From the NCBI GenBank assembly GCA_022823775.1, contig JAJEHI010000191.1, positions 1 to 40,756 of the forward strand: 40,756 nt of DNA. The letters run 5' to 3'. The notes under the pieces were generated by a model. That model saw only the letters and a list, made by a program, of their open reading frames with translations. It was not told where the DNA came from and did not search any database. The stretch is from Defluviicoccus sp. GTDB lineage: Bacteria; Pseudomonadota; Alphaproteobacteria; MPNO01. Positions 1 to 40,756 of the stretch are shown piece by piece (position 1 is the stretch's first letter; the number at the start of each line of letters is the position of its first letter). The translations under genes and the position numbers were made by a program.

Positions 1-1
1 G

Positions 2-1282
2 CCGGTCGATCCGCGCGACCTGTCGGGGCTTGCCTCGCAGACCGACAAGGCGGTGCTGTTCGACGAGATCGAAGGCTATCCGGGATGGCGGGTGGCGACG
101 GCGCTGCTCTCTTCGAGGCGGCGCCTCGCGATCACTCTCGATTGCGAGGAGGACCGTATCGCGCAAACCTTCGAGACGCGCTCGGCGCGCGCCATCGCGC
201 CGGAACTCGTCGCCGACGCGCCGTGCCAGGAAGTCGCGATGGAGGGCGACGATGTCGACCTCACCGCGATCCCCTTCCCGCTGATGCACGTCTACGACGG
301 CGGGCCCTATATCTCGGGCACTTTCGTGGTCTCGCGCGACGCCGAGTACGGGCGCAACGCGGGGTCCTACCGGCTGATGTACCGCAACCGGCGGGAAACC
401 GGGATCGACCTGGTCTCGCCGTCCGACATGCGGTTCTACTATCAGCGCATGCTGGACCGGAACGAGCCGCTCCCCATAGCGGTCGCGGTAGGCGTGCATC
501 CGTTCGAGATGCTGGCCGCCTCCTACAAGGCGCCGATCGCCTCGGACGAGATGGAGCTTGCCGGCGGGCTGCACGGCGCGCCGGTGCCGATGGTCAAGTG
601 CCGGACCTCCGATCTCGAAGTGCCGGCGGATTCGGAAATCGTGCTGGAAGGCGAGATCCTGCCCATCGGCTGGACCGCCGACGAGGGGCCATTCGGCGAG
701 TTCTCGCAGATTTCGGGCGACGTGAAGTGGAATCCGGTCTTCCGGGTCAACTGCATCACCCACCGGCGCGACCCCATCTTCTATCTGTTGCAGATGCCGT
801 GGGAGAACGACTGGCTGTCGGCACCGGTGACGGAAGCCGCGGGGCTGCAGGCGCTCCGGGTGGCCAGCGTCGAGCCGGTGGCGATCCGCGCGCCGGTCGG
901 GAGCTGCGGCTACTGGACCCTGATCGCCTCGATCCGCAAGCGCCCGGGCGAGGGCAAGAACGCTTTGCTCGCCCTGCTCTCGGTCGCCGAGGTGAAGCTC
1001 GCCATCGTCACCGACGACGATATCGACATCAACAACCCGGACGACATCGACTGGGCGCTGACCTTCCGGGTGCAGGCCGATCAGGATCTGATCACGCTTT
1101 CGGGCGCGCGCGGCAAGCATGTCGATCCCAGCATCCGCGCCTGGGAGATGGGCCAGGGCGGGCTGCCGCTGACCGCCAAGCTCGGCATCGACGCGACGAT
1201 CCCGGAAGGCATCCCGAAATGGCTCTACAAGCGGATCGAGGCCTACGGCAAGGACCGGGTCAGGCTGGAGGACTATCTGTGA
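2..1282 (+). CDS. UbiD-family decarboxylase (5' end cut by window)
   Basis: The reading frame is open from the first bases, so the N-terminus lies outside the window; about 426 codons are visible. Features typical of UbiD proteins include the segment AVLFDEIEGYPGWRV near the visible start, an R-rich metal/prFMN-binding region around GSYRLMYRNRR, and the acidic stretch DEGPFGEFSQ. UbiD enzymes use prenylated FMN to decarboxylate (or carboxylate) unsaturated or aromatic acids in the cytoplasm. No UbiX prenyltransferase gene is visible here. The substrate cannot be deduced: the family covers ubiquinone precursors, phenolic acids, furoate and others. The stop codon overlaps the GTG start of a small gene, so the two are probably translated together. 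Confidence 0.9.
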   Translation, partial: PVDPRDLSGLASQTDKAVLFDEIEGYPGWRVATALLSSRRRLAITLDCEEDRIAQTFETRSARAIAPELVADAPCQEVAMEGDDVDLTAIPFPLMHVYDGGPYISGTFVVSRDAEYGRNAGSYRLMYRNRRETGIDLVSPSDMRFYYQRMLDRNEPLPIAVAVGVHPFEMLAASYKAPIASDEMELAGGLHGAPVPMVKCRTSDLEVPADSEIVLEGEILPIGWTADEGPFGEFSQISGDVKWNPVFRVNCITHRRDPIFYLLQMPWENDWLSAPVTEAAGLQALRVASVEPVAIRAPVGSCGYWTLIASIRKRPGEGKNALLALLSVAEVKLAIVTDDDIDINNPDDIDWALTFRVQADQDLITLSGARGKHVDPSIRAWEMGQGGLPLTAKLGIDATIPEGIPKWLYKRIEAYGKDRVRLEDYL

Positions 1283-1497
1283 GCGGGCTCGCGGACACCA
1301 TCGAGGCGACGCTGGTGCGGGAGCCGCTGCAATTCGCCGAACTCGTCGACCGCCACCGCGCCGCCGCCTGGCGCGACTTCCTCCACGCCTGGGGCGAGGT
1401 GCGCGAGAAGGACATCCTCAAGCGCGACGATATCGGCCGCTACTACATCCCCGGCGGCCAGGCGGAGGCCATCGCGGCGGAGACCAAGGCGATTTAG
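1279..1497 (+). CDS. Small conserved-looking protein coupled to UbiD-family gene
   Basis: A 72-residue protein that starts with GTG inside the last codons of the decarboxylase gene (GTGA overlap), which implies translational coupling. It begins MSGLADTIEATLVREPLQFAELVDRH and is strongly charged, with helix-like heptads and no signal peptide, cysteine cluster or membrane segment. The part ending DDIGRYYIPGG looks like a small winged-helix wing or a short beta hairpin. I do not recognise a named family. Its position suggests an accessory or regulatory partner of the decarboxylase; that is inference from context only. Confidence 0.7.
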   Translation: MSGLADTIEATLVREPLQFAELVDRHRAAAWRDFLHAWGEVREKDILKRDDIGRYYIPGGQAEAIAAETKAI

Positions 1498-1520
1498 GAG
1501 TACCGGTTCGAGACCGACCG

Positions 1521-1549
1521 TTGCGCGGGTTTACCGATGATTATATCCT
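1521..1549 (+). promoter_or_regulatory. Candidate sigma70-type promoter of the metal-repressor operon
   Basis: TTGCGC (1521-1526), a 17-base spacer and TATCCT (1544-1549). The match is 3/6 for the -35 and 4/6 for the -10. The -10 lies inside the left arm of the palindromic operator, as expected if repressor binding blocks polymerase. Not experimentally supported. Confidence 0.4.
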
Positions 1550-1568
1550 ATCCCCCAGGATAGGATAT
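1543..1568. promoter_or_regulatory. Palindromic operator for CsoR/RcnR-type repressor
   Basis: A perfect inverted repeat with 11-base arms, ATATCCTATCC and GGATAGGATAT, around the 4-base centre CCCA, giving a C-tract flanked by AT-rich inverted repeats. This is the layout known for RcnR/DmeR-class operators. It ends 3 bases before the Shine-Dalgarno CAGGAG (1571-1576) of the repressor gene, so autoregulation of repressor plus exporter is the natural reading. Confidence 0.75.
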
Positions 1569-1587
1569 TTCAGGAGCACCCGCGGCT

Positions 1588-1869
1588 ATGTCCGAGAATC
1601 CGGTCTCCGTGCACCGGAGCCACGGCGACGTGGTCAAGCGGCTGAGGCGGGCGGAGGGCCATTTGCGCAAGACGATCCGGATGATCGAAGACGAACGGCC
1701 TTGCCCCGACGTCGCGCAGCAGCTTCAGGCGATCGAGTCGGCGCTGCGCAGCGCCAAGCAGGTCTACATCCGCGATCACATCGACCACTGCATGGACGAG
1801 CACGTCAAGGACGGGGCGGCCGCCGGGGCGGTGCTGGCCGAGTTCAAGCAGATCGCCAAGTATCTTTGA
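1588..1869 (+). CDS. CsoR/RcnR-family metal-sensing transcriptional repressor
   Basis: A 93-residue all-helical DUF156 protein of the usual length. The metal-site pattern is Cys39, His64 and Cys68, the C-H-C layout of CsoR and InrS; His9 and His12 in the N-terminal tail could supply the extra ligand used by nickel/cobalt sensors (RcnR, InrS). Apo-protein of this family binds a C/G-tract operator and releases it on metal binding. The start ATG is 12 bases after CAGGAG and directly downstream of a perfect palindrome. The next gene is an RcnA-type exporter, so nickel or cobalt is the likely inducer; by the ligand pattern alone copper would also be possible. Confidence 0.88.
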   Translation: MSENPVSVHRSHGDVVKRLRRAEGHLRKTIRMIEDERPCPDVAQQLQAIESALRSAKQVYIRDHIDHCMDEHVKDGAAAGAVLAEFKQIAKYL

Positions 1870-1884
1870 GCCGGGCCGGTCCCG

Positions 1885-2646
1885 ATGGATCTCATCTCCC
1901 TGATTCAGGACGGTTCGACATCCTTCCTGTACCTGGCCGCCATCGGTCTCGTACTGGGATCGCTGCACGGCCTCGAGCCGGGCCACTCAAAGACCATGAT
2001 GGCCGCCTTCATCGTCGCGGTCCGGGGAACGCCGTTGCAAGCGGTCCTGCTCGGCGTCTCCGCCGCGTTGTCGCACAGCATCGTCGTCTGGGTCATGGCG
2101 GTGCTGGCGCTGACCTGGGGAGACGAATTGATCGGCGAGAAGCTGGAGCCATACTTCATCGCCGGCTCCGGCGCGATCGTCATGGCGGTCGGCCTGTTCA
2201 TGCTCTGGCGGGCGCTGGCCGGCGTCCGCCCGCGCCGGACACACCATCACCGTCACGACGACGCGCATATCCGCGCCCACGCCCGCGACATCGAGACCCG
2301 GTTCGCCGGACGCCGGGCGACCGCTCCGCAAACCATCGGTTTCGGGCTGGTCGGCGGGTTGATCCCGTGCCCCGCCGCGATCACCGTGCTGCTGCTCTGC
2401 CTTGGGATCGGGCAGTTCTGGCTGGGCGTGGGGATGGTGGCGTCGTTCTCTATCGGCCTTGCGGCCACCCTGGTCGCGGTCGGAATGGTCGCGGTCTTCG
2501 GGCTTCGCTACGCATCGAAGCGCCTTCCGGGAGCGGACCGGTTGTTCGCTTCGGCGCCCTACGTGTCCGGCGCGCTGATCCTGCTGGTCGGAATCTATAT
2601 GGCCTATTCCGGCTGGTCCCACCTGGCGCCGGCTGCCGGCGCTTAG
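1885..2646 (+). CDS. rcnA: RcnA/NicO-family nickel/cobalt efflux permease
   Basis: A 253-residue polytopic membrane protein with about six hydrophobic segments. Diagnostic motifs are LHGLEPGHSKT (residues 27-37) and a second conserved stretch, GLVGGLIPCPAAITVLLL, in the middle. A cytoplasmic-loop histidine cluster (His120-His132, HHHRHDDAHIRAH) is typical of RcnA and related NiCoT exporters. The protein exports Ni2+/Co2+ from the cytoplasm. It starts 15 bases after the repressor stop, in the same operon. Its stop overlaps by four bases the 3' end of the convergent alcohol dehydrogenase gene. Confidence 0.9.
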   Translation: MDLISLIQDGSTSFLYLAAIGLVLGSLHGLEPGHSKTMMAAFIVAVRGTPLQAVLLGVSAALSHSIVVWVMAVLALTWGDELIGEKLEPYFIAGSGAIVMAVGLFMLWRALAGVRPRRTHHHRHDDAHIRAHARDIETRFAGRRATAPQTIGFGLVGGLIPCPAAITVLLLCLGIGQFWLGVGMVASFSIGLAATLVAVGMVAVFGLRYASKRLPGADRLFASAPYVSGALILLVGIYMAYSGWSHLAPAAGA

Positions 2647-3767
2647 CCCGAGCCGAGCACGTCGACGACGATCTGCCGGTATTCCTCCCGGCTGGGCACG
2701 ACGCGGGCGGCAAGGTTGAAGTGGCTCGCGGCGGCGTCCGTGCTCATGTCGTCGAGATCCGACTTGTCATAACCCGCCTCCCGGAGCGAGGCGGGCAGGC
2801 CGAGGCGGGCGTTTAGTTCCTCGATCCCGCGGGCGACATCGGGCTCGCCGTCCTGCCCCATGGCGGCCGCGACATCCGCCAGCAGGGGATCCAGACGACC
2901 CTCGTAGAAGCGGACGACGGCCGGCGCGCTCACCGTGACCAGCATGCCGTGGTGGAGGTCTGCATCGCCGAAGGTGTTGGCGAGCGCGTGCACCGGTCCG
3001 AGCCCCCGGTAGATCGCCATCCCTCCCTGCAGCGCGGCCATCTGCATGTGCCACCTCGCCTCGCGGTCGGACCCGTCGGCACAGGCCCTTTCGACGTAGC
3101 GCACGACCCGACTTATGCCGTCGAGCGCGATCGCCGCTCCCGGCGGATCGTCCTTCTTCGCCAGATAGGCCTCGAGGCAGTGACCGAAGGCGTCCATGCC
3201 CGTAGCCGCGGTGAGCGAGGGCGGCAGGGTAAGCGCCAGCTCCGGATCGCAGATCGCGAGATCCGGCTTGATGTGAACCGAGCGCAGCCCGAGCGCCCGG
3301 GATGTCGAGTCCGGATGAATGCCGCCGCCCATGGTGAGTTCGGCCCCGGTTCCCGCCGTCGTCGGCACCGTGACCAGCGGCGCGGCCGCGACCGTGACCC
3401 GCGCGGGATCGTTCAGATAGTCGAGAATCGACCCGTCATGGGTAACGGCGACCCGCACCGCCTTGCCCGAATCCATCACCGAACCGCCGCCGACGGCGAG
3501 CACGCCGTCGCAACCGTGCTCGCGATACGATTCCGCCGCCGCCTCGACCCCGGCGACGGTCGGGTTGGGCGGAATTCCGTCGAACACGGTCGCCTCGATG
3601 TCGGCGGGGAGCGCGTCTAGCACCCGTTTCGCCACCCCGTGCTCGACCAGCCCCCGGTCGGTCAACAGCAGGGGACGCCGGACTCCGAGCGCGGCGAGTT
3701 CCCCGCCGATCGACCCCACCGCGCCGAAATCGAACAGAACCCGCGGGTAGGCAAGGAGTTCGGGCAT
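2643..3767 (-). CDS. Iron-containing (group III) alcohol dehydrogenase
   Basis: A 374-residue protein of the Fe-ADH fold. The N-terminal half holds the NAD(P)-binding region with GGGSVMDSGKAV and the conserved TVPTTAGTGAE. The C-terminal half carries the metal ligands: Asp in KPDLAICDPEL, His in DAFGHCLEAY, and His residues in GPVHALANTFG and DLHHGML. Such enzymes reduce or oxidise small alcohols and aldehydes, and some members act on maleylacetate, lactaldehyde or hydroxyacid-oxoacid pairs. The exact substrate cannot be read from sequence. It lies 5 bases downstream of the OsmC-like gene on the same strand, probably one transcript. Confidence 0.88.
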   Translation of the reverse strand: MPELLAYPRVLFDFGAVGSIGGELAALGVRRPLLLTDRGLVEHGVAKRVLDALPADIEATVFDGIPPNPTVAGVEAAAESYREHGCDGVLAVGGGSVMDSGKAVRVAVTHDGSILDYLNDPARVTVAAAPLVTVPTTAGTGAELTMGGGIHPDSTSRALGLRSVHIKPDLAICDPELALTLPPSLTAATGMDAFGHCLEAYLAKKDDPPGAAIALDGISRVVRYVERACADGSDREARWHMQMAALQGGMAIYRGLGPVHALANTFGDADLHHGMLVTVSAPAVVRFYEGRLDPLLADVAAAMGQDGEPDVARGIEELNARLGLPASLREAGYDKSDLDDMSTDAAASHFNLAARVVPSREEYRQIVVDVLGSG

Positions 3768-3772
3768 TGGGG

Positions 3773-4237
3773 TCAGTCCTTCGCCACGTTCCAGACTTCC
3801 TCGATCTCGGTGCCCGCCTCGCGGATTACCTTCGAGACCGGGCAGTACATCGGCAGCTCGGTCTTCACCTTTTCCATCTCGGCGTCGGAGGCGTCGGTGC
3901 GGACGTTGATCGTCAGCACGATCTTCGGGAACGGTACCCGGACCTCCGCCTCCAGCATGGCGCCGCGCCGGTCGAACGTCGCCTCGGCCTCGATCTTCAT
4001 GTCATGGAACGCGATGCCGTGCTTGTGCGCGATCTTGTGGCTGATCACGTTGGTGCAGCCGATCAGCGCGGCGACCAGCGTCTCGGTCGGGGTGAAGCCG
4101 AGATTGGTGCCGTCCCGCTCCCTGGGCTCGTCGATCACCGATTCGAGGTCTCGTACCTGCAGATCGGTGCGCGAATGGGTCGGGCAGGTCGCGGTGATGT
4201 GCTGCTGAACGGCGGTCTTCGGCCGGACTGTGACCAA
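3773..4237 (-). CDS. OsmC-like thiol peroxidase family protein
   Basis: A 154-residue OsmC/Ohr-fold protein. The two family cysteines are Cys61 (in LIGCTNV) and Cys132 (in MYCPVSK), the peroxidatic/resolving pair used to reduce organic hydroperoxides in this superfamily. The central FTPTETLVAALIGC stretch is characteristic. No signal peptide is present, so it is cytoplasmic. It is the first gene of a two-gene unit with the alcohol dehydrogenase, hinting at coping with reactive aldehydes or peroxides. It diverges from the molybdoenzyme gene across a 126-base intergenic region in which no clear promoter boxes stand out. Confidence 0.85.
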   Translation of the reverse strand: MVTVRPKTAVQQHITATCPTHSRTDLQVRDLESVIDEPRERDGTNLGFTPTETLVAALIGCTNVISHKIAHKHGIAFHDMKIEAEATFDRRGAMLEAEVRVPFPKIVLTINVRTDASDAEMEKVKTELPMYCPVSKVIREAGTEIEEVWNVAKD

Positions 4238-4363
4238 CGGTCGTCTCCCTTGGTTGTGAGGTCGCGGGCTCCTTACAGCATCGCGGCGGCCGGGGAAACC
4301 GCGGCCGCCGCGCCTTGATCGTCGACGCCGCTTGGTGGATCATCCGGGACCTTCCGGCGGAGG

Positions 4364-6619
4364 ATGGGCATGGGACCGGGCACCTACGAGGCAGAGCGGG
4401 TCGGCGGCGATTTCATCGAACGCTTCAAGGCGATCTGCCGCATGTGCCATGGCGGCTGCGGCACCGTCGTCGAGAAGGTGAACGGCACCGTCCGGCGCGT
4501 GCTCGGCGACCGCGACAACCCGGTGAACGAAGGGCTGTTGTGCTCCAAGGCCGGGACGCCCTCGATCGAGCAGCTCTACCACCCCGACCGGCTCGACCAC
4601 CCGCTGATCCGCACCGGCGAGCGCGGCTCCGGAGAGTGGCGCAAGGCGAGCTGGGACGAGGCACTCACCCTGATCGCCGAGAAGATGCAGGAGACCAGGG
4701 AGCGTTACGGCGCGGAGGCGGTCGCCTTCGGGCGCGGCACCGGCGTCAACAACACCCACATCGTCTCGCGCCTCGCCAACCTGTTCGGCACGCCCAACGT
4801 GATTTCCATCGGCTATTTCTGCTACGGGCCCAGGGTCGCGGTGTGCAAGGTGACGGCCGCCGGGAAGTACACCGGCAAGTCGTGGGACACCGTCGCGGTG
4901 CCGGATTTCTATTCCGATCCCAAATGCATCGTGGAATGGGGCTCGCAGAAGCGCACGAGCAACGATCACGGGCTGATCGGCCACAAGCCGATGACCAACG
5001 CGCTCAAGAAGGAGCACGTCAACATCGTGGTCGATCCGCGCAAGCCGGCATCGGCGGGGCGCGGCGACATCTGGCTGCCCCTCCGCCCCGGCACCGACGC
5101 GGCGATGGCGCTGGGCTGGATGCGGGTGATGGTCGACGAGGGTCTCTACGACAGGGAGTTCGTCGAAAAGCACTGCCACGGTTTCGACGAGCTGTGCGAG
5201 CGGCTCAAGGAGTACCCGCTCGACAGGGTGGCGGAGATCACATGGTGCGACGCCGACGAGATCGCGAAGGCGGCGCGGCTCTACGCCACGACGAAGCCGG
5301 GCTGCATCGTCTGGGGCAACGGGACCGACCAGCTCGGCAACAACACCTTCCAGGCGACGCGGTCGCTGCTGATCCTGATGGCGTTGAGCGGCAATCTCGA
5401 CGTGCCGGGCGGCAACGTGTTCTGGCCGGCGCCGAAGCTCGACTATCCGGAACTGTGGGACAGGCTGCCGCCCGGGCAGGACGCGAAGCGCCTCGGCGGC
5501 GACCGGTTCAAGGCGCTCAACCTCACGCCCTACGCCTACGCCCACCCGCCGAGCCTGTTCCGCACCATGCTGACCGACGAGCCCTACCCGGTGAAGACGT
5601 TCATCGTGGTCGGCAACAACACCGTCACCTGCTTCCCCAACTCGGGCCGGATCATCGAGGCGCTCAAGAAGCTCGATTTCTTCGTCGTCCAGGACCTGTT
5701 CATGACGCCGACCGCGGCGCTCGCCGACGTGGTCCTGCCGGCGGCGGGCAATCTGGAGCGGGACGAGCCCCGGCTCCACCTCCACATCAAGGGCCCGGGC
5801 GGCACCTTCATGGACTCGGTGTCCCAGAAAGTCGTCGACATCGGCGAACGCAAGTCGGACTGGGAGTTCGTCATCGAGCTGGGCCGCAAGCTCGGCCTGG
5901 AGGAGTACTTCCCGAGCCTCGACGTCTTCGCCGATAACGCGCTCAAACCCATGGGAGTCACCTGGGACGAGCTCAAGTCGCGGGACTACATCGAGGTCCC
6001 GATCGAGTTCCGCAAATACGAGCGCATGGGGTTCGGCACGCCGACCGGAAAGTTCGAGATCTATTCCACGATCATGGAGGAGTGGGGCTACGACCCGCTG
6101 CCCGATCATGTCGAGCCGCCGGAAAGTCCGGTCTCGACGCCCGAGCGCTACGAGGAATACCCGCTGATCCTCAATACCGGCGCCAAGCAGCCGATGTACT
6201 GGCACAGCCAGGGCCGCCAGCTTCGTTCGCTCCGCCGGCTGAGTCCCGAGCCCCTGGTCGAGATCAACGACGAGACGGCGAAGGAGCTCGGCATAGAGCG
6301 CAGCGACTATTGCTGGATCGAGACCGCGCGCGGCCGCCTCCGCATGAAGGCCAACCCGCACAAGCGGACCCACCCCAAGGTGGTCTCGGTGCCGCACGGC
6401 TGGTGGCTGCCCGAGGCGCCGGCCCCCAACTACGGCGTGTTCGAGGTGTGCTCCAACGTGCTGACCGACGACGACCCGGACAATTGCGACGTGGCGCTCG
6501 GCTCGAGCCCGCTCAAGGGGCTCCTGTGCAGGGTCTACAAGGCCGACCCGCCCGAGATGAAGCGCGCCAACCTGCCTGACGAGGTGCCGGAGGCGATGGC
6601 CGCGAAGGAGCCGGCATGA
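4364..6619 (+). CDS. Molybdopterin oxidoreductase, DMSO-reductase family, cytoplasmic
   Basis: A 751-residue catalytic subunit. The N-terminal [4Fe-4S] site is Cys25-x2-Cys28-x3-Cys32-x27-Cys60. GYFCYGPRVAVC (150-161) lies where the metal-ligand residue is found in this superfamily, and Cys153 is the likely Mo/W ligand, placing it with Cys-liganded enzymes (formate dehydrogenase, polysulfide reductase, acetylene hydratase types). The bis-MGD domains follow, and the C-terminal dinucleotide-binding domain begins near YPLILNTGAKQPMYWHSQGRQ (roughly residue 603). No twin-arginine signal is present, so it stays in the cytoplasm. No electron-transfer or membrane-anchor subunit is adjacent. Its TGA overlaps the ATG of a Rieske oxygenase gene. 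The reaction is unknown. Confidence 0.9.
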   Translation: MGMGPGTYEAERVGGDFIERFKAICRMCHGGCGTVVEKVNGTVRRVLGDRDNPVNEGLLCSKAGTPSIEQLYHPDRLDHPLIRTGERGSGEWRKASWDEALTLIAEKMQETRERYGAEAVAFGRGTGVNNTHIVSRLANLFGTPNVISIGYFCYGPRVAVCKVTAAGKYTGKSWDTVAVPDFYSDPKCIVEWGSQKRTSNDHGLIGHKPMTNALKKEHVNIVVDPRKPASAGRGDIWLPLRPGTDAAMALGWMRVMVDEGLYDREFVEKHCHGFDELCERLKEYPLDRVAEITWCDADEIAKAARLYATTKPGCIVWGNGTDQLGNNTFQATRSLLILMALSGNLDVPGGNVFWPAPKLDYPELWDRLPPGQDAKRLGGDRFKALNLTPYAYAHPPSLFRTMLTDEPYPVKTFIVVGNNTVTCFPNSGRIIEALKKLDFFVVQDLFMTPTAALADVVLPAAGNLERDEPRLHLHIKGPGGTFMDSVSQKVVDIGERKSDWEFVIELGRKLGLEEYFPSLDVFADNALKPMGVTWDELKSRDYIEVPIEFRKYERMGFGTPTGKFEIYSTIMEEWGYDPLPDHVEPPESPVSTPERYEEYPLILNTGAKQPMYWHSQGRQLRSLRRLSPEPLVEINDETAKELGIERSDYCWIETARGRLRMKANPHKRTHPKVVSVPHGWWLPEAPAPNYGVFEVCSNVLTDDDPDNCDVALGSSPLKGLLCRVYKADPPEMKRANLPDEVPEAMAAKEPA

Positions 6620-7611
6620 GCGAATTCGCCGCCGCGATGGAAGACCCGGTGATCCGCGACGACTGGTACGCCGTCGCGCGGTCGAGCGACCTCGCCGAGG
6701 GCGGCGTGATGGAGGCCCGCCTTCTCGGCGAGACCCTGGTGCTCTGGCGCACCGGCGGCGAGGTGCTCGCCTGGAAGGACCTCTGCATCCATCGCGGCTC
6801 GAAATTGTCGCTCGGGTGGGTGAAGGACGGGCAGATCGTCTGCCCCTATCACGGCTGGCACTACGACCGGACCGGCGCCTGCACGCTGATGCCGGCCCAT
6901 CCCGACGTCCGCCCGCCGGCCAAGGCGCGGACCTTCGCCTACCGGGCGCGGGAGGCCTACGGCATGATCTGGGCGTCGCTGGGCGAGCCGGAGCACGAGT
7001 TGCCGCCGTTCCCGGAATGGGACGACGACGGGTTCCGCAAGGTGCTCGCCGGGCCCTATTTCTTCCACGCCAACCCGTTCCGCACCGTCGAGAACTTCCT
7101 CGACGTGTCGCACTTCCCCTATGTCCACGCCAATCTCAACGGCGACCCGGACAGGCCGGATCCGATCGAGGATTTCGACGTGTTCGTCGGCGAGGACGGG
7201 ATCCGCACCAGCGAGATCATGGTGTTCCAGCCCTACGGCGACCATCGCGGCATTCCGGTGAATGCCGGCTACACCTTTCACTGCCCGCGCCCGCTGACCG
7301 CCTATTTCTCCAAGAACACGGGCGAGGGAAACCGCTTCTGCACCTTCCTGACCGTGACCCCGCTGGCGCCCGACGACTGCATCGTCTGGCTCCAGGTCGC
7401 GATCAATTTCGGCGAGGAGCTGACCGAGGCGCAGATCCTGTCGCGCCAGGACCGCGTGTTCGCCCAGGACAAGCGCATCGTCGAGACCCAGCGGCCCTAC
7501 GAGATCCCCCTCGACCTCCGCGAAGAGCTGCACGTCCGCTCGGACAAGTACTGCGTCGCCTACCGCAAGTGGCTCAAGGACCTCGGCGTGGCCTGGGGAG
7601 CCAGCGCATAG
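6616..7611 (+). CDS. Rieske non-heme iron oxygenase, alpha subunit (VanA-like)
   Basis: A 331-residue protein with a complete Rieske [2Fe-2S] site, Cys57-x-His59-x16-Cys76-x2-His79. The mononuclear iron site has His166 and His171 in ENFLDVSHFPYVH; the third ligand, an Asp in the C-terminal half, is not assigned. Length and architecture match single-component-type oxygenases such as vanillate O-demethylase, pheophorbide-a oxygenase-like and N-demethylating enzymes. These hydroxylate or dealkylate small aromatics or quaternary amines using electrons from a reductase that is not encoded nearby. The start overlaps the molybdoenzyme stop (ATGA), so the two proteins are made in step. Confidence 0.9.
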   Translation: MSEFAAAMEDPVIRDDWYAVARSSDLAEGGVMEARLLGETLVLWRTGGEVLAWKDLCIHRGSKLSLGWVKDGQIVCPYHGWHYDRTGACTLMPAHPDVRPPAKARTFAYRAREAYGMIWASLGEPEHELPPFPEWDDDGFRKVLAGPYFFHANPFRTVENFLDVSHFPYVHANLNGDPDRPDPIEDFDVFVGEDGIRTSEIMVFQPYGDHRGIPVNAGYTFHCPRPLTAYFSKNTGEGNRFCTFLTVTPLAPDDCIVWLQVAINFGEELTEAQILSRQDRVFAQDKRIVETQRPYEIPLDLREELHVRSDKYCVAYRKWLKDLGVAWGASA

Positions 7612-7648
7612 GCTACGTTCGATCCCCGGCACCCCGGGCCGCGTCGGC

Positions 7649-8557
7649 ATGATCCTGCCGCGCAAGTGGCTCGGCTACGCGATGGCGGTCGCCGCGTCGC
7701 TCAGCTTCGCGTTCGGCACCGGGCTTGCCGTCTACACATACAGCCACGGGACGACTCCGCTCTCGGTCACGACTTTCCGGACGGTTCTGTCGGCGATGTT
7801 CCTGGTGCTGCTGATCCGTTTCACGGCCGGCTCTTTGGCGCTCCTGCCGCGCGACCGCTGGATCGTGATCGCGCTCGGCAGCGTGATGGCGGTCCAGTCG
7901 ATCACCCATTACGTCGCGGTGCTGCTGCTGCCGCTCGCCCACGCGACGCTGCTGCTCTACACCTACCCGTTCTTCGTCGCGGCGGGCGCCCATCTGAGCG
8001 GGCAGGAGCGACTCAGCCCGGCGATCCTGGGCGCGCTCGCGGTGGCGTTCGCGGGTCTCGTCCTGGTGCTCGATCTCGGCGGGGACTTCGATTTCAGCGT
8101 GCTCGGCATCGTGCTCGCGGTCACCGCGGCGGCCGCGTTCTCGGTGGTGGCCCTGGTGTCGCAGCCGATCATCCGCCGCTCGCCCGACAGCCGTTCGATC
8201 ACGCTCCATCTGCACGCCGTGCCGGTGGTCGCCTTCCTCGTGGCCTCGGTCGCGCTGGACGATTTCTCGATGCCGGACACGCGCGAAGCCTGGATCATGT
8301 TCGCCTTCGTTCCGTTCTTCTACTGCTTCGCGGTGATCGGGGTGTTTTACGCCATCGGCTCGATCGGCTCGGTCCGGATGTCCCTGATCATGAACCTGGA
8401 GCCGGTGGCGGCGATCGCCTTCGGCTTCCTGCTGCTCGGCCAGCACCTCGACGGTCTGCAGCTCCTGGGAGCGGCGCTGGTCATTTCGGCGATCGTGGCG
8501 GTGCGCTGGATACCGGCTCAGCGCGAAGCGAGGGCGGGGGGAACCCCGGAGAGTTGA
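7649..8557 (+). CDS. DMT-superfamily transporter (EamA domains)
   Basis: A 302-residue protein with about ten transmembrane helices in two EamA repeats; the second repeat begins around LGIVLAVTAAAAFSVVALVS and ends near GAALVISAIVAVRW. This is the drug/metabolite transporter layout, used for export or import of amino acids and other small metabolites in the inner membrane. It lies 37 bases after the Rieske gene on the same strand and may carry that pathway's substrate or product. The Shine-Dalgarno is weak. It converges on the MFS gene with a 2-base gap. Confidence 0.85.
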   Translation: MILPRKWLGYAMAVAASLSFAFGTGLAVYTYSHGTTPLSVTTFRTVLSAMFLVLLIRFTAGSLALLPRDRWIVIALGSVMAVQSITHYVAVLLLPLAHATLLLYTYPFFVAAGAHLSGQERLSPAILGALAVAFAGLVLVLDLGGDFDFSVLGIVLAVTAAAAFSVVALVSQPIIRRSPDSRSITLHLHAVPVVAFLVASVALDDFSMPDTREAWIMFAFVPFFYCFAVIGVFYAIGSIGSVRMSLIMNLEPVAAIAFGFLLLGQHLDGLQLLGAALVISAIVAVRWIPAQREARAGGTPES

Positions 8558-8559
8558 AC

Positions 8560-9804
8560 TCAGGCCGGGGCGCCGGCCATCCGCCTCGTGGGCGTGTCGT
8601 CCATGAACATCTGGGCAATGCCGGCGGCGATACCGATGGCGACGCCGATCTGCCAGGCGAGGTCGTAATCGCCGAACGCGTCGAACAACAGCCCGCCGCC
8701 CCAGGCGCCGAAGAAAGACCCTGCCTGGTGGCTGATGAAGGCGATCCCCGAGAGGGTCGCGACGAAAGAGAGGCCGAACATCTGCACGACCAGCCCGTTC
8801 ACCAGCGGCGCCACGCCGAGCCAGAGCACCCCCATCAGCGCCGCGAAGATCAGCGTGGTCGTGGCCGACGCGGGCAGCGAAAAATAGACGACGATCAGCA
8901 GCGAGCGCAGGATGTAGACGATGCCCAGCAGCATGTGCTTGGGGAACTTGTCGCCGAGCCAGCCGAGCAGGTAGCAGCCCATCGCGTTGAACCCGCCGAT
9001 CACCGCGAGCGACTGAGCGCCGAGCTCGGGCGGTTGTCCGCACGATGCGAGATAAGCCGGCAGGTGGGTCGCGATGAACATCAGCTGCAGGCCGCAGACG
9101 AAGAACGCGACCGCCATGATGACGTAGCCGCGATGCCGCCCGGCCTCGCCGAGCGCCTGGGTGAAGGTGAGCCCGGCGCTCCGGTCCGGCACGAAGCGCA
9201 CCTCGGGATCCTTCGGCCGGTCGCCCGCGCCGACGAACACCGCGGCGGGCAGCATCAACCCGCACAGCCCGATAAAGCCGATCATGGCGAGCTCCCACCC
9301 GCCGAGGCCGATCAGGCCCTGCGCGAGCGGCGCCGCGATGAAGGCGCCGATGGAGCCCGCCGCCGCTACGGTGCCGAGGATCATCGAGCGCTTGACGGGC
9401 GATATCACCTTGGCGGTCGCCGCGAGGCCGAGATTGAGCGCCGTGCAGGCGAGCCCGACGCCTATCATCAGCCCGAGCCCCACGATCAGCATCGCGGGAC
9501 CGGTCGCGGCCAGCGTGAGCGCGAGCCCGCCGGCGAAGAGGAAGGTGCCGACCACGGTGACGATACGGCAGCCGAACCGGTCGGCGATCGCGCCGATCAG
9601 CGGCTGGCTCAGCCCCCAGACCAGGTTCTGGATCGCCAACGCGAGGGTGAAGTCGGCGACCGAGACGTCGATCCCCTCGGTGACGGGGACGACGAACAGG
9701 CCGAAGCTCTGCCGCATCCCCATCGACAGCGTCAGCATGATGCTGGACGCGGTCAGCACCGTCATGGTCTGGGAACGGGTATAGCCGGCCCGGTTGATCG
9801 CCAT
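8560..9804 (-). CDS. Major facilitator superfamily transporter
   Basis: A 414-residue protein with about twelve predicted membrane helices. The MFS motif-A-like loop between helices 2 and 3 reads GAIADRFGCRIV. The N-terminus (SMGMRQSFGLFVVPVTEGIDVS) and overall pattern resemble the monocarboxylate/oxalate-formate-antiporter-like MFS group (BacMCT). It probably moves organic anions. It lies 37 bases downstream of the carboxymuconolactone-decarboxylase-family gene on the same strand, so both may be one transcript. Substrate unknown. Confidence 0.86.
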   Translation of the reverse strand: MAINRAGYTRSQTMTVLTASSIMLTLSMGMRQSFGLFVVPVTEGIDVSVADFTLALAIQNLVWGLSQPLIGAIADRFGCRIVTVVGTFLFAGGLALTLAATGPAMLIVGLGLMIGVGLACTALNLGLAATAKVISPVKRSMILGTVAAAGSIGAFIAAPLAQGLIGLGGWELAMIGFIGLCGLMLPAAVFVGAGDRPKDPEVRFVPDRSAGLTFTQALGEAGRHRGYVIMAVAFFVCGLQLMFIATHLPAYLASCGQPPELGAQSLAVIGGFNAMGCYLLGWLGDKFPKHMLLGIVYILRSLLIVVYFSLPASATTTLIFAALMGVLWLGVAPLVNGLVVQMFGLSFVATLSGIAFISHQAGSFFGAWGGGLLFDAFGDYDLAWQIGVAIGIAAGIAQMFMDDTPTRRMAGAPA

Positions 9805-9841
9805 GCTCGACCTTACGCTCGATCCGTGAATGGCGCCGCGG

Positions 9842-10387
9842 TCACGCGAACGACGGGGGACCGTCGGGCGGCTCGATCCGGAACACGTTGAGGGTGAAAG
9901 AGACCAGGCAATAGTAGCCCATCAGCCCGACCAGATCGACCAGCCCTTCGTCGCCGAGCAGGTCGAGCGCCTTCGCGTAGATGCCGTCGCCCGCCTGGCG
10001 GGTTGTCAGCACCTCCGTGCAGAAGGCGTGGACGACCTCTTCGGCGCGATCGGAGAAATCGGGCGTATGGCCCACGCGAATCGCTTCGATAACGTCCGAC
10101 CCCAGCCCCTCGGACTCGGCGATCGGCGCGTGGGCGTTCCACTCGTACCCCGCCTCCCAGTGGCGCGCGACGGTCAGGATCGCGAGTTCGCGCAGCTTGC
10201 CCGGCAGCGCGCTCTCGTAACGCAGATAGCCTCCCGCCTTCTGCACGTGGTCGGCGAGGCCGGGGCTGCGGACGAGGACCGGGAACGGCCCGCGCACGCT
10301 GCCCCTCGGGCCGTTCGCGATTTCGTCGTGGACCCGGCGCTGTTCCGGTGTCATCTCGCGCATTTCGAGCGGCGACAGTCGGCTCAT
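9842..10387 (-). CDS. Carboxymuconolactone decarboxylase (CMD/AhpD-like) family protein
   Basis: A 181-residue helical protein beginning MSRLSPLEMREMTPEQRRVHDEI. The core KLRELAILTVARHWEAGYEWNAHAPIAESEGL is the CMD-domain signature. There is no Cys-x2-Cys pair at this position, so an AhpD-type thiol peroxidase role is unlikely and a lactone decarboxylase or other CMD role more likely. The ATG at 10387 is chosen because homology-like sequence starts there; the frame continues upstream antisense to another gene. It diverges from the M20 amidohydrolase gene across 69 bases, which must hold both promoters. Confidence 0.82.
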   Translation of the reverse strand: MSRLSPLEMREMTPEQRRVHDEIANGPRGSVRGPFPVLVRSPGLADHVQKAGGYLRYESALPGKLRELAILTVARHWEAGYEWNAHAPIAESEGLGSDVIEAIRVGHTPDFSDRAEEVVHAFCTEVLTTRQAGDGIYAKALDLLGDEGLVDLVGLMGYYCLVSFTLNVFRIEPPDGPPSFA

Positions 10388-10456
10388 GTCGGTCTTTCCT
10401 GTAACGGTCCTGCGTGGCAGTTTGACCCTATCACGAAGGACAAAGGGCGTCGCTGG

Positions 10457-11719
10457 ATGGAAGGCGCGGGGCGCGAGCTCAACGGTGTCGCGGGGCGGGT
10501 CGACGGAGACCGTCTCTGGCGCCGTCTGATGCAGATGGCGGAGATCGGCGCCATTCCGGGCAACGGCGTCAACCGGCAGGCGCTGTCGGAGGAAGACATC
10601 GCGGCGCGCGAGCTGCTGATCGACTGGGCGCGGAAGCGCGGCTACGCGGTCGCGGTCGACGACGCCGCCAACCTCTTCGTCCGCCGCCCCGGCACCGAGT
10701 CGGACCTCGCGCCAGTATTGACCGGAAGCCACATGGACAGCCAGCCGCGCGGCGGCCGGTTCGACGGCATCTACGGCGTGATGGCGGGGCTGGAGGCAAT
10801 GGAGGCGCTGGACGACGCGGGTACCGCCACGCGCCGCCCTGTCGAACTGGTCGCATGGACCAACGAGGAAGGAAGCCGCTTCGATCCCGGCTGCATGGGC
10901 TCGATGGTGTTCTCGGGCACGGCGCCGCTGGAACGGTTCGAGGACGCGGTCGACGCCAATGGGATCTCTTTCGGCGCCGCGCTCTCGAGGACCCTGGGCG
11001 CCACGCCGGAATTGCCGCGGCGTCGCGAGCCGGACCTGCCGGCGGCCTATGTCGAAGCCCATATCGAACAGGGTCCCGTGTTGGAAGCCGCCGAAGTTCC
11101 CATCGGCGCGGTGACCGGCGTGCAGGGATCGCAACGTTTCGTGATCGAGGTCGGCGGCGCGACCGCCCATGCCGGCACCGCTCCGGTCAGGGGAAGGCGG
11201 GATGCCCTCCAGGCGGCGCTGCGCGCGGTGGCGCGGCTCAACGAGACCATGGCCGACCCCAACGACGTGCTCCGCTTCACCGTGGGCCGCTTCGAGGTCG
11301 AGCCCAACTCGCCCAACACGGTACCGTCCAGGGTCAGCTTCTCGATCGATCTCAGGCACCCGGACGGGTGGGAGCTCGACCGCCGCGCGCGCCGGATCGC
11401 CCGGGTCTGCGAGAACGCCGCCCTGCCGTGCTCGGTCCGGATCAGCAGGACCTTCGACCAGAGGCCGATCGCTTTCGAGCCCGGCATCGTCGAGACGATC
11501 GAGAGAAGCGCCGCGACGATCGACCTGCCGTCGCTCAGGATTCCCTCGGGGGCGAACCACGACGCGGCCTTCGTCGCCAGGGTCAGCCCGACGGCCATGG
11601 TCTTCATCCCGTGCCTCCGCGGCGTCAGCCATCACGAGAGCGAATACGCCTCGCCGGAGAATTGCGCCGCCGGCGCCCGGGTGCTCGCCCAAACCCTGTG
11701 CGCGCTGGCCGACAGCTGA
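10457..11719 (+). CDS. M20-family amidohydrolase (allantoate amidohydrolase / N-carbamoylase type)
   Basis: A 420-residue dinuclear metal hydrolase of the AllC/HyuC/beta-ureidopropionase group. Metal and catalytic motifs are TGSHMDSQPRGGRFDGIYG (His92, Asp103), NEEGSRF near residue 138, HIEQGPVLE, SGANHDAAF and the C-terminal GVSHHESE. These enzymes hydrolyse ureido groups, releasing CO2 and ammonia from allantoate or N-carbamoyl amino acids. The ATG at 10457 gives a normal N-terminus. The next gene, 9 bases away, is the allantoinase PuuE, which makes allantoate the best guess for the substrate. Family members are hard to tell apart from sequence alone. Confidence 0.9.
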   Translation: MEGAGRELNGVAGRVDGDRLWRRLMQMAEIGAIPGNGVNRQALSEEDIAARELLIDWARKRGYAVAVDDAANLFVRRPGTESDLAPVLTGSHMDSQPRGGRFDGIYGVMAGLEAMEALDDAGTATRRPVELVAWTNEEGSRFDPGCMGSMVFSGTAPLERFEDAVDANGISFGAALSRTLGATPELPRRREPDLPAAYVEAHIEQGPVLEAAEVPIGAVTGVQGSQRFVIEVGGATAHAGTAPVRGRRDALQAALRAVARLNETMADPNDVLRFTVGRFEVEPNSPNTVPSRVSFSIDLRHPDGWELDRRARRIARVCENAALPCSVRISRTFDQRPIAFEPGIVETIERSAATIDLPSLRIPSGANHDAAFVARVSPTAMVFIPCLRGVSHHESEYASPENCAAGARVLAQTLCALADS

Positions 11720-11728
11720 GGAACGGAG

Positions 11729-12643
11729 ATGGACGACCCCTACCCCCGCGACCTTGTCGGCTACGGACCGACGCCGCCGGACCCGGAATGGCCGGGCGGC
11801 GCGAGGCTCGCCGTCCAGTTCGTCGTCAACTACGAGGAGGGCGGCGAGAACACCGTGCTCAACGGCGACGCGCACTCGGAGACCTTCCTCAGCGAGACGC
11901 CTGGCGGGTCCCCGGTCATGGGCGCGCGAAACATCAACACCGAGACCATGTACGAATACGGCAGCCGGGCCGGGTTCTGGCGCCTGATGCGGCTGTTCGA
12001 GCAGCGCGGCATCCATTTCACCTGCTACGCGGTCGGGCTCGCCATCGAGAAGCATCCGGACGCCGCCATCGCCATGCACGAGGCGGGGCACGAGCTCGCG
12101 ACGCACGGATGGCGCTGGATCGACTACCAGCATGCCGACGAGGCGACCGAGCGCGAGCACATGCGGCTCGCGATCGCCGCGCACGAGAAGATCGTGGGGG
12201 AGCGCCCCTTGGGCTGGTACGGGGGGCGGGTGAGCCCGATCACGCGGCGGCTGGTGGTCGAGGACGGCGGATTTCTCTACGACGCGGACGCCTATAACGA
12301 CGACCTGCCTTACTGGGTGAAAGTCGACGGCAAGCACCAGCTGATCGTCCCCTACACGCTCGACCAGAACGACATGAAGTTCGCGGTCCCGCCGGGCTTC
12401 ACCTCGGGCGAAGGGTTCTTCGGTTACCTCAAGGACGCGTTCGACGTGCTGTACGAAGAGGGGGAGACCGCGCCCAAGATGATGAGCGTCGGACTCCATT
12501 GCCGCCTTGCCGGGCGGCCGGGGCGCGCGGCGGCCCTGGCGCGGTTCATGGACTACGTCCTCGAACACGACCGGGTCTGGGTATGCCGGCGAATCGACAT
12601 CGCGCGCCACTGGCACGAACGGCACCCGCCCGCGGACGTTTGA
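11729..12643 (+). CDS. puuE: Allantoinase PuuE (polysaccharide-deacetylase fold)
   Basis: A 304-residue NodB-fold protein of the cofactor-independent allantoinase family. Characteristic stretches are YPRDLVGYGPTPPDPEWPGGARLAVQFVVNYEEGGE at the N-terminus, GSRAGFWRLMRLFEQRGIHFTCYAVG, EAGHELATHGWRW and the C-terminal SVGLHCRLAGRPGR. It hydrolyses (S)-allantoin to allantoate in the cytoplasm, the step after UraD of the - strand urate operon about 11 kb away. Starts 9 bases after the M20 amidohydrolase that could take the product. Short gap and same strand imply one operon. Confidence 0.9.
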   Translation: MDDPYPRDLVGYGPTPPDPEWPGGARLAVQFVVNYEEGGENTVLNGDAHSETFLSETPGGSPVMGARNINTETMYEYGSRAGFWRLMRLFEQRGIHFTCYAVGLAIEKHPDAAIAMHEAGHELATHGWRWIDYQHADEATEREHMRLAIAAHEKIVGERPLGWYGGRVSPITRRLVVEDGGFLYDADAYNDDLPYWVKVDGKHQLIVPYTLDQNDMKFAVPPGFTSGEGFFGYLKDAFDVLYEEGETAPKMMSVGLHCRLAGRPGRAAALARFMDYVLEHDRVWVCRRIDIARHWHERHPPADV

Positions 12644-12654
12644 GAAGGAACCCC

Positions 12655-13851
12655 ATGCCCGGACCCCTCGAAGGCTTCCGTATCGTCGATCTCACCTCGG
12701 TGATCTCGGGCCCGCTGGCGACGATGATCCTCGCGGACCAGGGCGCGGACGTGATCAAGGTGGAGACGCCGCGCGGAGGAGACTTCACCCGCGCCTCGGC
12801 GAACCGGCGCGGCGGGTTCTCGGCATCGTTCGTCAACAACAACCGCAACAAGCGGTCGATCGCGCTCGACCTCAAGAACCCCAGGGGACTCGAGGCGCTG
12901 ATGGCGATCGTCGCGGGCGCGGACGTGTTCATCCAGAACTTCCGACCGGGCGTCGCGGAGCGTATCGGCGTCGGCGAAGAGGCCGTCCGCGCGGCGCGGC
13001 CGGATATCGTTTATGTCTCGATATCGGGCTTCGGCCATCGCGGCCCTCTCGCGAGGCGTCCGGTCTACGACCCGTTGATCCAGGCGATCTCGGGGCTGAC
13101 CACGGTGCAGGCGGGCTCGGACGAGGTACGTCCGCGGCTGGTCCGCACCATCCTGCCCGACAAGCTCACCGGGGTGACGGCATCCCAGGCGGTCACCGCC
13201 GCGCTGCTCGCCCGCGAACGGACCGGCGGCGGCCAGCATGTCTGGATCTCCATGCTCGACAGCGTTATCGCGTTCCTCTGGTCCTCGGACATGGGGAGCC
13301 AGACCTTCGTCGGCGACGAGCTGCCGCAGCAGGCCGCCCAGAGCTTCATCGACCTGATCTACGAGACCTCCGACGGCTATATCAGCGTCGCCGTCCAGAC
13401 CGACAAGCAGTGGCGCGGGCTTACCGAAGCTCTGGAGCGGCCGGAATGGCTCGACGATCCCCGGTTCGGGACCCAGGAGCTTCGCCAGGTGAACATCGAC
13501 GACCGGCTCGGCCTGACCCAGGAGGTGCTGAAGACGAACAGCTCGGCCCATTGGCTGGCGAGGCTGGAGGCCGCCGACATCCCCTGCGTGCCGGTGCTGA
13601 CGCGAAACCAGATGATCTCGAACGAGCAGATCGCGGCCAACGAGGTCGTCATCGAGACCGAGCACCCCGATGCCGGTCGGCTGCGCCAGGCCCGTCCGGC
13701 GGCGGTGTTCTCGGAAACGCCGACGCCGACACCGCGCCCGGCGCCCCGTCTGGGAGCGGACACGGAAGCGGTGCTGGGCGAGGCCGGGTTCGACGCGGCG
13801 GAGATCGGCGCGCTCCGCGAAGCCGGCGCGTTCGGGAGCGGCGCGGCATGA
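12655..13851 (+). CDS. CaiB/BaiF-family (class III) CoA-transferase
   Basis: A 398-residue family III CoA-transferase. The N-terminal PLEGFRIVDLTSVISGPLATMILADQGADVIKVE is diagnostic, and Asp139 in RRPVYDPLIQAISGL is the expected nucleophile that forms the acyl-anhydride/CoA thioester. The enzyme moves CoA between carboxylic acids such as formate/oxalate, carnitine, mesaconate or bile acids. ATG 12655 follows GAGAAGGAA at a good distance. It sits between puuE and a flavin monooxygenase and is coupled to the latter by ATGA overlap. A CoA-transferase is not a standard part of allantoin breakdown, so substrate and role are open. Confidence 0.9.
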   Translation: MPGPLEGFRIVDLTSVISGPLATMILADQGADVIKVETPRGGDFTRASANRRGGFSASFVNNNRNKRSIALDLKNPRGLEALMAIVAGADVFIQNFRPGVAERIGVGEEAVRAARPDIVYVSISGFGHRGPLARRPVYDPLIQAISGLTTVQAGSDEVRPRLVRTILPDKLTGVTASQAVTAALLARERTGGGQHVWISMLDSVIAFLWSSDMGSQTFVGDELPQQAAQSFIDLIYETSDGYISVAVQTDKQWRGLTEALERPEWLDDPRFGTQELRQVNIDDRLGLTQEVLKTNSSAHWLARLEAADIPCVPVLTRNQMISNEQIAANEVVIETEHPDAGRLRQARPAAVFSETPTPTPRPAPRLGADTEAVLGEAGFDAAEIGALREAGAFGSGAA

Positions 13852-14858
13852 AATTCGGACTGTTCGGCGGCGCGATCGCCCGGCGCGGGGACGAGACCCC
13901 GGACAGCCAGGGCTACGGCAGGCTGATCGACCTGGTGCAGGAGGCGGAAGAGCTCGGCTATCACAGCATCTTCCTGGTAGAGCACCATTTCACCGGCGCG
14001 GGCCAGATTTCCGCGACCCTCAACCTCCTGACCTACCTGGCGGCGAAGACCGAGCGCATCCGTCTGGGTACCGCGGTCACGGTGCTGCCGTGGCACGATC
14101 CGGTGCTGCTGGCCGAGCAGGCCGCGACCCTCGACCTGCTGTCCCGCGGGCGCCTCGATTTCGGCATCGGCAAGGGCTACCGCGATGTCGAGTTCGAGAG
14201 CTTCCGCGTCCCGAAGGAGGAGGCGCAGGAGCGTTTCGACGAATCGCTCGGACTGATCCTGAAATCGTGGACGTCGGACGAGCGTTTCAGCCACGACGGC
14301 AAGTACTGGCGGTACAGCGACATCGTGGTCGAGCCGCCGGTGCTGCAAAAGCCCCACCCGCCTCTGTGGACGGGCGCGGGAACGGACGAATCCATCGCCC
14401 GGGTGGCCGGAGCCGGACTCAACGTCCTGTTCGACCAGTTCGCCGGCTTCCCCCGCACCGGGGAGCGGCTCCGGGTGTGGCGCGCGGCCTGCGCCAGGTC
14501 CGGACGGCCGTTCGACCCCATGCAGGTCGGCCTCGCCCGCGCCGTCGTCATCGCGGAGGACAGGCGCGCGTACGAAGCCGCCGTACAGACGCGCGAGCAA
14601 CGCGTCGCGCGCATGGTGGGCGCGTACGGCGCCCTGCCGGGCGTCGCCGGGAACCAGCCCGAGACCTACGCCGAACCCGGCCGTGCGTCCGATGCGCTGA
14701 TCGGAGACCCGGAGGAAGTCTTGCGGCGGCTCCGGGAACTCGAACGGATGGGGTTCGAATACATCCTGATCCTGCTGCCGGACGACGTGGAAACGCTGCG
14801 CCGTTTCGCACGCGAGATCATGCCCGAACTGCAGGGCGAGGGAGTGCCCGTAGCATGA
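13848..14858 (+). CDS. LLM-class flavin-dependent monooxygenase (bacterial luciferase-like)
   Basis: A 336-residue TIM-barrel protein of the luciferase-like monooxygenase family. Typical stretches are MKFGLFGG, EELGYHSIFLVEHHF, RIRLGTAVTVLPWHDPVLLAEQAATLDLLSRGRLDFGIGKGY and PPLWTGAG. It uses reduced FMN supplied by a separate reductase, not encoded here. Members oxidise alkanes, aldehydes, sulfonates or N-heterocycles. It overlaps both neighbours by ATGA (13848 and 14855), so CoA-transferase, monooxygenase and the following protein are translated as a chain. Substrate unknown. Confidence 0.88.
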   Translation: MKFGLFGGAIARRGDETPDSQGYGRLIDLVQEAEELGYHSIFLVEHHFTGAGQISATLNLLTYLAAKTERIRLGTAVTVLPWHDPVLLAEQAATLDLLSRGRLDFGIGKGYRDVEFESFRVPKEEAQERFDESLGLILKSWTSDERFSHDGKYWRYSDIVVEPPVLQKPHPPLWTGAGTDESIARVAGAGLNVLFDQFAGFPRTGERLRVWRAACARSGRPFDPMQVGLARAVVIAEDRRAYEAAVQTREQRVARMVGAYGALPGVAGNQPETYAEPGRASDALIGDPEEVLRRLRELERMGFEYILILLPDDVETLRRFAREIMPELQGEGVPVA

Positions 14859-15493
14859 CCGGCGACCGCGTGGCTCCGGCTCCGCGGCCGTTATCCAAAG
14901 CGGGCATCGACGCACAAAACGCCTTCCTGCTGCGCCGCTATCGCGAGTTCCGTCTTGCCGCCGACAGGGTGACGGCCGCGTGGCGAAGACACCCCCATGT
15001 CGTGGCGGTCTCCCTGATCGGCTCGCTGGCGCGCGAACCCTGGAAGGAAGTGCCCCGCTTCCAGCCTTGGCGGCGCGCCGGTATCGAGCTGTGGCACGAG
15101 TGCAAGGATATCGATCTCGCGCTCTGGCTCGACGATCCCGGCGACCTGAACGGCCTGCGACGCATACGCGCGAAGGCGCTGCAGGACATGTTGAAACGCG
15201 ACGGGCTGGGCGTCGCGAGCCACCAGGTCGACGGATTCGTTTTCGAGCCGGGAACCGACCGTTATCTCGGCCGCCTCTGCGACTTCAATGCCTGCCCGAA
15301 GGGCAAGCGGGAATGCCGCGTTCCCGGTTGCGGCGAGGTCGCGTTCCTGCGCCAGCACGAAGACTTCGAATGGTGGCCGGAGGCCCTTGCCGACGACCGC
15401 TCGGTCCGCCTGTTCGACCGCGTCTCCGGCACGGTTCGACGGGCCGCGAACCTGCCATTGCCCGGCGATGACATGCCGGGAGTCCCACCCTGA
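14855..15493 (+). CDS. Nucleotidyltransferase-fold protein with four-cysteine motif
   Basis: A 212-residue protein. The segment VVAVSLIGSLARE (Gly56-Ser57) followed by CKDIDLALWLDD (Asp85-x-Asp87) matches the GS...DxD signature of the pol-beta-like nucleotidyltransferase superfamily. The C-terminal half carries Cys142-x4-Cys147-x6-Cys154-x4-Cys159 (RLCDFNACPKGKRECRVPGCG), which could bind zinc or an iron-sulfur cluster. A long insertion lies between GS and DxD. No signal peptide is seen. It is coupled by ATGA to the monooxygenase. I cannot name a substrate: members adenylylate antibiotics, RNA or proteins. Fold assignment moderate, function unknown. Confidence 0.72.
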   Translation: MTGDRVAPAPRPLSKAGIDAQNAFLLRRYREFRLAADRVTAAWRRHPHVVAVSLIGSLAREPWKEVPRFQPWRRAGIELWHECKDIDLALWLDDPGDLNGLRRIRAKALQDMLKRDGLGVASHQVDGFVFEPGTDRYLGRLCDFNACPKGKRECRVPGCGEVAFLRQHEDFEWWPEALADDRSVRLFDRVSGTVRRAANLPLPGDDMPGVPP

Positions 15494-15527
15494 ACTATTC
15501 CGGACAGGCGCGCCGGCACGGGTTCCC

Positions 15528-16310
15528 CTACATCAGCGAGCCTCGGTTGCAGTAGCCGCCATCGACGGTGACGACCGTACCCGAGGTATAGGAAGAGCGC
15601 GGCGATGCGAGGAATGCCGCCGTGTCGGCGATTTCGTCCACCGTGGCGGCGCGCCCGTCCGGGAGCGGCGCCCAGAGCTCGCGCCAGCGTTCCGGGTCGC
15701 CGAGCTTCTCGGCGGCCGAATTCCTGGTCAGCCGGACGAGGTGTTCGGTCTCCGTCGGGCCGGGGTTCAGCGCCACGACCCGGATTCCGTCGTTCATGCT
15801 GTCGCCGCCGAGTGCCTGGGTGAACGCCATCAGCGCGGCGTTGGCGGTGGCCCCGCAGATATAGTTGGCCTTGGGCCGTTCGCCGCTCGCGCCGCAGATA
15901 TTGACGATCGCCCCGCCTGTCGCATCCGCCATCGCGGGATAGACCGCGCGGATCAAGTCGATATAGCCGAACAGCTTGAGCTCCCAGACCGCCCGCCATT
16001 CCGGGCCGTCGATCTCGTGCAGCCGGCCGGGCGGGATCGCGCCCGCGTTGTTGATCAGGATATCGACCGCGCCCGCCTCACCCGCCAGCCGGACGGGAGC
16101 GCCGGCTTCGGTCAGGTCTATGGCAATGTCGCGCACCCGCACATCATGCGCCGCCCCGATTTCTTCGCGCAGCGCCGCCAGCCGGTCGACCGACCGCGCG
16201 GCGAGCGTCAGCCGGCAGCCCTCTTCCGCGAGGCGGCGGGCGATCGCCTCTCCGATACCTCGCGACGCGCCGGTGATCAGCGCATGCTTTCCCGCGAGCC
16301 CCAGATCCAT
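15528..16310 (-). CDS. Atypical short-chain dehydrogenase/reductase
   Basis: A 260-residue Rossmann-fold SDR. The cofactor motif is GASRGIG (14-20), the NNAG motif is residues 87-90, and the C-terminal end TSGTVVTVDGGY is usual for classical SDRs. The active site is odd: the catalytic Tyr is Tyr150 in ANYICGA, but position +4, where Lys is expected, is Ala154, and the usual catalytic Ser falls in ICGAS (138-142) with no clear equivalent. It may bind NAD(P) with altered chemistry or rely on other residues. Convergent with the nucleotidyltransferase-like gene (34-base gap) and divergent from the cupin gene. Confidence 0.85.
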   Translation of the reverse strand: MDLGLAGKHALITGASRGIGEAIARRLAEEGCRLTLAARSVDRLAALREEIGAAHDVRVRDIAIDLTEAGAPVRLAGEAGAVDILINNAGAIPPGRLHEIDGPEWRAVWELKLFGYIDLIRAVYPAMADATGGAIVNICGASGERPKANYICGATANAALMAFTQALGGDSMNDGIRVVALNPGPTETEHLVRLTRNSAAEKLGDPERWRELWAPLPDGRAATVDEIADTAAFLASPRSSYTSGTVVTVDGGYCNRGSLM

Positions 16311-16372
16311 GTTGTCATCCGTCCGGTGGAGTGGTCAGATCGAATCCTACAACCGCGAGGGAAGGGGCGAAA

Positions 16373-16828
16373 ATGGCCGAGGATCGAGAGGCGCAGGTGG
16401 CGAGGCTGATCGAAGAGCGCGCGCCGCACCGGGCGGTCCATGTCGACGACCTCGAATGGAAGCGCATCCGCTGGCCGGGCGAATGGGGCAAGATCGCCTT
16501 TCACCCGCGCGCGGAAGACCCGACCGAGCCGCTGTTCGGCGTCACCCGCTTCGAGCCCGGCGGCCACTTCCCCGACCACGCCCACGACTTCGCGCAGGTC
16601 TGGTACATCACCGAGGGCGAATGCACGGTGAACGGCGAGACTCTGAAGGCCGGCACCTTCGTCTTCCACCCCGACCCTCATGTCGAGCGCGAGCTTCATA
16701 CCGAGAACGGGGTGACCATCGTGTTCTGCCAGTATCCCGGACCCAACACCGGCGGCAGGCCGATCTACGGCGATCGATTCGATATCGAGGAGCGCCGCGA
16801 GATGGCGGAAGAGCCGACCACGTTCTGA
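16373..16828 (+). CDS. Cupin-domain protein
   Basis: A 151-residue single cupin. Motif 1 is GGHFPDHAHDFAQVWYITEGE, with the HxH pair but Gln where the usual metal-binding Glu stands; motif 2 is AGTFVFHPDPHVE with the third His. It probably binds a divalent metal and acts as a small dioxygenase, isomerase or ligand-binding protein in the cytoplasm. ATG 16373 is preferred over an upstream in-frame GTG (16331) because GAAGGGG lies just before it. It stands alone, divergent from the SDR gene by 62 bases. Function unknown. Confidence 0.82.
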   Translation: MAEDREAQVARLIEERAPHRAVHVDDLEWKRIRWPGEWGKIAFHPRAEDPTEPLFGVTRFEPGGHFPDHAHDFAQVWYITEGECTVNGETLKAGTFVFHPDPHVERELHTENGVTIVFCQYPGPNTGGRPIYGDRFDIEERREMAEEPTTF

Positions 16829-17136
16829 GGCCGGCCTATTCGTGGTAGGCGCGCCCTGACACCTTCCCGGCCGTGGCCCCCGAATTTTCCGATGGCGGAG
16901 TGAACAAGCGTTCGATCCGCGGTCCCGTCGGGCCGCACGGGGGCCTGACCTTCCTACGCATGGCAAACGATGGCATCGCGACCGCCTCCCCAGGCTGCCG
17001 CCCCCGGCGCGGGGCAAGCCGATGTTATCGGGCCGCGCGCGCGGGATTACAGGCCCCTGCCCGATTTTTTCGCCCCGTGCGCGGGAATGGAGAGCGGCGC
17101 GATTCCACGCCGGAATTATCTCCTCCGCTCGGCGTT

Positions 17137-17153
17137 ATGTAATATTATTACAT
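17137..17153. promoter_or_regulatory. Perfect 17-base palindrome, candidate operator
   Basis: ATGTAATA, a central T, and TATTACAT: perfect dyad symmetry in the AT-rich leader 290 bases before the formamidase start and about 100 bases upstream of the candidate promoter. Size and symmetry suit a dimeric regulator (GntR- or LysR-type sites look similar). The regulator is not identified. Confidence 0.45.
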
Positions 17154-17252
17154 CACATTAAATTCCCCTCGTTGCTGAGCCTTGGGGGGGGCTTCGGGCA
17201 ACGATATGCGCGCCGCCGAGCGCCAATCCCGCATAGTGGCGGGAGATAGGGG

Positions 17253-17281
17253 TTGTGATCGGTGTGGCGGCAGAATACTAT
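17253..17281 (+). promoter_or_regulatory. Candidate sigma70-type promoter upstream of formamidase
   Basis: TTGTGA (17253-17258), 17-base spacer, TACTAT (17276-17281); 4/6 matches in each box. It would give a leader of about 150 bases before the ATG at 17443. No convincing sigma54 (-24/-12) site was seen. Confidence 0.35.
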
Positions 17282-17442
17282 TTTCTTCTATCGGTCAGAT
17301 AAAAAGTAATTATAGCGGCCGATCGGAACGGTGATTTCCCAAGGCTTTGTGCGGGGCCTGTACAGCTAGAGGCCCAAGTAGTTGCGGTACAGACAAGTTC
17401 TGTGAACGGCACAAACGCGCACTCAAGGATTGGGAGGAAATC

Positions 17443-18681
17443 ATGGCCAACACAGTATTTCGGGCGGAAATGGACAAATGGCCCGAAGATCAAGACGTAA
17501 AGACCCACAATCGGTGGCACCCGGATATCCCGATCGTGGAAACCTTCAAGCCCGGTGACGAATTCCGGGTCGAGTGCTACGACTGGACGGGCGGTCAGAT
17601 CAAAAACGACGAGTCCGCCAACGACATCCGGGATGTCGACCTTTCGAAAGTGCACTATCTGAGCGGACCGTTCGGCGTCGAGGGCGCCGAGCCCGGCGAC
17701 CTCATGGTCGTGGACATCAACGACATCGGATGGCTGCCGGATTCCAAGTGGGGGTTCACCGGGATCTTCGCGCTGGAAAACGGCGGAGGGTTCCTCGACA
17801 AGCACTTCCCGGAGGCGCGCAAGGCGTGCTGGGACTTCCATGGCATCTACACCACGTCGCGCCACATCCCCGGCGTGCGCTTCCCCGGGCTTATCCATCC
17901 CGGGCTGATCGGCACACTGCCTGACGCCGATCTGCTGAAGCGGTGGAACGACCGGGAATCGGCCCTGTTCAGGACCGATCCGGACCGCGTGCCGCCATTG
18001 TGCACGCTGCCCGACGGCCTCGCCGGGACGACGACGGCGCTGATGGGGCAGATGACGGGCGACGCGGCGACGGCCGCGGGCCTGGAAGGCGCGCGCACGG
18101 TGCCCGGGCGCGAACATGGCGGGAACTGCGACATCAAGAACCTGTCGCGCGGTTCGACCTGCTACTTCCCGGTCTACCAGTCGGGCGGCGGGCTCTCGAT
18201 GGGCGACATCCACTGGTCGCAGGGGGACGGCGAGATCACCTTCTGCGGCGCCATCGAGATGGCCGGCTGGATCGATATCGGCGTCGACGTGATCAAGGGC
18301 GGTGTCGAGAAATACGGGATCACCAACCCGGTCTTCAAGCCGAGCCCGGTCGAGCCGCATTACTCCGAGTACCTGATCTTCGAAGGGGTCTGCGTCGACG
18401 AACACGACGGCTCCCAGAAGTATCTGGATGCGACGGTTGCCTACCGCCGCGCCTGCCTGAACGCGGTCGAATATCTCAAGAAGTTCGGCTATTCGGGCGA
18501 GCAGGCGTACATGATCCTTGGCACGGCTCCGGTCGAGGGCCGGGTCAGCGGAATCGTCGACATCCCGAACGCGTGTTGCACGGTCGCGGTTCCAACGGAG
18601 ATCTTCGATTTCGATATCCGGCCGAACGCTTCCGGACCGACCGTCCACGTCAGCGGCGTAGACGCGACGTCCTGCAGTTGA
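17443..18681 (+). CDS. fmdA: Formamidase (FmdA/AmdA acetamidase-formamidase family)
   Basis: A 412-residue member of the FmdA_AmdA family, full length. Conserved stretches include HNRWHPDIP near the N-terminus, PGDLMVVDINDIG, GFTGIF, FPGLIHPGLIG, the metal-site region PGREHGGNCDIKNLSRGSTCYFPVY, GDIHWSQGDGEITFCGAIEM and VDIPNACCTVAVPTEIFDFDI at the C-terminus. It hydrolyses formamide to formate and ammonia in the cytoplasm; acetamide and related short amides are possible. ATG 17443 follows GGGAGGA. It is the first gene of a module with an AmiS-type amide/urea channel and FmdB, which supports short-amide use as nitrogen source. Confidence 0.93.
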   Translation: MANTVFRAEMDKWPEDQDVKTHNRWHPDIPIVETFKPGDEFRVECYDWTGGQIKNDESANDIRDVDLSKVHYLSGPFGVEGAEPGDLMVVDINDIGWLPDSKWGFTGIFALENGGGFLDKHFPEARKACWDFHGIYTTSRHIPGVRFPGLIHPGLIGTLPDADLLKRWNDRESALFRTDPDRVPPLCTLPDGLAGTTTALMGQMTGDAATAAGLEGARTVPGREHGGNCDIKNLSRGSTCYFPVYQSGGGLSMGDIHWSQGDGEITFCGAIEMAGWIDIGVDVIKGGVEKYGITNPVFKPSPVEPHYSEYLIFEGVCVDEHDGSQKYLDATVAYRRACLNAVEYLKKFGYSGEQAYMILGTAPVEGRVSGIVDIPNACCTVAVPTEIFDFDIRPNASGPTVHVSGVDATSCS

Positions 18682-18693
18682 TTGATGCATCGC

Positions 18694-18722
18694 GGAGGCT
18701 GGGCGGCGATCGTCCCGCCTCC
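18694..18722 (+). other. Imperfect hairpin between fmdA and amiS
   Basis: GGAGGC-T-GGG can pair with CCC-GCCTCC across a 10-base loop. No T-run follows, so it is at most a weak or Rho-assisted stop, or a processing/stability element in the 161-base gap between formamidase and channel genes. Confidence 0.3.
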
Positions 18723-18842
18723 GCTTCGCATCCCGGTCCGCAGATGATGACCAGCGAGCGTTTGTCCGGTGCGGCGCACCGTCCGGTGCGTGCATCCGAA
18801 GCGGCCACTCTGCGGAACATCTGACACGCGGAGGACTCGAAG

Positions 18843-19355
18843 ATGCTCGGACTTGCATTGCTCTATGTCGGAGCCGTCCTGTTCCTGAACGGACTCTGGC
18901 TGATGGGCCGGATCGGCGATCGCGAGATCGCCATCATCAACATCTTTTCCGGCCTGCTCACGGCGGCCGTGGCGGCATATCTGGCCTTCGGGCCCGGTTC
19001 CGACGCGGGCGCGATCAGAGCCGCGGCGCTGACGCTGCTCTTCAGCTTCACCTATCTGTGGGTGGCCTACAACCGGTTCCACGACGTGGATGGCCGTGGT
19101 CTCGGCTGGTACAGCCTCTTCGTCGCCATCACCGTCGTTCCGGTGGCCGTGGTCACGTTCATGGGTGCGGATTCGACGTTGGACTACTGGTTGGGCCTGT
19201 GCTGGGCTGCGTGGGCGGTGTTGTGGTTCATGTTCTTCCTGTTGCTGGCGATGCAGAAACCGATCGCCAAGGCGACGGGGGCCATGACCTCGATACAGGG
19301 CGTGCTGACCGGCTGGCTGCCCGGCTACCTGATTCTCGAAGGCTGGCTTACCTAG
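18843..19355 (+). CDS. amiS: AmiS/UreI-family urea/amide channel
   Basis: A 170-residue inner-membrane protein with six hydrophobic helices, the length of AmiS/UreI. Family signatures include LYVGAVLFLNGLWLMG at the N-terminus, FTYLWVAYNRFHDVDGRGLGWYSLF in the centre and TSIQGVLTGWLPGYLIL at the C-terminus. These proteins let urea or short amides cross the membrane passively. Position behind formamidase supports formamide/acetamide or urea uptake. ATG 18843 follows GGAGG. No extra pH-sensing periplasmic histidines like those of Helicobacter UreI stand out. Confidence 0.92.
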   Translation: MLGLALLYVGAVLFLNGLWLMGRIGDREIAIINIFSGLLTAAVAAYLAFGPGSDAGAIRAAALTLLFSFTYLWVAYNRFHDVDGRGLGWYSLFVAITVVPVAVVTFMGADSTLDYWLGLCWAAWAVLWFMFFLLLAMQKPIAKATGAMTSIQGVLTGWLPGYLILEGWLT

Positions 19356-19362
19356 CCGGCAT

Positions 19363-19392
19363 TGCCGCCCGGCCCGTGGGGGCCGGGCGGCA
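19363..19392 (+). other. Strong GC hairpin between amiS and fmdB
   Basis: A perfect 12-base-pair stem: TGCCGCCCGGCC (19363-19374) and GGCCGGGCGGCA (19381-19392) around a 6-base loop. No T-run follows, so simple intrinsic termination is unlikely; partial termination or mRNA protection between operon genes is possible. Confidence 0.5.
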
Positions 19393-19419
19393 TCCGGCCG
19401 GGTCACGGAGGAGAGCGCG

Positions 19420-19752
19420 ATGCCGATTTACGGCTATGACTGCGAGGCATGCGGGCCTTTTACCGAGATACAGCCGATGAGCCGGTCGTCGGAGCCGATG
19501 CCCTGCCCGGATTGCGGCAACGCGGCGCCGCGCAGCATAAGCGCGCCGTTCATCGCCAACATGGACCCCAACAACCGGATCGCGCATCAGCGAAATGAAA
19601 AGAGCGCGGACGAACCCAGGGTGGTGTCCGGAAAGCCGGGCGGCCACAAGCATGGGCATGAGCACGGCCACAGCCATGGCGCGCGGCGCAACACAGGCCT
19701 CGGCGAGGGTCTGCACAACACGCACTCCCGCCCCTGGTCGATCGGTCACTGA
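19420..19752 (+). CDS. fmdB: FmdB-family zinc-ribbon protein with histidine-rich tail
   Basis: A 110-residue protein starting MPIYGYDCEACG, the FmdB zinc-ribbon signature. Two Cys pairs (Cys8-x2-Cys11 and CPDCG near residues 29-32) should hold one zinc. FmdB was named as a regulator of formamidase in Methylophilus, and the gene lies in the formamidase module here. The C-terminal part adds GGHKHGHEHGHSHG, a metal-binding histidine run not essential to the family. GGAGGAG precedes the ATG. Its action as transcription regulator is family lore and is not shown by the sequence. Confidence 0.88.
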   Translation: MPIYGYDCEACGPFTEIQPMSRSSEPMPCPDCGNAAPRSISAPFIANMDPNNRIAHQRNEKSADEPRVVSGKPGGHKHGHEHGHSHGARRNTGLGEGLHNTHSRPWSIGH

Positions 19753-19824
19753 AGCTCGAACCGGATCCGCATCCCTCGCCGATATCGGCGCGCCCGCGCC
19801 GGTGAATGCGGAACGGACCGGAAC

Positions 19825-20223
19825 ATGACCTATTTGTGGGTTGCGATCGGTAGCGCGATCGGCGGCGTTGGGCGCTACTGGTGCGGCGCGGCGGTGTCGG
19901 CCCGGTTGGGCGATGACCTTCCGTGGGGCACGATGCTCGTCAACGTAGTGGGGTCGTTCGTGATCGGCGTCGTGGCCGCGATGGGCGAATCCCTCGATCG
20001 TTCATGGCTCCCCGGACATCACATCCGCGCCTTCGTCGTGGTCGGTCTATGCGGCGGTTACACCACCTTTTCCGCTTTCAGCCTTCAGACCCTGGACTTG
20101 CTTCGCGAAGGCGCGTGGATAGCCGCCCTCGGCAACGTCGTGCTGTCGGTGGTCGTGTGCCTGATCGCCGTCTGGCTCGGCTACCTCGCCGGCGGCGGAT
20201 TGAGCGAAGCCCACACGGGCTGA
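19825..20223 (+). CDS. crcB: CrcB/Fluc fluoride channel
   Basis: A 132-residue protein with four membrane helices. Diagnostic Fluc motifs are GGVGRYW in helix 1, GTMLVNVVGSFVIG in helix 2 and GLCGGYTTFSAFSLQT in helix 3 (the Na+-binding break and phenylalanine box). Works as an antiparallel homodimer exporting F- from the cytoplasm. No fluoride riboswitch is recognisable in the 72 bases upstream, and the Shine-Dalgarno is poor. It may be expressed from the fmdB transcript. Converges on uraH. Confidence 0.92.
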   Translation: MTYLWVAIGSAIGGVGRYWCGAAVSARLGDDLPWGTMLVNVVGSFVIGVVAAMGESLDRSWLPGHHIRAFVVVGLCGGYTTFSAFSLQTLDLLREGAWIAALGNVVLSVVVCLIAVWLGYLAGGGLSEAHTG

Positions 20224-20260
20224 GAACCGGAGGAAATACAACCCTGCCCGTCGGACCCGT

Positions 20261-20611
20261 TCAGCTCCCGCGGTAGGTCGTGTAGCCGAAAGGGGAGACC
20301 AGGAGGGGGACGTGGTAGTGCTCGTCGGCGCTCGCGATGCCGAAGCGGATCACCACCACGTCGAGGAAGGCGGGGGACCGTCCTTCGTGCCCGGCGTCGC
20401 GGAAATAGTCGCCGACGTGGAAGATCAGCTCGTACACCCCCGCTCCGAAATCCTCGCCCTCGAGGATCGGCCCGTCGCAGCGGCCGTCGGCGTTGGTGGT
20501 CGCGGCGGCGATCGCCCGGTTCTGGTCCTCCGCGCGGTAGAGCGCGATCCTGACGCCCGCCGCCGGGCGGCCGTTCGCGGTATCGAGCACGTGCGTCGTC
20601 AGCCTACCCAT
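20261..20611 (-). CDS. uraH: 5-hydroxyisourate hydrolase (transthyretin-like)
   Basis: A 116-residue transthyretin-related protein. The N-terminal LTTHVLDTANGRPAAGV and C-terminal HYHVPLLVSPFGYTTYRGS are the two HIUase signatures; the final YRGS distinguishes the enzyme from true transthyretin. His7, an Arg in the centre and His in HYHVPLL form the active site in the homotetramer. It converts 5-hydroxyisourate, the product of PuuD, to OHCU, the substrate of UraD. Last gene of the urate operon; its start overlaps the hydrolase stop by 8 bases. Confidence 0.95.
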   Translation of the reverse strand: MGRLTTHVLDTANGRPAAGVRIALYRAEDQNRAIAAATTNADGRCDGPILEGEDFGAGVYELIFHVGDYFRDAGHEGRSPAFLDVVVIRFGIASADEHYHVPLLVSPFGYTTYRGS

Positions 20612-21668
20612 CGCCCCGCCCCTCTCGCATGAACGCCGCCGCCAGGAAGCGGCCCACGTCGCGGTTCGACCGCGCTCTCACCTCGTCGTCGCGACCGATC
20701 AGATAGCCCTCGCCCGCGACGCAGAGCCCCAGGATCACCCGCCGCAGCCACGGGTCGGTCATCGGGAGCCAGGTGATCCGGTCGCGCGCGATGCCGTTGC
20801 GGCTGACCCGGAACCGGCAGCCGGCGAGGCTGCGGCCGATCTCGAACGGCCCCTCCCAGGCGCCGTCCCACTGGTGATAGGCGCCCTCGTAGGCGACGGT
20901 GCCGACCCGCGCGCCGCCCTGTCTCAGGTCGGATGCGATCTCCGCGCAGCGCTCCGGGTCGATCAGCGCATCCTCGTCGCCCCAGACCATCAGGATCGGC
21001 GCGCCGGTGGCCCTGCTGTCTTCGAGACGCGCGATGCAGGGACCGTAAAAGGCCACATGTGCGGCGAAGCGGAGCCCGCCGGGCGCCATCGTCTCGGCGA
21101 CCTGGGCATAGGCGGCGAGCACCGACGCCATGCCGCCGTAGGAGAAGCCCATCAGAGCCACCCTGCCCGGGTCGACCGCCTCGTGCCGGGACAGGAAGCG
21201 GAGCCCGGAATAGGCGTCGGCGATCATCATCGTCTCGGTGATCTCCAGCAGCCGTTCGATGAAGCCGCTGGCGCGGTCGCGGCGGCCGCCGAACACGTCG
21301 ATCACCAGGGCGGCGACGCCCATCGCCGCGAACTGCCGGGCATAGGTCAGCTCGCGCTGGTAGAGGACGCCCGCCGCGCCGTGCAGCAGAACCACCGCCG
21401 GCACCCGGACACCCTTCTTCGGGCCGGCCGGCAGGAACAGCGTCGCCGGCACGGGGGTCGGCTCGCCCGCCGCCGCGCGGACGTCGGACAGTCCGAACGG
21501 GCTCGTGCTTTCGAGCGTGACCGCTGTCCCGAGATTGTCCGCGTACCCGTCCACGGCGGGCCAGCTGCCGTCGGCGAGCGCCCGCGTCTGGGCCCAGGAC
21601 TGTGCGGAAAGGGTCGCCGCGAGGAGAAGCAGCGCGGCCGCGAACGCGCGCTGCCAGCGTCTATTCAA
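20604..21668 (-). CDS. Exported alpha/beta hydrolase (dienelactone hydrolase-like)
   Basis: A 354-residue protein. The N-terminus MNRRWQRAFAAALLLLAATLSAQSWAQT is a Sec signal peptide, with cleavage likely after Ala26. The fold has the nucleophile elbow GFSYGGM, the acid in VWGDEDALID and the base in AYHQWD, a Ser-Asp-His triad as in dienelactone-hydrolase-like enzymes. It is predicted to act in the periplasm. It is wedged between puuD and uraH, overlapping both by 8 bases, so it belongs to the urate operon although no known step of that pathway needs an exported esterase. Substrate unknown. Confidence 0.86.
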   Translation of the reverse strand: MNRRWQRAFAAALLLLAATLSAQSWAQTRALADGSWPAVDGYADNLGTAVTLESTSPFGLSDVRAAAGEPTPVPATLFLPAGPKKGVRVPAVVLLHGAAGVLYQRELTYARQFAAMGVAALVIDVFGGRRDRASGFIERLLEITETMMIADAYSGLRFLSRHEAVDPGRVALMGFSYGGMASVLAAYAQVAETMAPGGLRFAAHVAFYGPCIARLEDSRATGAPILMVWGDEDALIDPERCAEIASDLRQGGARVGTVAYEGAYHQWDGAWEGPFEIGRSLAGCRFRVSRNGIARDRITWLPMTDPWLRRVILGLCVAGEGYLIGRDDEVRARSNRDVGRFLAAAFMREGRGDG

Positions 21669-22854
21669 TCTCCGCGCCCTCGGCGATCCAGCGTCCGAGG
21701 ATGCGGCGTTCCTCGTCGGTCATCTCGGTCTCGTTGCCGACCGGCATGGTCCTGGTGAGCACCGCGACTGCCCGGATCTTCGGCGCCTGGTCGCGGATTT
21801 GCTCGGCGGTGTCGAAGGCGACGTCCTTGGGCGGCTTGTCGAAGTTCTCGTCGGACGGCTTCGCCGCGTGGCAGGAGACGCAGCGCCTGGCGACGATGTC
21901 GTAGGCCTCGGCGAAGGTCACGGGGTCGGCGTCCTCGTCCTCCGCGGTCATCGTCCCGCCGGGAAGGCTCGCATAGACCACCGCGAGGATGAGGACCACC
22001 GACGCCGGGATCGGCCAGAGCCTGCTCTGCCCCGCGTTGCGCAGGTTGAACCAGTGGCGCACCAGAGCGCCAGCTATGAACACCACGATGAGCACCGCCC
22101 AGGCATGTTCGTGGCCGAACGTGCTCGGGTAGTGGCTCGAGATCATGATGAAGATGACCGGCAGGGTCATGTAGTTGTTGTGGACCGAGCGCTGCTTGGC
22201 GTTGAAGGCGAGGCGCGCGTCGAGCGCGGTGCCGGCCTTGGTCGCGTCGACCAGCTTCTGCTGCGCCGGGATGATGATCATCCAGACATTGGCGACCATG
22301 ATGGTGCCGAGCATCGCGCCGACATGCATGTAGGCGCCGCGCGCGCTGAACACGTGGGTGAGCCCGAAAGCCACGAGGATCAGGAGCCCGAAGCCGATGC
22401 ACTCGACCACGGCGCCCCGGTGCCTGAGCGGCGACTTGTAGAGCACGTCGTAGACGAACCATGAGCCGGCCAGCAGCGCGAGGCCGATGGCGATGGCCTC
22501 GGGCTTGGAGAGATCCGCCACCGCGCGGTCGATCAGGTAGATCTCCGCCCCGTAATAGTACATCAGGCAAAGCAGCAGGAACCCGGTGATCCAGGTCCAC
22601 GCCGCCTCCCACTTGAACCAGTGCAGGGTGCGCGGCACTTCCTCGGGCGCGAGGTCCATCTTCTCGACGACGTAGAACCCGCCGCTATGGGTCATCCAGA
22701 GCTCGCCCTCGACGTTCCTGCGCGGCGGGTCGGGCTTCTCCAGGTGGCTGTCCAGCCACATGAACAGGAATGACGAGCCGATCCAGGCGATGCCGGTGAC
22801 GATGTGGGCCCATCTGAGGACCAGGTTGACCCACTCGCTGAGGATCGTTTCCAT
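21661..22854 (-). CDS. puuD: PuuD-type membrane urate oxidase with C-terminal cytochrome c
   Basis: A 397-residue protein. The N-terminal ~300 residues form the urate-oxidase membrane domain with about eight helices (starts METILSEWVNLVLRWAHIVTGIAWIGSSFLFMW). The C-terminal domain has one haem-c site, CVSCH at 325-329, with Met370 in TMPVGN as probable axial ligand. It oxidises urate to 5-hydroxyisourate and passes electrons to the respiratory chain rather than making peroxide. Encoded between uraD (9-base gap) and the exported hydrolase. Family assignment is firm because uraD, uraH and xdh are adjacent. Confidence 0.93.
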   Translation of the reverse strand: METILSEWVNLVLRWAHIVTGIAWIGSSFLFMWLDSHLEKPDPPRRNVEGELWMTHSGGFYVVEKMDLAPEEVPRTLHWFKWEAAWTWITGFLLLCLMYYYGAEIYLIDRAVADLSKPEAIAIGLALLAGSWFVYDVLYKSPLRHRGAVVECIGFGLLILVAFGLTHVFSARGAYMHVGAMLGTIMVANVWMIIIPAQQKLVDATKAGTALDARLAFNAKQRSVHNNYMTLPVIFIMISSHYPSTFGHEHAWAVLIVVFIAGALVRHWFNLRNAGQSRLWPIPASVVLILAVVYASLPGGTMTAEDEDADPVTFAEAYDIVARRCVSCHAAKPSDENFDKPPKDVAFDTAEQIRDQAPKIRAVAVLTRTMPVGNETEMTDEERRILGRWIAEGAEIE

Positions 22855-22863
22855 CGCCGCGTC

Positions 22864-23370
22864 TCAATCCCGCAACAGGTCGAACAGCCGGAACCGGCCG
22901 ATCAGACCGATATTGCGCAGCGCCTCTTCCATCTCGGCCGCTTCGTCGTTGGCGAGGCGCCGCTCGAAGGCCTCCAGAATACTGTCCTTCGTATGCAAAC
23001 GGACCGCAACGATAAAGGGAAAACCGAAACGGTCGCGGTAGGCCGCGTTGAGCCGGTGGAAGCGTTCGAACTCCTCGTCGTCCAGCCGGTCGAGCCCAGC
23101 GCCCTGCTGCTCGCGGGTCGAGTGCTCGGTCAGCGCCCCGGCGCGCGCCGCCTTGCCGGCGAGATCGGGGTGGGCGCGGATCAGGGCGAGCTTCATGTCG
23201 TCCTCGGCCGCGGCGATCGCCGCCGTCATCGCCTCGAACACGTCCTCGACCGAGGCGAAGGGTCGAGCGGCCCAGGCTTCGCCCGCGATCCACGGCGAAT
23301 GCTCGAAGACCGGCCCGAGCGCGGCGGTGAACTCCGCGCGCGAACTTTCGTTGAGCTCCGCGAGCTTCAC
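22864..23370 (-). CDS. uraD: OHCU decarboxylase
   Basis: A 168-residue helical protein starting at GTG 23370 inside the xdhB stop (GTGA overlap). Family motifs are VFEHSPWIAGEAWAARPF, LIRAHPDLAGKAA (catalytic His) and LTEHSTREQQGAGLD. It decarboxylates 2-oxo-4-hydroxy-4-carboxy-5-ureidoimidazoline stereospecifically to (S)-allantoin, which PuuE encoded at 11.7 kb can open. The frame stays open far upstream antisense to xdhB, but the domain begins at this GTG. Confidence 0.93.
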   Translation of the reverse strand: MKLAELNESSRAEFTAALGPVFEHSPWIAGEAWAARPFASVEDVFEAMTAAIAAAEDDMKLALIRAHPDLAGKAARAGALTEHSTREQQGAGLDRLDDEEFERFHRLNAAYRDRFGFPFIVAVRLHTKDSILEAFERRLANDEAAEMEEALRNIGLIGRFRLFDLLRD

Positions 23371-25673
23371 GGCGCCCTGACCTCCTCGACCGCCGCCAGC
23401 ACGCGTTCCGGCGTGGCCGGAGGATCGAGGCGCACGAAGCGCCGATGGCGGGCGAGCCCGGACACCGCGTCCCGGATCGCGAGCCAGACCGACAGCGCCA
23501 GCATAAGCGGCGGCTCGCCCACCGCCTTGGAACGGAAGATCGTCGGATGCGGGTTGGGCGAATCCTCGAGGATGTGGACGTTGAAGACGGGCGGGACGTC
23601 GCGGCTGCCGGGGATCTTGTAGGTCGAGGGGCCGTGCGTCCGGAGGCGCCCCTCGCCGTCCCACCAGAGCTCTTCCATCGTGACCCAGCCCATCCCCTGC
23701 ACGAACCCGCCCTCGATCTGGCCGAGATCGATCGCCGGGTTCAGCGAAGTGCCGCAATCCTCCAGGATGTCGGCCCGCAGCACCCGGTTCTCCCCTGTCA
23801 GCGTGTCGATCGCCACCTCGGCGATGCAGGCGCCGTAGGCATAGTAGAAGAACGGCCGGCCCTGCATCGTCTCGGGGTCCCAGTGGATGTCGGGGGTCCG
23901 GTAAAAGCCGGTGGCCGAAAGCGAGACGCGCTCGGCCCAGCTCAGCTTGGCCAGCTCGTCGAAGGCGAGGCTCTGGTTGCCGGCGTAGATGCGGTTGTCC
24001 GCGAAGCGGATTTCGCCGGGCGCGACCCCGAAATGCTCCGCCGCGACGCCGGTCATCCGCTCCTTGATCCGGTTCGCCGCGTCGAGCGCCGCCATGCCGT
24101 TGAGGTCGGAGCCGGACGAGGCGGCGGTGGCCGAGGTGTTGGGCACTTTGTCGGTCGAGGCGGGCGAGACCCGGATGCGGTCGAGGTCGATCTGGAACGC
24201 CTCCGACACCACCTGGGCGATCTTGACGTAGAGCCCCTGCCCCATCTCGGTCCCGCCGTGGTTGAGGTGGACGCTGCCGTCGGTATAGACGTGGACCAGG
24301 GCGCCGGCCTGGTTGAGGCTCTTGACGTTGAAGGAGATGCCGAACTTGATCGGCACCATCGCGATGCCCTTCTTGATGACCGGGCTGGATTCGTTGAACG
24401 CGGCGACCTCGCGCCTGCGCGCCTCGTAATCCGCCTTTTCGGAAATGCCGTCCACCACCTCCTCGACGATGTTGTCGTCGACGACCTGCCCGTAGGGCGT
24501 CACGTTCTTCGGCGCATCGCCGTAATAGTTGGCGCGGCGCACCGCCTCGACGTCGAGCCCGAGCGTGCGCGCGATATGCTCGATCGCGAGCTCGATGACG
24601 ACCATCCCCTGCGGCCCGCCGAAGCCCCGGAAGGCGGTGTTGGAGACCGTGTTGGTCTTGCAGCAATAGCCGCGGAAATGGGCGTTCGGAATGTCGTAGC
24701 AATTGTCCGCGTGGCACAGCGCGCGTCCCATCACCGAGGTCGAAAGATCGGCGACGTTGCCCGCCCGCGCGGCGAACAGGATGTCGAGCCCGGCGATCCG
24801 GCCCGTGTCGTCGAACCCGACTTCGTAGCGGAACAGGAAGTCGTGCCGTTTGCCGGTGACGATCATGTCGTCGTCGCGCGCGAGCCTGAGCTTCGCCGGC
24901 CGGCCGGAAACCCGCGCCAGCACCGCGGCGATGGCGGCCACGATGGTGGCCTGGCTTTCCTTGCCGCCGAACGCGCCGCCCATCCGCCGGACCTCGACGG
25001 TGACCGCGTTGGCCGGCACGCCGAGCGTGTGCGCGACGCCGTGCTGGACCTCGGTCGGATGCTGGGTCGAGGAATAGACCAGCATGTCGGAGTCTTCCCG
25101 CGGCACGGCGAGCGCGACCTGACCCTCGAGGTAGAAATGATCCTGCCCGCCGCACCCCGCCTCGCCCGCGACCCGGTGCGGCGCGGCGGCGATTGCCGCG
25201 GCCGCGTCGCCCCGTTTCATGACCTGCGGCCGGGCGACATAGCTCTCGCGCTCCAGCGCGTCCTCTATGGAGAGTATCGGCTCCAGCACCTCGTACTCCA
25301 CCTCGACCAGCGCCGCCGCGCGCCGCGCGGTGTCGCGGTCCGAGGCGGCGACGGCGGCGACCGGGTGGCCGACATATTCGGCAACGCCGTCGGCCAGGAT
25401 CGGCTCGCCCGAAAAGATCGGGGCCACGTCGTTGACCCCCGGGATGTCGGCGGCGGTGACGACGGCGCTCACCCCGGGGACCGCGCGCGCCGCCGCGCGG
25501 TCTATCGAGAGGATGCGGGCGTGCGGGTGCGGGCTGGTGGCGAGCCAGATTTCCTGCGTGCCGGGCACCGCCGGCATGTCGTCGATATAGACCGCCCGCC
25601 CGGTGACGTGCTTCTCGGCGCTGTCGTGGCGCCATGCCCGGTGGACCCCGCCCTTGAGCGCGGAGGCTGTCAC
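23367..25673 (-). CDS. xdhB: Xanthine dehydrogenase, molybdopterin-binding subunit
   Basis: A 768-residue large subunit starting at GTG 25673 (GTGA overlap with xdhA). The N-terminal a/b hammerhead domain (HVTGRAVYIDDMP) precedes the molybdenum domain. Conserved sites are GQDHFYLEGQ, RRMGGAFGGKE, NTAFRGFGGPQG, GGTEMGQGLY and the C-terminal KAVGEPPLML holding the catalytic Glu. It oxidises hypoxanthine and xanthine to urate at a sulfurated Mo-pterin centre, passing electrons to the FeS/FAD subunit. The sulfuration chaperone gene xdhC is not in the window. No frameshift seen. Confidence 0.95.
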   Translation of the reverse strand: MTASALKGGVHRAWRHDSAEKHVTGRAVYIDDMPAVPGTQEIWLATSPHPHARILSIDRAAARAVPGVSAVVTAADIPGVNDVAPIFSGEPILADGVAEYVGHPVAAVAASDRDTARRAAALVEVEYEVLEPILSIEDALERESYVARPQVMKRGDAAAAIAAAPHRVAGEAGCGGQDHFYLEGQVALAVPREDSDMLVYSSTQHPTEVQHGVAHTLGVPANAVTVEVRRMGGAFGGKESQATIVAAIAAVLARVSGRPAKLRLARDDDMIVTGKRHDFLFRYEVGFDDTGRIAGLDILFAARAGNVADLSTSVMGRALCHADNCYDIPNAHFRGYCCKTNTVSNTAFRGFGGPQGMVVIELAIEHIARTLGLDVEAVRRANYYGDAPKNVTPYGQVVDDNIVEEVVDGISEKADYEARRREVAAFNESSPVIKKGIAMVPIKFGISFNVKSLNQAGALVHVYTDGSVHLNHGGTEMGQGLYVKIAQVVSEAFQIDLDRIRVSPASTDKVPNTSATAASSGSDLNGMAALDAANRIKERMTGVAAEHFGVAPGEIRFADNRIYAGNQSLAFDELAKLSWAERVSLSATGFYRTPDIHWDPETMQGRPFFYYAYGACIAEVAIDTLTGENRVLRADILEDCGTSLNPAIDLGQIEGGFVQGMGWVTMEELWWDGEGRLRTHGPSTYKIPGSRDVPPVFNVHILEDSPNPHPTIFRSKAVGEPPLMLALSVWLAIRDAVSGLARHRRFVRLDPPATPERVLAAVEEVRAP

Positions 25674-27085
25674 AGCGCGAACACCCCGGTGGGCGCGTCC
25701 GCCGCGCCCGCCGTCTGGAGGTAGAGGCGGTCCAGCAGGTTGGCGGCGACCGCGGCGCGGTAGCGGGCGCCGGCGCGGAAATCGTCGATGGGCGCGAAAT
25801 CGTCGGCGATGGCGCGCTTCGCGGCCGCGACCGCTTCCTCCGACCACGCCTTGCCGATCAGCGCCCGTTCGGCTTCGCGGGCGCGTTTCGGCGTCGCCGC
25901 CATGCCTCCATAGGCGATCCTCGCGTCGGTCACCCGGCCGTCCGCGAGGGTGAGGCGGTAGGCGCCGATCGCGGCCGAGATGTCCTGGTCGTAGCGCTTG
26001 GAGACCTTGTAGGTGCGAAAAACGCGGTCGGGCGCAAGACGCGGCACCCGCACCGCCTCGATGACTTCGTCCGGGCGCAGATCGGTCCTGCGGTAGTCGA
26101 GAAAGAAATCCTCGATCGGCATCTCGCGCGTCCCGTCCGGCCCGCGCAGGACCAGCGTCGCGTCGAGCGCGATCAGGCAGGGCGGCATGTCGCCGATCGG
26201 GGATGCGTTGCCGATATTGCCGCCGATCGTGCCGAGATTGCGGATCTGCCGCGAGCCGATGCGCCGGATCAGCTCGCCCATCCCCGGGTATTCGGCGTCC
26301 AGCACGGGAAGCGCCCGCGTATAGGTCGCCGCCGCGCCGATTTCGATTTCGTCATCGCGGACCTCCAGGCGGGAAAGCTCTTCCACCCGCGCGACCGAGA
26401 TTATGGCGTCGAAGGCGCGGCGCTCCCTGGAGAACAGGAGCCCGAGATCGGTGCCGCCGGCGAGGATCGGGGCATCGGGGTGCCGGGTCCGCAACGCGAC
26501 CAGCTCGTCCAGCGTCCGGGGAGCGAGGAAGATCTGCGCGCCCGCCTCGTAGTCCGGCCCGGCTTCGGGAACCGGCGCGGCGGGCGCGGGTCGGGGCGCG
26601 CGCGGCGCCTTGCGGGCGGCATCGACGATCGGCCGGTAGCCGGTGCAGCGGCAGAGATTGCCCGCGAGCGCATCGTGGATGGTCTCGACCTCCGGCTTCT
26701 CGCCGCCTTCGAGAAAGGCGAAGAGCGCCATCGCGATTCCCGGCGTGCAGAACCCGCACTGGCTCGCGTCGGTCTCGACCAGCGCCCGCTGGAGGGGGTG
26801 GAGCCGCCCGTTGTCGGCCAGCCCCTCGATCGTGACCAGCGCCCGGCCCGCGAGCTGCGGCACCGTCATCAGGCAGCTGTTGACCGCCTCGTGGCGCAGC
26901 CCGCCGCCGTCCGGGATGCCGAGCACCACCGTGCAGGCGCCGCAATCGCCCTCGGCGCAGCCTTCCTTGGTGCCGGTGAGGCGCTTTTCCGTCCGCAACC
27001 AGTCGAGCACCGTCGTCGCGGGCGGCACGTCCCGGATCTCGCAGGGCTCGCCGTTGAGCAGGATACGGATCGATCGCCCGGCCAC
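25670..27085 (-). CDS. xdhA: Xanthine dehydrogenase, FeS/FAD subunit
   Basis: A 471-residue small subunit. The plant-type [2Fe-2S] cluster uses Cys43, Cys48, Cys51 and Cys71; the second cluster uses Cys110, Cys113, Cys145 and Cys147 (QCGFCTPG, NLCRCTGY). The FAD domain follows, with ILAGGTDLG and LGTIGGNIGNASPIGD. It passes electrons from the molybdenum subunit to NAD+. GTG 27085 is chosen over farther upstream starts because family-like sequence begins at RSIRILLNGEPCEI and a GAGGC stretch precedes it. First gene of the urate operon; the promoter should lie in 27086-27316, part of which is a repeat. Confidence 0.94.
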   Translation of the reverse strand: MAGRSIRILLNGEPCEIRDVPPATTVLDWLRTEKRLTGTKEGCAEGDCGACTVVLGIPDGGGLRHEAVNSCLMTVPQLAGRALVTIEGLADNGRLHPLQRALVETDASQCGFCTPGIAMALFAFLEGGEKPEVETIHDALAGNLCRCTGYRPIVDAARKAPRAPRPAPAAPVPEAGPDYEAGAQIFLAPRTLDELVALRTRHPDAPILAGGTDLGLLFSRERRAFDAIISVARVEELSRLEVRDDEIEIGAAATYTRALPVLDAEYPGMGELIRRIGSRQIRNLGTIGGNIGNASPIGDMPPCLIALDATLVLRGPDGTREMPIEDFFLDYRRTDLRPDEVIEAVRVPRLAPDRVFRTYKVSKRYDQDISAAIGAYRLTLADGRVTDARIAYGGMAATPKRAREAERALIGKAWSEEAVAAAKRAIADDFAPIDDFRAGARYRAAVAANLLDRLYLQTAGAADAPTGVFAL

Positions 27086-27196
27086 GCCTCGCCCAGCCTC
27101 CGTTCGCCTCGGAAGCCGGCGATTATAGGAGCGACATGGAAAGCGCGGAAGACACGTGGGGCGGGGGCGTTCTTTCCCGCCACTCTCGCGATGCGC

Positions 27197-27300
27197 CACC
27201 CTCCCCCGGCCCCTCCCGCAAGCGGGAGGGGGGAAGATGAGGAGGAGCCGGCGAGCGAGTCCCCCTCTCCCCTGCGGGGAGAGGGCCGGGGTGAGAGGGA
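27197..27300. repeat. GC-rich dispersed REP-like repeat, copy 1
   Basis: Holds two perfect hairpins: CCCTCCCGC-AA-GCGGGAGGG (27211-27230) and CCCTCTCCCC-TGC-GGGGAGAGGG (27263-27285), followed by GCCGGGGTGAGAGG. A second copy of the same layout lies at 31733-31836. Lies between xdhA and gpt, both on the - strand. Confidence 0.75.
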
Positions 27301-27316
27301 TCTCTCGGGAAGCGCC

Positions 27317-27799
27317 CTACCCCGGCGGGGCGGCCTGTACGATGGGCTGGACGAACTGGAGCTCCATGTCCCAGGGGAAATAGATCCAGGTGTCCTGGCT
27401 GACCTCGGTGATGAAGGTGTCGACCATCGGCCGTCCGGCGGGCTTGGCGTAGACCGTGGCGAAATGCGCCTTGGGCAGCATGTCGCGGACCAGCGAGGCG
27501 GTCTGCCCGGTATCGACCAGGTCGTCGACGATCAAGAGCCCCTCGCCGTCCCCCTCGATGCCCTTGAGGATTTCGATCCCGCCCTGGTCCTTCCAGTCGT
27601 AGGAGGTCACGCAGACCGTGTCGATCATGCGGAGCTCGAGCTCGCGCGCGACGATCGCGGTCGGCACCAGCCCGCCGCGGGTGACCGCGATCACCCCGTT
27701 CCACGGCCCCAGAGAGGCCAGCCGCCAGGCGAGCGCGCGCGCGTCCCGGTGAAGCTGCTCCCACGAGACCGGGAAACCCTTGGTGTATCTCTCCTCCAT
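27317..27799 (-). CDS. gpt: Xanthine(-guanine) phosphoribosyltransferase
   Basis: A 160-residue type I phosphoribosyltransferase. The PRPP-binding motif is [31 protein letters not shown] and the C-terminal [11 protein letters not shown] are typical of Gpt. It salvages xanthine (and guanine) to XMP/GMP. Its place upstream of the xanthine dehydrogenase genes sets salvage and breakdown of the same base side by side. Preceded on the - strand by the DUF924 gene with an 18-base gap, so probably in one operon. Confidence 0.92.
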
Positions 27800-27817
27800 C
27801 CGCTCCCCCTTGCCGCG

Positions 27818-28450
27818 TCAGCCGGCCGCCGCCCGTTCCCGCTCTTCCTTCTCGCGCTCCCACTCGGCGAACTCGGCCGCCGTCAGCCCCCAGCTCGGCG
27901 GCGCCTTGAGGTACTCCGCCTCGTCGGCCGTGTTCTCGCGACCCAGCACCGCGTTGCGGTGCGGGAAGCGTCCGAAGCGGCGGATCGCGTCGTGGTGGCC
28001 GATCGCGGCCTGCAGCGCGCGCTCCTCGCCGAGCCCCCGGTAGAGCGCCAGCGCGCGCTCCTGGTCGGCGAGGCTCTCGCTGTGCTCGAAGGGCAGGTAG
28101 AAGAACGCCTTGAACGCCGGACAAAGCCCCTCGTCATGGCCCCGGTCCAGCGCGATGCGGGCGATCTCGCGCGCCTTGGCGTCGGAGCCGAAGGCGCGCG
28201 GCGTGCCGCGGAAGATGTTGCGCGGAAACTGGTCGAGAGCGAGAACCAGGGCCAGACACTCGGCCCGGGACTCCGCGAAACCGTCGAACGCCCCGCCGGC
28301 CGCGCGTTCGTGGATGCCGGTGTAGCGCTCGGCGATTTCCCGGTCGAACTCCGGCGTCGAACGGAACCAGACCTGCTTCCGCTCGAACACGGCGGAGAGA
28401 TCCGTGGTCTCGAACCAGAATGTCAGAATGTCTTCCGCGACCGGATGCAT
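27818..28450 (-). CDS. DUF924-family protein
   Basis: A 210-residue all-helical protein. Typical features are AEDILTFWFE at the N-terminus, LALDQFPRNIFRGTPRAFGSD, FYLPFEHSESLADQE and FGRFPHRNAVLGR. DUF924 proteins have a TPR-like fold; their role is not known. The C-terminus ends in a charged EWEREKEERERAAAG tail. Start: ATG 28450 is chosen; a TTG at 28465 would add five residues, and neither has a good Shine-Dalgarno. Followed by gpt after 18 bases. Confidence 0.85.
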   Translation of the reverse strand: MHPVAEDILTFWFETTDLSAVFERKQVWFRSTPEFDREIAERYTGIHERAAGGAFDGFAESRAECLALVLALDQFPRNIFRGTPRAFGSDAKAREIARIALDRGHDEGLCPAFKAFFYLPFEHSESLADQERALALYRGLGEERALQAAIGHHDAIRRFGRFPHRNAVLGRENTADEAEYLKAPPSWGLTAAEFAEWEREKEERERAAAG

Positions 28451-28528
28451 GGGGGGAATCGCCAAGATGTTGGGAGGGCGGGGAACTTAGCACGGCGGCC
28501 GGGCCGAGGGTACAGGGGCGCCGCGATT

Positions 28529-28967
28529 ACGGAGCTTATACAGGTTACTTGACGAGCGATCGGCTGGCGCGGATCGGCAACCGGAACGTCGTCGCGCCGG
28601 GGCGGACGCGCATCTCTCGCAGCGACCGTCACGGTCGACGCGGCGCCTTCCTCCCGTCGGCATGCCCGGACTTGTGCCATTGCTGTCCGGTTTAATTCCG
28701 GTGGACGGGGCGCGAGGCTTGAGTGCAAGCGGGTTTTCGACGGTTCGCGCGAGTCGGGACACGGACTTACGAGCGCCGGCATCGCCCGTCGCCGTCACCC
28801 CACGGCGTCATGGCCGGACTCGTTCCGACCATCCACGTCTTGCCGCATCGCGGTGCGCGCCGGGAGGGAACCGGGCGGCGGCCCCACGTGGATGCCCGGA
28901 ACAAGTCCGGGCATGACGGAAGAGCTGTAGCGGGCCTCCCCCGTCAAGTAGCCCGTATAAGCTCCGT
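28529..28967. mobile_element. MITE-like non-autonomous element, 439 bp
   Basis: The ends are 26-base inverted repeats (28529-28554 and 28942-28967) matching at 24 of 26 positions, beginning ACGGAGCTTATAC at each outer end. Immediately outside both ends is the 4-base direct repeat GATT (28525-28528 and 28968-28971), as expected for a target-site duplication. No transposase is encoded inside. Size, ends and duplication fit a miniature inverted-repeat transposable element; the parent transposon is not identified. A short chance match for GATT cannot be excluded. Confidence 0.6.
28807..28917. repeat. 111-bp palindromic dispersed repeat, copy A
   Basis: Two inverted 31-base arms (28807-28837 and 28887-28917) with core GGACTCGTTCC / GGAACAAGTCC surround a 49-base middle. 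A second copy of exactly the same length lies at 31918-32028. It sits within the MITE-like element. Confidence 0.8.
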
Positions 28968-28977
28968 GATTACCACC

Positions 28978-29007
28978 CGTCATGGTCAGCCTCCGCCGAC
29001 CATGACG
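28978..29007. other. Hairpin of 10-base stem
   Basis: CGTCATGGTC and GACCATGACG form a perfect 10-base-pair stem around a 10-base loop. It lies just outside the right end of the MITE-like element. No T-run follows on either strand, so a classical terminator is not supported. Confidence 0.5.
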
Positions 29008-29207
29008 AAATGAGAAACCAACGAGCCGAATCCAGAAAACGGAGAACTGAATTCGAAACCGGATAGGGGCTCGATGGCACGGCAAGCCCAATCGTCCCGG
29101 ACGTAACAGGGCGCCCGCAGGCGCCCCAAAACAGGCATCGGGAGGAACCGTATATCCGCCGCCCGATAGCGGACTTATATTCGGTGCGTCGCTTCGGAGG
29201 AACCGCG

Positions 29208-29555
29208 ATGACCGAGACGGTGACCATCCCGAGAGCGGAGTACGATCGCCCGCGCATGGTGGAAGAGGACTTCGAGGACTTCCGGGCCGCGCTGGACATC
29301 GAGGCGCGGATCGCCGCTGGAGAGGAGGAGCTCGTCCCGTCCCGTGTCGCCGACCGCCTCATCGACGGGGAATCCCCCCTGCGGGTCTGGCGCGAATACC
29401 GCGACCGTTCGCAATCGAAGCTTGCGCGCGTCTCGGGCGTTAACCGGGTGCGGATCGTCGAGATCGAGGCCGGACGCAACGCGGGCCCGGTGAGGACCCT
29501 CCGGAAGCTCGCCGACGCGCTCGGGGTGACGATGGACGATATCGTTCGGGTGTGA
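29208..29555 (+). CDS. XRE-family HTH protein, antitoxin-like
   Basis: A 115-residue protein. The C-terminal half is a Cro/C1-type helix-turn-helix: SQSKLARVSGVNRVRIVEIEAGRNAGPVRTLRKLADALGVTMDDI. The N-terminal half, EEDFEDFRAALDIEARIAAGEEELVPSRVADRLIDGESPLRVWREYR, is the arm often seen in antitoxins of RelE/ParE-type pairs. No toxin frame is found next to it, so it is an orphan antitoxin or plain regulator. ATG 29208 is picked over 29184 because GGAGG (29196-29200) precedes it properly. Three bases separate it from the desaturase-family gene. Confidence 0.82.
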   Translation: MTETVTIPRAEYDRPRMVEEDFEDFRAALDIEARIAAGEEELVPSRVADRLIDGESPLRVWREYRDRSQSKLARVSGVNRVRIVEIEAGRNAGPVRTLRKLADALGVTMDDIVRV

Positions 29556-29558
29556 TCG

Positions 29559-30395
29559 ATGCCGGAATTCATCGCCGCGAACGAGCCCGCGATCAGGCTC
29601 GGCTTCTTCGTCGGGATCTTCGCCGTCGTGGCGCTGTGGGAGCTGGCGGCGCCGAGGCGGGCGCCGAGCCAGCCGCGCTGGCTGCGCTGGTACGCCAATA
29701 TCGGCATCGTCGCGCTGAACACCGTGGCCGTGCGGCTGCTCGTCCCGATGGTCCCGGTCGCGCTCGCGGTCCTCGCCGAAGAGCGCGGCTGGGGCGTGCT
29801 CAACCTGGTCGCGCTGCCGTTCTGGCTGGAGGTCCTGATCGCGGTCGTCGTCCTTGATCTCGTCATCTATCTCCAGCACGTCATGGTCCACGCCGTGCCG
29901 GTGCTGTGGCGGCTCCATCGCATGCACCACGCGGACCTCGATTTCGACGTCACCACCGGCGCCCGCTTCCACCCGTTCGAGATCCTGTTCTCCGTGGGCT
30001 TGAAGCTCGCGACGGTCATCGTCATCGGCCCGGCGGCGCTCGCCGTGGTGATCTTCGAGGTGCTGCTGAACGGCACCTCGATGTTCAACCACGGCAACCT
30101 GCGCCTCCCGGCGGGGCTCGACCGGGTGCTGCGGCTGGTCGTCGTCACGCCCGACATGCACCGCGTCCACCACTCCGACATCGCGGCCGAGACCAACAGC
30201 AATTTCGGCTTCAACTTCCCCTGGTGGGACCGGCTCTTCGGCACCTACCGCGCCCAGCCCGAGCTGGGCCACGAGGCGATGACGATCGGCCTCGACAGCT
30301 TCCGCGACCCCGCCGAGCTTCACCTGCACAACCTGCTCGTCCAGCCCTTCAAAGGCGGCCAGGGCGACTATTCGATCAATCGGCGGTCCAGGTGA
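29559..30395 (+). CDS. Sterol-desaturase/fatty-acid-hydroxylase family membrane protein
   Basis: A 278-residue integral membrane di-iron protein. The histidine boxes are HVMVH (HX3H), HRMHH (HX2HH) and HRVHH (HX2HH), and about four hydrophobic segments lie before and between them. Family members hydroxylate or desaturate sterols, carotenoids or fatty acids, or cleave alkylglycerol ethers, using O2. The substrate is not evident. It may be co-transcribed with the XRE gene three bases upstream. Confidence 0.9.
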   Translation: MPEFIAANEPAIRLGFFVGIFAVVALWELAAPRRAPSQPRWLRWYANIGIVALNTVAVRLLVPMVPVALAVLAEERGWGVLNLVALPFWLEVLIAVVVLDLVIYLQHVMVHAVPVLWRLHRMHHADLDFDVTTGARFHPFEILFSVGLKLATVIVIGPAALAVVIFEVLLNGTSMFNHGNLRLPAGLDRVLRLVVVTPDMHRVHHSDIAAETNSNFGFNFPWWDRLFGTYRAQPELGHEAMTIGLDSFRDPAELHLHNLLVQPFKGGQGDYSINRRSR

Positions 30396-30420
30396 CTCGG
30401 GCGGGCCGTGAAGTCGGCCC

Positions 30421-30450
30421 TTGGCACGAATCGGTATCGATATGTATGCT
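30421..30450 (+). promoter_or_regulatory. Candidate promoter with extended -10
   Basis: TTGGCA (30421-30426), an 18-base spacer and TATGCT (30445-30450) preceded by TG. It falls in an AT-richer patch right after the desaturase-family gene and would drive the small hypothetical gene starting at 30487. Confidence 0.35.
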
Positions 30451-30486
30451 AAGTGCCGGCTCTTGCTACCATATGTGGGGTCCTGG

Positions 30487-30771
30487 GTGGCAACGCGTCG
30501 ACATGACACGCTGAAAGAACACGGGCAGGGCGATTTGTTCGGCGCCGCGCCGGCGGAGGCCTACCGGCCCGACCCGGAGCGGGTGCGCAGCCGGATCGAC
30601 GGCATCCTGGCGGAACTGCGCGGCGAGATATCGGCGCGGCACTGGGAATACGGTCGGGCATCGTTCTTCAGGATGGCGTTCCCCAACTTGACATGCTGGC
30701 TGCCCGACGACGAGGCCGCGCGGCTGGAGTCGGAATTCGAGGCCGAGATGGCGCGCTTGGGAGCGCTCTGA
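30487..30771 (+). CDS. Small conserved hypothetical protein
   Basis: A 94-residue protein from a GTG start; the frame stays open upstream to 30421, but that part overlaps a likely promoter. The C-terminal portion RPDPERVRSRIDGILAELRG...FPNLTCWLPDDEAARLESEFEAEMARL resembles small proteins of unknown role seen in many alphaproteobacteria. It is helical, acidic and soluble with one cysteine. GQGDLFGAAP near the start looks like a flexible linker. No function can be given. Start choice is uncertain. Confidence 0.6.
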   Translation: MATRRHDTLKEHGQGDLFGAAPAEAYRPDPERVRSRIDGILAELRGEISARHWEYGRASFFRMAFPNLTCWLPDDEAARLESEFEAEMARLGAL

Positions 30772-30854
30772 CGGCGACCCCCCGCATTGACACCGCCGGC
30801 CCGCCGCTTAAGTTCTCCCCCGTACCCGGATACACCGAGAGAGGATCCCGCCCC

Positions 30855-31610
30855 ATGGCCCCGGCACCCGAATTCGCGCGCCCCGAGCAGGTGGGCGGCG
30901 CGTACAAGGACCTCCTGGTCCGCCTGATGACCCGCCAGATCTACGCCGAGACCGCGACCGCCGAGGTGTTCGGGAAGGCGATCTCCGTCGCCCCCAACTG
31001 GAAGGAGAAGGCGCTCGCGGCCGAGTTCGCGGCCGAGGAGGCGCGCCACAGCCAGGGGCTTTACGACCTGCTGCTCGATCTCGGCGAGGACCCGGAGGAG
31101 ATCATCGCGGGCCGTCCCGACGCGGCCGATTTCTGGCAGCTCGACCTCGACAACTGGCTCCACATCGCGGTGTTCAACTTCACCGTCGACCGCGCCGGCA
31201 GCCACCAGATCATGGAATACCGCCAGTCGTCCTACACCCCCTGGGCGGACAGCCAGGAAGAGGTGCTGGCCGACGAGGAGGACCATTACGACAACGGCGT
31301 CGAGAATTTGAAGGAGGTCGCCAGGGACCCGGCCCGGCTCGCCGAGTTCCAGCAGATCTTCAATCGCGTGCTGCCCAACTGCGTCAAGCGCGCCTTCGGC
31401 CGGCTGACCGGGGCGGACAACGATTTCTGCCTCGAGCACGGGCTCAAGCGGAACACCACCGAGGCGATCGTCAACCGCTACCTGACCGAGATGCGCGGCC
31501 ACATGGAGGGCACCGGTCTGGTGTTCCCGCCGCTCTCCGCCTTCGACGCCATCGAGTGCGAGCTCGCCCCCACGAGCCGCGCGATCCTGGAATCGCTGCA
31601 GGCGGGGTAG
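30855..31610 (+). CDS. Ferritin-like protein of the PaaA/PaaC family
   Basis: A 251-residue helical protein related to the phenylacetyl-CoA epoxidase subunits. Carboxylate-bridged di-iron motifs appear as RQIYAETATAEV, the EARH motif in AAEEARHSQ, and DEEDHYDNGVENL. PaaA hydroxylates the ring, whereas PaaC is structural. Here no PaaB, D or E genes are adjacent, so it stands alone and may act in another oxygenation. ATG 30855 follows GAGAGGA. Function beyond the family is uncertain. Confidence 0.8.
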   Translation: MAPAPEFARPEQVGGAYKDLLVRLMTRQIYAETATAEVFGKAISVAPNWKEKALAAEFAAEEARHSQGLYDLLLDLGEDPEEIIAGRPDAADFWQLDLDNWLHIAVFNFTVDRAGSHQIMEYRQSSYTPWADSQEEVLADEEDHYDNGVENLKEVARDPARLAEFQQIFNRVLPNCVKRAFGRLTGADNDFCLEHGLKRNTTEAIVNRYLTEMRGHMEGTGLVFPPLSAFDAIECELAPTSRAILESLQAG

Positions 31611-31732
31611 GGCCGCGCGCCACCGGGCCGCCCGACCTACCCGTCACGGTCGGACCTGTTCCGGGGTTCGGGAAAGCCATGTTACGGCATTTTCCGACCT
31701 GACCGGGTCGCGGCTGCCCGTACCGACCGGCT

Positions 31733-31836
31733 CACCCACCCCAACCCCTCCCGCAAGCGGGTGGGGAGAAGGCAAGCAGGAGGCGGCAGGCGGGTCCCCC
31801 CTCTCCTCCGCGCGGAGAGGGCCGGGGTGTGAGGGG
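31733..31836. repeat. GC-rich dispersed REP-like repeat, copy 2
   Basis: Same layout as the copy at 27197-27300: a CCTCCCGCAAGCGGG hairpin, a variable middle, a CCCTCTCCTCCGCGCGGAGAGGG hairpin and the tail GCCGGGGTGTGAGGGG. The arms have diverged but the loop and tail are kept. Confidence 0.7.
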
Positions 31837-31917
31837 CCTCTCCGGCGACAATCCGCGAGCGAGCGTCTCGCCTTCGCTCGGTTGCCGCCCCGATTTCCCC
31901 GGTCGTCATCCCCCGCC

Positions 31918-32028
31918 GTCATGGCCGGACTTGTTCCGGCCATCCACGTCTTACCGCATCGCGGTGCGAGCCGGGACGGAACGAGGCAGTGGCCCCTCGT
32001 GGATGCCCGGAACAAGTCCGGGCATGAC
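31918..32028. repeat. 111-bp palindromic dispersed repeat, copy B
   Basis: Two inverted 31-base arms (31918-31948 and 31998-32028), core GGACTTGTTCC / GGAACAAGTCC. Length, arms and the middle CCGCATCGCGGTGCG match copy A at 28807-28917. Such GTCATG...CCACG repeats are common between genes in this bacterial group. Confidence 0.8.
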
Positions 32029-32071
32029 AACGGTTGGGAGAAGCCCGGCCGAAAAGACCGGCGGGCCGACC

Positions 32072-32199
32072 TTACCCCGCCAGGAACCCCCGCACGATCT
32101 CCAGCGTCTCGGCGCCCCGTTCGAGTTGGGGGATGTGGCCGCAGTCGGGGAGGATTTCGACCCGGCTGCCGGCGATGCGCGCGCCGAACCCGGCGGCGT
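32072..32199 (-). pseudogene. 3' remnant of alpha/beta-hydrolase gene (direct duplicate)
   Basis: These bases repeat the 3' end of the hydrolase gene at 35862-36668 in the same orientation, with an exact offset of 3790. Over 32074-32199 I count 6 differences in 126 bases (about 95% identity). The copy encodes the last ~41 residues including the catalytic His region (CGHIPQLE) and ends in a stop codon (TAA instead of TGA). Sequence upstream of the match is unrelated, so it lacks a start and most of the fold. Confidence 0.88.
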
Positions 32200-32242
32200 T
32201 TCGGCGAACTAGACAGGGCGCGATATTCGGGTCGCGCCCGGT

Positions 32243-33019
32243 TCAGCCGGAGACGAACTCGGTCTTTCGCTGGGCCCATCCGGTGAGCCGGCGCTCGAGC
32301 ACGGCGAAACACGCGTAAAGCCCGATCCCCATCGAGGCGAGGAGAACCAGACCGGCAAAGACGAGCGGCATGTTGAAGTCCGAACTCGCCAGAACCATCA
32401 TGCTGCCGATGCCGAGATTGGCGGCCACGGTTTCCGAAACCACGGTGCCCACGAAGCTCAGCGTGATGGCGATTTTCAGGGACGCGAAGAAATAGGGCAG
32501 CGACCGCGGCAACCCGACATGCCACAGGATGTCGAGCTTGTTCGCGCCGAGCGCGCGCAGCACGTCCTCGAGCTCGGGTTCGGTCGTCGCGAGGCCCGTG
32601 GCGACATTGACCACCACCGGAAAGATGCAGATCACCAGCGAGGTGAGAATGGCCGGCACGGTGCCGATCCCGAACCAGACGACGAAGACCGGGACCAGCG
32701 CGACCTTGGGTATCGAATAGAAGCCGACCAGCATCGGGTAGCACGCGTTGTACAGAACCTTCGACGACCCGATGATCGCGCCGATGATCACGCCCGCCAG
32801 CACGCCTCCGGCGAAGCCTGTCGTCGTCGTCATCAGCGTCTGCAGGCCGTGACGCCGGATCCCGTGGAACTGGTCGACCAGGACGACGACGAACTCGCTC
32901 GGCCGCGGCAGGATGAAATCGGGTATGCCGGTGGCCAGGCACATCAGCTCCCAGAAAACGAAGAATCCGAGGATGATGAGCGCCGACCACAGCCAGTTCA
33001 AATTCTTGAGCCTGTTCAT
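32243..33019 (-). CDS. ABC transporter permease (SsuC/TauC type)
   Basis: A 258-residue inner-membrane protein with about six helices. The cytoplasmic coupling loop, RALGANKLDILWHVGLPRSLPYFFASLKIA, carries the EAA-type motif of BPD transporter permeases, and FYSIPKVALVPVFVVWFGIG is typical of the nitrate/sulfonate/taurine group. It should form a homodimeric channel with the ATPase encoded just upstream (ATGA overlap). Last gene of the operon; a hydrolase gene fragment lies behind it. Confidence 0.92.
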   Translation of the reverse strand: MNRLKNLNWLWSALIILGFFVFWELMCLATGIPDFILPRPSEFVVVLVDQFHGIRRHGLQTLMTTTTGFAGGVLAGVIIGAIIGSSKVLYNACYPMLVGFYSIPKVALVPVFVVWFGIGTVPAILTSLVICIFPVVVNVATGLATTEPELEDVLRALGANKLDILWHVGLPRSLPYFFASLKIAITLSFVGTVVSETVAANLGIGSMMVLASSDFNMPLVFAGLVLLASMGIGLYACFAVLERRLTGWAQRKTEFVSG

Positions 33020-33897
33020 GGTCCCGGCGCTTCCCCGACGGTCTCGTCGAGCTGGAAATGTTCGATCCGGGCGCGCAGATCGTGGATCAGCTGCACCGCG
33101 GTATCGCGGAAGAGGTCGTCGAGCGCGCGCGGGCGTGGCAGGTCGACCCGGCGGTCGAATATGATCCGTCCGGGCCGGGCGCTCATCACCACCACGCGGT
33201 CGGCGAGATAGACCGCCTCCCGCAGGTCGTGGGTGACCAGGAGCACGGTGGGGCGCCGGTCCATCCAGAGGGACTGCAACACGCCCCACAGCTCCTCCCG
33301 GGTGAAGGCGTCCAGCGCGCCGAACGGCTCGTCCAGCAGCAAGAGGCTGGGCTCATGGATCAGCGCGCGGCAGAGCGAGGCCCGCTGCAGCATCCCGCCG
33401 GACAGTTGCCAGGGGAATTGCCGGCTGAAGCCGTGCAGCCCGACGCGGCGCAGCAGCGCCTCGGCGCGGGCGGTATTCCGTTCCCGGTCGCGGCGGAAAT
33501 TCTCCCGGTAGGGGCGCACGATCTTGAGCGGCAGCAGGACGTTGTCGATCGTCCTGCGCCACGGCAGCATGGTCGGGTTCTGAAAGGCCATGCCGACGAT
33601 CTTGATCGGCCGGGTCACGATCTCCCCGGCGACCGACACCACCCCTTCGGTCGCCGGGTTGAGCCCGGAGACCAGCTTCATCAGGGTCGACTTGCCGCAC
33701 CCGCTGGGTCCGACGATGGCGACGAACTCGCCTGCCTCGATGGCGAGCTCGGTGTCCTTGAGCGCAAGCGTGCCGGTTTCGGGATCGCCGTAGCGAAGCG
33801 CGACATTGCGGAGCGCGACGGGAGCGCCCGCCGACGATCCCGACCCGGCCGGCGGATCGTCGTCCTCCGCCGGCCGGGCCCGGGCCAACTCGTTCAT
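33016..33897 (-). CDS. ABC transporter ATPase (SsuB/TauB type)
   Basis: A 293-residue ATPase. Walker A is GPSGCGKST (63-71), the signature is LSGGM (165-169), Walker B is LLLLDE (185-190) and the switch His is in LLVTHDLREA. A Q-loop (FQNPTMLPWR) fits the nitrate/sulfonate/taurine class. The N-terminal ~25 residues are a low-complexity extension. Its start overlaps the stop of the binding-protein gene (TGATG) and its stop overlaps the permease start. Confidence 0.94.
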   Translation of the reverse strand: MNELARARPAEDDDPPAGSGSSAGAPVALRNVALRYGDPETGTLALKDTELAIEAGEFVAIVGPSGCGKSTLMKLVSGLNPATEGVVSVAGEIVTRPIKIVGMAFQNPTMLPWRRTIDNVLLPLKIVRPYRENFRRDRERNTARAEALLRRVGLHGFSRQFPWQLSGGMLQRASLCRALIHEPSLLLLDEPFGALDAFTREELWGVLQSLWMDRRPTVLLVTHDLREAVYLADRVVVMSARPGRIIFDRRVDLPRPRALDDLFRDTAVQLIHDLRARIEHFQLDETVGEAPGP

Positions 33898-34934
33898 CAG
33901 CCCATGCGGTCCTTCAGGGACGGCAGGAAGCGGGACTGGAATACCTCGTCCGGTTCCGGCGTCCGATTCAGCTTGAAGGCCCTGGTGACGATATCGATCG
34001 ACCGCTTGAGCCGCTCGGGATCGGTATCGCCCATGCCGATCTTCTTCATCTCGGGCGACAGGATGAGATGTTCCAGCGTCGCCAGCAGCCGTTCCTTTTC
34101 CGAATTCCGCTTGAGCAGCGGCTCGCGGCGCATCACCGCGTCGAGCCCGATCTCCGGGTTCGCCACCACCTCCCAGAACGCCTTGTTGATCGCCCCGACC
34201 ATGCCCTTGACCTTGTCGGGGTGCTTGTTGAGCATTTCCTGGCTCACCATGACGGCATTGGAATAGAGGTCCATGCCGAAATCGGCGAAGCGCATGAAGT
34301 CGAGGTCGCGGTCGGGATTCATGCCCACCCGCAGAGCGTCGAACAGAACCGTCAGGTGGTAACCCGATACGCCCTGCACCTTGCCCTGCTTGAGCATGGT
34401 GACCCGCAAATTGGGCTTCATGTGCTGCCAGCTGACTTTCGACGCGTCGATGCCGGCGATATTGGCGAAGGCGGGAAACAGCTTGAACGCGCCGTCATTG
34501 ACCGGCGCGCCCAAGGTCATGCCCTCAAGCTGCTTGGGCTTCATGATCTTGGCCGCCTTGGGCGTCGCGATGACGAATGGCGTCTGGTTGTAGATCATGT
34601 AGACGGCGACCGGCTGCTTGCCCTTGTTCTTCGCGGCAAAGCGTGTGATCGCGTTGATGTCGCCGAAACCGGCATCGTAGGCCGTACTCGCCACCTTCGG
34701 CACGGCGGCGCCCGAACCCGCCCCCTGGTCCAGCTGGATATCGATGCCGGCCTGCTTGAAGTAACCCTTGTCGTCGGCCAGGAAGAACCAGGCTTGGGGG
34801 CCCTGGAACTTCCAGTTGAGGATGAAACGAACCTTGAGCGGGTCGGCCGCCTGTGCCGCCCCGCCGCCGAGCGCGGCGGCCGCGGCAAGGCCGAGGACCG
34901 CGAGGACCCCGCGCCGCGGGAATTTCGATGCCAT
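33897..34934 (-). CDS. ABC transporter substrate-binding protein (NMT1/THI5-like)
   Basis: A 345-residue periplasmic binding protein. The N-terminus KFPRRGVLAVLGLAAAAALGGGAAQA is a signal peptide with an RR pair suggesting Tat export. After it comes the NMT1 fold: LKVRFILNWKFQGPQAWFFLADDKGYFKQAGIDI. Members of this fold bind pyrimidine thiamin precursors (ThiY), taurine, sulfonates or riboflavin. ATG 34934 follows GGGAGA; an upstream in-frame start would place 40 odd residues before the signal. The 142 bases before it separate the enzyme genes from the transporter genes and could hold a second promoter. Confidence 0.9.
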   Translation of the reverse strand: MASKFPRRGVLAVLGLAAAAALGGGAAQAADPLKVRFILNWKFQGPQAWFFLADDKGYFKQAGIDIQLDQGAGSGAAVPKVASTAYDAGFGDINAITRFAAKNKGKQPVAVYMIYNQTPFVIATPKAAKIMKPKQLEGMTLGAPVNDGAFKLFPAFANIAGIDASKVSWQHMKPNLRVTMLKQGKVQGVSGYHLTVLFDALRVGMNPDRDLDFMRFADFGMDLYSNAVMVSQEMLNKHPDKVKGMVGAINKAFWEVVANPEIGLDAVMRREPLLKRNSEKERLLATLEHLILSPEMKKIGMGDTDPERLKRSIDIVTRAFKLNRTPEPDEVFQSRFLPSLKDRMG

Positions 34935-35076
34935 TGCGCGTCTCCCTTTTATCTTCGTGTTTCGGCCCGGATACTTCTCCGGGCCGCCGACAGTTCCAAA
35001 TCGACTGCCGCCATTATCGGCACGATTCGTCCCGCCACCAAGGAACTTCGACACTTCCGGCGCGGAACCGGCCGGC

Positions 35077-35865
35077 TCAGCCGTCGTCGAGCGCGCGCGC
35101 GACGTCCTCGGAACGGGCGATGAAGCCGTAAATGCCGCGGACCAGATATTTCACCGCCCGCACGACATAGTCGGGCGATGTCGTCGCCGCGCAATCGTCG
35201 ATCAGTATGCAGTCGTAGCCGAGGAATCCCGCGTCCTGCATCGTCGCGAGCACGCATCGATCGACATTGACGCCGGCGAACAGCAGCGTCCTCGCATCGA
35301 GATTCCTGAGAACGCTGTCCAACTCGTTGTCCCAGAAACCGCTCAGCCGGTACTTGTCGACATGGATGTCGCCGCGCGCGGTCTCGAGATCGTCGCAAAT
35401 GCGCGCGCCCCAGCCGCCTTTTTCCAGCACGGGCGCGCGCCCGCCCTCCGGCGTGTCGCCATAGCCGACGCCGTCGCCGGTCGGATTCCCCGAATGCAGG
35501 ACGGTGGGGTTCAGGTTCATCATATCCGCCCGATTGCCCCAGTTGAGCCAGACGACCGGGACGCGCGCCTTGCGGAGCGCCGGCAAGAAGGCGTTGAGCG
35601 GATCGATCGGCGCGCGAACCGGCGCAATGTCGATCCCGCGCGAGTCGAACCAGCCGCCTTTGGAACAGAAGTCGTTCTGCATGTCGACGACGACCATGGC
35701 GGTCCGGCTGAGGTCGATCGTCAGGGATTGGGGGTCGGCCTCGAAGGAGACCGGCCTGGGCGGCACGGCCGCGCGCACGAGATCGGCATGACCGGCGCTG
35801 ACGCCCCAGGAGTTCCAGGGCGTGGCGCCAAGCCTGCCCTTGCCGGGTTTTCGCTCGTTTCTCAC
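35077..35865 (-). CDS. Isochorismatase-family cysteine hydrolase (RutB-like)
   Basis: A 262-residue protein from GTG 35865, which overlaps the hydrolase stop (GTGA). The catalytic triad is Asp61 (VVVDMQNDF), Lys171 (DKYRLSGF) and Cys204 (NVDRCVLAT). DKYRLSGFWDNELDSVLRNLD is close in layout to the RutB subgroup, which hydrolyses peroxyureidoacrylate in uracil breakdown. Other members are N-carbamoylsarcosine amidase, biuret hydrolase and nicotinamidase. Cytoplasmic. The N-terminal ~15 residues beyond the usual family start are unusual; a later start has no obvious codon. Confidence 0.87.
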   Translation of the reverse strand: MRNERKPGKGRLGATPWNSWGVSAGHADLVRAAVPPRPVSFEADPQSLTIDLSRTAMVVVDMQNDFCSKGGWFDSRGIDIAPVRAPIDPLNAFLPALRKARVPVVWLNWGNRADMMNLNPTVLHSGNPTGDGVGYGDTPEGGRAPVLEKGGWGARICDDLETARGDIHVDKYRLSGFWDNELDSVLRNLDARTLLFAGVNVDRCVLATMQDAGFLGYDCILIDDCAATTSPDYVVRAVKYLVRGIYGFIARSEDVARALDDG

Positions 35866-36668
35866 CCCGCCAGGAACCCCCGCACGATCTCCAGCGTCTC
35901 GGCGCCACGTTCGAGCTGCGGGATGTGGCCGCATTCGGGGAGGATTTCGACCCGGCTGCCGGCTATGCGCGCGCCGAACTCGGCGGCGTAGGCGGACGGG
36001 ATCAACGCGTCGTTCTCGCCCCAGACGATCAGCGTCGGCGCAGCGATCCGGTGGAGGCGCTTGGCGAGCCCCTTCTCGGGGATCGGCCAGACGAACTTGC
36101 CGGTGCAGCCGAGCGCCCAGATCAGCCCGGCGGTGGCCGCGAGCGCCTCGCCCGGGTCCTCGGGCGGCGCGAACATCGCCCGCGCCGCGGCGCATTGCGG
36201 ATCCCTGAAGAGCAGCGCGGGAAGCTCCTCCGGCGGGGTCATGATCCAGTTGGCGATCGGCAAATCCTCGCGCCAGAGGCCGATCGGGGCGAGCAGCACC
36301 AGCCGCTCGAACAGGCCGGGGGCGTGCGCCGCGAGCTCGGCCGCCATCATCCCGCCGAAGGACTGCCCGACCGCCGCGACCGGCCCTTCGAGGTCGAGCG
36401 CGCGGATCGCCTCGTCGTAGATCAGCACGAGGTCCCAGAGGTCGTCGACCGCGTGGATCGCGTCCGCGTCGCCCCCGCCGGTCCCCGGATGCTCGGGCGC
36501 GATGACGGTCCAGTCGGCGCTCAACGCCTCCAGGAAGGGATCGAAGTGCAGCCCCGCGGCCGGGTGGAGATAGACCAGCGGCGGGCCCGACCCGGCCGTC
36601 CTGAAGCGCATCGCGAGCCGCCCGCCCCACACCTCGACCGCGCGTTCGCCAAGCTCGATCCCGGCCAT
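35862..36668 (-). CDS. Alpha/beta hydrolase (RutD/MhpC-like)
   Basis: A 268-residue alpha/beta-hydrolase. The nucleophile is Ser103 (VGQSFGG), the acid Asp220 (WGENDAL) and the base His248 (CGHIPQ). No signal peptide, so cytoplasmic. It follows the flavin monooxygenase gene by TGATG overlap and leads into the cysteine hydrolase by GTGA. Such enzymes open C-C or ester/amide bonds in ring-cleavage pathways; RutD is one distant example. The last 126 bases are duplicated 3.8 kb away at 32074-32199. Confidence 0.88.
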   Translation of the reverse strand: MAGIELGERAVEVWGGRLAMRFRTAGSGPPLVYLHPAAGLHFDPFLEALSADWTVIAPEHPGTGGGDADAIHAVDDLWDLVLIYDEAIRALDLEGPVAAVGQSFGGMMAAELAAHAPGLFERLVLLAPIGLWREDLPIANWIMTPPEELPALLFRDPQCAAARAMFAPPEDPGEALAATAGLIWALGCTGKFVWPIPEKGLAKRLHRIAAPTLIVWGENDALIPSAYAAEFGARIAGSRVEILPECGHIPQLERGAETLEIVRGFLAG

Positions 36669-37936
36669 CACGCGGCTCCCGCGAGAGCGTCGAGCTTCGC
36701 GCCCGCGGGCTCCGGAGTGCCGCCGAGGCGTTCGGGCCACCAGCGATGCGGCCAGTCGTCGCCGACCCCGGCCTCGCGCAGCCGGGGCAGCACGGACTCC
36801 GCGAAGCGCGCCACGTTCTCCTCCACCAGGTCGCGCGGCATCGAGCCCATCTTGAGCATCGTCACCAGATTGCCGACGCGGAAGTCGCGGGCGATCCCGA
36901 TCAGCCGCTCGGCCACCGTGTCGGGCGAGCCGACGACGGCAGCGCCGACCTCCAGGATGCGCTCGATGTCCGCGTGGCGCATCTCGTGCGCGAAGCCGAA
37001 ATCGCCCGCTTGGTCCTCCAGCAGGAAGCGGATGCCGGGGAGCGAGATGCCGCCCGGAATCGCGAGCTTGCCGAGCTGGGTCGCGCCCGGCCCCTTGTTG
37101 AGGAAATATTCGAGATGGGGGCCGTAGACCCGCTCGGCCTCCTCGTCTGTCTCGCCGACGCAGACCGAGGCCATGAACGCCATGCGGTTGGGGTTGGCGG
37201 GCGCGTCGAGCTCGTCGGCGATCTCCCAGAAGCGGTCGAACACGCGCCTCGCGGTGAGCTCGCTGCCGAACCAGCCGAAATAGTTGAAGCCGAAATTGTT
37301 CTCCAGCACGAGCCGCATCGTCGCCGGGTTGCCGACGCCGGTGATCCACACCGGCAGCGGCCGCTGCAGCGGCCTGGGCCAGATATTGACCGAGGGGAGC
37401 TGGGTAAAGCGGCCGTTCCAGGCGAACGGTTCGGGGTCGCGCCAGGCGCGCAGGATGAGCCGCAGATTCTCCTCGTAGCGCCGGCGCACCTCGATCGGCG
37501 GGACGCCGTTGTTGATCGCCGCGTCGAACATCAGACCGACCGGGAAGCCGGCCATCAGCCGCCCGCCCGAGATGCAGTCGATCATCGCGTATTCCTCGGC
37601 GACGCGGACCGGCTCGCGCGCCTTGCCGAGCGACCGGCCGACCGGATAGACCGCGACGTCGAGCCCCTCGGTCTCGGTGGCGTAGCCGATCGCCGAGCCG
37701 ATCAGGCTCGGGTTGGCGATCATGTCGTAGCTGGTCTGGGCGTGCTCGGTGAAGGCGACCCCGTCGAAGCCCGACCGGGCCGCCTGCATGATGTAGTCGA
37801 GATAGTCGCGGAACGCGGCGCGCACCTCGCCCGGCTCGGCGAGCGCGTAAGGAGTCGTCACCGTGCCCTCGTGGCGGTCCTGGAAGTCGTCGGGAAATTT
37901 CCGGTACTGGTTCTGCGCGAACGCCACGATCTTCAT
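36668..37936 (-). CDS. LLM-class flavin-dependent monooxygenase (RutA/DszA-class fold)
   Basis: A 422-residue luciferase-like TIM barrel, longer than the 336-residue paralogue at 13.8 kb. Signatures include MKIVAFAQNQYRKFPDDF, SGFDGVAFTEHAQTSYDM, EGLDVAVYPVGRSLGKAREPVRVAEEYAMIDCISGGRLMAGFPVG and LPVWITGVGNPATM. It needs reduced FMN from a reductase not encoded nearby. Followed at once by two hydrolases and an uptake system, it likely starts an oxidative ring opening or dealkylation. ATG 37936 follows GGGGAGAG; an earlier in-frame start adds 19 unusual residues. First gene of the operon. Confidence 0.9.
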   Translation of the reverse strand: MKIVAFAQNQYRKFPDDFQDRHEGTVTTPYALAEPGEVRAAFRDYLDYIMQAARSGFDGVAFTEHAQTSYDMIANPSLIGSAIGYATETEGLDVAVYPVGRSLGKAREPVRVAEEYAMIDCISGGRLMAGFPVGLMFDAAINNGVPPIEVRRRYEENLRLILRAWRDPEPFAWNGRFTQLPSVNIWPRPLQRPLPVWITGVGNPATMRLVLENNFGFNYFGWFGSELTARRVFDRFWEIADELDAPANPNRMAFMASVCVGETDEEAERVYGPHLEYFLNKGPGATQLGKLAIPGGISLPGIRFLLEDQAGDFGFAHEMRHADIERILEVGAAVVGSPDTVAERLIGIARDFRVGNLVTMLKMGSMPRDLVEENVARFAESVLPRLREAGVGDDWPHRWWPERLGGTPEPAGAKLDALAGAA

Positions 37937-37996
37937 GGCTCTCTCCCCTGTCGGCGCGGAAAAAGCGTAACCCGCGCGCGGAACCGGGTCCATCGC

Positions 37997-38017
37997 CGTC
38001 CCCGGGGGACGCGAAAT
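37997..38017. repeat. 21-base repeat, left member of an inverted pair
   Basis: This stretch (core GTCCCCGGGGGAC, ending CGCGAAAT) is the exact reverse complement of 40217-40237. The two lie outside the parS sites on either side of phaAB. Confidence 0.75.
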
Positions 38018-38112
38018 CCGCGCCGCCCCGACCCTCCGCGCGGCGCGGAATCGGGTTTCAGGGACTTGGGCGGCGTTGTTAAAGCGATGGATAAGTCAAT
38101 GATGCTGACCTT

Positions 38113-38128
38113 TGTTTCACGTGAAACA
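38113..38128. promoter_or_regulatory. parS site 1 (ParB-binding centromere sequence)
   Basis: TGTTTCACGTGAAACA, a perfect match to the universal bacterial parS 16-mer. It lies 95 bases upstream of phaA. The surrounding 30 bases (38102-38131) match 40172-40201 at 28 of 30 positions in the same orientation. Confidence 0.92.
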
Positions 38129-38223
38129 TTGGGATGCGCGGTTTTGTCCCATTGCCTCGGGGACCGGCGCGCCCTAGATCGATTCCGGGCGCGCCCCGGC
38201 GCCCCGTCTCCGGGAGGAAAACC

Positions 38224-39399
38224 ATGACGGACATCGTCATCGCCAGCGCCGCGCGAACCCCGATCGGCGCGTTCAACGGCGCGTTCGCGAGCGTGCCCGC
38301 CGCCGACCTCGGCAAGGTCGCGATCGGCGCCGCCGTCGAGCGCGCTGGCATAGAAGGCGCCGATGTCGACGAGGCGGTGATGGGCCAGGTGCTGACCGCC
38401 GGCTGCGGCATGAACCCGGCGCGCCAGTCCGCGATGGCGGCGGGCATCCCGGACGACAAGACGGCGCTCACCATCAACCAGGTCTGCGGCTCGGGGCTGC
38501 GCGCCGTCGCCATGGCCGGCCAGGCGATCGGCGCCGGCGACGCGGCGATCGTGGTCGCCGGCGGGCAGGAGAGCATGAGCCTCTCGCCGCACGCCGCCCA
38601 CATGCGCGCCGGCCAGAAGATGGGCGATCTCGCCTTCACCGACACGATGATCAAGGACGGGCTGTGGGACGCCTTCCACGGCTACCACATGGGCACCACG
38701 GCGGAGAACGTCGCCGAGCGCTGGCAGATCGCCCGCGCCGAGCAGGACGAATTCGCCGCCGCCAGCCAGGCCAAGGCGGAGGAGGCGCAGAAGGCGGGCC
38801 GGTTCGCCGACGAGATCGCACCCGTCGTCGTGCCCCACCGCAGGGGCGACATAACGGTCGAGGCCGACGAGTACCCGCGCCACGGCACCACGGCGGAGAC
38901 GCTGGCGAAGCTCCGGCCCGCCTTCGCGAAGGACGGCACGGTGACGGCGGGCAACGCGTCGGGCATCAACGACGGCGCGGCGGCGCTGGTGCTGATGACC
39001 GCGGACGAGGCGGCCCGGCGCGGAATTTCGCCGCTGGGGCGCATCGTCTCCTGGGCGACGGCGGGGGTCGATCCGGCGCTGATGGGCTCGGGCCCGATCC
39101 CGGCGAGCCGCAAGGCGCTGGAGAAGGCGGGGTGGAGCATCGGCGACATCGACCTTGTCGAATCGAACGAAGCCTTCGCGGCGCAGTCCTGCGCGGTGGC
39201 GCGCGACCTCGGCTTCGAGATGGAACGGGTGAACGTCAACGGCGGGGCGATCGCGCTCGGCCACCCGATCGGCGCCTCGGGCGCGCGGATCCTCGTCACC
39301 CTGCTCCACGAGATGAGGCGGCGCGATGCCGCGCGGGGGCTCGCGACGCTCTGCATCGGCGGCGGCATGGGCATCGCCATGTGCGTCGAGCGCGGCTGA
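38224..39399 (+). CDS. phaA: Acetyl-CoA acetyltransferase (beta-ketothiolase)
   Basis: A 391-residue biosynthetic-type thiolase. Catalytic residues are Cys88 ([10 protein letters not shown]), His347 ([14 protein letters not shown]) and Cys377 (LCIGGGMG). It joins two acetyl-CoA into acetoacetyl-CoA in the cytoplasm. Start ATG follows GGGAGGAAAA; the frame is open upstream but the family N-terminus [17 protein letters not shown] begins here. phaB follows after 16 bases, the classic polyhydroxybutyrate precursor pair; the synthase gene phaC is not in the window. Confidence 0.95.
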
Positions 39400-39415
39400 T
39401 CGGGGAGGACGGAAC

Positions 39416-40138
<723 letters not shown>

Positions 40139-40145
40139 CGCCCGA

Positions 40146-40161
40146 TGTTTCATGTGAAACA
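40146..40161. promoter_or_regulatory. parS-like site 2 (one mismatch)
   Basis: TGTTTCATGTGAAACA differs from the parS consensus at one central position (C to T). It lies 8 bases after the phaB stop and 21 bases before a perfect parS. Confidence 0.8.
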
Positions 40162-40182
40162 AAGGACAGCAATGTTGACCTA

Positions 40183-40198
40183 TGTTTCACGTGAAACA
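40183..40198. promoter_or_regulatory. parS site 3
   Basis: TGTTTCACGTGAAACA, a perfect parS 16-mer, 44 bases after the phaB stop. With site 1 it shares 28 of 30 bases of flanking sequence. Confidence 0.92.
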
Positions 40199-40216
40199 TT
40201 GTTCCGATATGGGACT

Positions 40217-40237
40217 ATTTCGCGTCCCCCGGGGACG
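40217..40237. repeat. 21-base repeat, right member of an inverted pair
   Basis: Exact reverse complement of 37997-38017. It overlaps a perfect loop-less palindrome CGCGTCCCC-C-GGGGACGCG at 40221-40239. Confidence 0.75.
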
Positions 40238-40373
40238 CGGAGCGGCCGGGCGCCCGGCCCTTTCGCGGCAGGTGACGGGACCTTTCCCCCGCTCGATCAG
40301 GCATCTGGCCGCGCCTTTTGACACCGTGCCTCAGCGAACGCCGGCGGCGGGCTCGACCCGGGCCGGCGAGATC

Positions 40374-40385
40374 GTTACATGTAAC
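40374..40385. promoter_or_regulatory. Palindrome upstream of mazE, candidate autoregulatory operator
   Basis: GTTACATGTAAC is a perfect 12-base palindrome, 23 bases before the antitoxin start and just ahead of GGAGG (40399-40403). Toxin-antitoxin pairs usually repress themselves at such sites. Confidence 0.5.
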
Positions 40386-40408
40386 AATAGGGGTCAACGG
40401 AGGCAGCT

Positions 40409-40630
40409 ATGCCCGACCGTTCCGTCGCCCGCCGGGTGAGGAAGCACCGCGACACGCTGCGCGCCAGGGGGCTCCGGCCCGTGCAGATCTGGGTTCCCGA
40501 CACCCGGGCGCCGGGCTTCGCCGAGGAGTGCGGGCGCCAGACCGCCCTGGCCGCGGCATCCGACCGCGCCGACCCCGAGCTGACCGGCTTCCTGGATGCC
40601 GCTCTCGAAGACCTCGGGACCTGGGAGTGA
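40409..40630 (+). CDS. mazE: MazE-like antitoxin (DUF3018 family)
   Basis: A 73-residue protein. KHRDTLRARGLRPVQIWVPDTRAPGFAEE is the DUF3018 signature (antitoxin MazE-like family). The N-terminal part likely binds DNA and the C-terminal acidic tail (TGFLDAALEDLGTWE) likely wraps the toxin. GGAGG lies 5 bases before the ATG. Its stop overlaps the toxin start by GTGA, so antitoxin and toxin are coupled. Confidence 0.88.
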   Translation: MPDRSVARRVRKHRDTLRARGLRPVQIWVPDTRAPGFAEECGRQTALAAASDRADPELTGFLDAALEDLGTWE

Positions 40631-40756
40631 GACGCGGCGACCTCGTCACCGTCGCCCTGCCCGGCGATTTCGGCAAATCCCGCCCGGCCCTCGTCGTTCG
40701 GTCCGATCTGTTTTCGAACCACGCCACGATAACCGTCTTGCCGGTCACCTCCACCC
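40627..40756 (+). CDS. mazF: MazF/PemK-family endoribonuclease toxin (3' end cut by window)
   Basis: The first 43 codons from GTG 40627 are visible; the gene runs off the window. MRRGDLVTVALPGDFGKSRPALVVRSDLF is the MazF/PemK N-terminal signature with the RRGD and RPALV motifs. MazF cleaves mRNA at short motifs when free of antitoxin. The catalytic Thr/Ser region lies beyond the end, so activity cannot be judged. Confidence 0.88.
   Translation, partial: MRRGDLVTVALPGDFGKSRPALVVRSDLFSNHATITVLPVTST

Follow-up and report, generated by a model that had tools for sequence, protein, structure and literature searches.

Six consecutive genes in a 40,756-nucleotide stretch of DNA from Defluviicoccus sp. 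(contig JAJEHI010000191.1; the whole stretch is called the window) are read here, with somewhat better than even confidence, as a junction of two modules joined by recombination. One module is a monooxygenase-hydrolase pair that is linked to catechol genes in other organisms; the other is a hydrolase and its ABC importer, which would serve a ureide. The functions given to both are predicted from homology and gene neighborhood.

All six are genuine open reading frames on the minus strand. They encode, in order of reading, a luciferase-like FMN-dependent monooxygenase (LLM, 422 aa; 36668-37936; Bac_luciferase PF00296, E 3.6e-38), an alpha/beta hydrolase with a Ser103-Asp220-His248 triad (ABH, 268 aa; 35862-36668; Abhydrolase PF12697/PF00561), an isochorismatase-fold cysteine hydrolase with an Asp61-Lys171-Cys204 triad (CYS, 262 aa; 35077-35865; Isochorismatase PF00857, E 4.4e-33), an NMT1/THI5-type periplasmic binding protein (SBP; 33897-34934; NMT1 PF09084, E 6e-29), and the ATPase (33016-33897; PF00005) and permease (32243-33019; PF00528) of an ABC importer. 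Pfam thus agrees throughout with an earlier sequence-only reading of this DNA, which had named a flavin monooxygenase, an alpha/beta hydrolase, a cysteine hydrolase and an NMT1-type importer. The same reading had described the three enzyme genes as overlapping, and they do: LLM and ABH share 1 base, and ABH and CYS share 4, with the GTG start of CYS lying inside its overlap with the ABH stop. A gap of 142 nt separates CYS from SBP, after which SBP and ATPase overlap by 1 base and ATPase and permease by 4. The run is predicted to be co-transcribed. A search of the window against Rfam gave zero matches.

The LLM-ABH pair was followed in other genomes by scanning 84,980 of them with two peptide patterns. 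Because the scan used two such patterns, the 39 LLM loci recovered are a sample of the closer relatives. An ABH homologue directly follows LLM in every one of the 39. Neighborhoods were searched for ring-cleavage enzymes, lower-pathway enzymes, flavin reductases and nitrogen-heterocycle enzymes, with a set of such proteins as queries. Among 31 close loci outside Defluviicoccus (28 genomic and 3 on plasmids, two of the plasmid loci being very alike), a ring-cleavage dioxygenase is present in 19 and a flavin reductase in 26, and none has a nitrogen-heterocycle enzyme or an SBP of the window's type. The 12 loci that lack a ring-cleavage gene do so within the DNA compared, some of it on short contigs. 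Neither the seven distant LLM loci (~35% identity) nor 15 arbitrary alphaproteobacterial control regions, which were not phylum-matched, gave a match to ring-cleavage, flavin reductase or nitrogen-heterocycle/SBP genes.

The associated gene sets are varied: i) a Pseudomonas locus has LLM-ABH with a catechol 2,3-dioxygenase (381 bits, cut-off 320), an HsaD/BphD-like hydrolase, a hydratase, an acetaldehyde dehydrogenase and an aldolase; ii) Rhodococcus plasmids carry the order LysR-LLM-ABH-flavin reductase-catA; iii) a Caballeronia locus has an intradiol-type dioxygenase and maleylacetate reductase, which are hydroxyquinol-type genes; and iv) one alphaproteobacterium has a full meta-cleavage set near the pair, its genes named by reading the sequence. 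In these relatives the pair appears to supply catechol-type intermediates, which makes it a candidate upper pathway for catechol, hydroxyquinol or meta-cleavage sets. Such sets accompany it in both Actinomycetota and Pseudomonadota, and its substrate can therefore be sought in culturable Pseudomonas, Rhodococcus and Amycolatopsis. A maximum-likelihood tree places the Defluviicoccus LLMs inside the catechol-linked clade, on a long branch (0.62). No ring-cleavage gene adjoins the Defluviicoccus pair; a homologue of catechol 2,3-dioxygenase and a flavin reductase are both encoded elsewhere in the window's genome. Given the long branch and the missing ring-cleavage neighbor, the substrate of the pair may have shifted in this genus. 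Skatole and indole degradation was considered as the home of the pair and rejected, the published system using styrene-type monooxygenases and not an LLM. No description of the pair was found in the open-access literature, where searches on LLMs with catechol genes gave one useful case, an LLM that acts on progesterone.

That luciferase-like enzyme converts progesterone to testosterone acetate in a Baeyer-Villiger oxidation (PMC12239570). An AlphaFold2 model of the window LLM (mean pLDDT 86.5) was compared with known structures using Foldseek. The best matches were RslO1, 2I7G, PuwE and diketocamphane monooxygenase, a type II Baeyer-Villiger enzyme encoded on the CAM plasmid; the type II Baeyer-Villiger structures 4UWM/5AEC fell within ranks 6-11, with luciferase and others scoring similarly to them, and RutA was at rank 50. 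The ABH triad is well conserved among the aligned ABHs of the pair (Ser in 40/43, Asp and His in 42/43). The pair is probably a Baeyer-Villiger-type monooxygenase and its esterase. LLM would be an FMNH2-dependent group C monooxygenase that obtains its reduced flavin from a flavin reductase with a gene of its own. By inserting oxygen beside an aryl carbonyl it would form an ester. ABH, as a canonical serine hydrolase, would cleave that ester to a catechol-type phenol, which extradiol or intradiol dioxygenases could then open. An ester-making oxygenase followed by an ester-cleaving serine hydrolase would suit a pair supplying catechol pathways.

ABH could alternatively be a C-C bond or amide hydrolase. 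In a possible but doubtful variant of the two-module reading, LLM would hydroxylate phenols or act as a dealkylating monooxygenase, and no ester intermediate would form, ABH being a C-C hydrolase of the meta-cleavage-product type. The scores of ABH against the PcaD, HsaD and BphD families are in its favor, as is the position of the pair inside operons with catechol 2,3-dioxygenase. In those operons, however, the dioxygenase already has a different hydrolase, HsaD/BphD-like, encoded next to it, so that ABH would be redundant in this role, and the catA and hydroxyquinol pathways, which also come with ABH, need no such hydrolase.

The neighbors of the second module are of a different kind. CYS scores 128.7 bits against the BiuH equivalog (NF050097, cut-off 370), and its Asp-Lys-Cys triad is kept in 25/25 aligned members. 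Its nearest relatives (about 50-60% identity) adjoin ABC importers of three kinds, spermidine-like, BMP nucleoside-like and NMT1, and their other neighbors include creatininase, cupin, amidase, AtzH-like, ring-opening amidohydrolase and allantoinase-like genes. The nearest plasmid-borne relatives of SBP (50-53% identity) are found with allantoinase-like, ring-opening amidohydrolase (AtzD equivalog), formamidase and DUF3830 genes. The whole module recurs in the same order in a genome from a different family of the class (G209), with identities of 56% for CYS, 57% for SBP, 60% for the ATPase and 64% for the permease. There it lies near an AtzD/TrzD-type enzyme and AllG/FdrA; LLM and ABH were looked for at this block and gave no match. 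AtzD-type genes of the Defluviicoccus genomes are on other contigs, the window's genome having one, with AllG and FdrA.

The window itself also carries, on the minus strand, a purine-to-allantoin cluster (20261-27799) that the sequence-only reading had not mentioned. It consists of genes for xanthine phosphoribosyltransferase (27317-27799), xdhA (25670-27097), xdhB (23367-25673), uraD (22864-23367) and HIUase (20261-20611), all above the cut-offs of their NCBIfam equivalogs, and a PuuD-type urate oxidase (21661-22854; PF06181). On the plus strand lie a cupin (16376-16828), the formamidase FmdA (17443-18681; 708 bits against the NCBIfam FmdA cut-off of 500), an AmiS/UreI channel (18843-19355; PF02293) and an FmdB-type zinc ribbon (19420-19752; TIGR02605). 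The window is where purine genes are seen together with the second module; the contigs of two congeners (G003, G004) end near the importer.

Together, the neighbors of CYS and SBP, the G209 block and the purine genes of the window support a role in taking up and hydrolyzing a ureide or nitrogen heterocycle. The importer and CYS most likely serve such a nitrogen-rich compound: SBP, ATPase and permease would bring in the small heterocycle or ureide, and CYS would hydrolyze an amide or ureido bond, either of the imported compound itself or of a product formed from it. The module would in this way add an importer type to an uncharacterized family of ureide/amide hydrolases found with AtzD-type enzymes.

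The point of contact between the modules is marked in the DNA. The 3' end of the intact ABH (35861-35989, minus strand) is repeated directly at 32071-32199, also on the minus strand, as an orphan ABH end beyond the CYS-importer block. This 129-nt repeat, absent from the sequence-only reading, is 95% identical between the copies; five of its 8 differences fall in third codon positions, as if the orphan derived from a working allele. The two copies flank the CYS-importer block both in the window's genome and in G003. A genome-wide mobile repeat was considered and rejected: with just two copies each in the window's genome (G000), G003 and G004, the ABH end is not a dispersed sequence. The duplication on both sides of the block marks a recombination join.

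Gene order in the genus varies around this point. Among five genomes compared (the congeners being Defluviicoccus sp. MAGs), the six-gene order is contiguous in two, the window's and G003. It is interrupted in a third (G004), where a Type ISP restriction-modification gene stands between CYS and ABH and a 61-nt ABH end adjoins CYS. The remaining two (G005, G002) have LLM-ABH with neither CYS nor importer adjoining; in G005 a different contig carries the importer, with a Rieske gene adjoining it, and no CYS occurs in the upstream DNA examined. Outside the genus, none of the 31 close loci has the order LLM-ABH-CYS-SBP-ATPase-permease. The sequence-only reading had staked its single pathway on conservation of this order, which does not extend beyond the two genomes. 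In two Defluviicoccus-type genomes, recombination at the ABH 3' end would have brought the two modules together as a single tightly packed series of genes. Selection for joint expression is another account that would fit the 4-base overlap of ABH and CYS in two genomes and the closeness of the genes in a third. The case shows that a recombination join can give two modules the look of one operon.

Two accounts would make the run a single pathway. One, which we consider improbable, is a functional fusion: after the join, the Defluviicoccus LLM-ABH would have shifted to the imported nitrogen heterocycle, giving one pathway of uptake and oxidative ring opening that does without the RutA oxygen motif. 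The other is the Rut-like pathway of the sequence-only reading, in which a pyrimidine-type ring, once imported, is opened oxidatively by LLM and its fragments pass to CYS and ABH for processing. It is unlikely, and clearly so, although three matching enzyme classes do occur in one close-packed run, CYS and RutB have 28% identity over 228 aa and a common Asp-Lys-Cys triad, and nitrogen-heterocycle enzymes accompany the group of importers to which this one belongs.

The evidence against a Rut-like pathway begins with the monooxygenase. The window LLM is unmatched at E 1e-3 by the NCBIfam RutA profile (TIGR03612, cut-off 498 bits); its best family there is TIGR03858, at 88 bits against a cut-off of 462. 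Searched through the window's genome, the RutA profile gives 20 matches, none above the cut-off and the window LLM not among them, and that cut-off is exceeded nowhere in the genomes of the genus. Pairwise, LLM and RutA are 22% identical over 189 aa. The oxygen site of RutA is lined by T105, N134 and V136; apart from T105S, changes at these positions abolish activity (PMC7662398), and the motif is common to CmoJ, DmoA and DszA (PMC8234197). The corresponding residues of the window LLM are V99, G130 and P132, and Gly replaces the RutA Asn in 33/33 aligned LLMs of the pair. ABH reaches 35 bits against the RutD equivalog (cut-off 238.5), and at the nucleophile elbow it has Ser where E. coli RutD has Ala. 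CYS scores 123 bits against the RutB equivalog (cut-off 378). RutC, RutE and RutG were not recognized among the six genes. No RutF-type flavin reductase was found in the window, as the sequence-only reading had reported, the genome's only related one being on another contig. Elsewhere LLM-ABH keeps company with catechol-type genes and comes without CYS or the importer, and the six-gene order is not conserved even inside the genus.

Rut orthology is accordingly rejected, since profile scores, oxygen-site residues and gene neighbors are all contrary to it. Rut-like oxidative ring opening is left unsupported by the lack of a RutA match, the replaced residues, the different elbow of RutD and the catechol-type neighbors of LLM-ABH. 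Of the earlier claim that the enzymes are RutA-, RutD- and RutB-like in class, the homology of CYS to RutB is real, and with RutA and RutD the likeness goes no further than the superfamily; its caution that they are not close RutA/RutD orthologues was well placed. Its proposal of nitrogen-heterocycle uptake with oxidative ring opening divides similarly: neighbors and purine genes favor a nitrogen-rich substrate for the importer and CYS, and the ring-opening step by the monooxygenase does not find support.

A sulfonate/taurine importer with LLM as the desulfonating enzyme, as in SsuABCD, is very improbable and was rejected on family scores, all far below curated cut-offs: SBP matches SsuA/TauA weakly, and the ATPase and permease do match the SsuB/C and TauB/C families, but SBP scores 40 bits against 163.5 for SsuA_fam and 21 against 304 for the taurine family, LLM scores 23 against 518 for SsuD (22% identity over 227 aa), the neighbors of SBP relatives are amidohydrolases, and CYS would have no role in such a system.

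The useful outcome is a conserved, catechol-linked LLM-ABH pair and a separate CYS-importer ureide module, each of which can be set beside known systems. With E. coli rutABCDEFG the locus shares the same broad enzyme classes and, in CYS, a true RutB homologue with its Asp-Lys-Cys triad; it differs in an LLM that has neither the RutA oxygen-site residues nor a match to the RutA profile, in the Ser nucleophile of ABH where RutD has Ala, in an ABC importer in place of RutG, and in the other gene neighborhoods to which LLM-ABH belongs. With type II Baeyer-Villiger monooxygenases (3,6-diketocamphane monooxygenase and the progesterone LLM EGO55_13860), the window LLM shares the group C luciferase fold and a logical pairing with an ester hydrolase. 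It would also share with them a separate flavin reductase, one being encoded near the pair in 26 of the 31 close loci and, in this genome, elsewhere. It is, however, about 20% identical to 4UWM, and EGO55_13860, likened here by description and not by sequence, lies in a cluster without a dedicated hydrolase. CYS belongs to the BiuH/RutB branch of the isochorismatase fold, and its relatives occur with AtzD-type, amidase and AtzH-like genes and ABC importers, as in cyanurate/ureide clusters of the BiuH and AtzD/AtzE/AtzH types, whereas the single AtzD-type gene of the window's genome is on another contig. The importer has the binding-protein fold and three-part build of the NMT1/THI5-type systems ThiY, SsuA and TauA, but it reaches no curated family cut-off, and the nearest relatives found are uncharacterized and linked to amidohydrolases.

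A Type ISP restriction-modification gene adjoins fragments of the alpha/beta hydrolase gene (ABH) in two congeners (L022:4530-7655; L023:4080-7532), lying between the cysteine hydrolase gene and ABH in G004 and on the other side of the luciferase-like monooxygenase gene (LLM) in G005. Its place beside ABH fragments in both genomes suggests that it travelled with, or through, ABH sequence. A family of small proteins with a QGDLFG motif and without a Pfam match (window 30421-30771, + strand; L022:7725-8009; L023:3726-4055) adjoins the restriction-modification gene in the two congeners and is encoded close to the NMT1-type importer in the window. A repeated element is also found in the window at 31904-32033, with imperfect inverted arms at 31913-31948 and 31998-32033; its second copy (125 nt, 90%) is at 28793-28917.

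The Defluviicoccus sp. genome contains 29 LLM matches in total. A distant second luciferase-like monooxygenase (window 13920-14561, + strand; E 1.9e-14 against LLM) directly follows a CoA-transferase-like gene. In congener G002 the LLM gene (L024:3892-5242) changes reading frame between two matches close to the 5' end (~4164-4181), through either a frameshift or an assembly error. The LLM-ABH pair is also present in L055, a record titled Bifidobacterium breve MAG, which is possibly mislabelled.

Consecutive + strand genes for a cupin, formamidase FmdA, an AmiS/UreI channel and an FmdB-type zinc ribbon (window 16376-19752) constitute a nitrogen module of formamide or urea type. A purine-to-allantoin cluster occupies 20261-27799 on the - strand, encoding HIUase, PuuD-type urate oxidase, UraD, XdhB, XdhA and xanthine phosphoribosyltransferase. 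The cluster also includes, at 20604-21668, a dienelactone-hydrolase-like gene.

Defluviicoccus also encodes a paralogue of the NMT1 importer (L089:2266-5841 and L090; binding protein 38%, ATPase 62%, permease 51%). It is adjoined by pyrE-like and dihydroorotase-like genes, so named from sequence reading only, and these neighbours hint that the genome may have, at another site, an importer related to pyrimidines.
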